DNA from: Gemmatimonadaceae bacterium
Lineage (GTDB): Bacteria > Gemmatimonadota > Gemmatimonadetes > Gemmatimonadales > Gemmatimonadaceae
Length of the DNA stretch: 64,000 bases
Assembly: GCA_036273715.1 (NCBI GenBank)
Contig: DASUHB010000028.1
Coordinates: 1 to 64,000, forward strand
Direction of reading: 5' to 3'
Shown here: positions 1-64,000 of the stretch, piece by piece
Position numbering within the stretch: position 1 is the stretch's first letter
How the letters are laid out: each line of letters opens with the position of its first letter
Translations under genes and position numbers: made by a program
The notes under the pieces: generated by a model
Told to the model about the DNA's origin: nothing
The model's input: the letters and a program-made list of their open reading frames with translations, nothing else
Databases searched by the model: none

Positions 1-515
1 AAGTGCAGGTGCGGACCCGCTGCCTCCGCGTCCCCGGAATCGCCCACGTAGCCCACCACGTCACCAGCCAATACCCGATCGCCGTTCTTCAAACCCCGCG
101 CGTAGGCGTATCGCGGCGGCGCGTCGTTGTCCCGCGTGCCCGGATCGTCATTATTGAGATGCGCGTAGAAATACAGGTTGCCGTCATCGCCGCGCAGCAG
201 CAGCTCGTAGCCTTTCCCTTTTTTCGGACGACTGGTCGAGATCCAGTCCACCGTGCCGTCCACGGCCGCCAGGATCGGCGTCCATCGCGGAACGAACATG
301 TCCTGGCCCTTGTGACTCCGCTTGCCACCGTCGCGCGGATCGCCGAACCCGCTCGTGAAACGCACCGAGTCGGCCGCAAGGGGAAACGTGATCGGGACAA
401 TCTGCTCGCGCGGCGCGCCGGCACGTCCACCTCCCGCGGTCGCACACGCAGTGAGCACAAAGACAACGGCGAGCCGTACGAGCCTCGCCGTTTGGATCCC
501 CAGCCGCGACACCAT
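1..515 (-). CDS. M23 (LytM-type) metallopeptidase lipoprotein, 3' end cut by window edge
   Basis: Likely a zinc endopeptidase cleaving peptidoglycan cross-links at the outer membrane or in the periplasm. Translating the minus strand from the ATG at 513-515 gives an N-terminal hydrophobic stretch ending in a lipobox (VLTAC), then the M23 hallmarks: a GFGDPRD turn, HKGQD (first zinc His and Asp), a YFYAHL strand and, at the window edge, HLH (the HxH zinc motif). Only the C-terminal tail is missing. The start lies 5 bp after the lemA stop, so it probably belongs to the same transcript. Family assignment rests on visible motifs; the substrate is inferred. Confidence 0.85.
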   Translation of the reverse strand, partial: MVSRLGIQTARLVRLAVVFVLTACATAGGGRAGAPREQIVPITFPLAADSVRFTSGFGDPRDGGKRSHKGQDMFVPRWTPILAAVDGTVDWISTSRPKKGKGYELLLRGDDGNLYFYAHLNNDDPGTRDNDAPPRYAYARGLKNGDRVLAGDVVGYVGDSGDAEAAGPHLH

Positions 516-520
516 TCGCC

Positions 521-1117
521 TTACGGCTGCGGCTTGCTCGTCGAGCCGGCAGGTGCAGGATTCGAGAAGTCGACCTTCGGCACTTCTCGCGCTCCCGGAT
601 TCGTCACCTGGAAGTACGGTTTCTCCTTCGCACTGATCACCTTGGCCGTGATCGCCGCCGGGAAGCGCCGGATGTACGTGTTGTATTGCTGCGCGGCCTG
701 GTTGTAATCTCCGCGCGCGACCGCAATGCGATTCTCGGTTCCCGTCAACTCATCCTGCAGCCTCAAAAAACTCTGATCGGCCTTGAGCTGCGGATACGCC
801 TCGGCCACCGCAAAGAGTCTGCCTAACCCGGACGTGAGTTGGGCATTGGCGTTGGCCATCTGCTGCGGATCGTGCGTCTGAATCGCGCCTACGAGGCCGG
901 ACCGCGCCGTGGCAACCTCGTTGAAAACCTGTTCCTCGTGCTGCGCGTATCCCTTCACCGTGCTCACGAGGTTGGGAATCAGGTCGGCGCGGCGTTGTAG
1001 CTGCACCTCGATCTGACCCTGAGTAGCCTTCGCCTGTTCGTCCAGCGTCTGGATCGTGTTGTAGCCACACCCGGCCAACAGCGGCACGAAGCACAGCGCG
1101 AGCAACCGCATTCGCAT
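521..1117 (-). CDS. LemA family lipoprotein
   Basis: 198-aa LemA-family protein. The first 20 residues are a lipoprotein signal ending LLAGC, followed by the family core with QRRADLIPNLVSTVKGYAQHE near residues 40-60 and long amphipathic helices, as expected for the LemA helical bundle. The frame stays open to 1225, but the ATG at 1117 has GGAGG at the right distance (complement of 1124-1128) and gives a clean signal peptide. LemA proteins are often encoded beside a TPM-domain protein. Here the TPM gene is two genes upstream with two unrelated genes between. The molecular role of LemA is not established. Confidence 0.92.
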   Translation of the reverse strand: MRMRLLALCFVPLLAGCGYNTIQTLDEQAKATQGQIEVQLQRRADLIPNLVSTVKGYAQHEEQVFNEVATARSGLVGAIQTHDPQQMANANAQLTSGLGRLFAVAEAYPQLKADQSFLRLQDELTGTENRIAVARGDYNQAAQQYNTYIRRFPAAITAKVISAKEKPYFQVTNPGAREVPKVDFSNPAPAGSTSKPQP

Positions 1118-1155
1118 CCGTAACCTCCGAGCAAAGCGTCCCTCGAATGGTATAG

Positions 1156-1650
1156 TCACGCCGGCCTGAAGCTCAACTGCACGATGTACTTTCCGGGCTT
1201 TACGGCGCCCGACGTCGGTTTCCACGCGCGCGCCGCCTTCTCATCCAGGCACTGGTTCACCGACTTCCCCGCCTTCGATGACCACGTGTCCGCCTTCACT
1301 CGCGCATCGCTGACGCCGCTCGATCCCACCGTCACCAGCATCGCCACGCCCCCCTGCAATCGTGGATCCACCTTCTGCCCGAATTCCTGATAGCAGAACT
1401 GCGAGAACGATTGCTCGCGCTCCACCACCTCGATCAACGCGGGCGGCGCCGGCGGAATCGGCTTCTCAGCCAACTGCGGCTTGGGCGGCGTGAAGGTGTC
1501 GGGCGCCGCGGCGGGAATCGCACTCTGCACGGAATCCAGGTTCATCGGCGTCGTGTCCTGCGCGATCGGCGGCGGCGTCGCCTGCTTCTTGTCGTGCGAA
1601 CACGCGGCAACCAGAACAACAGCCGCGGCAGCGAGCATGCGTCGCATCAT
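1156..1650 (-). CDS. Lipoprotein with AgmX/PglI-type C-terminal domain
   Basis: 164 aa. A signal peptide ends in VAACS (lipobox), then comes a Pro-rich linker (residues about 20-70), then a C-terminal domain with the AgmX/PglI pattern: FCYQEFG, a VAMLVTVGSSG strand, NQCLDEKA with a second Cys, and a terminal beta strand. The same domain ends the 328-aa TonB-like protein at 3253-4239, so the two are probably related parts of one envelope machine. ATGATGA joins this start to the end of the upstream nucleotidyltransferase gene, and AAGGAG precedes it. The name AgmX comes from Myxococcus gliding. The partner and function here are inferred. Confidence 0.75.
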   Translation of the reverse strand: MMRRMLAAAAVVLVAACSHDKKQATPPPIAQDTTPMNLDSVQSAIPAAAPDTFTPPKPQLAEKPIPPAPPALIEVVEREQSFSQFCYQEFGQKVDPRLQGGVAMLVTVGSSGVSDARVKADTWSSKAGKSVNQCLDEKAARAWKPTSGAVKPGKYIVQLSFRPA

Positions 1651-2363
1651 CCAGCTCCTTGTTTATCCAGATAGACAACCAATTGATGTGCCCCGGCCAG
1701 ATAGGCCGAGAGCACCGTTGGGACGTCGTCCTTGGTGAGGTGCTGCGTGCCTCGCACGTGTTGAACGACGCGCACGAATGCGTCAGTCGACACGCCGGTG
1801 GACTGCGCCACGTGCCGCGACAGCACCTCGTAGTCAGTGGACGGAGTTTCCCCCCGGTCGCGTAACACCGCGCGAAAAATCACCATGAAGGTGCTCAGGC
1901 TCGCCTCGAGCAATTCGAGCAGCCGCTTCCGATCGCCGCCCGTCGCGAGAATCCCCTGACGCAGCTGTAACAACTTCCCCATGGCTTCGCGCTCGAGCTG
2001 CTTCCGCAGATCCTTTCTGTCGACGCGAATTCCCGAAAACGGATCCGCGCCGAACAGCACGCGATTTCGTTCGAGGATGTCGGCGTACTCCATGGCAAAC
2101 ACGTCGGACGACGAGCGCCACTCATCTTCCGTGAGCGTGAGCGGCGGAGGATGTCCCGCCTCGGACCAGGCGCGCGCGATGGCCGCTTCGCGCTCGAGCA
2201 GCGGCAGATCCAGCGACCGAACGAGCACGAGCACGTTGAGATCCGAACGCTTTGCAATGTGCTCGCCCGCAGCCGCCGAGCCATAGAGCACGACGGCCCG
2301 CAGCCCGTCGCCAAATGCCTTCTGCAGCTGCTCCACCAGTTGTTCGAGTGTCATCTTCGCCAT
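1647..2363 (-). CDS. Nucleotidyltransferase-domain protein
   Basis: 238 aa from the ATG at 2363, 7 bp after the upstream TPM stop; the frame stays open further upstream through the glycine-rich TPM coding region, which is a shadow. An N-terminal MNT-like nucleotidyltransferase core is visible: LYGSAAAGE (the GSxxxG strand-turn) followed by SDLNVLV in place of the usual SDxDxxV, so the second acidic ligand is Asn. The remainder is helical without a recognised motif. The substrate is unknown. The altered metal motif suggests weak or altered catalysis. Its position between envelope genes is unusual for this fold. Confidence 0.7.
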   Translation of the reverse strand: MAKMTLEQLVEQLQKAFGDGLRAVVLYGSAAAGEHIAKRSDLNVLVLVRSLDLPLLEREAAIARAWSEAGHPPPLTLTEDEWRSSSDVFAMEYADILERNRVLFGADPFSGIRVDRKDLRKQLEREAMGKLLQLRQGILATGGDRKRLLELLEASLSTFMVIFRAVLRDRGETPSTDYEVLSRHVAQSTGVSTDAFVRVVQHVRGTQHLTKDDVPTVLSAYLAGAHQLVVYLDKQGAG

Positions 2364-2370
2364 GTGCGCC

Positions 2371-3180
2371 TCACCAGCTCGAGCCACCGCCACCACCACC
2401 GAAGCCGCCACCGCCCCCGAATCCGCCGAATCCTCCGCCTCCTCCGCCAAAGCCGCCGCCTCCACCACCCCATCCGCCGCGACCGCCGCCCATGCCGCTC
2501 AAAAACAAGAGCGGAAGACATCCGCCGCACCCGCGTCCGCGCGACAGCGACGAGACCAGCACGACGAACACCAGAATCAGAAAGAAGGCGACGATCGGCG
2601 GAAATCCGTTGTTCGCACCCCTGCTCGTGCTCACCGGTTCCGGAGGCGCGAGCGTCGTGTCGAGCGTGAAGTGGTATTCGCCGGCAAACTTTTGCGCGAC
2701 CTGATACGTCAACTGCTCGATGCCGCTCGCGTAGTCGCGCTGCTTGAAGAAGTCGACCGCCGACCGGCACATGTCGCCCGCATCAGCGTCGGTGATGAAG
2801 CCTTCCGCGCCGTACCCCGTCCCGACATAGCACTGGCCGCGGCCGCTCGAGTTGGTCTCCTTCGGGACCACCAAGATGATGACACCCGTGTTGCGCGTCG
2901 GATCGCCCGGCTTGCCGAACTTGCCGACCTTCCACGTGCGACCAATTTGCAGCGCGACTTGATTCGGGTCGTTCTGGCCGATGTCCGGCAGCGTGACGAC
3001 GACGATTTCGCCGCCGGACTTCGTGCGGACGTCGTCGATGATCCGCTGGATTTGCTGCTGGCTCGCCTGCGGAATGATGTTGGCGAAGTCGTTCACGTAG
3101 CCCGTGGGCGCCGGGAGCTGCAGCGCCTGCGCGACGACGAGCGCACTCACCAGCCGCCGCGGGAACACTCTCGACCACAC
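2371..3180 (-). CDS. TPM-domain (YgcG-like) membrane protein
   Basis: 269 aa, GTG start at 3180 with GGAGG upstream (complement of 3192-3196). A signal peptide (residues 1-20) leads into a TPM domain beginning LPAPTGYVNDFANII with IVVVTLPDIG and a typical GTGYGAEGF segment. A single transmembrane helix (about residues 200-220, FFLILVFVVLVSS) follows, then a very Gly-rich tail ending SSW. This exact plan (signal, TPM, TM, poly-Gly tail) is usual for YgcG/TPM proteins. The family has been linked to phosphatase-like activity and to membrane stress and often pairs with LemA. The activity here is not demonstrable from sequence. Confidence 0.88.
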   Translation of the reverse strand: MWSRVFPRRLVSALVVAQALQLPAPTGYVNDFANIIPQASQQQIQRIIDDVRTKSGGEIVVVTLPDIGQNDPNQVALQIGRTWKVGKFGKPGDPTRNTGVIILVVPKETNSSGRGQCYVGTGYGAEGFITDADAGDMCRSAVDFFKQRDYASGIEQLTYQVAQKFAGEYHFTLDTTLAPPEPVSTSRGANNGFPPIVAFFLILVFVVLVSSLSRGRGCGGCLPLLFLSGMGGGRGGWGGGGGGFGGGGGGFGGFGGGGGFGGGGGGSSW

Positions 3181-3252
3181 CGTCAGATCTGCCTCCTGTG
3201 TCGCGCCGCGCCCGTTAGGCAGCCGGTCGCGGCAGCCCGGGCGCTCCGGCGG

Positions 3253-4239
3253 CTACTTGCTGAATACGAACGAGAAGCTGTACGTGCCGCCGCCCTGGTC
3301 GGACGACGGGAAGTGCCAGCCCAGAATCTTCTGCTTGATGCAGGCTTCCGTTTCCGCAGAGCCTGCGCCAGACCACGTGTGGTTGGTGATGTCGACACCC
3401 GTCACGTTGCCGGCGCCGGTGAGCGTCACTGCGACGTTCACGGTGCCGGCCAGCGACGGGTTCACCTTGAGACCGTTCTCGGTGTAGCAGAACTGCAGCT
3501 GCGACTGCCGGCCGCGCACGTAGTTGCCCAAGTCCGACACGTTGCGCCCGGGTCCTCCCACCTTCTCGGCGCGGATGACGCTGGGGGGCGCGACGCTCAC
3601 GGACGAGAAGCCGACACCGCCACCGCCGCCGACGCCGCCCAAGCCGCCGCCGCCCGGCGTGTTGCCGAGTCCTTCGCCTAACCCTCCGCGGCCCGGCGTA
3701 CGCGAGCCCTGGCCGCCCTGGCCGTAGCCGATGACCGCTTTGCCGCTCTGGCCCGGCGTCGAGCCCGCGCCGGAGTTGACGTCGACGCCGCGCAGCACGT
3801 TGGACACGTCACCGACCATGCCGCCGCCCTGCTTCGTTGCGGCGCCGCCGAACGCGGATCCGAAGGCGGCGGCATCGTTCTTTTTGGGCGCCGTGTTGCG
3901 CCCGCCCCCTTGGGCAGGGCGCGGAGTGGCAGCCGGCGCGGCCGGTGCGGCGGCCGGCTGCGGCGTCGGCGCGGGCGGCGAGAGGTCTTCGACCTTCACG
4001 TCGATCGGCGGCGTTTCCTGCGGCAGCAGGGCAATCGACGGCGGCACGATCGGGCCGAATGCGACGAGCAGCAGCCACAGGATGCCGAGCGCGCACGAGA
4101 CGATCCACGAGTACCAGATCGCGCGGCCTTCGGCGTCCGCGAACTCGTAGCGCATGTTGCGGGTGAACGAGGTATCGTCCACCGGCAGGCGCGCCCGCCT
4201 GGGTGTGGGCATCATGGGCTGCCGGGGCGCGTCGGCCAT
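3253..4239 (-). CDS. TonB-like energy transducer with AgmX/PglI C-terminal domain
   Basis: 328 aa. A cytoplasmic N-terminus (residues 1-42) is followed by one inner-membrane helix (about 43-65, WIVSCALGILWLLLVAFG), a Pro/Ala-rich periplasmic linker (75-120), a Gly-rich spacer (150-225) and a C-terminal AgmX domain with QFCYTENG, a VNVAVTLTGAG strand, EACIKQKI with its second Cys, and WHFP. It lies 2 bp after the second ExbD-type gene, so it is the expected transducer of that motor. In Myxococcus, GltG and GltJ (AgmX) have an equivalent single-pass TonB-like plan and work with AglRQS. Equivalence is inferred from architecture and context. A GTTAGGC heptamer directly abuts the ATG. Confidence 0.82.
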   Translation of the reverse strand: MADAPRQPMMPTPRRARLPVDDTSFTRNMRYEFADAEGRAIWYSWIVSCALGILWLLLVAFGPIVPPSIALLPQETPPIDVKVEDLSPPAPTPQPAAAPAAPAATPRPAQGGGRNTAPKKNDAAAFGSAFGGAATKQGGGMVGDVSNVLRGVDVNSGAGSTPGQSGKAVIGYGQGGQGSRTPGRGGLGEGLGNTPGGGGLGGVGGGGGVGFSSVSVAPPSVIRAEKVGGPGRNVSDLGNYVRGRQSQLQFCYTENGLKVNPSLAGTVNVAVTLTGAGNVTGVDITNHTWSGAGSAETEACIKQKILGWHFPSSDQGGGTYSFSFVFSK

Positions 4240-4241
4240 GC

Positions 4242-4802
4242 CTAACGCGCCCCCGTCGCGGCCGCCGTGGAATCCACCGGGCCTTCCTGCTTGCTCACCT
4301 GGAGCGACAGGTTGCGGAAGCCGGCCAGCCGCGCCGTCTGCATCATGCGCGCGAGGAGGTCATAGCGCATGCTCTTGTCGCCCTGAATCGCGAGCGGCAC
4401 ATCCAGCGGTTGCCCGGAGGCGATCCGGTCGGCGCGGCGAATCGAGTCGGCGGCCACGCGCATCGCCGCGTACAGCGGCGGGATGAGCAGCGGCTGCGTG
4501 GGATCATTGGATGGCGCGCGCGCCGCATCCAGCGTGCTCATGATCGGCCGTCCGCCTAACGTGACCTGCGGCCCGATGCCGAGCGTGAGTTGTTGCAGCG
4601 CAGCGGCGCCGACGTGTGCCTCGGGCAGGCGCACGCCCGGCACCACCGGCGAGAGCTCGCCGACGGTGGCCGTCGTGAGCGCGAAGAACACGATCGACAC
4701 CAGCGTGTCGACCAACGGCACGAGATTGAGCTCGGTGATCCGGAACTTGGCGAACTGCGCGGCGCGACGCGCCGCCCGCATGTCCCGTCCGCGGCTGCTC
4801 AT
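4242..4802 (-). CDS. ExbD/TolR-type biopolymer transport protein (second copy)
   Basis: 186 aa with one N-terminal transmembrane helix. The motif LNLVPLVDTLVSIVFF places the conserved proton-pathway Asp at residue 32. A periplasmic domain follows, ending with the RLAGFRNLSLQ strand typical of TolR/ExbD. It is part of the ExbB-ExbD-ExbD motor set, 3 bp after the first ExbD gene. Two adjacent TolR-like genes after one TolQ-like gene is the arrangement of Myxococcus aglR-aglQ-aglS. It carries a longer insert (about residues 85-130) than its neighbour, suggesting the two copies are not interchangeable. Confidence 0.9.
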   Translation of the reverse strand: MSSRGRDMRAARRAAQFAKFRITELNLVPLVDTLVSIVFFALTTATVGELSPVVPGVRLPEAHVGAAALQQLTLGIGPQVTLGGRPIMSTLDAARAPSNDPTQPLLIPPLYAAMRVAADSIRRADRIASGQPLDVPLAIQGDKSMRYDLLARMMQTARLAGFRNLSLQVSKQEGPVDSTAAATGAR

Positions 4803-4805
4803 CTG

Positions 4806-5348
4806 CTACCGTGCCGGGCCCGCGGCGGCGGGACCGCCCCGCGCGCGCGTGCCGAGTGAAATGCCGGTGAAGCCCGCCAAGCGCAATCGCTCCAGCACGT
4901 GAATGATGTTGTCGTAGGCCACGTCGTCGGACGGGATGACGAGCACGTCCTTGTTCTGCGGATACTGCTGGCGGATCTGCGTCATCAACGCCTGCAGCGT
5001 GCCTAACGCGGCGGCATCGAGTCCCTTGATCGCCTGCCGGAATCCGCCGTTGCCCGAGTGCTCGACGTCGAGCTCGTCGTTGCTCACGCGCACGGCGAGC
5101 AGCAGGTTGAGCACGTCTTTCTCGGATTTCACTTGCGACGCTTGCTGCGGCGTGGTCACCACCACCGGCGGCAGCGAGAGGTCGAACGACGTGAGCGCCA
5201 TCATCGTCTCGCCCTGATAGGTCAGCAGGGAAAAGAACACGATGGAGGTGAGCGTGTCGACCAGCGGCACGAGGTTGATGTTCCCGTGCGCCGTCACCGG
5301 CGCGCGTTCGGCGCGCCGTTGCTTGGATCGATGAAAGAGACTCGCCAC
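4806..5348 (-). CDS. ExbD/TolR-type biopolymer transport protein (first copy)
   Basis: 180 aa: a basic cytoplasmic N-terminus, a single TM helix with NLVPLVDTLTSIVFF (conserved Asp at residue 31), then a periplasmic domain with the family's VLVIPSDDVAYDNIIHVL and LRLAGFTGISLG segments. It should form the stator pair with the ExbB/TolQ-type channel upstream and convert proton flow to work in the periplasm. The intact Asp argues for a functional channel. The C-terminal tail is Gly/Ala-rich. Confidence 0.92.
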   Translation of the reverse strand: MASLFHRSKQRRAERAPVTAHGNINLVPLVDTLTSIVFFSLLTYQGETMMALTSFDLSLPPVVVTTPQQASQVKSEKDVLNLLLAVRVSNDELDVEHSGNGGFRQAIKGLDAAALGTLQALMTQIRQQYPQNKDVLVIPSDDVAYDNIIHVLERLRLAGFTGISLGTRARGGPAAAGPAR

Positions 5349-5392
5349 GGAGGCTCCTCAGCGCGCGATGGGAGTCGCAGTCATGCGTGCGC

Positions 5393-6034
5393 TCACCGGT
5401 GGCCCAGGCGCACGTCCGGGCGATCGATCAACGCGTTGATGAGCCGCACCTGGAACTCGTCCACCTGCTCGATGATGCCTTCCGCCTGGCTCACGAGATA
5501 CGCGTGGGCGACCGATAACGGCACGGCCGTGAGCAGACCGAAGCCCGTCGCGTTCAGGGCGACGGCGATACCCGACGCCAGTGCCGCCGACCGCTGCGCC
5601 GCGGCCTGCAGCGACACCGATTGGAAGGCGTGGCGCAACCCGAAGATCGTGCCTAACAAGCCGATCAGGGTCGCGACGTTGGCCAGCATCGGCAAGTAGT
5701 GCAGCCGCCGCGTGAGGCGCGGCAGCACGCTCAGGGCCGCAGCGTCGGCGACGTTCTGCAGATCGGCCTCGTCGCGGCTCCGGCTGCGCAAGATGAGCAG
5801 GCCCATGTCCGGCAGCACGGCGTTCGACTGCTGGCAGAGCTTGATCGCGTCCTCGATCTTGCCGGCGCGCACGAGCTGGATCACCCGCTCGATGAACGCG
5901 CGCCCGTTGATCTTGGAGCGGATCACGATCGTGTAGAACCGCTCGATGAACACGGCCACCCCGCACACTGCCACCGCGAGGATGAAGTGCATGACGGGGC
6001 CGCCGGCGCGGTAGTACTCGAGCAAGGTCATCAT
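5393..6034 (-). CDS. MotA/TolQ/ExbB-type proton channel
   Basis: 213 aa with three TM helices (about residues 14-32, 115-135 and 160-182). The family signature LIGLLGTIFGLRHAF lies in the second helix, and ALNATGFGLLTAVPL follows in the third. It is the channel partner of the two ExbD-type proteins downstream; together they form a proton-driven motor of the TolQR/ExbBD/MotAB/AglRQS superfamily. It is preceded by large TPR genes and followed by an AgmX transducer, not by tolA, tolB or pal, so I favour an Agl/Glt-like rather than a Tol-Pal role. Confidence 0.92.
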   Translation of the reverse strand: MMTLLEYYRAGGPVMHFILAVAVCGVAVFIERFYTIVIRSKINGRAFIERVIQLVRAGKIEDAIKLCQQSNAVLPDMGLLILRSRSRDEADLQNVADAAALSVLPRLTRRLHYLPMLANVATLIGLLGTIFGLRHAFQSVSLQAAAQRSAALASGIAVALNATGFGLLTAVPLSVAHAYLVSQAEGIIEQVDEFQVRLINALIDRPDVRLGHR

Positions 6035-6080
6035 CTAGGATCGTCCTCCGAGTAAGTGCGGCACATGGGGGCCGTGGCGC

Positions 6081-6791
6081 TCATCGTTTGGGTTGAGTGG
6101 TATCGTGCGGCGCGCGGAGAGTGTCTCTGGCCACGCCGAGTGCCTTCACCACCGCCTCGAGCGAATCGAGTCTCGCCCGGCGGTACTCCAGCTCCTTCAG
6201 CAATTCCTTGATTTCCGCGGCGCGCTGCGCGGAGTTGGCCGCATTCTGGCTCGACTGCGCGGCCGCCGACGATGCCGAATCGGCCGCGTGCTGCTTCGCG
6301 GCCGCCTCGCGGTCCGCGCGCTCGAGCGAATCGAGGCGGGCCCGCCGTTGGGCGAGCTCGCTGCGGATGGCTTCCATCTCGCGCGTGCGCGCCGTGAGAT
6401 CCGTGGTCTGTCCGGCCGCTGCGTTAGGCGCTGCCCCGGCCGCGACCCGCGCCGCCCCTCCGGAGGCCACCGATGGGGCCGCCGAGTCGGTGGGCGACTT
6501 GCCGGTGACCTCGCTGCGCGACAGCAGGCGGTAGCCCGGCATCGCCGCCGGCCAGAACGATGTCGATCCGTTCTCCGCGCCTAACACCTGCCGGTCGTAC
6601 ACCGGCACCTCGCGCGGACGCACCGTCACGACCTGCGGCGTAGGCACCTGGCCGTGAATGATGATCGTCTGACCCGCCTTGGGCGGCTTCTTCGGCGGCG
6701 CCGACTGGCGCTGCGCAGGCAGCTGTGCCGCCGCGCCGAGCGCGAGCGCGCACGCCGCGACGGCTAACCGGACACTCGTTCTCGCGCGCAT
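6081..6791 (-). CDS. Secreted coiled-coil protein of the motor cluster
   Basis: 236 aa from the ATG at 6791, which shares one base with the upstream stop (TGATG). A signal peptide (residues 1-27, ending LPAQ) leads to a KKPPKAG segment and a periplasmic region. Two heptad-like helices follow that both carry the repeat RRARLDSLE (about residues 140 and 205). The reading frame continues far upstream, but only as a shadow of the TPR gene. No enzymatic motif. Likely a structural or scaffolding part of the trans-envelope machine. I do not recognise a family. Confidence 0.72.
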   Translation of the reverse strand: MRARTSVRLAVAACALALGAAAQLPAQRQSAPPKKPPKAGQTIIIHGQVPTPQVVTVRPREVPVYDRQVLGAENGSTSFWPAAMPGYRLLSRSEVTGKSPTDSAAPSVASGGAARVAAGAAPNAAAGQTTDLTARTREMEAIRSELAQRRARLDSLERADREAAAKQHAADSASSAAAQSSQNAANSAQRAAEIKELLKELEYRRARLDSLEAVVKALGVARDTLRAPHDTTQPKR

Positions 6792-9700
6792 CACGGCGTC
6801 CCCGCGGGTTTGGCGGGCGCCGGCGGCGCGGGCGGCGTGTCGAGCGACGGCGACTCGTCCACCGTCCCGCCTAACGCAGCCTTCGCGCGATCCACCCACG
6901 CGTTCGAGATCTTGTCCTGCGCCGCTTTGTCCACCAGCGTCTGCCACGTCTTCCGCGCTTCGTTGAAGTACTGATCCGCCTGCTGTGACGCGCCTGCCTG
7001 CGCGGCCGACAGCTGCTCGCCCGTCAGGTCGGCCGGCAGTTGCACGTTCTTGAGATAGTTGCCGTACTCCCACTGCGCGAGCCCGACGAAGTACGACGAC
7101 GCCGCGAGCCACTGCGGCGAACCGGCGGCGATCGACCGCGTGAAGTGCCCCGTCATCGCCGACAGCAGCCGGCGCTTGGGCGCCGACAGTCGCTCCACGC
7201 CCTTGCGCGTGAGGTTCAACCGGCTCGGAATACTGAGCGCGAGCGGCTTGTACTGCGCATAGAGCGCGGCGCCGGCGCGGAATTCTTCCTCGCCCAGCCG
7301 ATCGGCGCATGTGGCCTTGAATTCCGCCGTCGGACGCACGCAGGCTTTCGCCAGCTCCGCCGCTGCCGCAGCGCTGTCGCCGGCCGCTTTCAGCATGACG
7401 ATGCGCGCCTGCTGGGCCGCACCGGCGCGCGGATCGCGCGGATTGCGCGCGACGAACGTGCCGTACGCACGCGCCGCATCCGATGAGTCCGCCGCCTGCG
7501 CGTACAGCAGGGCCGCGTTGTATTGCGCGTCCGGCGCGCGCTTGTCGCGGGGATACGCGGCCGCGAATGCGCCGTACGCCGCCGCCGCATCCTTCGCGTG
7601 GCCTAACGAATCGAGCATCACGGCGCGCCGAACCATCGCGTCGGCGCGGCCGGGCCACGTCGGATTCTGCTGCACGAGCGAGTCGAGCGCCTTCACCGCG
7701 TCCTCGCGCCGGCCGAGATCCGCCAGCAGCTGCGTCTCGAGCGCCTGGTACTGCACGCGGTACTTGTACGTCGGATACTGCGAGACGAGGCGTCCGGCCA
7801 GCTCCAGCGCGCGCGTCTTGTCCGTGCGGGACGTCGCCGTATCGCTCTTCGCGCGCGCCGCGCTGTCGGCGAGCATGAACGTCTCGATCGCGTTGCGCAA
7901 CGCGTCCGGTGCTTTCGCCGACGTCGGATTCCGATCCGCATACGCGACGTACACCTGCTCGGCCGCGGCTTCGTAGTTCCCGCTCTTGATCAGCGAGTCG
8001 CCGTACGTGACCGCGGCCGCGTTGCGAATCATGTTGATCGAGTCGGCGAGCTTGCCGCGTCCCGCCTGACCGGCAATCGACTGGGCCTTCTCCCACTGAC
8101 CCTGCGCCTCGGCATACTTGCCTTGCTTGTAGAAGGCATCGCCGATCAGTTTCTGCGCCGTCGGCGTGTACGGATTGTCCGGATACTTCTCGGCGAACGT
8201 CTGGAAGGTCTTGGCCATCACGTCCCAGCGCGACGCTTCCGACGCGCGGCGGCCCTTTTCGATCAGCGCCTTGGGCGCCGCGTCGCTCGTCGGGTACGCA
8301 GCCACGAACCGGTCGACGGCCGCGAAGAGCGAGTCCTGGATCGTCGTGTCGGCCTTGTCGTGCGCGACCGCAGAGTCGAACGCGACCACGGCATTCTGAC
8401 CCGCTTGTTGGCCGAGCTTCGGATCCACTTTGTAATCGTAGGCCGCGTGCGTGTACGCCTCGCCCGCGTCGGCGTATGCGCGCTCGCCGAAGTACGCCTC
8501 GCCCGCCAGGAACTGCGCGTTCTGCGCGCTGTCCGATTTGGAGAACTCGCGCAGGTAGCGTGCGTACAGGTCGGCGGCGGCGGCGAAGCGGGCGCTGTCT
8601 TTCTTCTGTTGGGCCTGCGACAGCGCGTACTGCGCGCTCTGCCGCAGCATCATCTCGCGCACTTGCGCAGCGGTGTCGGCGAGCGGGCCGTTGGCCTTGG
8701 CCCAATCGGTACCCGGCGCAAACTGATCGACCAACTGGAGGCGCGCCTGCTGCGCGTGCTCCGGATCGAGCACGCGGTTCTGGTAGATGTCGATGATTTC
8801 GCGTTGGACCGCGAGCGCGCCGGAATCCGTGGGGGCCTTGGCTTCCACGGCCTGGTAGGCCGCGACGGCGCGCGGGAAGTCGCCCTGATCGCGGAGGCTC
8901 GCGGCCACGCGGCGGAGCACGGGCAGCTCGAAGCTCGCCGCATCGGCGTGCGACGAGAAGTACGCGTTGGCGGCGTCGGCACCGCCGGTCTGCGTGAACG
9001 CGACCGCCATGTACTCGATGGCTTCGCGGCGCAGGCCTAACCGGGCTTGGCGTTCCGGCGTCAGCTTGTCGTACTCGGCGACGAGCCGGCCGAAGACTTG
9101 GACCGCCTGTCCATACTCGGGCTGGTTCGGCTGGGTCGCCTGATTGTAGTAGGACCAGCCGAGCTTGTAGAGCGCCAGGAAATAGATGTCGCCGTCGGGG
9201 GACGCGGTCTTGGTGGCGTTCTGGTAGGCATCGGCGGCCTGCACGAACATGGTGCGCCGCGGCGCGCCGCGCAGGGTGGACGCCTGCTCGAACCGCGCGT
9301 CGCCTAACCGGAAGTACGCCTCGCCGCGGTACGACGACCCCGGCTTGGCCGCGACGGCCTCGAACATCCTGGCGGCATCGGCGTAGCGCGCATCGGCCGC
9401 GTACAGGGTGCCTAACGTATACGCCGCGGCGTCGCCGTTCACGAACGTCGGATACTTGGCGACCAGCTCCTCGTAGCGCGACACCGCGGCCGCGTAGTCC
9501 GGCTGCGTGACGTCGTTGTTGCCGGCGCGCTGGGCGGCCGCGAACTCATCGTCGGCGCGGCGCACGAGCAGCTCGGCCAGCTGGAAGAGCGCGTTCGGCC
9601 GAAGGGTGCTGTTCGGGTAGCGCGCGATGAACGCGGTCAGTTTGTCGATCGCTACGCGGCGGACGGAGTCTTCGGCTGCCGGCGACACCGGATTGGCCGG

Positions 9701-9814
9701 CGCCGACGCCACGGCCGCCGCTGCCTGGGCAGGCGGCGGCGATTGCGCGTGCCCCGGCCCGGCGAGCAAGAGCGCCGACGGCAGCGCGAGAGCGAGAGCA
9801 GCAGAGGCGCGCAT
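6791..9814 (-). CDS. Large periplasmic TPR protein (1007 aa)
   Basis: A signal peptide (residues 1-23, ending GHAQ) is followed by about 900 residues of tetratricopeptide-like helices. Many units show the bulky-Gly/Ala-Tyr pattern, for example DAAAYTLGTLYAADARYADAARMF and FLAGEAYFGERAYADAGEAYTHAA. The spacing resembles YbgF/BamD-type repeats binding extended partners. In the Myxococcus Glt and Nfs clusters, large TPR proteins (GltD/AgnA, GltE) bridge the inner-membrane motor and the outer-membrane barrels. Position and size here fit that role, but repeat proteins diverge fast and this is inference. It sits 5 bp after the 729-aa protein. Confidence 0.85.
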   Translation of the reverse strand: MRASAALALALPSALLLAGPGHAQSPPPAQAAAAVASAPANPVSPAAEDSVRRVAIDKLTAFIARYPNSTLRPNALFQLAELLVRRADDEFAAAQRAGNNDVTQPDYAAAVSRYEELVAKYPTFVNGDAAAYTLGTLYAADARYADAARMFEAVAAKPGSSYRGEAYFRLGDARFEQASTLRGAPRRTMFVQAADAYQNATKTASPDGDIYFLALYKLGWSYYNQATQPNQPEYGQAVQVFGRLVAEYDKLTPERQARLGLRREAIEYMAVAFTQTGGADAANAYFSSHADAASFELPVLRRVAASLRDQGDFPRAVAAYQAVEAKAPTDSGALAVQREIIDIYQNRVLDPEHAQQARLQLVDQFAPGTDWAKANGPLADTAAQVREMMLRQSAQYALSQAQQKKDSARFAAAADLYARYLREFSKSDSAQNAQFLAGEAYFGERAYADAGEAYTHAAYDYKVDPKLGQQAGQNAVVAFDSAVAHDKADTTIQDSLFAAVDRFVAAYPTSDAAPKALIEKGRRASEASRWDVMAKTFQTFAEKYPDNPYTPTAQKLIGDAFYKQGKYAEAQGQWEKAQSIAGQAGRGKLADSINMIRNAAAVTYGDSLIKSGNYEAAAEQVYVAYADRNPTSAKAPDALRNAIETFMLADSAARAKSDTATSRTDKTRALELAGRLVSQYPTYKYRVQYQALETQLLADLGRREDAVKALDSLVQQNPTWPGRADAMVRRAVMLDSLGHAKDAAAAYGAFAAAYPRDKRAPDAQYNAALLYAQAADSSDAARAYGTFVARNPRDPRAGAAQQARIVMLKAAGDSAAAAAELAKACVRPTAEFKATCADRLGEEEFRAGAALYAQYKPLALSIPSRLNLTRKGVERLSAPKRRLLSAMTGHFTRSIAAGSPQWLAASSYFVGLAQWEYGNYLKNVQLPADLTGEQLSAAQAGASQQADQYFNEARKTWQTLVDKAAQDKISNAWVDRAKAALGGTVDESPSLDTPPAPPAPAKPAGTP

Positions 9815-9819
9815 CGCGG

Positions 9820-12009
9820 CTACCGGGGCGTGTGGGTCGCGGAGCTCGACGGCGCAGATGACGCCGGTGCGGCGGCGCCGCCCCCGAGCTCGATGGCGCG
9901 GAAGAACGTGGCGCTCGCCGATCCGTAATCCGCTGCTTCCTTGTCGTGCTGCAGCGCCGCCAATTGCGAGGCGGCGCGTGCGCGCAGCTCCCCGTCGACC
10001 AACGCGACCATCTGCGTTTCCGCGGCGGCGCGCGCGGACTCCGCGGTCGCCAGCGCGGCGCGCATGGCGCGCACGTGATCGCTTTCGACGGATCGCATGG
10101 CCGCGAGCTCACGCGTCACGACCGAATCGTCGGTGGCGAGCACGCGGACCGTGGTGTCATGGAGTGCTCGGGCGCGGGCGAGCCGCGCCATGATCGAGTC
10201 GCGCAACGCGAACGGCGGCTGCCTGGCGATGATCGCATCGATCTGATGCGCAACGCTGTCCGCCATCGCCTGGTAGATCGACGCCGTGTTGGCCTCGATG
10301 TCGAGCACGTGCGCATCGGCCGCCGAGGCGTTTGTGCCTAACGCGGTGCGGATGCTGTCCACCATGCGCACGTTCTGGGCGGCGGCGGTCTGGGTTGCGG
10401 CGACCTGCGTCGCCAGCATCGTGTGCACGCGCACGCGCGACCGGTCGAGCGACGCGGCCACCCGTCCGAGCGAGTCCTGCAGCGACGTCAACTGCTGCTC
10501 CTCGGCCGCCAGATTCGCGCGCGTGCTCGCGGTGAGATGCTGCAGGTCTTCGAGGGCGGCGATGCGCATCACCTGCACGTCGAGCTGCTCCTGCAGGCGG
10601 AACTGCGCCAGGGTCACCGCGGCATCGGCGCTGGACAGCTGTTGCGCGCGGTCGGTGTACGACGCCAGCACGGCCTGCGACGACGGCGGGGCGTACACCA
10701 GACGCCGCGGGAAGTCCGCGCCTAACGCAGGGCCGAGCGAGTCCAGCCGCGCCTCGATTTGGGCGACGGACACGACACTCGGCGCCGAGCGTGAGGGCGG
10801 AGCGCCCGAGCCATCGAACACCGCCAGCAGCGTCGCCGCGTCGGCGTCGACGTCGTCGTCCAACGCGAGCGTCTTGCCGCTGCGCGGATCATCGAGGAAC
10901 AGGAGGCCGGCCGCGCGGGCCTGGACCAGCGCCTTTGCCGCCGCGCCTAACCCGGACGCCGATCGCGCCTGGAGCGCGGCGAGGTCGCCGCCCACCGAGT
11001 CGGCCATCGCATCGAAATAGCGCTCGGCGTCCTCGGTGTGGCCGGATTCGAGCAGGACCTGACCGGACATGAGCCGCGCTTCTTCCCGCTGCGGCAAGCT
11101 CGGATAGTTCTTCGCGAACGTCGCGAACGCCGAGCGCGCCGAATCGGCCTGCCCCGCACGGTAGAGCGACCAGGCGCGGGTGAGGAGCGCTTGCGCGCCG
11201 ACGCTGCTCGAGGGCGCGACGCCCGCGGCGAACGCGGCTGCCGCCTCGTACTGCTGCTCCTCGAACGCAATTTCGGCGGCCGTTAGGCGAACCTGGTCGC
11301 CGAACGGACCCGTGGCGACGCTGGTCAGCGAGCGCAGGGCGTCGAGCGCCGCCGCGCCGTGCGTCGTGTCACCGCCCATCGCCGACAGCGCATCCATGTA
11401 CTGCGCGTACGGCGCGTACACACCGCCCGCGGCGCGCGCGGTGGCAAACGCGCTGCGCGCCGCGGCAAAATCCCCCGCGCGATAGGCCGACAGACCGGAC
11501 ACGAACGCGGTGAGGCCGCGATCGCCGCCCGGCGACTGCGCGGCCAGCGTGCGCACCGTCGGATCGTCGCCGCGGCGAAACGCGTCGAGCATCAGCTGTG
11601 CGTCGACCGTGCTCTGATACTTGATGCCGCCCGGGACGGCCGCGAGGCGGACGGCCTCCGAGCGGAACTGCGCGCCCATGCCTAACCGGTAGTACGCCTC
11701 GGCGGTCAGGAACACGAGATCGGGACGCGTCGAGTCGGCGGTCGCGCGCAGCCAGTCGAGGCGCGCCAGCGCGGCCAGCGGCCGCGATGACGCGAGCTCG
11801 AACAGCGCGGCGCGGACTTCCGCGTCGACGCCGCGCTGCTGATCCGGCGCCGGCGACAAGTCGGGCGCGCCGGTATCGGCGCGCACGGCGCTGTCGGCGG
11901 CGGCGCGGGTCGTCGTGTCGCGCGTCATCTGCTGTGCGGCAACGCGCCGTCCGCCGCCCGCGAGAGACGCGAGCGCGGCCACGACGGCGAGCGTGCGAAC
12001 CATCATCAC
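9820..12009 (-). CDS. Secreted TPR plus coiled-coil protein (729 aa)
   Basis: Signal peptide residues 1-25. Residues about 60-400 are TPR-like helices (for example VFLTAEAYYRLGMGAQFRSE and QALLTRAWSLYRAGQADSA). Residues about 430-700 are long charged helices rich in Ala, Gln and Asp, predicted coiled coil. The last residues are Ser/Thr/Pro-rich. Length and plan suggest a periplasm-spanning spacer protein. Gene order (barrel, barrel, coiled coil, this, large TPR, motor) places it where GltC/GltD-type proteins occur in myxobacterial clusters. No catalytic motif. Confidence 0.82.
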   Translation of the reverse strand: MMMVRTLAVVAALASLAGGGRRVAAQQMTRDTTTRAAADSAVRADTGAPDLSPAPDQQRGVDAEVRAALFELASSRPLAALARLDWLRATADSTRPDLVFLTAEAYYRLGMGAQFRSEAVRLAAVPGGIKYQSTVDAQLMLDAFRRGDDPTVRTLAAQSPGGDRGLTAFVSGLSAYRAGDFAAARSAFATARAAGGVYAPYAQYMDALSAMGGDTTHGAAALDALRSLTSVATGPFGDQVRLTAAEIAFEEQQYEAAAAFAAGVAPSSSVGAQALLTRAWSLYRAGQADSARSAFATFAKNYPSLPQREEARLMSGQVLLESGHTEDAERYFDAMADSVGGDLAALQARSASGLGAAAKALVQARAAGLLFLDDPRSGKTLALDDDVDADAATLLAVFDGSGAPPSRSAPSVVSVAQIEARLDSLGPALGADFPRRLVYAPPSSQAVLASYTDRAQQLSSADAAVTLAQFRLQEQLDVQVMRIAALEDLQHLTASTRANLAAEEQQLTSLQDSLGRVAASLDRSRVRVHTMLATQVAATQTAAAQNVRMVDSIRTALGTNASAADAHVLDIEANTASIYQAMADSVAHQIDAIIARQPPFALRDSIMARLARARALHDTTVRVLATDDSVVTRELAAMRSVESDHVRAMRAALATAESARAAAETQMVALVDGELRARAASQLAALQHDKEAADYGSASATFFRAIELGGGAAAPASSAPSSSATHTPR

Positions 12010-12022
12010 AGAATCGGCCAGA

Positions 12023-12748
12023 TCAGAATGGGGTCGTCCCTTGGCTCGTCCAGGTGTTCGGAACCACCTGGCCGTTGCGCACCGTGAACTGCAGGTATGT
12101 CACGACGTTCACTTGCGCGTTCACGCTGGCGCGCGAAGTCACCGGCTGTCCGTTGACCGTCACTTTCACGTTCACCGTGTGCGCCACTGGCAACACCGCC
12201 GAACGGAACAGCTCATCCACGGCGCCCTGCGAGAGCGCCTGCGTCGCGATCGCCGAGTAGGTCCGCGTATCCGGCGGGCCGCCGTCCAACGACATCTCGA
12301 CCGCCGTCGGTGACGATTGCGACGAATCGGCGCGCAGCAGGACGACGAGCACCGCGCCGGACCGGCGCTTCACCGCGTCGCCTAACGCGCTCATGCGATC
12401 GCGCTGCGCCTGCATGTTGTCCTGCGCCGTCGACAGCGTCTTGTCCAGCTCGACGAGCGCGTTCTGCTCCGTGCTCATGAGCAGGTCGTTCGCGCGCCGG
12501 GCAGTGGTCTGCGCCATCGCGTTGTCGATCTCCGCTTCGAGCGCGACCCGTTGGCCGCGAAGCTGGCTCAGTTGGTCCTGCGTCGCCTGGAGCTGCTTGA
12601 CGAGCGCCGAGCGCTCCGACTCGTACACCGCCTGCGCCGCCGAATCCGCGTCGCGGCCGCTCGAATCGGCTTGCGCGCAGAGCATCGCCGGCGCCAGCGC
12701 CAACGCGACCGCGAGAACGAGAGTGCTGTGCCGTTTCCTCATGGGCAT
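12023..12748 (-). CDS. Secreted coiled-coil protein with C-terminal beta domain
   Basis: 241 aa (ATG 12748; the ATG at 12742 is an alternative). A signal peptide ending LCAQA is followed by a coiled coil (about residues 35-125, LVKQLQATQDQLSQLRGQR...) and then a beta-rich domain with VNVKVTVNGQPV and VVTYLQFTVRNGQVV. It is encoded between the two outer-membrane barrels and the TPR proteins. The coiled coil could dock with the C-terminal coiled coils of the barrels. Unknown family. It is conserved in position with small periplasmic components of Glt/Nfs loci only by analogy. Confidence 0.75.
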   Translation of the reverse strand: MPMRKRHSTLVLAVALALAPAMLCAQADSSGRDADSAAQAVYESERSALVKQLQATQDQLSQLRGQRVALEAEIDNAMAQTTARRANDLLMSTEQNALVELDKTLSTAQDNMQAQRDRMSALGDAVKRRSGAVLVVLLRADSSQSSPTAVEMSLDGGPPDTRTYSAIATQALSQGAVDELFRSAVLPVAHTVNVKVTVNGQPVTSRASVNAQVNVVTYLQFTVRNGQVVPNTWTSQGTTPF

Positions 12749-12770
12749 TGTTCCGCGTAGTTGATACGAC

Positions 12771-13973
12771 TCACTGCTGGGGCGGCTTGTCCTGGGGCGG
12801 TGGCGTGTTCTGCTCCAGCTTGCGAAGCCGTTCCTCGAGGCGCTTCAAGGCGTCGCGCTCGGCGTTGAGCTCCTGCTCCGCCTGCGCGCGCCGCTGCTCG
12901 ACGTCGAGCAGGTTCTGCGCGTGATAGCGGTCGATGTCCAGCTCCAACGATTGGACCCGCTTCTGCCGCGCATCGATTTCGGCGAGCAGCGCTTTTTGTT
13001 CGGCCTCGAGCTGCGAGACCTTGTCCTGCAGCACGTGTCCGCGCAAAAGGCCGAACACGTTGCTCTGCCATCCCACGGTGAACGCGAACTTGTCGTAGTT
13101 GTACGGCGTGTGCGCCGTATCCGACACGCCGCCCGCGCCCATCTCCGTCCAGTACAGTCCGGCCTGCAGTCCGCGCCAGTTCAGCACCGCACCGAGATTG
13201 TAATCCCAGGCGTTGTTCTCGAACATGAACGACACGACGCTTCGCGGAGACGGATAGAAATCCATCTTGACGCCGCCGAACACGCCGCCGGTCGCGTGGT
13301 GCGAGTACACCGCGCCTAACCCGCCGTCGTCCTTGAACAATCCGTTGCCGTAGCCAACGCTGAAGCTCATGCCGATGTTCGGCCAATCCTTGTCGAGCTC
13401 GGACAGCGAGAACGACTTGGTCGCCACGCCGTACACCGTCTCGGCCGTGCTGAAGCCCTGGTGCAGCGAGTCCGCCACGTGATTGCGGTTCGGATCCGAG
13501 TTGGTCGGCGGCGACAGGAAGTAGCCTAACCCGAACCGGTCGATGTGCGAGTAGGGTCCGACATTTTCGAGACCCACCGCCAGGCTCGGAATCCAGCCGA
13601 CGAAACCCGGCCGGCCGCGGAAGTCTTCCTCGTTGAGCAGCAGGCCGCGGCCAAAGAAGCCCCATTCCGGCGCGTCGGAGAACACCGACAGACCCACTTC
13701 GGCGCGACCGAGAATGGATGTATAGATCGCGAAGTTCGAATTGATTCCCTTGCCGACGCCGAGTCCGGACGAAAGCTCGGATCCTTTTACGGTTTTGCCG
13801 GAGATCGCGAGCGAGAAGTCGCCGGAGAGCGGCGACACCCACGCCACGGGAATGTCGATCAAGCCCGAGCCCCAGTACAGGGTCTGCGGGTAGTTCATTT
13901 GTTGGGCATGCGCACCGGCCGGAATCATCACGAACAGCGCAGCCAGCGCGGCGCAGCATCGCGTCATGGACAT
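12771..13973 (-). CDS. Outer-membrane beta-barrel protein with C-terminal coiled coil (paralogue B)
   Basis: 400 aa. Signal peptide ends AHAQQ. The barrel starts MNYPQTLYWGSGLIDIPVAWVSP, nearly the same as in the neighbouring paralogue (YPATLNYGTGLIDDPVAWVSP). Shared blocks include PEWGFFG, GVATKSF, VGYGNGLF and ENNAWDYNLGAVLNWRG. After residue about 320 the chain is a long coiled coil and then a Pro-rich end. A barrel with a periplasmic coiled-coil tail could be gripped by periplasmic machinery. Paired paralogous barrels are also found in Myxococcus as GltA/GltB and NfsA/NfsB. Confidence 0.86.
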   Translation of the reverse strand: MSMTRCCAALAALFVMIPAGAHAQQMNYPQTLYWGSGLIDIPVAWVSPLSGDFSLAISGKTVKGSELSSGLGVGKGINSNFAIYTSILGRAEVGLSVFSDAPEWGFFGRGLLLNEEDFRGRPGFVGWIPSLAVGLENVGPYSHIDRFGLGYFLSPPTNSDPNRNHVADSLHQGFSTAETVYGVATKSFSLSELDKDWPNIGMSFSVGYGNGLFKDDGGLGAVYSHHATGGVFGGVKMDFYPSPRSVVSFMFENNAWDYNLGAVLNWRGLQAGLYWTEMGAGGVSDTAHTPYNYDKFAFTVGWQSNVFGLLRGHVLQDKVSQLEAEQKALLAEIDARQKRVQSLELDIDRYHAQNLLDVEQRRAQAEQELNAERDALKRLEERLRKLEQNTPPPQDKPPQQ

Positions 13974-13989
13974 GAGGTCGAAGTCTCCG

Positions 13990-15243
13990 TTAGCGCGCGG
14001 GCGGCGTGGTGGAATCCGGCTTCGTCGGCGGCGGCTGGTCGGGCGGCTTCTGCTGGCCGGACTGCAACGCCTTCAATCGATCTTCGGCCTTCTGGATCGC
14101 ATCGCGCTCGGCCTGGATCTCGGACTCGAGCTGCTGGCGCCGCTTGGCCACCTCGGCCAGCTCGCCGGCCTGAGCCTTACGCAGTTGGTCATCGAGCGCC
14201 GTGATGCGCTCTTCGCGCTTCGCCAGCTCGAGATGCAGCCGCGTCTCCTCGCGCTGCAGCTCGGCGACGCGCGAGCGGAGCACGACGCCCTGCGCAATGT
14301 CGTGCAGGTTGCCGCTGTAGCCCAGGCTGAAATTGACTTTCGTGTAATTGTACAGGTTGTACAGCGTGCCTTTCGTGGGCGACTTGGACCCTTCCTCGAG
14401 CTCCGTCCCGTAAACGCCGAGCGAGATGCCGCGCCACGTGGCCACGACGCCGGCGTTCCAGTCGAATCCGTTGTTCTCGGCGACGAAATCGAACCGCGTG
14501 TTCGGCCCCGGATGAATCGCGTATCGGCCGCCGAGGAAAAGGCCCTTGGCGATCGTGCCCTTGTCGTTGTAGTTGCGGCCCAGGTCGCCCTCATCCGAAA
14601 ACAGCCCATCGCCGTAGCCTAACGTAAGGCTCGCATCGCTGGTCCGCCCAACCGCGAACGACTTGGTGGCCACACCGTACAGCGTCGGCGTCGAATGAAA
14701 GTGGCGCGCGAACGGCGACGTCACATCCTCGCCGTTGCCGGTCGAGTCGATCTGGACGTCGTGTCCGACGAGCATGCGTTCCTCGTGCGGATACGGCCCC
14801 AGATTCCGGAATCCGACGGCGATCGCCGGCCACGACTTGCCCTGCTCTTCCTTTAGTAGCAGCGCCTGGCCGAAAAACCCCCACTCCGGGTTCTGACTGT
14901 AGAGCGAGAAACCCACCTCGTAGCGACCGCCCCAGTGTGAATCGATCGACAGATTCGTGTTCCACTGCGACGAAGTATTGAGCGGTGCTTGGTTGATCAG
15001 ATTGTACGGAATGTGCTTTGCCGAGGTCTGTACCCAGAGATCGCCAGAGGATGGCGACACCCAAGCGACCGGGTCATCGATGAGGCCGGTGCCGTAGTTG
15101 AGTGTGGCTGGATACAGGTCGTTTTGCGGCGGTTCTGCCGGAGCCGTAGCCGACGAATCCTGCGCCGACGCCACTGGCACCGCGACCAACGCCGCTCCGA
15201 GGGCCAAGATCGAGAGCGCTACGCTGGACCGCGACGCGCGCAT
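13990..15243 (-). CDS. Outer-membrane beta-barrel protein with C-terminal coiled coil (paralogue A)
   Basis: 417 aa from the ATG at 15243 (GGAGG at the complement of 15248-15252; the frame stays open to 15294). Signal peptide residues 1-28. The barrel carries alternating hydrophobic/aromatic strands such as GGRYEVGFSLYSQNPEWGFFGQALL and GVATKSFAVGRTSDASLTLGYGDGLF. Residues about 330-395 form a Glu/Arg/Gln-rich coiled coil and the end is Pro/Lys-rich. It is the first gene of the 12-kb leftward cluster and a clear paralogue of the next gene, so the pair arose by tandem duplication. Confidence 0.86.
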   Translation of the reverse strand: MRASRSSVALSILALGAALVAVPVASAQDSSATAPAEPPQNDLYPATLNYGTGLIDDPVAWVSPSSGDLWVQTSAKHIPYNLINQAPLNTSSQWNTNLSIDSHWGGRYEVGFSLYSQNPEWGFFGQALLLKEEQGKSWPAIAVGFRNLGPYPHEERMLVGHDVQIDSTGNGEDVTSPFARHFHSTPTLYGVATKSFAVGRTSDASLTLGYGDGLFSDEGDLGRNYNDKGTIAKGLFLGGRYAIHPGPNTRFDFVAENNGFDWNAGVVATWRGISLGVYGTELEEGSKSPTKGTLYNLYNYTKVNFSLGYSGNLHDIAQGVVLRSRVAELQREETRLHLELAKREERITALDDQLRKAQAGELAEVAKRRQQLESEIQAERDAIQKAEDRLKALQSGQQKPPDQPPPTKPDSTTPPAR

Positions 15244-15451
15244 GCATCCTCCAGGGAGACGTGTGGTGTGGACGCGTATCGGTCTATGACTCATTAAACA
15301 TCGCCTAGGTAAAAGACTGACGCTCGTGCAAGCAAAGGAGATAGGCGACTCGAATGCGCGTGGATAATCTTGACGTCGCTCGATCGGTCAGCGTGATTAA
15401 GATCTCCGAATGGAAAGCCACACTCGTCGCATCGGAGAAGGGTGGAGAGCC

Positions 15452-15832
15452 ATGCTCGGTCGCATGCGTCTCGTCGTGATCGCTGCAGTGGCGGTCGCCT
15501 CCGTTTCGTGTTGGCACCATCACCCGCCCAACGAATCGGCGGGTGGCGGGCCTGCAACCCTACGCGTCGACAATCGCAATTGGCAGAACGTCGATATTCA
15601 GGTGCTGCATCGAGGCATGCAGTCGCATTTAGCCAGCGTGAACGCGACCGCGGTGACGAACGTTGTCTTCCCCAAGTATCTGCTGAGCGATCTCGGTGAG
15701 GTGCAACTCATCGCTCACGCCATCGGTACCCCTTACACGATCACGACCCAAGTGATCGTGCTCAAGCCCGGCACGGAAGTTCGGTGGACTCTCGAGACCG
15801 ACCTCAACAGGTCGACCATCGCCGTGTATTGA
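15452..15832 (+). CDS. Small lipoprotein, unknown function
   Basis: 126 aa from the ATG at 15452, preceded by GGAGAG; an in-frame ATG at 15410 lacks a comparable ribosome site. The signal ends VASVSC (lipobox) and is followed by HHHPP. The rest resembles a small beta sandwich: ATLRVDNRNWQNVDIQVL and a terminal VRWTLETDLNRSTIAVY. It is divergent from the barrel cluster and isolated. No family recognised. Confidence 0.75.
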   Translation: MLGRMRLVVIAAVAVASVSCWHHHPPNESAGGGPATLRVDNRNWQNVDIQVLHRGMQSHLASVNATAVTNVVFPKYLLSDLGEVQLIAHAIGTPYTITTQVIVLKPGTEVRWTLETDLNRSTIAVY

Positions 15833-15857
15833 CTTCAGGCGGGCGACGCCCGTCGCG

Positions 15858-16289
15858 TTACTGCTGTCCTCCCGTACCGCTATGCCTCGGCCCGCCCGAC
15901 GAGCTACCCGCCGCGAGCGGGATCGAAACGAGAGCTGCCAGGAGACCTCCTGCGAGCAATCCGCTCCGCCACCACGACACTTTCTTCTGCTGAATCGTCG
16001 CGATCGCGCTGTGCGGCAGTGAGATGTCTTCACCCTTCCAGTACTGTTCGTCCCCCGATCTGAGCGTCGTTCCAGATACCGACAGCGCCATGCTGGTGTC
16101 GCTCTCGCTCAGCAGACGGCCATCGACGAAGTTGACATTCGGTCCAAGGTACTGCGCGAGCGATGCAGTGCCCGCGTCCGTCAGTTGCACGTGAAGCTTG
16201 GTGCCCGGGACGGGGGCCGGCTGCATGGCGACCGGCGTCGTTACGTAGCAGCCGCACAGGACGAGCATTGCAAACGGCGCAATTCGCAT
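15858..16289 (-). CDS. Small lipoprotein, unknown function
   Basis: 143 aa with a signal ending VLCGC (lipobox). The middle part (about 30-105) has short beta segments (KLHVQLTDAG, VDGRLLSESDTSMALSVSG) and a basic-hydrophobic stretch KKVSWWRSGLLAGGLLAALVSIPLAAG near the C-terminus that could be a membrane helix. This plan is common in uncharacterised lipoproteins. It converges with the lipoprotein gene at 15452-15832, with only 25 bp between them. Confidence 0.72.
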   Translation of the reverse strand: MRIAPFAMLVLCGCYVTTPVAMQPAPVPGTKLHVQLTDAGTASLAQYLGPNVNFVDGRLLSESDTSMALSVSGTTLRSGDEQYWKGEDISLPHSAIATIQQKKVSWWRSGLLAGGLLAALVSIPLAAGSSSGGPRHSGTGGQQ

Positions 16290-16420
16290 TTAGGCGTCTC
16301 CCCGGTGACAAAAACTGTAACATGCATATTCGCGCCGCTCAAGGCGCACCGTCAAGGTAGCGCGGCACGACAATCGGCGCTCGCGAACACATACCTATAC
16401 CTGCGCCACCCGAAAAAAGT

Positions 16421-16458
16421 GCTCGGCCCGGCTTCCCGCATGGGAAACCGGGCCGAGC
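16421..16458 (-). terminator. Intrinsic terminator of the susCD operon
   Basis: Perfect 11-bp GC-rich arms (GCTCGGCCCGG, 16421-16431, and its complement 16448-16458), extended inward by a CTTCCC/GGGAA match. On the minus-strand transcript the hairpin is followed by ACTTTTTTC. It lies 56 bp after the SusD stop. Confidence 0.9.
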
Positions 16459-16513
16459 CACGTACCCTGGCTGCGGACTCAGCGCATCGAGTCCGCGCCC
16501 ATACCCAGCGTGG

Positions 16514-17866
16514 TCAGAGATTCGTTGGGCATGCGTTAGGCTGATCCCAGTTCCGAACCGGCTGCTGATTCGGCGCCGGAATGTTCTGGTTTGCATCGCG
16601 CTCAGCGGAGAGCGGGTACAATACCCGGCCCGGAATACCAGCCGGGGTCGCCGCCACCAAGTTCGGCAGGCAGGTCCGCTTCCAGTCGTTCCAAACTTCG
16701 ATTTCCTGGAAGTCGGCAATGTACTTCTCAGTAATAATGTCGCTGAGCGTAAGCGTTCCGGCGAACGCAGGAACGTGCTGAGAGGCGCGCTCCGCATTGA
16801 ACGCGGCGAGCGCTGTCGCATTATCGCCTGCGTGCAACGCAGCCTCGGCGATAATGAGCTCGTTCTCCGCGAACGTCACGATCGGCTGCCGGAACGCCGG
16901 GTCGATGCGCGTGTTACTCAGGTTTGACCAGTCGCCACCACCGCCGCCCGGCGGTGCCCCGGCATACTGACCCACCGAATTGGTGCTGTAGTAGAGTGCC
17001 AACCGTGGATCGCTCGTGGACTTGAGCAGATTCACGAGGAACGCACCTGCACCAATGTAGCCGGACCGTTGGATAACGATGAACTGCTCCCAGAGGTTGG
17101 CTTCATTGGGATCGGAGCTTTGGTACGACCTGAAATCGCCCGTCGTGTCCGCAATCCCCTGCTGCGCTTCCGCAAGGGCCGCCGCGTACGCCGTCTGATC
17201 TTGCGACGTCGTGTGCAGGAAATAGCGCGCTTTCAGGGTATGCGCGAGCGCGATCCACTTCGTCAGATCACCGCCGTACCATAAGTCGTTCGGTCCGGGA
17301 CCGGCGCAGGTGGCGGAGGCGCACTGCATGTACACGATGGCCGTATCGAGCTGGGCCTCGACTTCCGCAAACACTTGCTGCTGCGGATCCAGCGACGGCT
17401 GGAGGTTGGAGCTCACAGCCTCGCTGTACGGAACGTCGCCCCACACATCGGCGACCGTTCCCATCGTCAACGCTTCCATCACCTTGGCGACGCCGGCATA
17501 CGCAGTGTCTCCGGACGCCAAGGACTGGCTTTGAATCGCGCGTTCGTCGATCAAGCCGCCGCCCGTGTAGGCGTTGCTCCAATCGCCTGAGAACGCGTCC
17601 TCGTCGAACACGTAGTTCGCGAGTGGTACGTACTGCCGGTCCGTCCCCGCCATGGACTGCATCCACATGCTGAACAGCCGGGCGAAGTCGCCCGTCTGCA
17701 GCACGGTTTGCGTCACCGTCACGCCAATGAACAACTGGCTCGTGCCGGCCTTCACCGGGCGGTTGGGGTTGGTCGTGAGCCCGTTTCCCGTTAGCCAATC
17801 ATTGCACCCGGCGAGCAGTGCAATCGGCAGGACCGTGCTCACAGCGAGCTTCAGATATCTATGCAT
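16514..17866 (-). CDS. SusD/RagB-family nutrient-binding lipoprotein
   Basis: 450 aa. Signal ends ALLAGC (lipobox), then N-terminal NDWLTGNGLTTNPNRP, typical of the SusD-like group that begins with a DxxNPN motif. Helical TPR-like segments follow, including VMEALTMGTVADVWGDVPYSEAV, a strongly conserved SusD_2-type block (ADxWGDVPYSEA). The protein should sit on the outer membrane as a lid over the TonB-dependent channel encoded just upstream, binding a glycan, peptide or other oligomer. Nearby genes give no substrate clue: no glycoside hydrolase or peptidase lies in this operon. Confidence 0.92.
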   Translation of the reverse strand: MHRYLKLAVSTVLPIALLAGCNDWLTGNGLTTNPNRPVKAGTSQLFIGVTVTQTVLQTGDFARLFSMWMQSMAGTDRQYVPLANYVFDEDAFSGDWSNAYTGGGLIDERAIQSQSLASGDTAYAGVAKVMEALTMGTVADVWGDVPYSEAVSSNLQPSLDPQQQVFAEVEAQLDTAIVYMQCASATCAGPGPNDLWYGGDLTKWIALAHTLKARYFLHTTSQDQTAYAAALAEAQQGIADTTGDFRSYQSSDPNEANLWEQFIVIQRSGYIGAGAFLVNLLKSTSDPRLALYYSTNSVGQYAGAPPGGGGGDWSNLSNTRIDPAFRQPIVTFAENELIIAEAALHAGDNATALAAFNAERASQHVPAFAGTLTLSDIITEKYIADFQEIEVWNDWKRTCLPNLVAATPAGIPGRVLYPLSAERDANQNIPAPNQQPVRNWDQPNACPTNL

Positions 17867-17897
17867 ACGGTAGCTCTCTCTTGTGCAAGGTCAGCGG

Positions 17898-20800
17898 TCA
17901 TCGATTCAGGCCGAACGAGAGCACGAACGAACGCGCCTGCGGGTTGTTGAAGTAGTCGACACCCTGAATGAGCGATGTCGCACCCGCGAGGTTCGCTTCC
18001 GGATCGATGCCACGATAGTTCGTCCAGGTGTGCAGGTTCCGCGCGGAGAGGCGAAGGTCGATGCTGCTGAAGCCCCACGCCTTGATGAACTGCTGATCCA
18101 AGGAGTAGGCGACGCCGATCTCACGCAGCTTCACGTAGCTGCCATCCTCGACAAACTGCGATCCGACCGGACCAAAGCCGCTACCAAGGTCGGTGAACCA
18201 CGTATCCTGGTTGAGCACCACGGACATGCCCGCGCCAGGGCCGCCGACAGGACCGGGGAGCCACGTCTTACCGAACACGAACGAGTTGCCGCGGATGTCG
18301 GTGTCTTTGTGGGCGCCGAAGTTGTACAGCGCGCCGCGCGTGCCGTCCCAGATCTGACCGCCGTGCTTGACATCCAACAATCCGGATAACGTCAGCTTCT
18401 TGAACGTCACCGAGGTGTGCACGCTGCCAATCCATTTCGGATTACCATCCGAAATGATGCGCTGCGTGGGGTCGAGAATCGGGAAGCCATCGGCTCCGAT
18501 GTACAGCGCACCTTTGGGTGCGTCGCCGCATTGCGAGTCAATGTCGACGCCGTTGATGTTGAGGCCACGACCGCACCGCGCGAAATCGTTACCACGAATC
18601 ACGCCGACGCTCGCGCCATACCAGGCCGTTGGCACTGCACCGGTGAATCCGCCGCCGGTGGCCAGGTCGGTGAATTGCTGACCCGACAGATTCACCAGGC
18701 GGTTCTCGTTCTTCGACCAGTTCAAACCGACTTCCCATGTGAGATCCGACCGCATGATCGGCCGATAGTTGATCGACGTCTCGAGACCGCGGTTGCGGAT
18801 GACGCCCGCGTTCGCCGTGATCGCGGAGAAGCCGGTCGAATTGGCTAACGGTAGACCGAAAATTGCGCCTTCGGTGCGATCGAGATATCCCGTGAAGGAC
18901 GCGTCGGCACGGCTACCGAACAAGCCGACGTCAACGCCAGCCTCGAACTCCTTCGTACGCTCAGGACCGAGGTTCGGCTGCGCGTGCAGACTGCCCTGCG
19001 CCAAACCGCCCAACCCGGCCTGGTTGATGAACAACGCATCGCCCCAGCCTGCATCGCCAACCGAGAATCCGGAAGCGTAGGTCTGCAGCGTGCTGTAAGC
19101 GTTCGGCTGAATGCCGGCCTCGCCGTATGCGCCACGGATTTTCGCATAGGAGAGGATGCTCTTGTTGTCTCCGGTATTCTGGACAACGTTCCAGGCGAAG
19201 TTGCCGCTGGGGAACCAGTGGCGCTGTGAGTTGACACCGAACGAGGAAAATCCATCGTTCGTCGCCGAGACCTCGAGGTTCAACTGATTCCAGAGATAGA
19301 CATTGGCCGAACCGAAGTAGCGTTCCGCGTGAACGTAGCTCTGGAAATCGTTAGGCGTGAACGTCGTCGTGTTGCCGATGGTGTACGGCTGGGCCGCGAC
19401 GAGCGAGACACCCGTCACAAAGATTTGCCTGAACGTCGTCGCATTCAGGTTCTGGCCAAGCGTGAGGTTTGCGCTCGCGCTCGGAGAGAAGGTGTGCGTG
19501 ACGGTCGCCGTCAGATTGTGGTCGATGATGTAGTTCTTGAGATCACCTTCGATCACCTGGCCGGTCGGCTGACCCGACGAGCTGTACGGCAGTCCATCGA
19601 GACGCTGGTCGGTGTAGTAGTCGGCGCCGAAGACTTCCTTGACCTTGAGCCAGTCGAACGCATCCCACTCGATGTTCGCGTTGCCGAAGGTTCGCTGGAC
19701 CGCTGAGTTGTTGCTCTGCTCGTAAATCTCGAAGATCGGGTTGTCGTATCCACGCGTGTGCATCGGCGTGTTGACCGTCGGCCACGGGAACCGATACGAC
19801 CGCTGGGTCATGCTGGTCGGATCGAGGAACTCGAAGTTGTTGAATTCCGGCGGCGTGCGGAGTGAGCCGAGCAACAGACCGTCGACGTTGGACCCCTGCT
19901 GCACGTACTTGGCCCGGACGTCCGAGTACTGCGCGTCGATGCCCACCTTGAGGTTCTCGAGCATCTGGTGCGACGCATTCACGCGCACGGTATTGCGCCT
20001 GTACCAGTCGTTAGGCCCCGTGATCTGACCACGGTTGTTGTCCAGGCTGCCCGAGACGAAGTACAACGTCTTGTCGCTGCCGCCCGACAGATCCAACGTG
20101 GTGTTCCAGTTGTGACCGGTGACGAACAAGTCGTCGAAGTGATTGTAGGTCGGTGTGCCAGCGGGCAAGAGCGGGCCCCATGAATTGCTGGATGCAACCT
20201 TGGTTCCCTGAGGATTTGGATCGCCGCAATCCGGCACGGGCGCAGCGAGTGCGTAACAGCTCGGCGATACGCCTTCGCTACCCTGTCCGTACTGAGTGTT
20301 GAGCGGCGGACCCTGCGTCACCTTGTCGAACGAATAGCTTGTCCGCAACGACGTCCGCGTCTGACCCGACTGACCGCGCTTGGTCGTGATGATCACGACA
20401 CCTGCGCCCGCGCGGGCGCCGTAAATCGCCGACGCCGCCGCGCCCTTGAGAATGTCGATCGACGCGATGTCGTCGGAGTTGATGTCCGACGCGCGGTTCG
20501 ACGCCGCGGCGCCGCCTTCCGGCGACTCCGTGGTCATCGTCGAGTTGTCGATCGGCACGCCGTCCACGATGAACAGCGGCTGCGCGTCGCCCGTGATGGT
20601 CTTGGGTCCGCGAATCCGGATGTACGAGGACGAGCCCGGATCGCCGGACTGCGACACGACTTCGACATTCGGCGCCTTGCCGGCAAGTGCCGACACCACG
20701 TTGGTCTCGTCTGACTTCGTAACGAGGGTGGTGTCCACCGAATTGACGACGGAACCCAGACGCTCGCGTACCGTCTGCGTGCCTTCACCCGTGACGACCA

Positions 20801-21149
20801 CTTCACCAAGCCGCAGCGGATTCGCCGACAGCGTGAAGTTCTGCGTCAGCGTGCCGGCGCTGAGCGTGACCTGCACCGATTGAGCCTTGAAGCCGATGAG
20901 GCGAGCGGTGACCGTCACCTGCTGGCCCTTCACACGCGCCGATGGAACGACAAACGAATACTTGCCGTCCGCGTCGCTCAGGCTCCCGATGTTCATGCCT
21001 TCGATAAATACGCTCGCGGAACTGAGCGGGGCTCCTGCCTCACTCGTCACGCGACCGTTGATCGTCGTGCCCTCCTGCGCAGCTGCAAACGCAGGAAGAA
21101 CTGCTATCGCGCACGCGACCGCGATGGCTCTACGAACGAAACGTCCCAT
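17898..21149 (-). CDS. SusC/RagA-family TonB-linked outer-membrane receptor
   Basis: 1083 aa from the ATG at 21149 (AAGGAGG upstream; the frame stays open to 21239). Order: signal peptide (ending FAAAQ), carboxypeptidase-like regulatory domain (about residues 25-110, TINGRVTSEAGAPLSSASVFIEG), plug domain (about 120-250, with LFIVDGVPIDNS and GAAASAIYGARAGAGVVIITTK, both hallmark SusC motifs), then a 22-strand-type barrel with a C-terminal LSFGLNR. It pairs with the SusD gene 31 bp downstream and imports a large ligand with TonB energy. It has a promoter and a roughly 300-nt leader of its own. Confidence 0.95.
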   Translation of the reverse strand: MGRFVRRAIAVACAIAVLPAFAAAQEGTTINGRVTSEAGAPLSSASVFIEGMNIGSLSDADGKYSFVVPSARVKGQQVTVTARLIGFKAQSVQVTLSAGTLTQNFTLSANPLRLGEVVVTGEGTQTVRERLGSVVNSVDTTLVTKSDETNVVSALAGKAPNVEVVSQSGDPGSSSYIRIRGPKTITGDAQPLFIVDGVPIDNSTMTTESPEGGAAASNRASDINSDDIASIDILKGAAASAIYGARAGAGVVIITTKRGQSGQTRTSLRTSYSFDKVTQGPPLNTQYGQGSEGVSPSCYALAAPVPDCGDPNPQGTKVASSNSWGPLLPAGTPTYNHFDDLFVTGHNWNTTLDLSGGSDKTLYFVSGSLDNNRGQITGPNDWYRRNTVRVNASHQMLENLKVGIDAQYSDVRAKYVQQGSNVDGLLLGSLRTPPEFNNFEFLDPTSMTQRSYRFPWPTVNTPMHTRGYDNPIFEIYEQSNNSAVQRTFGNANIEWDAFDWLKVKEVFGADYYTDQRLDGLPYSSSGQPTGQVIEGDLKNYIIDHNLTATVTHTFSPSASANLTLGQNLNATTFRQIFVTGVSLVAAQPYTIGNTTTFTPNDFQSYVHAERYFGSANVYLWNQLNLEVSATNDGFSSFGVNSQRHWFPSGNFAWNVVQNTGDNKSILSYAKIRGAYGEAGIQPNAYSTLQTYASGFSVGDAGWGDALFINQAGLGGLAQGSLHAQPNLGPERTKEFEAGVDVGLFGSRADASFTGYLDRTEGAIFGLPLANSTGFSAITANAGVIRNRGLETSINYRPIMRSDLTWEVGLNWSKNENRLVNLSGQQFTDLATGGGFTGAVPTAWYGASVGVIRGNDFARCGRGLNINGVDIDSQCGDAPKGALYIGADGFPILDPTQRIISDGNPKWIGSVHTSVTFKKLTLSGLLDVKHGGQIWDGTRGALYNFGAHKDTDIRGNSFVFGKTWLPGPVGGPGAGMSVVLNQDTWFTDLGSGFGPVGSQFVEDGSYVKLREIGVAYSLDQQFIKAWGFSSIDLRLSARNLHTWTNYRGIDPEANLAGATSLIQGVDYFNNPQARSFVLSFGLNR

Positions 21150-21290
21150 TCTTCCTCCTTGCCACCTCTTCCAAAAGGTGTGTCGACGAGAACATGGGAA
21201 CTGCCGCCGCCGTGCACGCGCAGGGCAGCGCACTGACAATTTCAGGTGATTGGGTTAGGCACCTCCGCGGTGACGAGTGTGCAGGTGGTA

Positions 21291-21350
21291 CCGGTGCGGA
21301 CGCACCGGACCAGTCGAGGCGCGAAAGGGAGCACGCGGTGCGGATGCACC
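21291..21350 (-). promoter_or_regulatory. Tandem hairpins in the susC leader
   Basis: Two near-identical stem-loops, GGTGC-GGAC-GCACC (extended to CCGGTGC/GCACCGG at 21291-21308) and GGTGC-GGAT-GCACC (21337-21350), lie in the roughly 300-nt untranslated leader of susC. Similar stems with a four-base loop that differs at one position suggest a repeated recognition element, for example for an RNA-binding protein. I matched no known riboswitch. Confidence 0.4.
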
Positions 21351-21458
21351 ACGGAGTCGGAACGGCGGGAGAGAGCTGGACGGCGCCGACAAAACAGGCT
21401 CAGAGGCAGCCACCGGTGAACGCGGCAATGGGGTGACGGAGCAAATAGACGCGGGCAG

Positions 21459-21488
21459 AGTATACAGATAGTTTCCGGATTACGTCAA
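21459..21488 (-). promoter_or_regulatory. Sigma-70 type promoter for susCD
   Basis: Read on the minus strand: TTGACG (complement of 21483-21488), 18-bp spacer, TATACT (complement of 21459-21464). Transcription would begin near 21452, leaving about 300 nt of leader before the susC ATG. The surrounding stretch is AT-richer than the genes. Confidence 0.7.
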
Positions 21489-21591
21489 GGAGTGGTAAAG
21501 TATGTCCTCCTTGGCGCTCCTGCCAGACAGTGCCGTGCTCTGACATCGTCGTCCGTTCCCCAGCGGTGCCTCCGTTTACCGGGTTTCTCGC

Positions 21592-22857
21592 ATGGCCCTC
21601 TCTCGTGCTAATGTCACAGGCCGGTCCGCACCCGTTGGGCATTGTGCCAAGGTTTCGTGGCGCTTGACCTCGATCGGCCGCCGGACACTCGCCTGCTGGT
21701 TCGCCGCGACCGTCTTCGCCAACGCGGCACGCGGCTGCGTCGCCACCCTCTCAGCCCAGACTGACCAGGAGGCGATCGCCCCCCGGTCCTCACGAACCAA
21801 GCTGTACACGATCCTCGGCGCCGTCCTCGGGGGCGTCTTGGGACTGGGCGTTCGCAGTAGTTCGGGCGGGAAAGGAGGAACGGGCTGCCTCGGCGTGCCC
21901 TGTGTGGTGGTTGGGTCGACGCTCATCGGCGCCGGCATCGGCTTCGCCTTCGGACACGAGGCAGACCGGACCTATAACTCGCGATATCGCGGCGTCGTCC
22001 CGCTCCACCTCTCGAGCGTCAACGCGCATCTCGAGGGCGAGCCGATCGTCTTGGCAGCCGACGACTCGCAGATCGCGGTGGGCGGAAGCGCCGGCGTCGA
22101 AATGCTGCCCCTGTCCGGCGCCATGGAAGCCGGGATACTTCGCGCACGCGGGCTCAACAGTATCATGGCGATCGCGCTCTCGCCGACGACCGGCTGGCTC
22201 GCGGTCGGCTCGCCTTCCGGCCTGTACATGTTCCCGCCGGAGGAGGGTCCTGGTGCACTCGTCCGACCCGGCGACGTCGAGGCGATTGCCGGCGGTTCCC
22301 ACCGCGTGTTCGTTGCGGTGAACGACCGCATCGAGATCGCGCCGCTCTCCGACGACACCGCCCGTACCTGGCCGGGCATCACCATGCAGTCGCCCGTACA
22401 CGCACTGCTCCTCGATTCGGACCACGGCCTGCTCTGGGCGACGACCGACCGCAACCTGATCGCCTTCAAGGTCTCGAGCGACTCGCTGGTCCGCGTTGGT
22501 GAAGCGCCGCTCGAGTCGGTGGGGCTCAACATGTCCCGCGGCGGCGACACCATCGCCGTTGCGTTAGGCGAGCGCGGTGTGCGCCTGTTCGACGTGAGCA
22601 ACCCGTCGGCGCCCCGCGCCGTCGCGTCGTGGACCATCGCCCACTTTGCCTACGACGTGTCGATCGATCGCCAGCGCCTGTTCGTCGCGGCCGGACCGGA
22701 GGGCGTGTACGTGATCGACCTCGGCACGACGCCCATGCGCACACTGGGACTGGCCCGCGAAATGGGATTCGCGACCGCGCTCGCGTCGCGTCGCGGCTAT
22801 ACGTACATTCTCGATCGCCGCAACGTCGTGTTGCGGCGCGTGTTTTCCGATTTCTGA
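21592..22857 (+). CDS. LVIVD/beta-propeller repeat protein with N-terminal membrane segments
   Basis: 421 aa. A basic N-terminus and a signal-like hydrophobic stretch (about residues 32-48) are followed by two glycine-rich hydrophobic segments (LGAVLGGVLGLGV and VVVGSTLIGAGIGFAFG, about 75-125) resembling glycine-zipper helices. Residues about 145-421 are repeated beta units of the LVIVD type, for example GVRLFDVSNPSAPRAV and GVYVIDLGTTPMRTLG. It is likely an envelope-anchored propeller with a binding or scaffolding role. The gene is divergent from susC and followed after 6 bp by the DsbA-like gene. Function unknown. Confidence 0.72.
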   Translation: MALSRANVTGRSAPVGHCAKVSWRLTSIGRRTLACWFAATVFANAARGCVATLSAQTDQEAIAPRSSRTKLYTILGAVLGGVLGLGVRSSSGGKGGTGCLGVPCVVVGSTLIGAGIGFAFGHEADRTYNSRYRGVVPLHLSSVNAHLEGEPIVLAADDSQIAVGGSAGVEMLPLSGAMEAGILRARGLNSIMAIALSPTTGWLAVGSPSGLYMFPPEEGPGALVRPGDVEAIAGGSHRVFVAVNDRIEIAPLSDDTARTWPGITMQSPVHALLLDSDHGLLWATTDRNLIAFKVSSDSLVRVGEAPLESVGLNMSRGGDTIAVALGERGVRLFDVSNPSAPRAVASWTIAHFAYDVSIDRQRLFVAAGPEGVYVIDLGTTPMRTLGLAREMGFATALASRRGYTYILDRRNVVLRRVFSDF

Positions 22858-22863
22858 GGACTC

Positions 22864-23568
22864 ATGGACTTGGTCAAGGCGAGCGCGCTTGCTGCTGTCG
22901 TCGCGGTATGCGTGTCGGTGGGTTGCGGCTCTTCTGCAAGCGATCGCGCCACGCCGGTTTCCGCTTCGGCGCCGGTAGCGTCGCGGCCGACGACGCCGGC
23001 GCCCAAGGGCGATACCGCGCTCGACCGTGTCGCGGATCACGCGCGTGTCGAGGGTAGCCCCACGGCACCGCTGTGGGTGATCGAGATCAGCGATTTCCAG
23101 TGCCCGTTCTGTCGCGAATGGCACGACCAGAGCTACCAGGCGATCAAGTCCGAGTACGTCGACACGGGCAAGATTCGCTTCGCGTACATCAACTTCCCTC
23201 TCTCGATCCACAAGAACGCGTGGCCGGCGGCTGAGGCTGCGATGTGTGCCGCGGCGCAGGGAAAATTCTGGCCGATGCACGACTCGCTGTTCGCATCGCA
23301 GCCGCGGTGGGAGAACCTGGCCAACCCCCAACCGACGCTCGATTCGCTGGCGGCGAGCGTCGGCGTATCGCGGGACGCGTACACGAAATGCGTCACGCAG
23401 CATCAGATGCGCGCACTCATTCAGGGCGACATGGATCGCGCCGATGAAAGCGGCGTGCAGGCGACGCCGACGTTCATCATCGGCACCGCGAAGATCTCCG
23501 GCGCCCAGCCGTTAGACCAATTCCGCGCGGTGATCGACGCGCAGTTGGCCAAGGTCAAGGCGCAGTAG
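22864..23568 (+). CDS. DsbA-family thiol oxidoreductase (periplasmic)
   Basis: 234 aa. Signal ends SVGCGSS, consistent with a lipoprotein. The thioredoxin-like DsbA domain begins near residue 50 with the redox motif CPFC in ISDFQCPFCREWH. An inserted helical part follows, then the cis-proline TP in GVQATPTFIIG. Close relatives are BdbD/DsbA-like disulfide-forming or isomerising proteins with a DSBA/thioredoxin_4 domain. The partner reductase or oxidase is not in the window. Confidence 0.92.
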   Translation: MDLVKASALAAVVAVCVSVGCGSSASDRATPVSASAPVASRPTTPAPKGDTALDRVADHARVEGSPTAPLWVIEISDFQCPFCREWHDQSYQAIKSEYVDTGKIRFAYINFPLSIHKNAWPAAEAAMCAAAQGKFWPMHDSLFASQPRWENLANPQPTLDSLAASVGVSRDAYTKCVTQHQMRALIQGDMDRADESGVQATPTFIIGTAKISGAQPLDQFRAVIDAQLAKVKAQ

Positions 23569-23598
23569 CTGACGTCGCTTCCACGCCGGCGCGGTACC

Positions 23599-24900
23599 AT
23601 GTTCCGACCGCTCTACGGGTTTGCCGTCGAGGTCGCGCGCTTTGCGGCGTCGGTTGCGCCCGAGCGCGACGGCAAATTCTGGCGATCGCTCGGCGCGCGC
23701 AAGGGAATTCTCGAGCGCTACGCCGCGTGGGGCGCTGCCCACCGCGACGCCGCGCGGCCTTTACTGTGGATGCACGCGCCGTCGGTCGGCGAAGGGCTGC
23801 AGGCGCGGCCGGTGATCGAGCGGCTCCGCGCCTCGCACGACACGCTGCAGCTCGCCTACACCCATTTCTCTCCCAGCGCCGAGCGGTTCGCGCATTCGTT
23901 AGGCGCCGACTTCGCCGACTATTTGCCGTTCGATTCGGCGGCCGACGCGCGCGCGGCCCTGGACGCGCTGCGGCCCGACGCGCTCGTGTACAGCAAGCTC
24001 GATGTGTGGCCGGAGCTGACGCGCGAGGCGTCGCGGCGCGGCGTGGCCTTGGGCCTCATCAGCGCGACGCTGTCCGCGCGCTCGGCGCGGCGGTCGCGTG
24101 TCGTGGCGGCCCTGCTGCGCGATGCCTACGCGCGGCTCGACGCCGTGGGCGCCGTCGACCAGGACGACGCGGGCCGGCTACTTTCGTTAGGCGTGCGCGA
24201 GACGGCGCTCGAGGTCACGGGCGACACCCGCTACGACCAGGTGTGGTCGCGCGCCCAGAGCGTCGACCGCGCCGGGCCGCTGCTGGCGCCGTTAGCCAGC
24301 CCCCGCCCAACGATCGTCGCCGGCTCGACCTGGCCGGCCGATGAGGCGGTGCTGATGCCGGCCTGGCGCTCGGTGCGCCGGCAGATTCCCAATGTCCGGC
24401 TGATCATCGCGCCGCACGAACCGGCGCCGTCGCACCTGGCGTCGATCGAGCACTGGGCGGCTGCCGAGCGCCTCTCGCTCGCCCGCCTGGACGGCGCGCA
24501 CGCGACGGCCGCCGATGTGGTGCTCGTGGATCGCGTCGGGGTGTTAGGCGAGCTCTACGCGCTGGCGACCGCGGCCTTCGTCGGCGGCGGATTCCACGAC
24601 GCGGGCCTGCACTCGGTGATCGAGCCGGCCGCCTTCGGCGCGCCGGTGGCCTTCGGGCCGCGCTGCGAGCGAAGCCGGGACGCGATGCTGCTCGCCAAAG
24701 CGGGCGGCGGCGTACCCGTCCCGCAGGCAACCGCGCTCGCCGGCGCCCTCATCGGATGGCTGCATTCGGAGGCGGCGCGCCGGTCGGCCGGCGAACGGGC
24801 GCGCGCGGTGGTGCGAAACGGCCTGGGTGCGGCGGACCGGTCGGCCCGCCTGGTCGAGACCCTTCTCGAACGCGCCCGGCCCGAACGACCCGTCGCCTAA
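23599..24900 (+). CDS. waaA: 3-deoxy-D-manno-octulosonic acid (Kdo) transferase
   Basis: 433 aa. GT-B glycosyltransferase that adds Kdo from CMP-Kdo to lipid IVA on the inner face of the cytoplasmic membrane, linking lipid A to the LPS core. An N-terminal hydrophobic anchor (FRPLYGFAVEVARFAAS) leads to LLWMHAPSVGEGLQARPVI, the family's acceptor-side motif (HxxSVGE, catalytic Glu). The C-terminal half has VAGSTWPADEAVLMPAW, then FVGGGFHDAGLHSVIEPAAFGAPVAFGP, the nucleotide-binding signature. This is direct evidence that the organism has an LPS outer membrane. The TAA stop is inside a GCCTAAC heptamer and overlaps the convergent receiver gene by 4 bp. Confidence 0.95.
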   Translation: MFRPLYGFAVEVARFAASVAPERDGKFWRSLGARKGILERYAAWGAAHRDAARPLLWMHAPSVGEGLQARPVIERLRASHDTLQLAYTHFSPSAERFAHSLGADFADYLPFDSAADARAALDALRPDALVYSKLDVWPELTREASRRGVALGLISATLSARSARRSRVVAALLRDAYARLDAVGAVDQDDAGRLLSLGVRETALEVTGDTRYDQVWSRAQSVDRAGPLLAPLASPRPTIVAGSTWPADEAVLMPAWRSVRRQIPNVRLIIAPHEPAPSHLASIEHWAAAERLSLARLDGAHATAADVVLVDRVGVLGELYALATAAFVGGGFHDAGLHSVIEPAAFGAPVAFGPRCERSRDAMLLAKAGGGVPVPQATALAGALIGWLHSEAARRSAGERARAVVRNGLGAADRSARLVETLLERARPERPVA

Positions 24901-25310
24901 CGGCCTGCCGGCGGCCCCGGCGACACGCCGACATCCGCGCCGGCGCCGAGGTTGCGCCGGACGCACTCGGCGAGCTCGGGCAGCTCGATCGGCTTCGTGA
25001 TGACGTCGTCCGCGCCGGTGAGCACCATCCCCTCGCGCACCTGCCGTTCGCCTAACCCGCTCAGCATCACGATGCGCGTGTGCGCGCCGTGCGGATGCTC
25101 GCGCATCGCGCGGCACACCGCCCACCCATCGCGCCCCGGCATCAACACATCCAGTAGCACCAGCGCCGGATGCACGCCATCGAAGAGCGCCATCGCTTCG
25201 TTGGCGTTGTACGCAATCCGGACGGCATAGCCCCTGAGCTCGAGGTACCGCCGCAGAATGTCCGCGTTTTCTCTACTGTCATCAACGATGAGAATCGTCG
25301 GCTCACTCAT
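24897..25310 (-). CDS. Single-domain response regulator (receiver only)
   Basis: 137 aa: only a CheY-like receiver. VDD at residues 9-11, phospho-acceptor Asp at about 54 in LLDVLMPG, the switch Ser in VMLSG and Lys in ITKP are all in place. No output domain or DNA-binding helix follows; the tail is Gly/Pro-rich. No histidine kinase lies nearby, so it is an orphan, probably acting by protein contact in a phosphorelay or stress pathway. It is convergent with waaA (4-bp overlap). Confidence 0.9.
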   Translation of the reverse strand: MSEPTILIVDDSRENADILRRYLELRGYAVRIAYNANEAMALFDGVHPALVLLDVLMPGRDGWAVCRAMREHPHGAHTRIVMLSGLGERQVREGMVLTGADDVITKPIELPELAECVRRNLGAGADVGVSPGPPAGR

Positions 25311-25392
25311 AGCTGGCCACCCCTCGCTGACTCGGTGGCGCTGTGGGCGAGCAAAATATGAGCCATATCCAATCCTCCAGCTAACGAATGGA

Positions 25393-25422
25393 AAGGGCCG
25401 CCCGAGTCGTCAGGCGGCCCTT
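25393..25422 (-). terminator. Terminator-type hairpin
   Basis: AAGGGCCGCC (25393-25402) pairs exactly with 25413-25422 around a 10-nt loop. On the minus strand the hairpin ends in CCCTTTCC, so the T-run is short. It lies between the barrel gene stop (25458) and the receiver gene start (25310). Confidence 0.7.
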
Positions 25423-25457
25423 CGCATACTCGCCACGACCTGCAGAGGCCGTGTCCC

Positions 25458-26120
25458 CTAATGCCGGATCGTCTGCGGTCGGAACGCGAGACCGAAGCCG
25501 AAACCCGTCTGGCTCGGTCCCGACCCCACCGCGCCGACCGTGAGCGCGCCGCGCAGCGACAGCATCGAGTTCACTGCCCAATCGAGCCCGATGTCGAAGT
25601 TCACGTTGGCATCCGTGCCTTCTCCATTGCACGAGCTAACGCAGGCGTCGATCGACAGCCGCGGCGCGGCGTACGGCGTCAGCGACATCCCGTTCTGCAG
25701 CGGGAACCGGTGTCCGGCGACCACGCCGATCGGGATACGGAGAAAGCCGATGTCGCTCGAAAACGCGCCGTACAGGCCGCCGGTGAGCATGAGGTCGATG
25801 GGCATGTCCTGCGTCGAGCGGATCAGTTGCTGGCCGATGCCGCCGCCGATCAGAAACAGCGTCGATGCGCCCGATGGCGATGCGAAGCCGAGGTCGAACC
25901 CGATGTGCGTGTCCGGGCCGATGCCTTCTCTCCACTGCGCGAGTCCTGTCGTGCCGTAGTCGCCTCCGCCCGCCACCGCGAAATTGAACTCCCGCGTCGA
26001 GACTTCGGGCAACTGGAACGCCGGATAGTGCCACGCCTGCGCACTCACCTGGCCCGGCAGCATGGTCGAGGCCGCAGCTGCAACGAGCGCGGCGATGAAC
26101 GTCGACATCGTGCGATTCAT
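25458..26120 (-). CDS. Outer-membrane beta-barrel protein, unknown function
   Basis: 220 aa from the ATG at 26120 (GGGAGGAG upstream; the frame stays open to 26174). Signal peptide ends VSAQA. The rest alternates short hydrophobic strands with turns (FNFAVAGGGDYGTTGL, IGFDLGFASPSGASTLFLIGGG, LRIPIGVVAGHRF) and ends with FGFGLAFRPQTIRH, fitting an 8- to 10-strand outer-membrane barrel of the OmpA-like or opacity type. Two cysteines (VSSCNGEG region) could form a loop disulfide. It lies just downstream of the atp operon, with 50 bp between. Confidence 0.75.
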   Translation of the reverse strand: MNRTMSTFIAALVAAAASTMLPGQVSAQAWHYPAFQLPEVSTREFNFAVAGGGDYGTTGLAQWREGIGPDTHIGFDLGFASPSGASTLFLIGGGIGQQLIRSTQDMPIDLMLTGGLYGAFSSDIGFLRIPIGVVAGHRFPLQNGMSLTPYAAPRLSIDACVSSCNGEGTDANVNFDIGLDWAVNSMLSLRGALTVGAVGSGPSQTGFGFGLAFRPQTIRH

Positions 26121-26170
26121 GAGACTCCTCCCCTGGGCTGGAACTCGTCGCGCCCACCCGGGCGCGCGCA

Positions 26171-26425
26171 TCACCGACTGATGCTCGCCTGCTCCGTCAC
26201 AATCCGGACCTGATTGTCCACCACCTGTAGGAAACCGCCGGCCACCGTGAATCGCTGTGCGGCCGACCCGTCTTCGACCCGCAACGTCCCCCTGCCTAAC
26301 GCCGTGATCATCGGCGCGTGGTTCGTCAGAATACCGACCTCGCCGTCGAAGGCAGGCGCGATGACGGCCGTCGCCTGGCCCTCGAACAGCGTCGCTTCCG
26401 CGGAGATGACCGAGACCGTCAACAC
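26171..26425 (-). CDS. atpC: ATP synthase F1 epsilon subunit, short form
   Basis: 84 aa from a GTG at 26425, 10 bp after the atpD stop with GAGG in front. Residues 1-84 match only the N-terminal beta sandwich of epsilon: LTVSVISAEATLFEGQATAVIAPAFDGEVGILTNHAPMITAL, ending VVDNQVRIVTEQASIS. The usual C-terminal two-helix hairpin (about 45-50 residues), which inhibits ATP hydrolysis in many bacteria, is absent because a stop follows the sandwich. The open frame upstream to 26524 lies inside atpD and is spurious. Confidence 0.9.
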   Translation of the reverse strand: MLTVSVISAEATLFEGQATAVIAPAFDGEVGILTNHAPMITALGRGTLRVEDGSAAQRFTVAGGFLQVVDNQVRIVTEQASISR

Positions 26426-26435
26426 GATCGGCGCC

Positions 26436-28782
<2,347 letters not shown>

Positions 28783-28820
28783 TGCCTAACGGAGAACGGG
28801 AAGACGAGTGGATGATCGGA

Positions 28821-30407
28821 TCACTTGGCTCCGCGCCGCGTGCCCCAGTCCTGCTTGTACGCCTCGATGCCCCGGCGCAGCGCCGCCTCCGTCTCCTTCG
28901 ACAGCACCTTCTCCTTCCGGATCGCCTGCCCCACCTGCGGGAACTGCTCGGCCATGAATTTGTGGAACCCAGCCTCCCACTCGCGAATGTCGTGCACCGC
29001 GACATCGTCGAGGAACCCGTTGCTCACCGCGTAGATGATCATCACCTGCTGCTCGACGGGCATCGGCGCGTACTGCGGCTGCTTGAGCACTTCCACCGTC
29101 CGCACGCCGCGGTCCAACTGCGCCTTGGTCGCCTTGTCGAGGTCCGATGCGAACGCCGCGAACGCCTCGAGCTCGCGATATTGCGCGAGGTCGAGACGCA
29201 GCCGTCCGGCAACCGCTCGCATCGCTTTGATCTGCGCCGATCCGCCGACGCGCGACACCGAGATGCCGGCGTTCACGGCGGGACGTGTGCCCGCGTTGAA
29301 CAGGTCGGCCTCGAGGAAGATCTGCCCATCGGTGATCGAGATGACGTTCGTCGGAATGTACGCCGACACGTCGCCGGCTTGCGTTTCGATGATCGGCAGC
29401 GCCGTGAGCGAGCCGCCCGGCTTGAAGATGGTCTTGTCGTCGACGACCGATGGATCTTCGCTGATCTTCGCGGCGCGCTCGAGCAGCCGAGAGTGCAGAT
29501 AGAACACGTCGCCGGGATACGCTTCGCGTCCGGGCGGGCGACGCAACACGAGCGAGATTGCGCGATAGGCGGCGGCCTGTTTCGACAAGTCGTCGTAGAC
29601 GCAGAGCGTCGCTTTGCCTTCGTGGTACATGAAGTACTCGGCCATTGCGCACCCGGTATACGGCGCGATGTACTGCATCGGCGCCGGATCCGACGCCGCG
29701 GCGACGACGACGATCGTGTAGTCCATCGCCCCGAATTGGCGCAGCTTCTCGACCGTGGAGGCGACCGTCGACTTCTTCTGGCCGATCGCGACGTACACGC
29801 AGATCACGCCAGCGCCCTTCTGATTGATGATCGTGTCGATCGCGATCGCGGTCTTTCCGATCGCGCGGTCGCCGATGATCAACTCGCGCTGGCCGCGTCC
29901 GATCGGAATCATCGAGTCGATGGCCTTGATCCCTGTCTGCAGCGGCTCCTTCACCGGCTGCCTGACGATGATGCCCGGGGCGTCGGACTCGACCTTGCGC
30001 GTCCGCGTGGCGGCGACGGGCCCTTTCCCGTCGATCGGGTTGCCTAACCCATCGACGACGCGGCCCACCAGCTCCGGCCCAACGGGCACCTCGAGCACGC
30101 GCGCCGTGCGGCGGACTTCGTCGCCTTCCTTGAGCTGGAGGTAGTCGCCGAGGATGACGGCGCCGATGTTGTCTTCCTCGAGGTTGAGCGCGAGGGCCAC
30201 GACATTCTCGCCGGTTTCGCTGGATGTGACTTCGAGCATCTCACCGGCCATGGCTTTCGTGAGGCCGTAGATGCGAGCGATGCCGTCTTTGACCTCGAGC
30301 ACGGTGCCTACCTCTTCGACATCGAGCTCGTGCAGGTCGGCTGCTTCGATCTCGCGCAGAAGGATGTCTTTGATCTCTGCGGGGCGGAGCGAGGTGTCGG
30401 ATGCCAT
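28821..30407 (-). CDS. atpA: ATP synthase F1 alpha subunit
   Basis: 528 aa. The P-loop is GDRAIGKT (near residue 170); many bacteria have GDRQTGKT, so two positions differ. The non-catalytic nucleotide-site block ...[43 protein letters not shown]... is typical. It is the first gene of the atpA-G-D-C operon. The delta subunit (atpH) and the Fo genes (atpB, E, F), which normally precede atpA, are not here. No clear Shine-Dalgarno precedes the ATG. A CRP-type palindrome lies 67-84 bp upstream. Confidence 0.98.
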
Positions 30408-30473
30408 GGGTGGTGGGGCTAGGAGGTCCGTGTGAGGTATGGGCCGGCCCGCCGAATCAGTCCACTCGGCAGC

Positions 30474-30491
30474 TTGTGAAATTTATCACAA
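30474..30491. promoter_or_regulatory. CRP/FNR-family palindrome upstream of atpA
   Basis: Perfect 18-bp palindrome TTGTGA-N6-TCACAA, matching the CRP core TGTGA-N6-TCACA at every position. It sits 67-84 bp upstream of the atpA ATG and overlaps the TGA of the upstream AraC-type gene (30486-30488). A CRP-family activator or repressor acting on the ATP synthase operon is the natural reading; I infer this and cannot confirm it. No CRP gene is in this window. Confidence 0.6.
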
Positions 30492-31316
30492 GGTGCCGGA
30501 CGAGACAAGACCACGCGATGCCGTTCGGACAAACCCTTCTATCAGATCATTTGGCCGCAACCGGGCGAGCGATGTTGCTGGTCGACCCACCAGACGCTCC
30601 GCGACCGCAGAAAGTTGCGACACCGATGCGTACCCCAACAGACGAACGACATCCCGCAAATCATACCCCGGATTCTTGGCCAACTCCGCCGCGGCAAGCA
30701 GCCGCACCAAATCGATCACCCGCTTGAGCGTCGCCTGCGGCTTCCCGGCATGCCCGAAACTCCGGCTCAAGTGCTCGCGAGTCACGGCCAGCGCCTTCGC
30801 CAACTCCTGCGTCCGGACCACTCGTCCGGCTCGACCGGCGATGAATCGCCAGGCGCTTCGCTGTATCCGGGTCTCCAAGCCGAGTTCCCGCGGCGGCTCG
30901 GCGAGAGCAGTGGCGAATCTCGTCGAGAAACCGTGGACTGTCACGGCGTGCCGCAGCATCCCGTCGTCCACGCCATCGGCCAGGACGTCGGCGACGCCGC
31001 AGTTGGCGCACGCGGCGATCGCCGGCGCGTCGACCGCACGGAACGGCGTGACGGCGACGAACGCGACGCTCGGGAACTCGCGCGCGAGCGACGCGGCAGC
31101 GAGCACGTCTTCCGGTCCACCCAGGTCGACGACGACGAGGTCGACGAGCGTGGCGTGCAGTCTTCGATCGAGCGTCCCCAGCGACCGTGTAATTGCCACT
31201 CGACCGTCTCGACGCGAGATACTCGTGCGCACCAATTCGCGCGTTCGTGCGCGCGGCGCGTGTGCCACCACGAGACGTGAGCCGGCAGCAGCGACACGTG
31301 CGCGCCGCGGCGTCAC
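30486..31316 (-). CDS. AraC-type transcriptional regulator
   Basis: 276 aa from a GTG at 31316 that forms GTGA with the Nudix stop. The frame is open further upstream, but there it overlaps the Nudix gene. The N-terminal half (about 1-160) resembles a receiver-like alpha/beta domain (LVDLVVVDLGGPEDVLAAASL, VAFVAVTPFRAV) without a clear phospho-Asp. The C-terminal half holds the two AraC HTH motifs: TQELAKALAVTREHLSRSFGHAG and YDLRDVVRLLGYASVSQLSAVA. It is the last gene of the Mla-Nudix run. Effector and targets unknown. Confidence 0.8.
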   Translation of the reverse strand: MTPRRARVAAAGSRLVVAHAPRARTRELVRTSISRRDGRVAITRSLGTLDRRLHATLVDLVVVDLGGPEDVLAAASLAREFPSVAFVAVTPFRAVDAPAIAACANCGVADVLADGVDDGMLRHAVTVHGFSTRFATALAEPPRELGLETRIQRSAWRFIAGRAGRVVRTQELAKALAVTREHLSRSFGHAGKPQATLKRVIDLVRLLAAAELAKNPGYDLRDVVRLLGYASVSQLSAVAERLVGRPATSLARLRPNDLIEGFVRTASRGLVSSGTL

Positions 31317-31768
31317 GGCGCGACACCTGCGCCGTGCTCCGGCGGGACGAGCTCGGCCGCGCGGGTGAGCACGCCGCGCGCGTTCTCGTAGGACACTCGC
31401 GCTAACGCCTCCTCGAGCGTCAGCCACGTGCACGCCGTGATGCCTTCCTCGCGTTGCGGCGACGTGGTCGCGGTGGCGCTTTCCATGAGGAAGAAGTGAC
31501 AGGTCTTGTGAACGAGACGGCCTCGAAACCGGAAGTACCAATCTATGGTATCGATCGGCGCGCGCAGCGTCAGCGCGTGGAGACCCGTTTCCTCCTCGAC
31601 CTCGCGCCGTGCCGCCGACTCGAGCGCTTCGTTGTGTTCGACGTGGCCCTTGGGGAATCCCCAGTTGTGGTACGCGTCGCGGATGAGCAGGAACAGCGGC
31701 GCGCCATCCACCAGGCGATACACGACGCCGCCGGCCGACGTCTCCCGCTTTGCCCGCGACCGCACCAT
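31313..31768 (-). CDS. Nudix hydrolase
   Basis: 151 aa from the ATG at 31768, which shares TGATG with the end of the MlaD gene. The Nudix box GX5EX7REVXEEXGX is complete: GHVEHNEALESAARREVEEETGL (about residues 40-62). GGVVYRLVDG and FPKGHVE precede it, as in the diadenosine-polyphosphate/MutT group. It would cleave a nucleoside diphosphate linked to another group. The substrate is unknown and the link to lipid transport is probably only shared transcription. Confidence 0.92.
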   Translation of the reverse strand: MVRSRAKRETSAGGVVYRLVDGAPLFLLIRDAYHNWGFPKGHVEHNEALESAARREVEEETGLHALTLRAPIDTIDWYFRFRGRLVHKTCHFFLMESATATTSPQREEGITACTWLTLEEALARVSYENARGVLTRAAELVPPEHGAGVAP

Positions 31769-32778
31769 CAGAAGATTTTGACAGACAGGTACTGACGCGG
31801 GTGCGCGCGGATCTCGGCCACGAGCTCGCGCATCTGCGAGAGCAGCGCGTCGCCGTTCTGGTACAGCGTCGGGTCGTTGACCATCATGCCCAACGATCCC
31901 TGGCCGCGGTCGATCTTGCCTAACACCGAGTCGGCGTGCGTGAGCACCGATGCGAGCTGCTGCTGGGTCGCGATGAGCGTGTGCGACGCGCCGCGCAGGT
32001 CGTGCGACGTCGCCTTGATGTCTTCCGACGCCTCGCCGACGTTGTCCATGATCTGGCGGATCTGGCCTTTGGACGTCGAGGAGTCGACGCGGTCGGCGGT
32101 GTGCTGCACGGCCAGCGCGGTGGCGTTGATGGTGCCCACCGTCTTGTGGACGTCGCTTCCTAACTGAGTAAGACTCGCCGACTGCGACCGCACCGTGCGC
32201 TCGAGCTCGGCCGACAGGTCGGCGAAGTTGCGGATCGATTGCCGCAGCTCGTTCGCCGCCCGGTCGTCGAACGCCACCTGGAACCGGTCCGCCACCCGCG
32301 ACATGTCGCCGGCGATGCGTCCCGCGACGGCCGTTAGCTGCGCGATGTCCGGCAGCCGCGCGCCGGGGATGGCGTTGCCCCGCCCCACGGCCGCCGATTG
32401 CGCGAGCTGCTGCTGCACATCCGCGTCGTCGGGCGCCGCCGCGCGCTCCATGATCGTGGCCTGCCATTCGCCGAACATGCTCGACTCGCTCAGCACGACC
32501 ACCGGATTGCTCGGCAGTTTGATATCGGGGTCGAGCGACATCTTGACCAACACCCATCCGGTTGGCTCGAGCTCGATGGATTGGATGCGGCCCGCCTGGA
32601 CGCCGCGGATGACCACCGAATTGCCGACCTTCGCGTTGCCGACGTCGGTGAAGCGCGCCACGACATCGCGCTGCTTGGACCCGATGCTGGTCTGGCTCAG
32701 CCAGAGAGTGAAGAGCACGATGGCGACGATCGACCCGATCACCACCAGCCCGACCGTGAAGTCATTTCCGCGTTTCAT
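31768..32778 (-). CDS. MlaD-family lipid transport protein (MCE domain)
   Basis: 336 aa. One N-terminal TM helix (about residues 8-28, VGLVVIGSIVAIVLFTLWL) is followed by an MCE domain (residues about 38-115: VVARFTDVGNAKVGNSVVIRGVQAGRIQSIEL...LSESSMFGEWQATI). A long helical region follows (about 130-330) with coiled-coil character. In MlaFEDB, MlaD is the hexameric periplasmic ring that passes phospholipids between membranes. It joins the ATPase gene by ATGA overlap. Confidence 0.93.
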   Translation of the reverse strand: MKRGNDFTVGLVVIGSIVAIVLFTLWLSQTSIGSKQRDVVARFTDVGNAKVGNSVVIRGVQAGRIQSIELEPTGWVLVKMSLDPDIKLPSNPVVVLSESSMFGEWQATIMERAAAPDDADVQQQLAQSAAVGRGNAIPGARLPDIAQLTAVAGRIAGDMSRVADRFQVAFDDRAANELRQSIRNFADLSAELERTVRSQSASLTQLGSDVHKTVGTINATALAVQHTADRVDSSTSKGQIRQIMDNVGEASEDIKATSHDLRGASHTLIATQQQLASVLTHADSVLGKIDRGQGSLGMMVNDPTLYQNGDALLSQMRELVAEIRAHPRQYLSVKIF

Positions 32779-33581
32779 GCGCGTCCTCCGCGTGCGGGAG
32801 TGACCGCGGCCGCCGATGCCGTCGCGGCCGGCGATGCCGTCTCGCCGTCTTCGAGTGTCGCACGCCCCTCGATGAACTGGCGCACGATGGGGTCTTTCGA
32901 TTGTTGAATCTGGTCCACCGTCCCGACTTGCCGGACCCGTCCCTCGTACAGCATCGCGATGCGGCTGCCCACGCGATATGCGCTCCGCATGTCGTGCGTG
33001 ATGACGACGCTCGTCACGCCTAACTTCTCCCGCATGCGGATCATGAGCTCGTCGATCACCGCGCTGGTGACCGGATCGAGCCCGGTGGTGGGTTCATCGT
33101 AGAGGATGTACTTGGGTCTGAGCGCGACGGCGCGCGCGATGCCCACGCGCTTGCGCATGCCGCCCGAGAGCTCGGCCGGATAGCGCTGTTGCACGTCGGG
33201 GAGGTCGACCAGCTCGAGCGCCTCGGACACCCGCTGCTGGATCTCGCTCTCCGACATCTCGGGGCGTTTGCGCAGCCCCATGGCCACGTTGTCGCCGATG
33301 GTCATGGAGTCGAAGAGCGCCGCGAATTGAAACACGTAGCCGATGTGCGCACGCAGCTCGTACAACTCTTTGCGCGGGAGCGTCGGCACGTCTTTGTCAT
33401 CGACCTCGATGGTGCCGCGGTCGGGCTCGAGCAACCCCACGACGTGTTTGATCGCGACCGACTTGCCGGCTCCCGAATACCCGATGATGACGACCGCTTC
33501 GCCCTCGTGGACATCGAGCGTGAATCCATCGAGGACTTTCTTGTCGCCGAATGACTTGTAGACGTCGACCCACTTGATCAT
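32775..33581 (-). CDS. ABC transporter ATPase, MlaF type
   Basis: 268 aa from the ATG at 33581 (TGATG with the permease stop; the frame is open to 33602 but the extra seven residues have no ribosome site). ATPase motifs: Walker A GYSGAGKS, signature LSGGMRKRVGIARA, Walker B YILYDEPTTGLDP, and H-loop ITHDM. It powers the MlaE permease. The GYSGAGKS form and the conserved LSGGM segment are typical of MlaF/TtgA-type ATPases. Confidence 0.95.
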   Translation of the reverse strand: MIKWVDVYKSFGDKKVLDGFTLDVHEGEAVVIIGYSGAGKSVAIKHVVGLLEPDRGTIEVDDKDVPTLPRKELYELRAHIGYVFQFAALFDSMTIGDNVAMGLRKRPEMSESEIQQRVSEALELVDLPDVQQRYPAELSGGMRKRVGIARAVALRPKYILYDEPTTGLDPVTSAVIDELMIRMREKLGVTSVVITHDMRSAYRVGSRIAMLYEGRVRQVGTVDQIQQSKDPIVRQFIEGRATLEDGETASPAATASAAAVTPARGGRA

Positions 33582-34360
33582 CAGGACCGTCCATGGAGCC
33601 ACGTCATGGCCCAGAAAGCATCGAGCACGAGAATCATCACTGCGGAGTATACGACGGCGGCCGTGGCTGCATTGCCCACGCCTTCGGCGCCGCCCCGCGC
33701 GCGCAGTCCTTTGTAGCAGCCGATCAGCGTGACCGCCAACCCGAAGCTCGCGGATTTCACGAGTCCGTATTCGATGTCGAACGCGCTGAAGAACAGGCGC
33801 GCGCCCTTGAGAAATTCGTCACTCGACAACTGCAGGAAGCCGAGCGATGCCAGCCAGCCTGCGCCTAACCCAACGATCATTGCCACGCCGACGATCAGCG
33901 GGAACATGATCGTCCCCGCGATCACCCGCGGCACGACGAGATATGCATCCGGATCGTACGCCAGCGTTTCCAACGCATCCACCTGCTCAGTCACGCGCAT
34001 CGTGCCCAGCTCGGCGGCGATGTTCGCGCCCACGCGTCCTGCGAGCGCGAGTCCCGTGAGCACCGGCGCGAGCTCGAGCGTGATCGTCTTTTCGACCAGC
34101 GTTCCGACGAAGTAGAGTGGAACCGCGCCCGTGAACGAGTAGCTGGCCAGGAGCGCCAGCACGATGCCGGTGAAGATCGCGATGAGCAACCCGATGGGAA
34201 GCGAATCGACGCCCAGTCGCCGCATCTGCAGCGTGGCGTTGGGAAACCAGGTACGCCCGGCGGCGAGTGCCCGGGCGGCTTCCTCGAGGAAGCGACCCGC
34301 GCGCCCGGCTTCCTCGATTCTGAAGCGGACCCATCGTCCGGTCGCCTCGATCACGCCCAT
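33581..34360 (-). CDS. MlaE-type ABC permease
   Basis: 259 aa from the ATG at 34360; a TTG at 34372 is an alternative. Multiple TM helices and MlaE/YrbE motifs are visible: GLLIAIFTGIVLALL, then LELAPVLTGLALAGRVGANIAAELGTMRVTEQVDALETLAYDPDAYLVVPRVIAGTI, the most conserved MlaE segment. It forms the membrane channel of the phospholipid transporter with the ATPase (MlaF) and MCE ring (MlaD) encoded next. No mlaB or mlaC is adjacent. Confidence 0.94.
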   Translation of the reverse strand: MGVIEATGRWVRFRIEEAGRAGRFLEEAARALAAGRTWFPNATLQMRRLGVDSLPIGLLIAIFTGIVLALLASYSFTGAVPLYFVGTLVEKTITLELAPVLTGLALAGRVGANIAAELGTMRVTEQVDALETLAYDPDAYLVVPRVIAGTIMFPLIVGVAMIVGLGAGWLASLGFLQLSSDEFLKGARLFFSAFDIEYGLVKSASFGLAVTLIGCYKGLRARGGAEGVGNAATAAVVYSAVMILVLDAFWAMTWLHGRS

Positions 34361-34509
34361 AATCTGCGGCAAGGCGATGGCTGCGGCAACGCGTGCGCGT
34401 GCGGGAGGGCGGCAATTGCCGCCGCGGGTGTTGAGATTTTCGCGTCCGTCGTCGAAGCTTCAGGAGCGCGGCATTCCGGCCTCGCGCCCTCTCCCTGTAT
34501 TGAGTCGAC

Positions 34510-36045
34510 ATGGTTCGATCCCTCCTCGTCGCGACGCTCGCCTGTACGGCGGCGGTGCACGTGTCCGCGCAGGCAATCAAGAAAGGGACCACGCGAGCTC
34601 CGGCGACGCCGGCGAGCCACGCGCCGGTCGCCGATACTGCGACGCCGCCATCGGGCGACACGGTCGTCGTGACGGGCTTCGTGTTGGACAGTCTGCGGGA
34701 GCTGCCGTTGGCCGGGGCGACGGTCCTCATCACGAACACGACCTTCGCAGCGACCACTGATCCATCGGGACGGTTTCGCATCGTAGCTCACGGTCTGCAC
34801 GACGGGATGTATCAGGTGGGATTTTTTCATCCCACGCTCGATTCACTCGGCATCTCGCCGCCGACGCAGCCGGTGCTCATCTCGCAGGGGAAGGCATCGT
34901 TCGTGCAATTGTACGTGCCGTCGGCGGGAACCGTGGTGGCATCGGTGTGTCCCGACTCGACGCGCACGGAAGGGCGCGGGCTGGTGATGGGCATCGTGCG
35001 TGACGCATCGACGGAAAAGCCGGCGACGGGAGTGCGTGTGGTGCTCATGTGGACGGGCGTGAGCGTTGCGGGCAATTCGGTGCTCAAGGTGCCTCAGGCG
35101 ACGAGTGTGTTGACGGACGACATGGGCACGTTCCGCGCCTGCGGCGTGCCGACGCAGACGCTGGTGCGATTGCAGGCGCGCTCGTCGGCCGGTGCCAGCG
35201 GCTGGATCGAGGTGACGGTGCCGCCCACCGGGCTGGCACTGCGCGACGTGCTGTTAGGCGAGCGGCCGGCGGTGGTGGCGCAGGCGCCGGCGTCGGCGCC
35301 GGGGACGCCGGACACCGCGTCGGCGCGCAAACCGGCGCCGCCCGGCAGCGCGACGCTCACCGGCCACGTGACGTCCGCCGAGGGCAAGCCGCTCGAGGGC
35401 GCGATGGTGCTGCTCTTGGGCACGCAGCTCTCGGCGCGCAGCGATGTCGACGGCGCGTTCCGCCTAACCGGGCTACCGGCCGGCACGCAGAGCGTGGAGG
35501 TGCGCGAGATCGGCTACTCGCCCAAACGGTTCGCGGTCGATCTGACGCCGCGCCACCCGAGCACGCTCACGGCCACCCTCGACGAGCACACGACGGTGCT
35601 CAAGACGATGGAGATCACGGCGAAGCGCGGCTCCGAGATCGCGGGCTTTGACCAACGGAAGAAGAGCGGGTTGGGCTACTACATGGATCGCGACCAGATC
35701 GAGAAGTCGAACCCGATCAGCACGACGGACCTGTTCCGCCAGGTGCCGGGTCTCACCGTGGCGTGGGATGGCGAAGGCTATTCGGTGCAGGTGAACCGCA
35801 ACTCCAACGGCGGCTCGTGTCCCGTGGCCTACTACATCGACGGCTCGCCGTTCCTGTCGGTCGGAGACGACATCGATCAGATCGTGCAGCCGCAGGACGT
35901 CGCGGCGATCGAAGTCTACAAGAGCTCGGCGGAGACGCCGATGCAGTTCCAGGGCGCGGACGGCGGACCGTGCGGGACGATTGTGATCTGGACGAAGCGC
36001 CGAGTGGGGCGGACGGGTCCCGACTCGAGCGGCGAGAACAACTGA
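34510..36045 (+). CDS. Carboxypeptidase-regulatory plus TonB-plug protein without a barrel
   Basis: 511 aa. Signal peptide (ending VSAQA), then two or three carboxypeptidase-like regulatory (FN3/CNA-like) repeats (GFVLDSLRELPLAGATVLI, GIVRDASTEKPATGVRVVLM and GHVTSAEGKPLEGAMVLLLG). A TonB-receptor plug domain follows (about 405-490) with LFRQVPGLTV and IVQPQDVAAIEVYKSSAETP, ending CGTIVIWTKRR. A receptor would continue into a 22-strand barrel, but a stop follows within 14 residues. It therefore cannot be a channel by itself. I cannot tell a ligand-binding periplasmic role from a truncated receptor. Confidence 0.85.
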   Translation: MVRSLLVATLACTAAVHVSAQAIKKGTTRAPATPASHAPVADTATPPSGDTVVVTGFVLDSLRELPLAGATVLITNTTFAATTDPSGRFRIVAHGLHDGMYQVGFFHPTLDSLGISPPTQPVLISQGKASFVQLYVPSAGTVVASVCPDSTRTEGRGLVMGIVRDASTEKPATGVRVVLMWTGVSVAGNSVLKVPQATSVLTDDMGTFRACGVPTQTLVRLQARSSAGASGWIEVTVPPTGLALRDVLLGERPAVVAQAPASAPGTPDTASARKPAPPGSATLTGHVTSAEGKPLEGAMVLLLGTQLSARSDVDGAFRLTGLPAGTQSVEVREIGYSPKRFAVDLTPRHPSTLTATLDEHTTVLKTMEITAKRGSEIAGFDQRKKSGLGYYMDRDQIEKSNPISTTDLFRQVPGLTVAWDGEGYSVQVNRNSNGGSCPVAYYIDGSPFLSVGDDIDQIVQPQDVAAIEVYKSSAETPMQFQGADGGPCGTIVIWTKRRVGRTGPDSSGENN

Positions 36046-36070
36046 GCGTGGGGGCGGGCCGGGGGCAGGA

Positions 36071-36108
36071 TGCACGAAGGCCCGCGCGCGAGCGCGGGCC
36101 TTGGTGCA
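36071..36108. terminator. Bidirectional terminator between convergent genes
   Basis: Long near-perfect hairpin: TGCAC / AAGGCCCGCGC (36071-36087) pairs with GCGCGGGCCTT / GTGCA (36092-36108). It lies 25 bp after the plug-protein stop and 20 bp after the sigma-factor stop (on the other strand), so it can serve both. T-runs are short (TT, then GGTGCA). Confidence 0.75.
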
Positions 36109-36128
36109 TCGTGCCCACGGCCACCGCG

Positions 36129-37016
36129 TTAGGCGGCGAAGCTGCCTAACGCACGACCGACGTCGCCTTCGCGCAGCCGCTTGAGCGCGCGGTCTCTGAG
36201 CTGCCGCACCCGCTCGCGCGTGACGCCGAGCATCGAACCGATCTCCTCGAGCGTATGTTCGCGGCCGCCGTCCAGCCCGAAGTAGAGCCGCAGCACCTTC
36301 GCGTCGCGCGCCGGCAGCGTGCTCAACGCCTGCTCGATTTCGTCCGTGAGGAACCGGTTCATCGCTTCCTCTTCGGCGTCCGGCATCTCGTCCGCCACGA
36401 ACCGCTCGATGAGCGACCGATCCCCTTCCGGATCCATCGGCGCATCGAGCCGCACATCGCCCGTGTTGAGCGCCGCGAGCGACTGCACGACGTCAACCGA
36501 CAACCCGGTGAGATGCGCCAGCTCTTCCGGCAACGGCTCGCGCCGCAGCTTCTGTCGCAGAATCTCCGACGCCTTGATGATGCGCGAAAGATCCGCCGTC
36601 CGATTGAGCGGCACGCGCACCGTGCGCCCCTGGCGTGCGAGCGACGACAGAATCGCCTGCCGAATCCACCAGACCGCATACGAAATGAACTTCACTCCCT
36701 GATCAGGATCGAACTTTCGCGCGGCAGTGAGCAACCCGACGTTCCCCTCACCAATGAGATCGATGAGCGGAAGTCCGCGGTTCTGATACTTCTTCGCCAC
36801 CGAAATCACGAACCGGAGGTTGCGCTTCACCAGCTCCTGCAGCGCATCCTGATCGCCCGCGCGGATCTTCCGCGCGAGATCGAGCTCCTGCGTCCCCTTG
36901 AGCAAGGGATAGGTGCTCACCTCGTAGAGGTATTGATCCAGGATGTCACGCTCGGGCTCGGTTGGAGCGATCCCGGCGGGAGCGGCGCGGCGCCGACGGC
37001 GCTTGACTTCGGTCAT
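36129..37016 (-). CDS. Sigma-70 family RNA polymerase sigma factor (RpoD/RpoS-like)
   Basis: 295 aa from the ATG at 37016; the frame is open to 37118 but upstream lacks a ribosome site. Regions 1.2 to 4.2 are complete: DQYLYEVSTYPLL, region 2 with LVKRNLRFVISVAKKYQNRGLPLIDLIGEGNVGLLTAARKFDPDQGVKFISYAVWWIRQAI (the -10 binding region), region 3, and region 4 with ...LEEIGSMLGVTRERVRQLRDRALKRLR. The long region 1.1 of primary sigma factors is missing, so this is a group 2 (RpoS/SigB-like) or a short primary factor. The stop is inside a GCCTAAC heptamer. Confidence 0.93.
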   Translation of the reverse strand: MTEVKRRRRRAAPAGIAPTEPERDILDQYLYEVSTYPLLKGTQELDLARKIRAGDQDALQELVKRNLRFVISVAKKYQNRGLPLIDLIGEGNVGLLTAARKFDPDQGVKFISYAVWWIRQAILSSLARQGRTVRVPLNRTADLSRIIKASEILRQKLRREPLPEELAHLTGLSVDVVQSLAALNTGDVRLDAPMDPEGDRSLIERFVADEMPDAEEEAMNRFLTDEIEQALSTLPARDAKVLRLYFGLDGGREHTLEEIGSMLGVTRERVRQLRDRALKRLREGDVGRALGSFAA

Positions 37017-37173
37017 TGGTGCGTGGCCTCTATTGCGAAACGCGTTTCGTGTTCGGATGTTGAGATATACGAGCGAGTTCAATGGCGCGTTCACCAGCGT
37101 CCGGCAGCCACCAGACACTCGTGAAAGCGGTCCTAAAATAAGAGGATTCGCCCAACGCGCCAGTCCCAGTTTC

Positions 37174-37202
37174 TTGACAACTCCTAATGGGTCGGCTATC
37201 CT
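37174..37202 (+). promoter_or_regulatory. Strong sigma-70 promoter of the tRNA cluster
   Basis: TTGACA (37174-37179), exact -35 consensus, 17-bp spacer, TATCCT -10 (37197-37202). The start would be near 37209, about 50 bp before tRNA-Ala. A GC-rich stretch follows the -10, as is common for stable-RNA promoters. Confidence 0.8.
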
Positions 37203-37258
37203 GAGAGGTTCCCGGTCAAAATGGGCGGCATGCGCAACGCCGGGCGCAAATCTGTGTC

Positions 37259-37331
37259 GGGGGCGTAGCTCAGTTGGGAGAGCGCGTGAATGGCATTCAC
37301 GAGGTCAGGGGTTCGATTCCCCTCGCCTCCA
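37259..37331 (+). tRNA. tRNA-Ala (GGC anticodon)
   Basis: Cloverleaf is clear: acceptor GGGGGCG pairs with CGCCTCC, D-arm TAGCTCAGTTGGGAGAGCG, anticodon stem CGTGA with loop ATGGCAT (anticodon GGC at 37292-37294), T-arm AGGGGTTCGATTCCCCT. Decodes GCC/GCU. The 3' CCA is not encoded. First gene of the tRNA cluster. Confidence 0.95.
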
Positions 37332-37354
37332 CTGATGCGGGGCGCAACGAATGC

Positions 37355-37428
37355 GGGCGGTTAGCTCAGTTGGTTAGAGCGCCACGTTGACATCGTGGAG
37401 GTCACAAGTTCGAGTCTTGTACCGCCCA
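37355..37428 (+). tRNA. tRNA-Val (GAC anticodon)
   Basis: Acceptor GGGCGGT/ACCGCCC, D-arm with TTAGCTCAGTTGGTTAGAGC, anticodon stem CCACG with loop TTGACAT (anticodon GAC at 37389-37391), T-arm ACAAGTTCGAGTCTTGT. Decodes GUC/GUU. CCA is not encoded. It is followed after 2 bp by an intrinsic terminator. Confidence 0.95.
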
Positions 37429-37429
37429 T

Positions 37430-37459
37430 GCCTCGTTCTCCAGCGAGGCCTTTGTTTTT
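37430..37459 (+). terminator. Intrinsic terminator after tRNA-Val
   Basis: GCCTCG/CGAGGC stem (37430-37435 with 37444-37449) followed by CTTTGTTTTT, so RNA polymerase coming from the Ala-Val pair should stop here. Confidence 0.8.
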
Positions 37460-37936
37460 CAAGAACAGGTTCTTCCGGAATTTCCGGGAAACGCAGCGTG
37501 GAAAGTCCAACGAAAGCAGACCAAGGATCGTGAGGCAGGTCTCCGACGGGAAGAGTGCGACGCTCATGAAGACGCTGACAAAGCCGGACACAACGGGCAC
37601 AGCCCGGATAAAAATCATAGAATGTGTCTTGTCCTGTCGTGTCCGTCGTGTCCGCGCCGTGTCCGCGTCTTCATGAGCGTATCGCTCTCCTCGGTCGGCC
37701 CAGCCTCACGACCCAACGGGCGAATCCCTGAAGACCGTTTTTTTGAGAACAGACCCGACCCGAGACTGACGGACAACCGAAAGCACGCTCTTGATTTCCG
37801 CCAAGAGATGCCCTGCCTCCGCTCACCACCTTCGGCTTGACGCTCTCATCGCGCCCAAATACTTTGCGTCAGCTTCGGCGGATGCATCGCGAGCTGTTCG
37901 CGGATGCGTCCGCCGTCGTCGTCTCGAATCGTCGTT
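37460..37936. other. Intergenic stretch with a long inverted repeat, no gene seen
   Basis: 477 bp between tRNA-Val's terminator and tRNA-Arg. I find no credible gene: open frames here have low-complexity content and no ribosome site. The main feature is the inverted repeat at 37561-37679, described separately. It also has three CGTGTCCG copies (within about 37638-37666) and a T-run near 37740. Confidence 0.5.
37561..37679. repeat. Long imperfect inverted repeat between tRNA genes
   Basis: A 15-bp perfect arm (CGCTCATGAAGACGC, 37561-37575) recurs in reverse complement at 37665-37679. The pairing continues imperfectly inward for about 30 more bases (GGACACAACGGGCAC against the complement of a GTGTCCGTCGTGTCC run). 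The result could fold as one long RNA stem or cruciform. No terminal duplication or transposase is visible. Confidence 0.6.
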
Positions 37937-38010
37937 GCGCCCGTAGCTCAATTGGATAGAGCATCTGACTACGGATCAGAAGGTTGGGAGTTCGAGTCTC
38001 TCCGGGCGCG
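37937..38010 (+). tRNA. tRNA-Arg (ACG anticodon)
   Basis: Acceptor GCGCCCG/CGGGCGC, D-arm TAGCTCAATTGGATAGAGC, anticodon stem TCTGA with loop CTACGGA (anticodon ACG at 37971-37973, presumably A34 edited to inosine), T-arm GGGAGTTCGAGTCTCTC. Decodes CGU/CGC/CGA. CCA not encoded. Confidence 0.95.
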
Positions 38011-38057
38011 TACAATCATTAAGTAGATGGTCACCGTGAAGTCCTGCGGGACTTCGG

Positions 38058-38135
38058 CGGGGCGTGGCGCAGCCCGGTTAGCGCGCCTGGTTCGGGACCA
38101 GGAGGTCGGTGGTTCAAATCCACTCGCCCCGACCA
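38058..38135 (+). tRNA. tRNA-Pro (CGG anticodon), with encoded CCA
   Basis: Acceptor CGGGGCG/CGCCCCG, D-arm with GGCGCAGCCCGGTTAGCGC, anticodon stem CCTGG with loop TTCGGGA (anticodon CGG at 38093-38095), T-arm GGTGGTTCAAATCCACT. Here the CCA end is encoded (38133-38135), unlike the other four. Decodes CCG. A terminator follows. Confidence 0.94.
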
Positions 38136-38137
38136 TG

Positions 38138-38165
38138 ACAAAAGGAGCCGACGCGCTCCTTTTGT
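38138..38165 (+). terminator. Terminator after tRNA-Pro
   Basis: ACAAAAGGAGC (38138-38148) pairs with GCTCCTTTTGT (38155-38165): 11-bp stem with a 6-nt loop. It ends in TTTTGTGCTTT. Confidence 0.75.
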
Positions 38166-38172
38166 GCTTTCT

Positions 38173-38246
38173 GCGCGAGTAGCTCAGCTGGATAGAGCGT
38201 CGGCCTCCGGAGCCGAAGGTCGTGGGTTCGAATCCCGCCTCGCGCA
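38173..38246 (+). tRNA. tRNA-Arg (CCG anticodon)
   Basis: Acceptor GCGCGAG/CTCGCGC, D-arm TAGCTCAGCTGGATAGAGC, anticodon stem TCGGC with loop CTCCGGA (anticodon CCG at 38207-38209), T-arm CGTGGGTTCGAATCCCGC. Decodes CGG. Fifth and last of the cluster. Confidence 0.95.
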
Positions 38247-38256
38247 TTCCACCCCT

Positions 38257-38290
38257 CGAGCCCCATCGTCTCCCCAGACGATGGGGCTCG
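38257..38290 (+). terminator. Terminator-type hairpin after the last tRNA
   Basis: CGAGCCCCATCGTCT (38257-38271) pairs exactly with 38276-38290 around CCCC. Very stable 15-bp stem, but no T-run follows, so termination may be factor-assisted. It separates the tRNA cluster from sixA. Confidence 0.7.
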
Positions 38291-38347
38291 ACGCTTGCCG
38301 TCTCTCCGCGCTGTAAGTTGCGGCAAGCTCCAGCGGAGATCCCACCC

Positions 38348-38869
38348 ATGCGCGTGATCATCATACGTCATGCGGAAGCCGGCGATCGCGAAACGTTCGC
38401 GCGCACCGGAAAACCCGACTCCGAGCGGCCGGTGACCGCCGACGGCAAGAAAAAGATGCGACGCGCAACACTCGGCTTACACAAACTCGCACCGGACTTG
38501 GGTCGGCTGGTCACGAGCCCGTATCGGCGCGCCATGCAGACGGCCCGCATCGTCGCCAAGGAGTACGCGGGCCTGGAACCGGTCGTGCTCGAGCAGCTGA
38601 TTCCGGATGTCAAGCCATCGGTTGTCGCACGATGGTTGCGCGCCCAACGCGGCCTCGATACGATCGCACTGGTGGGACACGAACCGCAGTTGTCGAAGCT
38701 CGCAGCCCTGCTCGTGACCGCGAACGGCGAGCCCAACCTGAGGCTCGAGAAGGGAGCGGCCTGTGCGATCGACCTGCCCGGAACGAGCCGGCCGGGCGCC
38801 CTGCTCTGGCTGCTCACGGCCAAGCAGCTGCGTTCGTTAGGCAAGAAACGCAGGAGATTGACCCGATGA
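38348..38869 (+). CDS. sixA: Phosphohistidine phosphatase SixA-like
   Basis: 173 aa from the ATG at 38348; the longer upstream frame runs through the tRNA and terminator and is spurious. Histidine-phosphatase superfamily: RHA motif ([12 protein letters not shown]) at the N-terminus, [11 protein letters not shown] in the core, and VGHEP (second catalytic His) at about residue 102. SixA removes phosphate from histidine in phosphorelay proteins and the nitrogen PTS. The pgi start overlaps its stop by ATGA. Confidence 0.9.
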
Positions 38870-40539
38870 CCACGCTCGCGACATCGACGCCGGCGCCCGT
38901 CCTGCCGCTCACCGAGCGGCCGGCGTGGGCGGCGCTCGACGCGCACTTCCGCACCATCCGCGATGCACATCTGCGCACGCTGTTCGCCTCCGATCCGGCG
39001 CGCGGCGAACGCCTGGTGGCCGAAGGCGCCGGGCTCTATCTCGACTATAGCAAGCACCGGGTGACCGACGAGACGCTTAGGCTGCTCTTGGAACTCGCAC
39101 GACAGTCCGGACTGCGCGAGCGCATCGATGCCATGTTCCGCGGCGACGCGATCAACGTCACGGAACGCCGGAGCGTGCTGCACGTGGCGCTCCGTGCACG
39201 GCGCGGATCTACGATCACCGTCGCCGGCGAGAATGTCGTCCCCGCGGTGCACGACGTCCTGGATCGGATGCGCGCCTTCACCACAAGAGTCCGGTCGGGC
39301 GACTGGGTCGGGCATACCGGCAAGCGCATCCGTCACGTCATCAACATCGGGATCGGCGGATCTGATCTCGGTCCGGTGATGGCCTATCAGGCGCTGCGCT
39401 TTTACAGCCAGCGCGACCTGTCGTTCGGATTCGTGTCCAACGTCGACGGCACGGATTTCATTGAAGCGACCCGCGGACTCGATCCGGCGGAGACGCTGTT
39501 CATCGTGTCATCGAAGACGTTCACGACTCTCGAGACCATGACCAACGCGCGCACCGCGCGCGCGTGGACCCTGGCTGCGTTAGGCAACGAGGCGGCGGTT
39601 GCCAAACACTTCGTGGCCGTGTCGACGAACGCCAAGGCCGTGACCGAATTCGGCATCGACACCGCCAACATGTTCGAGTTCTGGGACTGGGTCGGCGGCC
39701 GCTATTCCATGGACTCGGCGATCGGCTTGTCGACCATGCTCGCCATCGGAGCGGACGCGTTCGACGAGATGCTGGCCGGCTTCCATGCCATGGACGAGCA
39801 TTTCCGCACGACGCCGTTCGAGCGCAATCTCCCGGTCCTCATGGGCCTGCTCGCCGTGTGGTACGCCGATTTCTTCGGCGCGCAGACCGTCGCCGTGCTG
39901 CCGTACGACCAGTACCTGGTCCGTTTCCCCGCGTACCTACAGCAGTTGACGATGGAGAGCAACGGCAAGCACGTGACGCTGGACGGACGCCGCGTCGCGT
40001 ATCAGACGGGGGCGATTTTCTGGGGCGAACCGGGGACCAACGGCCAGCATTCGTTTTACCAGCTGCTGCACCAGGGCACCATACTGGTGCCGGCGGACTT
40101 CATCGGCTTCTGCGACGCGCTGACTCCGTTAGGCGACCATCACGACCTGCTGATGGCGAATCTGTTCGCGCAGTCGCAGGCGCTGGCCTTCGGCAAGACC
40201 GCCGACGAGGTGCGCGCCGAGGGAACGCCGGAGTGGCTGGTGCCGCACCGGGTGTGCGAGGGGAACCGGCCCTCGAGCACGATCCTCGCCGACCGGCTGA
40301 CCCCGGCGTCGTTAGGCGCGCTGGTGGCGCTCTACGAGCATTCGGTGTTCACGCAGGGCACCGTGTGGCAGATCGACTCCTTCGACCAATGGGGCGTCGA
40401 GCTGGGCAAGGTCCTCGCCGGCCGCATCATCCCCGAGCTGGGCGGCGCGGCCCAGCCGCGCCTGGCACACGACAGCTCGACCAACCGGCTGATCCAGCGC
40501 TACCGCGCCCGCCGCTCGCGCGGCAGCCAGAGCCGGTAG
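38866..40539 (+). CDS. pgi: Glucose-6-phosphate isomerase
   Basis: 557 aa from the ATG at 38866. Interconverts glucose-6-phosphate and fructose-6-phosphate. Signatures: [15 protein letters not shown] (phosphosugar site), [33 protein letters not shown] and, near the end, [19 protein letters not shown]. Length is close to the family norm of about 550. Its last 40 bp overlap the tail of the convergent ROK kinase gene. Four GTTAGGC heptamers lie within or at the start of the pgi-sixA pair, each encoding Leu-Gly. Confidence 0.97.
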
Positions 40540-41192
40540 CCGCCGCGCAGCACGTTGGCGTTGCTCCCGAGCCGGACGCCCGCCGGCGGCTTCCCGAGGT
40601 GCTTCACGTTGCCGCCGCCTAACAGAATGTAGTCCGGCAGCAGCGCCTTGCCGAGGAGCGCGCACACGTCGGCCACGTGACGCCGCCACTTCTTGTTGCC
40701 CAGCTTCGACCGGCCGGCCTCGCCCAGATACTCTTCGTACGATTTGCCCTTGTGATACGGCAGGTGCGCGAGCTCCATCGGCACGATGGTGCCGTGCAGC
40801 ACCAGCGCCGACCCCAGACCCGTGCCGAGTCCGAGGAACAACATGTGGCCGCCCTCGTAGCTGCCTAACGCTTGCAGCGCGGCATCGTTCACGATGCGCA
40901 CGGGGTGGTGCAGCGCCCGCGCGAACGGAAACCCGACCCATCCGCCGCCGAGGTTGAACGGCTCCCGCAGCGGCTTGTCGTGCGTCACCGGCCCGGGATA
41001 CCCCATCGAGATCACGTCGAACCGCCAGTCCTGCGTGGCCTCGCGCACGGCCTGCGCCATGTGCACCGCGGTCATGTGCGGTCCCGAGTCGATCTTGACC
41101 GGCTCTTTGCGTCCGGCAAGCCACAGCTTGATGTGCGTGCCGCCGACGTCGATCACGAGCACCCGGCGCCGGCCGCGCGAGCGCTCGGTCAC
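40500..41192 (-). CDS. ROK-family sugar kinase, glucokinase-like
   Basis: 230 aa from a GTG at 41192 that makes GTGA with the efflux-lipoprotein stop. The ATP-binding start [15 protein letters not shown] matches ROK/glucokinase (DxGGTxxK), with [12 protein letters not shown] (catalytic Asp in the NDA motif) and [10 protein letters not shown] downstream. PpgK-type polyphosphate glucokinases have similar spacing. The zinc-binding CxCGxxGCxE motif of many ROK proteins is absent. Pairing with pgi suggests glucose phosphorylation feeding glycolysis; this is inference. Confidence 0.82.
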
Positions 41193-42733
41193 CGCGGCGC
41201 TCCGGCCGCGCCGCCGCCGGCGCCGCCGGTGTCCGACGGCCACCCCCCGCCTAACGCCTTGTACAGCTGCACCGCCGAGACGAGCTCCTGCCGCTGCACC
41301 TGCGCCAGGGTGAGCTCGGCCGTGAACAGACTGCGTTGGGCATCGAGCACGTCGAGGTAGCTCGAGATGCCGTTGTCGTATCGGCGTGAGGCCAGGTGCA
41401 ACGCGCTCTGGAGCGCCGTCACCTGCGTCTGCTGCGCCACGAGTTGGTCGTGCGATGCACGCAACCCGATCAGCGCATCCTGCGCATCCTGCAGCGCCGT
41501 GAGCACGGTCTGCTGATACATGTACTTCGCCTGTTCGGCCCGCGCGCGCGCGGCCTTGACCTCGTTCGTGTACTGCCCACCCGTGAAAATCGGCAGCGAG
41601 ATGCCGCCGAGCACGGTGTAGATGTCCGTGTTGTTCTTGAACAGACTCGATGCAGTCGTGGACTGCGTTCCGTATTCGCCCGTGATCGTCACCGTCGGCA
41701 GCCGCGCCGCCTCGGCAATGCCAATGCGTGCGGTTGCGGCGCGCAGCTGCGCCTCGGCTTCGCGCACATCGGGTCGCCGCTCGAGGAGCGACGAAGGCAG
41801 CGCGCGCGGCACCGCGATCGACGACAGCACGGCGGGCAGCGGTTCGCCGCGCGGCACGTTCGCCGGATGATGGCCAAGCAACACGCTGAGCTGATCTTCC
41901 TTCTGCACCACCTGTCGCTCGAAGTCGGCCACGCGAGCCGCGGGATCTGCCACCTGCGACTCGAACTGCCGGACGTCGAGCTCCGAGATCAATCCCTGTT
42001 GGAAGCGTCGTTGGGCGAGACGCAGCGTTTCGCGGCGCGATTCGAGCGTGCGGCGGGAGATGTCGAGGTCGAGGTCGAGCTCGCGCAGCTCGAGATACGC
42101 CGTGGCGACGTCGCTGATGAGCGTGAGCACGACGGCGCGCTTCGCCTCTTGCGTCGCGAGCAGATCTTCACGCCCAGCCTCGGCGGTGCGACGCAGACGT
42201 CCCCAGAAGTCGAGCTCCCAGGACACGTTGCCGGTCACCGAGAAGATGTCGAATGTGATCGGCGTTCCGCCGAACGAGATGCGTTCCTTTCCGGCCGACC
42301 CGTTGGCCGTGATCTGCGGGAAGAGCGGGCCTTTCGCCACGCCGTAGTCGGCGCGGAATTCCTGGATGGTCGCGATCGCCACGCGCACCGTGCGGTTCTC
42401 GGCGACGGCCGTATCGACGAGGCGCCGGAGCACGGTGTCTTGCAGCAGCGCAAACCAATCGATGTTCGAGCTCGCGGCCGTATCGTTGGGCGGCGACGGC
42501 GGCATGAGCGAGAGCATGCTGTCGGCGAGCGGCATGGTCGAATCGCGCTGCGTCGCCGGGCTCGTGTCGGGGTGCGCGGCCAGCGAATCGTAGAACGGCC
42601 GCAGCGAATCCTCGAGCGGCGACGGCGGCCGCCAATCGTTAGGCGTATCGACCGGCGGGCGGTGATAGGCCGGCCCGACGGCGCACGCGCCCATCGTGGC
42701 GGCGAGCACGAGCGGCAGCGCCAACCGGCGCAT
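41189..42733 (-). CDS. RND efflux outer-membrane lipoprotein (NodT/OprM family)
   Basis: 514 aa from the ATG at 42733 (TGATG with the RND permease). The lipobox is ATMGAC, then CAVGPAYHRPPVDTPNDWR, the typical NodT/OprM opening. Two OEP repeats with long helices follow, including RRPDVREAEAQLRAATARIGIAEAARLPTVTITGEYG, the most conserved OprM-family segment. It forms the trimeric channel of the tripartite pump. The longer frame upstream overlaps the permease and is spurious. Confidence 0.95.
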   Translation of the reverse strand: MRRLALPLVLAATMGACAVGPAYHRPPVDTPNDWRPPSPLEDSLRPFYDSLAAHPDTSPATQRDSTMPLADSMLSLMPPSPPNDTAASSNIDWFALLQDTVLRRLVDTAVAENRTVRVAIATIQEFRADYGVAKGPLFPQITANGSAGKERISFGGTPITFDIFSVTGNVSWELDFWGRLRRTAEAGREDLLATQEAKRAVVLTLISDVATAYLELRELDLDLDISRRTLESRRETLRLAQRRFQQGLISELDVRQFESQVADPAARVADFERQVVQKEDQLSVLLGHHPANVPRGEPLPAVLSSIAVPRALPSSLLERRPDVREAEAQLRAATARIGIAEAARLPTVTITGEYGTQSTTASSLFKNNTDIYTVLGGISLPIFTGGQYTNEVKAARARAEQAKYMYQQTVLTALQDAQDALIGLRASHDQLVAQQTQVTALQSALHLASRRYDNGISSYLDVLDAQRSLFTAELTLAQVQRQELVSAVQLYKALGGGWPSDTGGAGGGAAGAPR

Positions 42734-45700
42734 CAGTCGCCCTCCGCTGGACGCGTCGACGCCGGCTGTGGCGCGGCGGCTTCTGCCCGGCGCCCCAGCA
42801 GATGTTCGCTCGCGCGCCGGATCAGGGCGAAGAACAGCGGAATGAACAGAATGCCGATCGACGTCGCGAACAGCATGCCGGCGAACACCGCCGTGCCGAT
42901 CGAGTGCCGGCTGATCGCCCCCGCGCCGCCGGCCACGACTAACGGAACGACGCCGAGGATGAAGGCGAACGATGTCATGAGAATCGGTCGCAACCGCTCG
43001 CGTCCCGCCTCGACCGCCGCGTCGCGCACCGACTTGCCCTGCGCACGCTGCTCGCTCGCGAACTCGACGATCAGAATCGCGTTCTTCGCCGCGAGGCCGA
43101 CGACCGTGATGATGCCGATCTGGAAGTAGACGTCGGAGGGAATCCCGCGCAGCCACATGCCGAGATAGGCACCCAGCACCCCGAACGGCACGCCGAACAG
43201 CACGGCGAACGGAATCGACCAGCTCTCGTACTGCGCCGCGAGGACCAGGAACACCATGATGATGCCTAACGCAAGGACGAGACCGCCGCCGGTGGACGTG
43301 CTCTCCTGGTACGATTCGCCGCTCAGCGCGGCGCCGACGCCGAGCGCGGCGTACTTGTTCTGCACCAGCTGATCGACCGCCGCGAGCATCTCGCCCGAGC
43401 TCTTGCCGTTCCCCGGCGACGCCGTGACCAACGCCGAGGTGAACCCGTTGAACCGCGTCACGATGTTCGGCCCGCTGCGGAACCGCACCGTGGTCAGCGA
43501 CGACACCGGAATCAACTGTGGACCGTTCCCGCGCACGAACAGACCGCCGATGTCCTGCGGCTCTTCGCGATACGGTTGCTGCGCCTGGATCTGCACGCGA
43601 TAGGTCTTGCCGTACAGATTGAAATCGTTGACGTACAGCGTCCCGAGCAACGATTGCAGCGTCTGAAACAGATCGGTGAGCGAGACGCCGAGCGATTTTG
43701 CCTTGGCGCGATCCACGTCCACGTAGAGCTGCGGCACATTGACGCGGATGGATGCGCGCGCCTGCTGCACACTCGGGAGCTTGTTCGCGTCACTCGCGAA
43801 CTGGTTGGCGATCGCCGCGAACCGCTGCAGGTCGTTGATGCCGTGATCCTGCAGGTTGAGCTCGAGCCCGGACGTGACGCCGATGCCGGGAATTTCCGGC
43901 AGGTTGAAGCCGAAAACGAGCGCGTCCGGATTCCGGAAGAAATGCGCGTTCGCCTGATTGAGGATCGCCGTGGCGCTCTGGCGTTCATCCCACGGTTTCA
44001 AGTTGACGAACATCGTGGCCGAGCTGCTCTGGTTCGCTCCCTGAATGAGGCTCAATCCAACGAGCGACAGCACGTGGTTCACGCCGGGCTGCTTGAGCAG
44101 ATACGATTCGACGCTGCGCACGACGGCGTCCGTCCGTTGGAGCGATGCGTCGTCCGGCAGCTCGACGGAGATGGCGAAGTATCCTTTGTCTTCGGTCTGA
44201 AGAAAGGCCGTCGGCACCACGCGTCTCATCACGACGATGAGAATCACGATGACGGCGAACGCAGCGACCCATGGGCGAGCATGGTCGAGCGCGTGCTCGA
44301 CGCCGCGAACGTAGCGGTTGGTCACGCCGGCAAATCGGCGGTTGAACCAGCCGAAGAACCCGGTGTGATGCTCGGTCGACTCGTGGCGCAGCAGCACGGC
44401 GCACAGCGCCGGCGTGAGCGTGAGCGCCACGATGCCGGAGATGATGACCGAGACCACGATCGTGATCGCGAACTGTTTGTACATCTGCCCGGTGATGCCG
44501 CCGACGAATGCCACCGGGATGAACACGGCGCACAGGACGAGGACGATCGCCACGAGCGCGCTGGCCACCTGCCGGATGGCGCGGTCGGCGGCGACCGCCG
44601 GGCGCACGTGTTCCGCAGCCATGATGCGGTCCACGTTCTCGATCACGACAATGGCATCGTCGACGACGATACCGATGGCGAGCACCAGGCCGAACAGCGT
44701 GAGCAGATTGATCGAGAAGCCGAGCAGGCGCATGCCGAAGAATGCGCCGACGATGGACACGGGGACGGCGACTAACGGAATGAGCGTCGCGCGCCAGCTC
44801 TGGAGAAACACGAACACGACGAGCGTGACGAGGATCAGCGCTTCGACCAGCGTCTCGACGACTTCCTTGATCGACTGGGTGATGAACGGCGTCGTATCGA
44901 ACGGCACCGACCAGTGGACGCCCTGGGGGAACGTCCGCGACAGCTGCTGCATGCGGGCGACGACGGCTTTGTCGACGTCGAGCGTGCTGGCGCCGGGCCG
45001 CAGGTACACCAGGATCAACGCGCTCGGCGTGCCATCGAGGCGGCCGGAGAGGTCGTAGTCGCGCTGGCCCATGGTCACGCGGCCCAGGTCCCCGATGCGC
45101 ACGAGCGAGCCATCGGGACGCGCGCGGACAATGATGTTCTCGTACTGTTTCGGATCCGTTAGGCGACCGAGGGTCGTCACGGGGATGGTCAGTTGCGTGC
45201 CCGCCGGCGACGGCTCGCGTCCGATGCGGCCGGCCGGATTGGTCGTGTTCTGCTCGGCCACCGCGGCGGCCACGTCGGACACCGTCAGGCCAAGTTGGGC
45301 GAGCCGGTCGGGCGCCAGGTCGATCAACATCGACAGGTCGGCTTGTCCGAACGTGGTAGCGTCGCCGACGCCGGGCAGCCGCTTGAGCTCGTCTTGCACG
45401 TAGATCTCGGCGTAGTTGCTGAGATAGCCGGCGTCGTAGCGAGGATCATCCGACGTGAGCGCAACGCCCATGAGGATGTTGGTCTGCGCCTTCTTCACGG
45501 TGATGCCGTTGCGGACGACCTCCTGCGGCAGCTGCGGTTCGGCCAGCTTGATCTGGTTCTGCACGTCGACGGCCGCGAGATCCTGATCGCGCGAGATGTC
45601 GAAGTAGATCTGCAGGTTCATCGAGCCGTCGCTGGAGTTCGATGACTTGTAGTAGAGCAGCCCCGGGATGCCGGACAGCTGCTGCTCGATGGGCGCTGCC

Positions 45701-45900
45701 ACTGCGTTCGCGACGTCCTGCGCCGTGGCGCCCGGATAGACAGCCGTGACCTGGACCACCGGCGGCGTGATGGGTGGATACAGGTCGATCGGCAGCTGGT
45801 GCAGCGAGAACGCGCCTAACAGCACGATGGCGATCGAGATCACCGCCGCGAAGATCGGCCGGCGGACAAAGAAGTATCTGACTTCGGGATCGTTAGTCAT
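42733..45900 (-). CDS. RND multidrug efflux permease (HAE1/AcrB type)
   Basis: 1055 aa. Proton-relay pair DD in GIVVDDAIVVIENVDRIM (about residue 405), the 12-TM plan with two large periplasmic loops, PTAFLQTEDKGYFAISVELPD (start of the second half) and GLAAKNAILIVEFASEQR (Lys of TM10) are visible. It pumps drugs or dyes from the periplasm through the channel encoded downstream. Spectrum not inferable. Confidence 0.97.
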   Translation of the reverse strand: MTNDPEVRYFFVRRPIFAAVISIAIVLLGAFSLHQLPIDLYPPITPPVVQVTAVYPGATAQDVANAVAAPIEQQLSGIPGLLYYKSSNSSDGSMNLQIYFDISRDQDLAAVDVQNQIKLAEPQLPQEVVRNGITVKKAQTNILMGVALTSDDPRYDAGYLSNYAEIYVQDELKRLPGVGDATTFGQADLSMLIDLAPDRLAQLGLTVSDVAAAVAEQNTTNPAGRIGREPSPAGTQLTIPVTTLGRLTDPKQYENIIVRARPDGSLVRIGDLGRVTMGQRDYDLSGRLDGTPSALILVYLRPGASTLDVDKAVVARMQQLSRTFPQGVHWSVPFDTTPFITQSIKEVVETLVEALILVTLVVFVFLQSWRATLIPLVAVPVSIVGAFFGMRLLGFSINLLTLFGLVLAIGIVVDDAIVVIENVDRIMAAEHVRPAVAADRAIRQVASALVAIVLVLCAVFIPVAFVGGITGQMYKQFAITIVVSVIISGIVALTLTPALCAVLLRHESTEHHTGFFGWFNRRFAGVTNRYVRGVEHALDHARPWVAAFAVIVILIVVMRRVVPTAFLQTEDKGYFAISVELPDDASLQRTDAVVRSVESYLLKQPGVNHVLSLVGLSLIQGANQSSSATMFVNLKPWDERQSATAILNQANAHFFRNPDALVFGFNLPEIPGIGVTSGLELNLQDHGINDLQRFAAIANQFASDANKLPSVQQARASIRVNVPQLYVDVDRAKAKSLGVSLTDLFQTLQSLLGTLYVNDFNLYGKTYRVQIQAQQPYREEPQDIGGLFVRGNGPQLIPVSSLTTVRFRSGPNIVTRFNGFTSALVTASPGNGKSSGEMLAAVDQLVQNKYAALGVGAALSGESYQESTSTGGGLVLALGIIMVFLVLAAQYESWSIPFAVLFGVPFGVLGAYLGMWLRGIPSDVYFQIGIITVVGLAAKNAILIVEFASEQRAQGKSVRDAAVEAGRERLRPILMTSFAFILGVVPLVVAGGAGAISRHSIGTAVFAGMLFATSIGILFIPLFFALIRRASEHLLGRRAEAAAPQPASTRPAEGD

Positions 45901-47128
45901 GTGTGCCGATCCGGAGCGCGGTGCCGGGAGGCGCGGTCAGGACGGTGTCGCCGCGCGCCGCGCGCCCCGTGTCAGGCGGCGGCACGTACGCGACGGGACG
46001 CACGGGTGCCCCCGGCATGATTTTCTGAATGCCGTCCACCACGACGCGATCGCCGGCGGTGAGGCCGCTGCTGATCAGCCACTGGCCGCCGACGAACGTG
46101 TCGCCTTTCACGTCGCGCGTGCTCACCTTGTTGGCCGAGTCGACGACGTAGACGAACGACCCGCCGATACTCTGCTGCACCGCGCGCTGCGGGACGAGGA
46201 TGGCGCCGACGCGCTTCATGCCCAGCAGCGACACGCGCACGAATTGCCCGGGGAGCAGCGTATGCTGCGGGTTCTTGAACGACGCCCGCAGCGCGAGCGT
46301 TCCGGTGTTCTCCTGGACCGCCAGATCGGCGAAGTCGAGCGTGCCTTCGATCGGGTAGACGCTGCCATCGGCGAGTGTCGCGCGCACCCCCATCGGCCCG
46401 GGTGCGGCGATGAGCGATTTGTCGGCGAGCCCGCGACGCCAGGCCAGCACGTCCTGATCCGACGGGCTGAAGTTCACGTAGATCGGATCCACCTGCTCGA
46501 CCGTCGTGAGCAGATCCGTTGGGCCGCTGACTAACGCGCCGAGCACGAGATTCGCGCGCCCGGCACGTCCGGAGATTTCGGCTCGGACGAACGTGTTGTC
46601 GTAGTCGCGCTGCGCCCGCACCACCGCGCCCTTCGCGTTGTTCACCGCCGCGCGCGCCTGCTCTTCTTCCGTGCGCGCGTCGTCCACATCCTTCTGGGCG
46701 ACCGCGTGCTCGCCCAACAACGGCACCAGGCGGTTGAGATTCCGCTCGGCGTTGGCGAAGCGCGCTTCGGCGTCGGCTTGTTGCGCCTGCGCGCTGCGCA
46801 GCGCGGCTTCGTACGGCGTCGGGTCGATGCGGAACAACACGTCGCCCTTGTGCACGTCGGTGCCTTCCACGTACGGACGCGCGATGATCACGCCCGACAC
46901 CTGCGCGCGCACTTCGACGCGCTTCGATGCCTCGGCTTGCCCAACGTACTCGAAATCCGCGGGAATGGTTTTCGGCTCGACCGTGAGCACCGACACCTCG
47001 GGCGGCGGCGGCGCAGGCGGCGGCGCGTGATGACACGCCGCCATGACGAGCACGGCGGGAAACAGACAGCCAAACCGAGAGCGGCGCGCCGCCAACCGAT
47101 GGCGGATGCGGAAGCGGTGTGCACTCAC
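45893..47128 (-). CDS. RND efflux periplasmic adaptor (membrane fusion protein)
   Basis: 411 aa if started at the GTG at 47128; the frame stays open to an ATG at 47185, and neither start has a strong ribosome site. A basic N-terminus and hydrophobic stretch end VMAACHH (lipobox). Then VSVLTVEPKTIPADFEYVGQAEASKRVEVRAQVSGVI (lipoyl-half motif) and a hairpin helix with ARTEEEQARAAV; the second half forms the beta-barrel and membrane-proximal domains. AcrA-type adaptor; overlaps the permease by 8 bp. Confidence 0.94.
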   Translation of the reverse strand: MSAHRFRIRHRLAARRSRFGCLFPAVLVMAACHHAPPPAPPPPEVSVLTVEPKTIPADFEYVGQAEASKRVEVRAQVSGVIIARPYVEGTDVHKGDVLFRIDPTPYEAALRSAQAQQADAEARFANAERNLNRLVPLLGEHAVAQKDVDDARTEEEQARAAVNNAKGAVVRAQRDYDNTFVRAEISGRAGRANLVLGALVSGPTDLLTTVEQVDPIYVNFSPSDQDVLAWRRGLADKSLIAAPGPMGVRATLADGSVYPIEGTLDFADLAVQENTGTLALRASFKNPQHTLLPGQFVRVSLLGMKRVGAILVPQRAVQQSIGGSFVYVVDSANKVSTRDVKGDTFVGGQWLISSGLTAGDRVVVDGIQKIMPGAPVRPVAYVPPPDTGRAARGDTVLTAPPGTALRIGTHD

Positions 47129-47272
47129 ATCGAATTCCCGGTAGTGGTTTACATCGGCGCAAGCGAGCGCGACGTACCCGCACATCGACTGCGCGCAACT
47201 TCCCCTGAACGTAATGAGGGGCGCAGACGCATGGTTCCAGACGGCGCATGAGACGGCGCCGGCGTCGGCGAG

Positions 47273-48358
47273 TCAAGGGCTCAGCGGGAGCGGCATGAAG
47301 GTGATGACGAACAGCACGACTGCGATCCAGCCGACGATGACGCGCCGTTGGTCGAGCGGCCGCTCGGGTGCGATTACCGGAGGATGCGCCAGTCGTCCGC
47401 GTCCAATCGCCAAGCCGAGCACGGCCCAGAACCACCATCCCTTCCACACGAAGCCGAGTGGAATCAGGGCCAGCCACATCGCGCGCGCGACGAATACCTG
47501 CGCGCGCGGATGCATGGCGAACGCGATGTGTCCGCCGTCCAGTTGGGCCAACGGAAGCAGGTTGAGCGACGTAACGAGAATGCCGACCCACCCGGCGACG
47601 GCGAGCGGGCTCAGCTCCACCAATCCGTGGAGGCCGAGGACGGCGCGGCACGCGGCCAGGAGCAACGAATCACCGATCAGAATCGGATCGCCGTTGAATC
47701 GCGCGAACTGGTGCGCAAATGCCAGCGGTGTTGCGACGCCCGGCAGCGAGGTGCTGCCGTGGAGACCGATCAGCAGCACTGGAATCGCGACGACGATGCC
47801 GGCTAACGGACCCGCGACGCCGATGTCGAACAGCGTGCGCCGATCGAACATGGGTGAGCGGAGTCTGATGAATGCGCCGAGCGTTCCGATCAGATCGAGA
47901 GCAGCGGGAAACGGGATGAAATACGGCGGGCTCGCATCGACACGATATCGCCGCGCGGTCACATAATGGCCCGATTCGTGCGCGAGCAGAATGGCCAGCA
48001 GCGGGAGGGAAAACGGGAAACCGGCCCGCGGGTGAAGAAAAGTATGGAGGCGCCATGGATCGACCGTACCGGCGAACATGGCGCCGCCGACCGAGGTGGT
48101 GATGATCGCCGCGAGAAAAAGCGCCGCATGCAGCCACCACCGCTCGCGTACCGGCGCGCGTTCGTGCACGAGGACCAGCCAGTCCCCGTCGAGCGCACGT
48201 TGCCAGTAGTAGTATCCGTCCCAGTCCGAGAGGTACGACGAGAGCAGTCGTGACGGTCCGCTGTGCTCCGGATTGACAAGCCCTTCGATGATCTCGCGGC
48301 TCCCCAACTCGAGCACACGCCAGTACGCAAAGCACTCTGTAACAGGGAAATTCGGCAC
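47273..48358 (-). CDS. M50-family intramembrane metalloprotease (site-2 protease)
   Basis: 361 aa. Zinc motif HESGH (about residue 127) in LLAILLAHESGHYVTARRYR, and the second site LNLLPLAQLDGGH in a later helix, both required for S2P activity. Six or seven TM helices. An N-terminal soluble part (about 1-75) and the SPPYFIPFP segment resemble the Rip/EGY1 group rather than RseP, and there is no PDZ domain. It would cut a membrane substrate such as an anti-sigma factor; none is encoded next to it. Confidence 0.9.
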   Translation of the reverse strand: MPNFPVTECFAYWRVLELGSREIIEGLVNPEHSGPSRLLSSYLSDWDGYYYWQRALDGDWLVLVHERAPVRERWWLHAALFLAAIITTSVGGAMFAGTVDPWRLHTFLHPRAGFPFSLPLLAILLAHESGHYVTARRYRVDASPPYFIPFPAALDLIGTLGAFIRLRSPMFDRRTLFDIGVAGPLAGIVVAIPVLLIGLHGSTSLPGVATPLAFAHQFARFNGDPILIGDSLLLAACRAVLGLHGLVELSPLAVAGWVGILVTSLNLLPLAQLDGGHIAFAMHPRAQVFVARAMWLALIPLGFVWKGWWFWAVLGLAIGRGRLAHPPVIAPERPLDQRRVIVGWIAVVLFVITFMPLPLSP

Positions 48359-48485
48359 TCTTGACCGCCTGTTTTGGCGACGTTACCTTGGCAACGCCTA
48401 CTGCACGCCTCCTCGCCTTACCACTCCGCGCACATCGTCGTGACGACCGAGTCCATCCCCGCCTGCATCGGGAGGGATTCTCGAA

Positions 48486-49802
48486 TTGTCTCTGCGGTTG
48501 CGTCGCGCATCTGCACCGAGTGAGCGCACCCCACCCTCGGAGTCGACGTACGTGGATATCGCCGAGTTGAAGCAAAAGTCCGTGGCCGAGCTGCACACGA
48601 TGGCCGAGGACTTGAATATCTCCAACTTCTCGGGACTGCGAAAGCAGGACCTGATTTTCCGCATCGAGCAGAATTTGCTCGACTCGGACATCGTCCTGCG
48701 CGGCGAAGGTGTGCTCGAAATCCTGCCCGAAGGATACGGCTTCCTGCGCAGCCAGGATTGGAACTACCTGTACGGTCCCGACGACATCTACGTCTCTCCG
48801 TCGCAGATCAAGCGATTCGATCTGCGCACCGGAGACACGGTGCTCGGCCAGGTGCGTCCGCCGAAGGAAGGCGAACGATATCTCGCGCTGCTGAAGGTCG
48901 AGACCATCAACAACGAAGACCCCGAGAAAGCCAAGCATCGCATCGCGTTCGACAATCTGCGTCCGCGATATCCCGACCAGCGCTTGCGCCTCGAGACGAC
49001 GAGCGGCGACCTGAGCATGCGCGTGGTGGACATCATCGCGCCGATCGGCAAGGGACAACGCGGGTTGATCGTCGCGCCGCCGCGCGCGGGCAAGACGATC
49101 TTGATGCAGAAGATGGCTAACGCAGTGATCGAGAATCACCCCGAGGTCACGCTCATCGTGCTGCTCATCGATGAGCGTCCCGAGGAAGTGACGGACATGC
49201 AAGAGCAGGTGGACGCGGAGGTGATCAGCTCGACGTTCGATGAGCCGGCGGACCGCCACGTGCAAGTCGCGGACATGGTGATCGAAAAAGCGAAGCGGTT
49301 AGTCGAGCATGGCAAGGATGTCGTGATCCTCCTCGACTCGATCACGCGGCTCGCGCGTGCGCACAACGTGGTCGTGCCGCACTCGGGCAAGATTCTCTCC
49401 GGCGGCGTCGATGCGCACGCGTTGCACAAGCCGAAGCGGTTTTTCGGCGCGGCGCGCAACATCGACGAGGGCGGCTCCCTGACGATCATCGCGACCGCGC
49501 TCATCGAGACGGGGTCGCGCATGGACGAGGTGATCTTCGAGGAATTCAAGGGCACGGGCAACATGGAGCTCGTGCTCGATCGCAAGATCGCTGATCGCCG
49601 CGTGTTCCCGGCGATCGACATTCAGCGCTCGGGCACGCGAAAAGAAGAATTGCTGCTCACGCAGGAAGAGCTCAATCGCGTGTACCTGCTGCGCAACTTC
49701 CTCGGCGACATGCCATCCACGGAAGCGATCGAGTTTCTGCTTCAGCGCATGCAGCGCACGAAGACCAACAAAGAGTTTTTCGCCACGATGGCGCAGGGAT
49801 GA
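48486..49802 (+). CDS. rho: Transcription termination factor Rho
   Basis: 438 aa with a TTG start at 48486. The N-terminal HTH-like RHO_N ([25 protein letters not shown]) and cold-shock RNA-binding domain ([39 protein letters not shown]) are followed by the ATPase with Walker A APPRAGKT, Walker [15 protein letters not shown] and the Q/R-loops ([20 protein letters not shown]). Hexameric RNA helicase. A true GTG/ATG start inside is possible, since the first 20 residues are poorly conserved. ruvX starts inside its stop (ATGA). Confidence 0.96.
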
Positions 49803-50317
49803 GCGGAACGCGGGACGAGGAAGGCGGGTCGCACGAACCGTCCTCGCTTCCGCCCGCGTCCCGTGTCTCGGGCGGTCACGACGACGTCCGCGTGTCCCTT
49901 CCCGGACGCGTGCTCGCGATAGATTACGGCGATCGCCGCGTTGGCCTCGCGATCTCCGATCCCACACGCATGATTGCGTCGCCCGCCGGCTTCATCGCGC
50001 GTCGCGCGGGAAAGCGGGCGCCCATCGCGCAGATCGTGCAACGCGGCACGGAACTGGAAGCTGTAGCGGTGGTCTTCGGTCTTCCCCTCGACGACAATGG
50101 CGACGAAACGCCGCGCAGCCAGGAGGTTCGGCGCGTGGCCGTCGAGCTCGAGCGGCGTACCGGTTGGCCGGTTTCACTCGTCGATGAGCGGTACTCCACC
50201 GCGGCGGCGCTCCGCGCCATCCGCGAGATGCAGGGCTCGACGCGTGGCCGGAAGGGGGATGTTGATGCGCTTGCCGCCACAATCCTGCTTCAACATGCGT
50301 TGCACATGGAGGGCTAA
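49799..50317 (+). CDS. ruvX: Holliday junction resolvase RuvX (YqgF family)
   Basis: 172 aa. RNase-H-like fold: [18 protein letters not shown] (first Asp), [29 protein letters not shown] (Glu/Asp of the second site) and the terminal helix [13 protein letters not shown]. Predicted pre-16S rRNA endonuclease and resolvase. The first 35 residues are variable, so a start nearer residue 30 is possible. Overlaps rho by 4 bp. Confidence 0.92.
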
Positions 50318-51287
50318 CGCGCGCCGCCTTGGCGCGTCGGTGCTCTTCGTTGGGCTTGCGGCGTGCGGCGGTTCGCCCCACGGGCGCATCGTGCGCGTCA
50401 CGATTCCGCCGGGCGCGACGTTTCGCGTCGCCGCGGATTCGCTGCGTCATGCCGGCCTCGTCGGATCCCCGCGGCTCTTCCGGCTCTACGCGCAAGTGAC
50501 CGGCCGTGACCGCGACATCAAGGCGGGCACGTATGGATTGCAACGGGACATGGGTTGGAGCGCGCTGGTGCAGGCGTTGCACGAAGGGCAAGGATTGGAG
50601 CGCCGGCTCACGATTCCCGAAGGGTGGTCGCTGCGCGAGATCGTGCCTGCGTTAGTCACCGCCCTCGGCGCACCCGAGGATTCGGTCGAAGCCGCGGTGC
50701 GCGACACCTCGCTGTTGCGCGAGCTCGACGTTCCGACGCCGACGCTCGAGGGCTATCTCTTCCCCGACACGTACGTGTTTGCCTACGGCACGTCGCCGCG
50801 CGACGCCGTGCGTGAAATGGTGCACCGCTTCGAGCAGGTGTGGGATCCGCGGTGGGACGACCGGTTGCAGCAACTGGCGATGAGCCGCAACGACATCGTC
50901 ACGCTCGCCTCGATCGTCGAGAAGGAAGCGCGGCTGCCCGAAGAGCGGCCGGTGATCGCGGCCGTGTACCACAACCGGCTCAAGGATCAGATGCCGCTCC
51001 AGGCCGACCCGACCGTGCAATATGCGTTAGGCGAACACCACGATCGCGTCACCTACCGCGACCTCGAGGTCGACTCGCCGTACAACACCTATCGCCATCC
51101 CGGGCTGCCGCCGGGACCGATCGCGTCGCCGGGCCGCGCAAGTATCGAAGCGGCGCTCTTTCCGGCGTCGGTGCCTTACCTCTATTTCGTGGCCGACACC
51201 GACGGGCACCACGAGTTCCGCACGACGTTCAAGGAGCACAAAGCGGCGAAGGCCGAGATCCGCCGCGAGCACGGCAGCGGCAGATAG
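50265..51287 (+). CDS. mltG: Endolytic murein transglycosylase MltG
   Basis: 340 aa from the ATG at 50265, preceded by GGAAGGGGG; an ATG at 50295 is nearly as good. Either start overlaps ruvX. An N-terminal hydrophobic anchor (GASVLFVGLAACGG, also a possible lipobox) precedes a LysM-like part (GATFRVAADSLRHAGLV) and the catalytic domain with IPEGWSLREI, YLFPDTY and the catalytic Glu in LASIVEKEA. It cleaves nascent glycan strands and so sets their length. Conserved downstream of ruvX in many bacteria. Confidence 0.92.
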   Translation: MRLPPQSCFNMRCTWRANARRLGASVLFVGLAACGGSPHGRIVRVTIPPGATFRVAADSLRHAGLVGSPRLFRLYAQVTGRDRDIKAGTYGLQRDMGWSALVQALHEGQGLERRLTIPEGWSLREIVPALVTALGAPEDSVEAAVRDTSLLRELDVPTPTLEGYLFPDTYVFAYGTSPRDAVREMVHRFEQVWDPRWDDRLQQLAMSRNDIVTLASIVEKEARLPEERPVIAAVYHNRLKDQMPLQADPTVQYALGEHHDRVTYRDLEVDSPYNTYRHPGLPPGPIASPGRASIEAALFPASVPYLYFVADTDGHHEFRTTFKEHKAAKAEIRREHGSGR

Positions 51288-51311
51288 CCTCCCCCGCTGC
51301 GCCGCGTTCCG

Positions 51312-51680
51312 TTAGTCGCGCAGATGCGCGGCGCCGCGCAGATACACCGGACGCAGCTCGCTGCGGGGACGCGCCGATTCCAGATGGATCAGCACCCGGA
51401 TGCAGTGCGCCAGGCCCCCCTGCACCGGAATCTCGGTGGCGCACAGGAGCGGCACGTCCACCCATCCCAGATCCCGCGCCGCCCGCGCCGGAAAGTCGCT
51501 CGTGATGTCCTCCGAGACGGTGAAGACCACGCTGATGATGTCGGCGACGGCTATGTTATTGATGGCGACCATGTGCTCGAGCAGTTCGCGCGTGGCATCG
51601 CGAACGTGGGACGGGTCGTCGCGGTCGATGGTCGTGGCGCCGCGCAGAGCGCCGAAGTGCCGCTCATCCTGCAAGGACAT
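51312..51680 (-). CDS. aroH: Monofunctional chorismate mutase (AroH type)
   Basis: 122 aa from the ATG at 51680 (AGGAG upstream). The AroH trimer fold is supported by HFGALRGATTI at the start (catalytic Arg), the helix LEHMVAINNIAVADIISVVFTVSEDITSDFPARAAR (family consensus), and DVPLLCATEIPVQGGLAHCIRVLIHL, carrying the substrate-binding Cys/Glu/Arg set. It converts chorismate to prephenate for Phe and Tyr. It diverges from thiE with only 2 bp between the start codons and converges with mltG. Confidence 0.93.
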   Translation of the reverse strand: MSLQDERHFGALRGATTIDRDDPSHVRDATRELLEHMVAINNIAVADIISVVFTVSEDITSDFPARAARDLGWVDVPLLCATEIPVQGGLAHCIRVLIHLESARPRSELRPVYLRGAAHLRD

Positions 51681-51682
51681 CC

Positions 51683-52303
51683 ATGCTCGCTCCTGAAATG
51701 CTGACGCTGGTCGCAATCACCGACGGTGCGCCGGACGATGCGGCCGGTCTCATCGCTCGCGCGCAAGCCGCGGCGCGCGGCGGCGCGACCATGATTCAAT
51801 TGCGACTCAAAGATGCCGATGCCCGGACGATGGTGGAAGTGGCGCGCGCCCTCGTGGCATCGCTTCCTCCCGGCGTTCCGCTCATCGTGAATGATCGAGC
51901 CGATGTCGCGATCGCGGCCGGCGCCGCCGGCGTGCACGTGGGACCGGAAGACATTCCGCCGGCGGCGCTGCGTCGCGTCGTACCGCGCGCATTCATTATC
52001 GGCGCGAGCGTCGGCTCGGATGCGGAAGTAGCGCTTGCGGCCGACGCCGACTACGTAGGCATCGGGCCCATCTATGCGACAGATTCGAAGCACGACGCCG
52101 GCGCGTCGATCGGGACAACCCGCCTCGCGGATCTCATTGCACTCACGAAGAAGCCCGCGGTGGCGATCGGTGGAATCGATGCGATCAACGGGGCTCACGC
52201 CATTGCCGCAGGTGCGGTCGGCGTCGCAGTGATTCGCGCGATTTTCGGCGCGAGTGATCCGGAGCAGGCCGCGCGAACCCTCCGCGCGGCGCTCGGCCGC
52301 TGA
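51683..52303 (+). CDS. thiE: Thiamine-phosphate synthase
   Basis: 206 aa (ATG at 51683 with AAGGA before it; the ATG at 51698 is possible). Joins HMP-PP and thiazole phosphate to thiamine phosphate. TIM-barrel motifs: GGATMIQLRLKDADA, PLIVNDRADVAIAAGAAGVHVGPEDIP (pyrimidine and phosphate-site), DYVGIGPIYATDSK (phosphate-binding) and VAIGGIDAINGAHAIAAGAVGVAVIRAIF. No other thiamine gene is near. It is transcribed away from aroH. Confidence 0.94.
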   Translation: MLAPEMLTLVAITDGAPDDAAGLIARAQAAARGGATMIQLRLKDADARTMVEVARALVASLPPGVPLIVNDRADVAIAAGAAGVHVGPEDIPPAALRRVVPRAFIIGASVGSDAEVALAADADYVGIGPIYATDSKHDAGASIGTTRLADLIALTKKPAVAIGGIDAINGAHAIAAGAVGVAVIRAIFGASDPEQAARTLRAALGR

Positions 52304-52519
52304 TGGAGCGCGTGCGCTGTCCGTTTCTTCGCGAGCGTAAATGTTCTAAACTCATGCGACCCGAAACTCGGGTGCGCTTCACCAGCACACGACAACGCCG
52401 GCCTCGATAGCAACCCGCCACCGATTCCATCCGCCGATCGTCATCCCGGTGGACACGAACTGATCTCGTACCTCCAGCCAAGTCGCCTCGCTTCTCACTT
52501 CCCTTCACGCCGTCGTTTC

Positions 52520-54598
52520 ATGCACCCGTCTTATTCGTTCTCGCTCAGCCTGGTGCTGGTCGCTGCTGCGACGTCTGGCGCAGCCCAATCGTTCGACTCC
52601 ACCGCGGTCGCTCAGTTGTCGCTCATGCCGATGCCCGCGTCGGTTCATGTCGATTCGGGCGGACAGCTTGCGCTCACCTCCTCGTTCCGCGTCGCGGTGC
52701 CCCGCTTCAAGGACGGCCGGCTCCTCCGCGCCGCCGACCGGGCGATCACCCGGCTGGCGCGCCGCACCGGGTTGCCGTTGTCGCACGCGGTGGCGCACGA
52801 CTCCTTGTTAGGCACGCTGGTGATCGACGTGCGGGGCCCCGGCGAAGCGGTGCAATCCGTCGACGAAAACGAATCGTACACGCTCGACGTGACGACGTTT
52901 CGTGCCGTGCTTCGCGCGCCGACGGTCGTTGGCGCGCTGCGCGGACTGGAGACGTTTCAACAGTTAGTCACGGGCGGGAGCGCGGGTTTCACGATTCCCC
53001 TCGCGCACATCGCCGATCGTCCCCGATTTCCCTGGCGCGGCCTGTTGATCGATGTCTCGCGGCACTTCGAACCGGTGGACGTCATCGAGCGCAATCTGGA
53101 CGCGATGGCTGCCGTCAAGCTCAACGTGCTGCACTGGCATCTGAGCGACGACCAAGCATTCCGCGTCGAGAGCAGACGCTATCCGAAGCTGCAGGCGCTC
53201 GGCTCCGACGGATCGTATTACACGCAGGCGCAGATACGCGAGGTGGTGGCGTACGCACGCGATCGGGGCATTCGCGTGGTCCCCGAGTTCGACATGCCGG
53301 GGCACTCGATCAGCTGGTTCGTGGGATACCCGTCGCTCGCCAGCGCGCCGGGACCCTACTCGCTCCCCACAGACTACAACTTCACGGCCGCCGCGTTCGA
53401 TCCGACGCGCGAATCGGTGTACCGGTTCATCACCCGATTCGTGGCCGAGATGGCGCCGCTGTTTCCGGATCGATATTGGCACATCGGCGGCGATGAGGTG
53501 GATGCGCGCGCATGGGAGCCCAACACGGCCATCCACCGGTTCATGCGACGCCACAAGCTCAAGGATTTCGGCGCGCTCCAGGCGTACTTCAACCGGCGCC
53601 TTGCGCGCATCCTGGCCGCCCAACACAAGCGCGTCGTGGGGTGGGACGAAATTCTGCATCCCGATCTTCCGCACGACGTGGTGATTCAATCGTGGCGCGG
53701 TCAGGCCTCGCTGTTCACGGCGGCGCAGCAAGGCTACTCGGGCATTCTCTCGGCAGGCTACTATCTGGATGCGATGTCGACCGCAGGCCAACTGTACGCG
53801 GTGGACCCGATTCCCGCGGGGGCGGAGGTGGACAGCGCGCAGGCCGGGCGTGTGTTAGGCGGGGAGGCCTGCATGTGGGGCGAGCTGGTGACTCCGGAAA
53901 CGATCGACTCGCGCATCTGGCCGCGTACGGCGGCGATCGCCGAGCGGCTGTGGTCGCCGGCTACGGTGGTGCAGGTGCACGACATGTATCGCCGGTTAGG
54001 CGCGGTGAACGTTGAGCTGGCCGATGTCGGCGTGCACCAGCTCTCCGGGCCCGACGCCCTGTGGCGGCTGATCGCGCAAACCGACGGCATCGCGCCGCTG
54101 CGCGACCTGCAGCGTGTGGTCGAACCGGTGAGCCTGGGGCAGCGGATGCACATGCGCCGGCCGACGTCCTTCACGCCGTTGGTGGCGCCGGGCGACATCG
54201 TGACGCCCGACGCCGCGGGCGGACGCGCGCTCTCGATGATGCTCGACACGCTCTTTCATGCGCCCGAGCGCGGCGCGGGCCTGCGCGACTCGTTGGCGAC
54301 GATGTTCAACCGGTGGCAGCAGATCGCGCCCGCCATCGCCGCGCTCTCGGCGCGCGCACCGCTGCTGACCGACGCCGACAGCGCCGCTGCCGCGCTGGCG
54401 ACGGCCGGGGCGATCGGCGCGGAAGCGCTGCGGCAGCTGGAAGGCGGCCAGCCCGCGGCGCCGGCGTGGACGTCGGGCCGATTGGCGCAACTCGATTCGC
54501 TCGCCGCGCCGCGGGGACTGCTGCGGCTGGCGATCATTCCGCAGCTTCGGCGGCTGGTGCTGGCCGCGGGCGGATCGGCCGCGACGACGGGGCAGTGA
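52520..54598 (+). CDS. Secreted beta-N-acetylhexosaminidase, GH20
   Basis: 692 aa. Signal peptide ending SGAAQS. An N-terminal GH20b-type domain precedes the catalytic TIM barrel, which opens PRFPWRGLLIDVSRHFEPVDVIERNLDAMAAVKLNVLHWHLSDDQAFRVES. The catalytic pair is D325-E326 in HIGGDEVDARAW. It removes terminal GlcNAc/GalNAc from chitin fragments, peptidoglycan or glycoproteins. The C-terminal 150 residues are Ala-rich helices of unknown role. The next gene overlaps by GTGA. Confidence 0.95.
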   Translation: MHPSYSFSLSLVLVAAATSGAAQSFDSTAVAQLSLMPMPASVHVDSGGQLALTSSFRVAVPRFKDGRLLRAADRAITRLARRTGLPLSHAVAHDSLLGTLVIDVRGPGEAVQSVDENESYTLDVTTFRAVLRAPTVVGALRGLETFQQLVTGGSAGFTIPLAHIADRPRFPWRGLLIDVSRHFEPVDVIERNLDAMAAVKLNVLHWHLSDDQAFRVESRRYPKLQALGSDGSYYTQAQIREVVAYARDRGIRVVPEFDMPGHSISWFVGYPSLASAPGPYSLPTDYNFTAAAFDPTRESVYRFITRFVAEMAPLFPDRYWHIGGDEVDARAWEPNTAIHRFMRRHKLKDFGALQAYFNRRLARILAAQHKRVVGWDEILHPDLPHDVVIQSWRGQASLFTAAQQGYSGILSAGYYLDAMSTAGQLYAVDPIPAGAEVDSAQAGRVLGGEACMWGELVTPETIDSRIWPRTAAIAERLWSPATVVQVHDMYRRLGAVNVELADVGVHQLSGPDALWRLIAQTDGIAPLRDLQRVVEPVSLGQRMHMRRPTSFTPLVAPGDIVTPDAAGGRALSMMLDTLFHAPERGAGLRDSLATMFNRWQQIAPAIAALSARAPLLTDADSAAAALATAGAIGAEALRQLEGGQPAAPAWTSGRLAQLDSLAAPRGLLRLAIIPQLRRLVLAAGGSAATTGQ

Positions 54599-63013: not shown

Positions 63014-64000
63014 GTGAATCCGAACTTTGCGACGCAACTGAACGGCGCCCTCGACGCGTTCAAGCAAGACGGTGTCTACAAGCGGCTCAACTATCTCGAG
63101 TCGCCGCAAGCCGCGCACGTGCGCATGGAAGGACGCGGCGACGTGCTCATCCTGTCATCCAACAACTATCTGGGCTTGTCGGCGGAGCCGGCGGTGATCA
63201 AGGGCGGCGAGGATGCGCTCGAGCGCTTCGGCGCCGGCACGGGCAGCGTCCGATTCATCTGCGGCACGTTCACGATCCACCGCGACCTCGAACGCGCGCT
63301 GGCCCGGTTCGTCGGCACGGAGTCGTCGCTCACGTACGTGTCGGCGTGGAATGCGAACGAGGGGTTCACCGCGACCGTGGTCGAGGAAGGCGACTTCGTG
63401 ATTTCCGACGCGCTCAACCACGCGTCGATCATCGATTCGATCCGCTTGGCGAAAGCGATCACGAAGGTGACGACCGCGGTGTACAAGCACTCGGACATGG
63501 GCGACCTCGAAGCGAAGCTCGCCGCGGCCGGCGGCGCGCGGCGGCGGATCATCTGGACCGATGGCGTGTTCTCGATGGAAGGAGACATCGCGAAACTGCC
63601 GGACATTCTGGAGCTCGCGCGCAAGCACGATGCGATCGTGGTGATGGATGATTCGCACGGCACCGGAGTGTTGGGCACGCGCGGCCGCGGCACGGCCGAG
63701 TATCACGGTGTGTTGGGCGAGGTCGACGTGATCACGTCGACGCTCGGTAAGGCAGTGGGCGGCGCGGCCGGCGGATTCACGGCGGGCGCGGCGGCGCTCA
63801 CCGATTATCTCACGCAGCGCTCGCGTCCGCAGCTCTTCTCGAACGCGCTGCCGCCGACGGTCGCCGGCAGTGCGCTGGCCGCCGTGACGTTCATCGAGCA
63901 GCATCCCGATCGCGTCGAGCGGCTGCGCGAGAACACCGCGTACTTTCGCGGCGCGATCACGGAAGCGGGGTTCAAGCCGATCCCGGGCGAGACGCCGATC
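63014..64000 (+). CDS. kbl: Glycine C-acetyltransferase (2-amino-3-ketobutyrate CoA ligase), cut by window edge
   Basis: Open frame from a GTG at 63014 to the last base: 329 of about 395 residues. Alpha-oxoamine synthase family: NPNFATQLNGALDAFKQDGVYKRLNYLESPQ, LILSSNNYLGLS, GAGTGSVRFICGT, FVISDALNHASIIDSIRLAK, VMDDSHGTGVLG and the PLP-lysine loop TSTLGKAVGG. Splits the Tdh product with CoA into glycine and acetyl-CoA. The C-terminal tail lies outside the window. Confidence 0.94.
   Translation, partial: MNPNFATQLNGALDAFKQDGVYKRLNYLESPQAAHVRMEGRGDVLILSSNNYLGLSAEPAVIKGGEDALERFGAGTGSVRFICGTFTIHRDLERALARFVGTESSLTYVSAWNANEGFTATVVEEGDFVISDALNHASIIDSIRLAKAITKVTTAVYKHSDMGDLEAKLAAAGGARRRIIWTDGVFSMEGDIAKLPDILELARKHDAIVVMDDSHGTGVLGTRGRGTAEYHGVLGEVDVITSTLGKAVGGAAGGFTAGAAALTDYLTQRSRPQLFSNALPPTVAGSALAAVTFIEQHPDRVERLRENTAYFRGAITEAGFKPIPGETPI

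Follow-up and report, generated by a model that had tools for sequence, protein, structure and literature searches.

A ten-gene cluster in the genome of a Gemmatimonadaceae bacterium raises the question of whether a trans-envelope machine of the Agl-Glt/Nfs class exists outside its known hosts and, if so, what work it would perform. The cluster lies in a window of 64,000 nucleotides (nt), the whole stretch of DNA that was analysed, taken from a genome of 4.34 Mb in 81 contigs. A preliminary description had proposed such a machine from the letters alone, and our comparisons bear out this central claim: the channel is of the AglR type, the two TolR/ExbD proteins are one of the AglQ and one of the AglS type, the transducer matches the tail of GltG, and one of the TPR proteins is GltD by its ranking against whole genomes.

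Layout and conservation of the gene cluster

All ten collinear genes of the preliminary description are present on the minus strand at 3253-15243, with agreeing sizes; A starts at 15243 and J ends at 3253. The genes are spaced by approximately 2-46 nt, except that the stop of E and the start of F overlap by 1 nt. Nine of the ten are in frames with high GC3; the exception is F, which is absent from simple gene calls and whose open frame was recovered by hand. An AgmX-domain lipoprotein gene, K (1156-1650), lies outside the range of that description and was not listed there. The genes and the evidence for each are as follows.

A, 13990..15243, minus strand: predicted outer-membrane barrel 1 with C-terminal coiled coil, 417 aa (paralogue of B; the pair recurs)
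B, 12771..13973, minus strand: predicted outer-membrane barrel 2 with C-terminal coiled coil, 400 aa (AF2 model, fold matches)
C, 12023..12748, minus strand: predicted periplasmic coiled coil with beta-sandwich, 241 aa (hhalign, AF2 model)
D, 9820..12009, minus strand: TPR protein, GltC-like, 729 aa (TPR domain scan, hhalign, shuffles)
E, 6791..9814, minus strand: TPR protein, GltD, 1007 aa (whole-genome ranking, tree)
F, 6081..6791, minus strand: secreted protein with conserved N-terminal motif, possibly GltF-like, 236 aa (position and short motif)
G, 5393..6034, minus strand: AglR-type proton channel, 213 aa (PF01618, hhalign, tree)
H, 4806..5348, minus strand: AglQ-type TolR/ExbD protein with Asp31, 180 aa (hhalign)
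I, 4242..4802, minus strand: AglS-type TolR/ExbD protein with Asp32, 186 aa (hhalign)
J, 3253..4239, minus strand: single-pass transducer with Pro/Gly-rich linker and AgmX C-terminal domain, GltG-like without FHA, 328 aa (NF033768, hhalign)
K, 1156..1650, minus strand: probable lipoprotein with AgmX-type C-terminal domain (NF033768 below cut-off; recurrence beside J)

The same gene order recurs in relatives around both barrel hits and GltD-profile hits, which rules out a chance clustering of A-J. The complete set is found in eight other loci (L034, L036, L037, L040, L041, L238, L240 and L241), and most of the remaining copies are interrupted by contig ends. Barrel pairs were recovered by a barrel search in nine genomes of one family, the window's own included. 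Of 298 genomes of the phylum, 15 carry the GltD-type gene E, all from one family and spread over nine genera; its distribution is patchy, and many members of the cluster-bearing family are missing it.

Past J, the window carries a TPM-domain gene, a nucleotidyltransferase-like gene, K and LemA. The match of K to NF033768 (1e-5) is below the cut-off; because genes resembling K turn up immediately past J in five other loci (L238:2563-3075, L239:1505-2188, L040:14250-14762, L041:2206-2805 and L240:3779-4300), K is a probable eleventh component. On the other side, a SusC/SusD pair at 16514-21239, just upstream of A, stands between the cluster and the genes further upstream. The best plasmid match of this SusC gene is to Gemmatirosa at 29% identity, which agrees weakly with a place in Gemmatimonadota. 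A Kdo-transferase gene (PF04413) is located upstream at 23599-24900 of the window, and Kdo-transferase-like genes lie nearer the cluster start in relatives (L037:16307-17632, L238:17689-18966 and L239:14851-16152). No OPX gene sits next to the window's cluster, the nearest on the same contig being at C28:191114.

Motor, transducer and periplasmic proteins

The domain scan identifies G as a MotA_ExbB protein (PF01618, 5e-23) and finds the ExbD domain in H (2e-10) and I (7e-13). Alignment of G with AglR by hhalign gives 4e-48, and in a channel tree with flagged long branches G is placed inside the AglR clade with support of 100/98, apart from 27 Tol/Exb-type proteins and in neither the TolQ nor the ExbB clade; grouping with the ExbBD of ordinary TonB systems, the contrary outcome considered in the preliminary description, was not observed. 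Within the AglR clade, G is closer to the Nannocystis/Enhygromyxa and M2-type channels than to the gliding AglR (97/90, again in a tree with long branches). When a G-family HMM was run against Myxococcota channels, the AglR group scored 104-175 bits and all others at most 57 bits, with the Enhygromyxa/Nannocystis channel closest to G. In the profile scan, the matches of G to the TolQ model and to the ExbB model (2e-9) are both far below cut-off. The genome has two other TolQ-type genes, both away from the cluster, in an ExbB-ExbD-ExbD-TonB operon (L001) and in a TolQ-TolR-TolA-like operon (L002). Taken with the channel tree, these separate operons speak against a TonB-ExbBD or Tol-Pal identity for the cluster, and both identities were rejected.

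The two TolR/ExbD proteins are distinct in type, H aligning better with AglQ (2e-13) than with AglS (1e-7), and I better with AglS (4e-13) than with AglQ (2e-5). Both motor aspartates noted earlier are present, D31 in H and D32 in I, and both are kept in six of six family members checked. An AglQ-like protein of Nannocystis (L206:15234-15809) has Asn at the motor Asp position, while its AglS-like partner keeps the Asp.

J has one hydrophobic segment and an AgmX/PglI C-terminal domain (NF033768, 4e-16, above cut-off), and hhalign matches it to the C-terminus of GltG at 5e-23; its match to the GltJ model is below cut-off. The earlier proposal of an AgmX-domain transducer like GltG or GltJ was right about the GltG tail, whereas the FHA domain of GltG was not found in J by the Pfam scan. 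When B and J were used to search PDB sequences, the only matches were coiled-coil or chance ones.

Counterparts of the periplasmic proteins are clearest for E. With E as query, GltD paralogues rank first across the whole Myxococcus and Hyalangium genomes, the G4 copy being best, and an unrooted tree groups E with the G4 GltD (99/98); by these comparisons E is GltD. The domain scan finds TPR matches in both D and E, and D resembles GltC, with hhalign giving 94% to the TPR protein of the G4 cluster (2e-7) and 83% to GltC, above all 40 shuffles and with the caveat that the TPR fold is common to both. C, for which the AF2 model has a pLDDT of 82.6, matches the protein encoded after mglA in the G4 cluster of Myxococcota; the family profile gives 3e-4, above all 149 shuffles, and single-template hhalign a probability of only 2%. 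F belongs to a conserved family and is possibly GltF-like, its likeness to GltF lying in position and a short motif, with an hhalign comparison that is not significant. GltE was not found: only F sits between E and the motor, F has no hhalign match to GltE, and D and E match GltE weakly. The preliminary assignment of the two TPR proteins to GltD and GltE is thus half upheld, since E is GltD in these rankings and D is GltC-like instead of GltE.

Outer-membrane barrels and comparator clusters

A and B are paralogues with an invariant core in common. In the AF2 model of B (mean pLDDT 74), two long helices come after 12 long strands, and the fold matches of B include FapF, the best, and other outer-membrane channels, with low to modest TM-scores and many porins about equal. 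In hhalign, neither A nor B matches NfsA or NfsB of Hyalangium, each used as a single template. GltA and GltB are described as OmpA-like, whereas A and B are predicted to be 12-stranded with coiled-coil tails. Given this different predicted architecture and the lack of detectable kinship with NfsA/NfsB, equating A/B with GltA/B would be analogy only, and the earlier view of the barrels as equivalents of GltA/B and NfsA/B is not sustained. A YjbH-type barrel, an idea that came from the N-terminal motif, was rejected for want of Pfam support. A different family within the class has stand-alone relatives of the barrel part (L042:7626-9242, L044:7873-9270 and L047:8475-9908), with what look like cytochrome c biogenesis and recA genes next to them, so A and B probably derive from a phylum-specific outer-membrane family. 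Because one locus, L239, carries C-J and no barrel was found in it, A-B look like a separable module.

For comparison, Myxococcota contigs were reached via M. xanthus MglA (PDB sequence), and TolQ-type and GltG-type genes were then sought in the genomes to which these contigs belong. The comparators come from a few genomes (Myxococcus, Hyalangium, Nannocystis and Enhygromyxa) and are labelled by size, order, HMM scores and descriptions in the literature rather than by locus tags. A contig titled Comamonas sp. (L051, BNCN01000011.1) codes for an MglA that shows no difference from the M. xanthus protein across 159 residues; this may reflect a wrong title or a mixed assembly. The comparator loci are as follows.

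AglRQS: L190, L192
Second AglR set, taken as M2: L189, L191
G1 gltD-E-F-G-H cluster: L181
nfs-like cluster: L183/L200
G4-type cluster adjoining mglA: L185, L211
Core cluster of Nannocystis: L196/L206
Core cluster of Enhygromyxa: L207

These comparisons show homology of G, H, I, E and J to the Agl-Glt/Nfs core at the level of sequence, and more weakly that of D and C. They also group the cluster with the G4/M2 paralogues of Myxococcus. It resembles the Myxococcota G4 cluster (beside mglBA) combined with an M2-type motor in the order of coiled-coil protein, TPR protein and GltD and in the grouping of the channel, and C, D and E find their best profile and BLAST matches there; G4, however, has GltE and an FHA-type GltG, has no adjoining A/B barrels and in Myxococcus is not joined to its motor. 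The Enhygromyxa and Nannocystis cores do have the channel in the same operon, and the order C-D-E-G-H-I-J is collinear with the Enhygromyxa core, collinearity with Nannocystis being less cleanly read. Unlike the window's cluster, both contain GltE and GltF, are without A/B barrels and continue downstream from the GltG gene into a 468-470-aa protein and then an OPX export protein (PF02563; L208:339-2349 in Enhygromyxa, L196:11735-13771 in Nannocystis). With the Myxococcus Agl-Glt (gliding) and Nfs (spore coat) systems the cluster has in common one channel with two TolR types, GltD, the GltG tail and a paired-barrel design, but GltE and the FHA domain were not found in it. Compared by description only, the standalone core of Gammaproteobacteria, Geobacter and Fibrobacter is likewise a single-locus core without GltA/B; it is described with gltE, whereas the window's cluster adds its own barrel pair.

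Proposed mechanism, alternatives and significance

That the cluster encodes a motor and envelope scaffold of the Agl-Glt/Nfs class we hold with high confidence. We infer the stoichiometry, contacts and cargo of the machine. A ring of G, pentameric by analogy, would form a proton-driven inner-membrane motor with H and I. J would couple to this motor, its Pro/Gly-rich linker and AgmX domain crossing the peptidoglycan, and C, D, E and F would pass the stroke on to the outer membrane, where barrels A and B, as a pair, would probably be contacted through their coiled-coil tails. The output would be a surface glycan or other outer-membrane cargo that is moved or organised.

The closest relatives give indirect pointers to this output. 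Nfs with the Agl motor transports spore-coat polymer; M. xanthus mutants in G4, G5 and M2 have intact motility, and their function is unknown; and OPX together with a beta-barrel is a proposed translocon for polysaccharide (PMC9601211). Because these mutants are motile, Nfs-Agl moves polymer and OPX genes lie beside the closest Myxococcota clusters, we prefer a glycan or other outer-membrane cargo over gliding. Counting against this reading are the lack of an OPX neighbour in the window's own cluster, the failure to find GltE, the non-significant F-GltF comparison, the long branches of the channel tree and the small number of comparator genomes. A force-transducing trans-envelope machine of the Agl-Glt/Nfs type, on the G4/M2 branch and with such an output, is the reading that we favour with moderate confidence; a surface glycan is its likeliest task, which we assign tentatively.

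In a gliding machine, the G-H-I motor would drive surface adhesins held by A/B along the cell, with direction set by MglA. The core in common with Agl-Glt is consistent with this, as are two pairs of MglB/roadblock-like and MglA genes in the genome (L048 and L049; G000:C37 and G000:C11), one MglA matching that of M. xanthus at 1e-84. However, these MglA genes are unlinked to the cluster, the A/B barrels are unlike NfsA/NfsB, and motility does not require G4 and M2, the nearest Myxococcus paralogues; gliding loses its place as the default inference and is unlikely. About equally improbable is a machine that uses the A/B barrels to secrete or assemble a protein polymer or adhesin. Their coiled-coil tails and the best fold match of B, the amyloid transporter FapF, point towards it, but TM-scores are low, many porins match B about equally well, and a substrate gene was not identified.

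The shared Pfam families and the SusC/SusD genes directly upstream could instead suggest a Tol-Pal-like or TonB-like energiser, serving outer-membrane stabilisation or uptake via the nearby receptor. This reading is very improbable: the channel tree separates G from the Tol/Exb-type proteins, the genome has distinct Tol-Pal-like and TonB-like operons, the cluster contains GltD and GltG counterparts, and different genes lie upstream of A in the family members examined. A further proposal, close to evenly balanced in our judgement and leaning slightly against, is that the cluster represents a third functional Agl-Glt/Nfs branch outside Myxococcota. Here the shared core would have taken on, independently, a native pair of barrels with 12 strands and coiled-coil tails, and would achieve directional surface transport by a route other than GltA/B.

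The cluster combines a core of the Agl-Glt/Nfs type, from the G4/M2 branch, with an outer-membrane module of its own; no such system is reported for Gemmatimonadota in the open-access literature searched, subscription papers being mostly outside it. With motor, transducer, scaffold and barrels in one compact operon, it offers structural and genetic work a simpler target than Myxococcus, where the genes are scattered, and through it the function of the Myxococcus G4 and M2 clusters can be put to the test. If the favoured reading is right, the Agl-Glt/Nfs core would be an envelope motor of general use whose outer-membrane modules can be exchanged.
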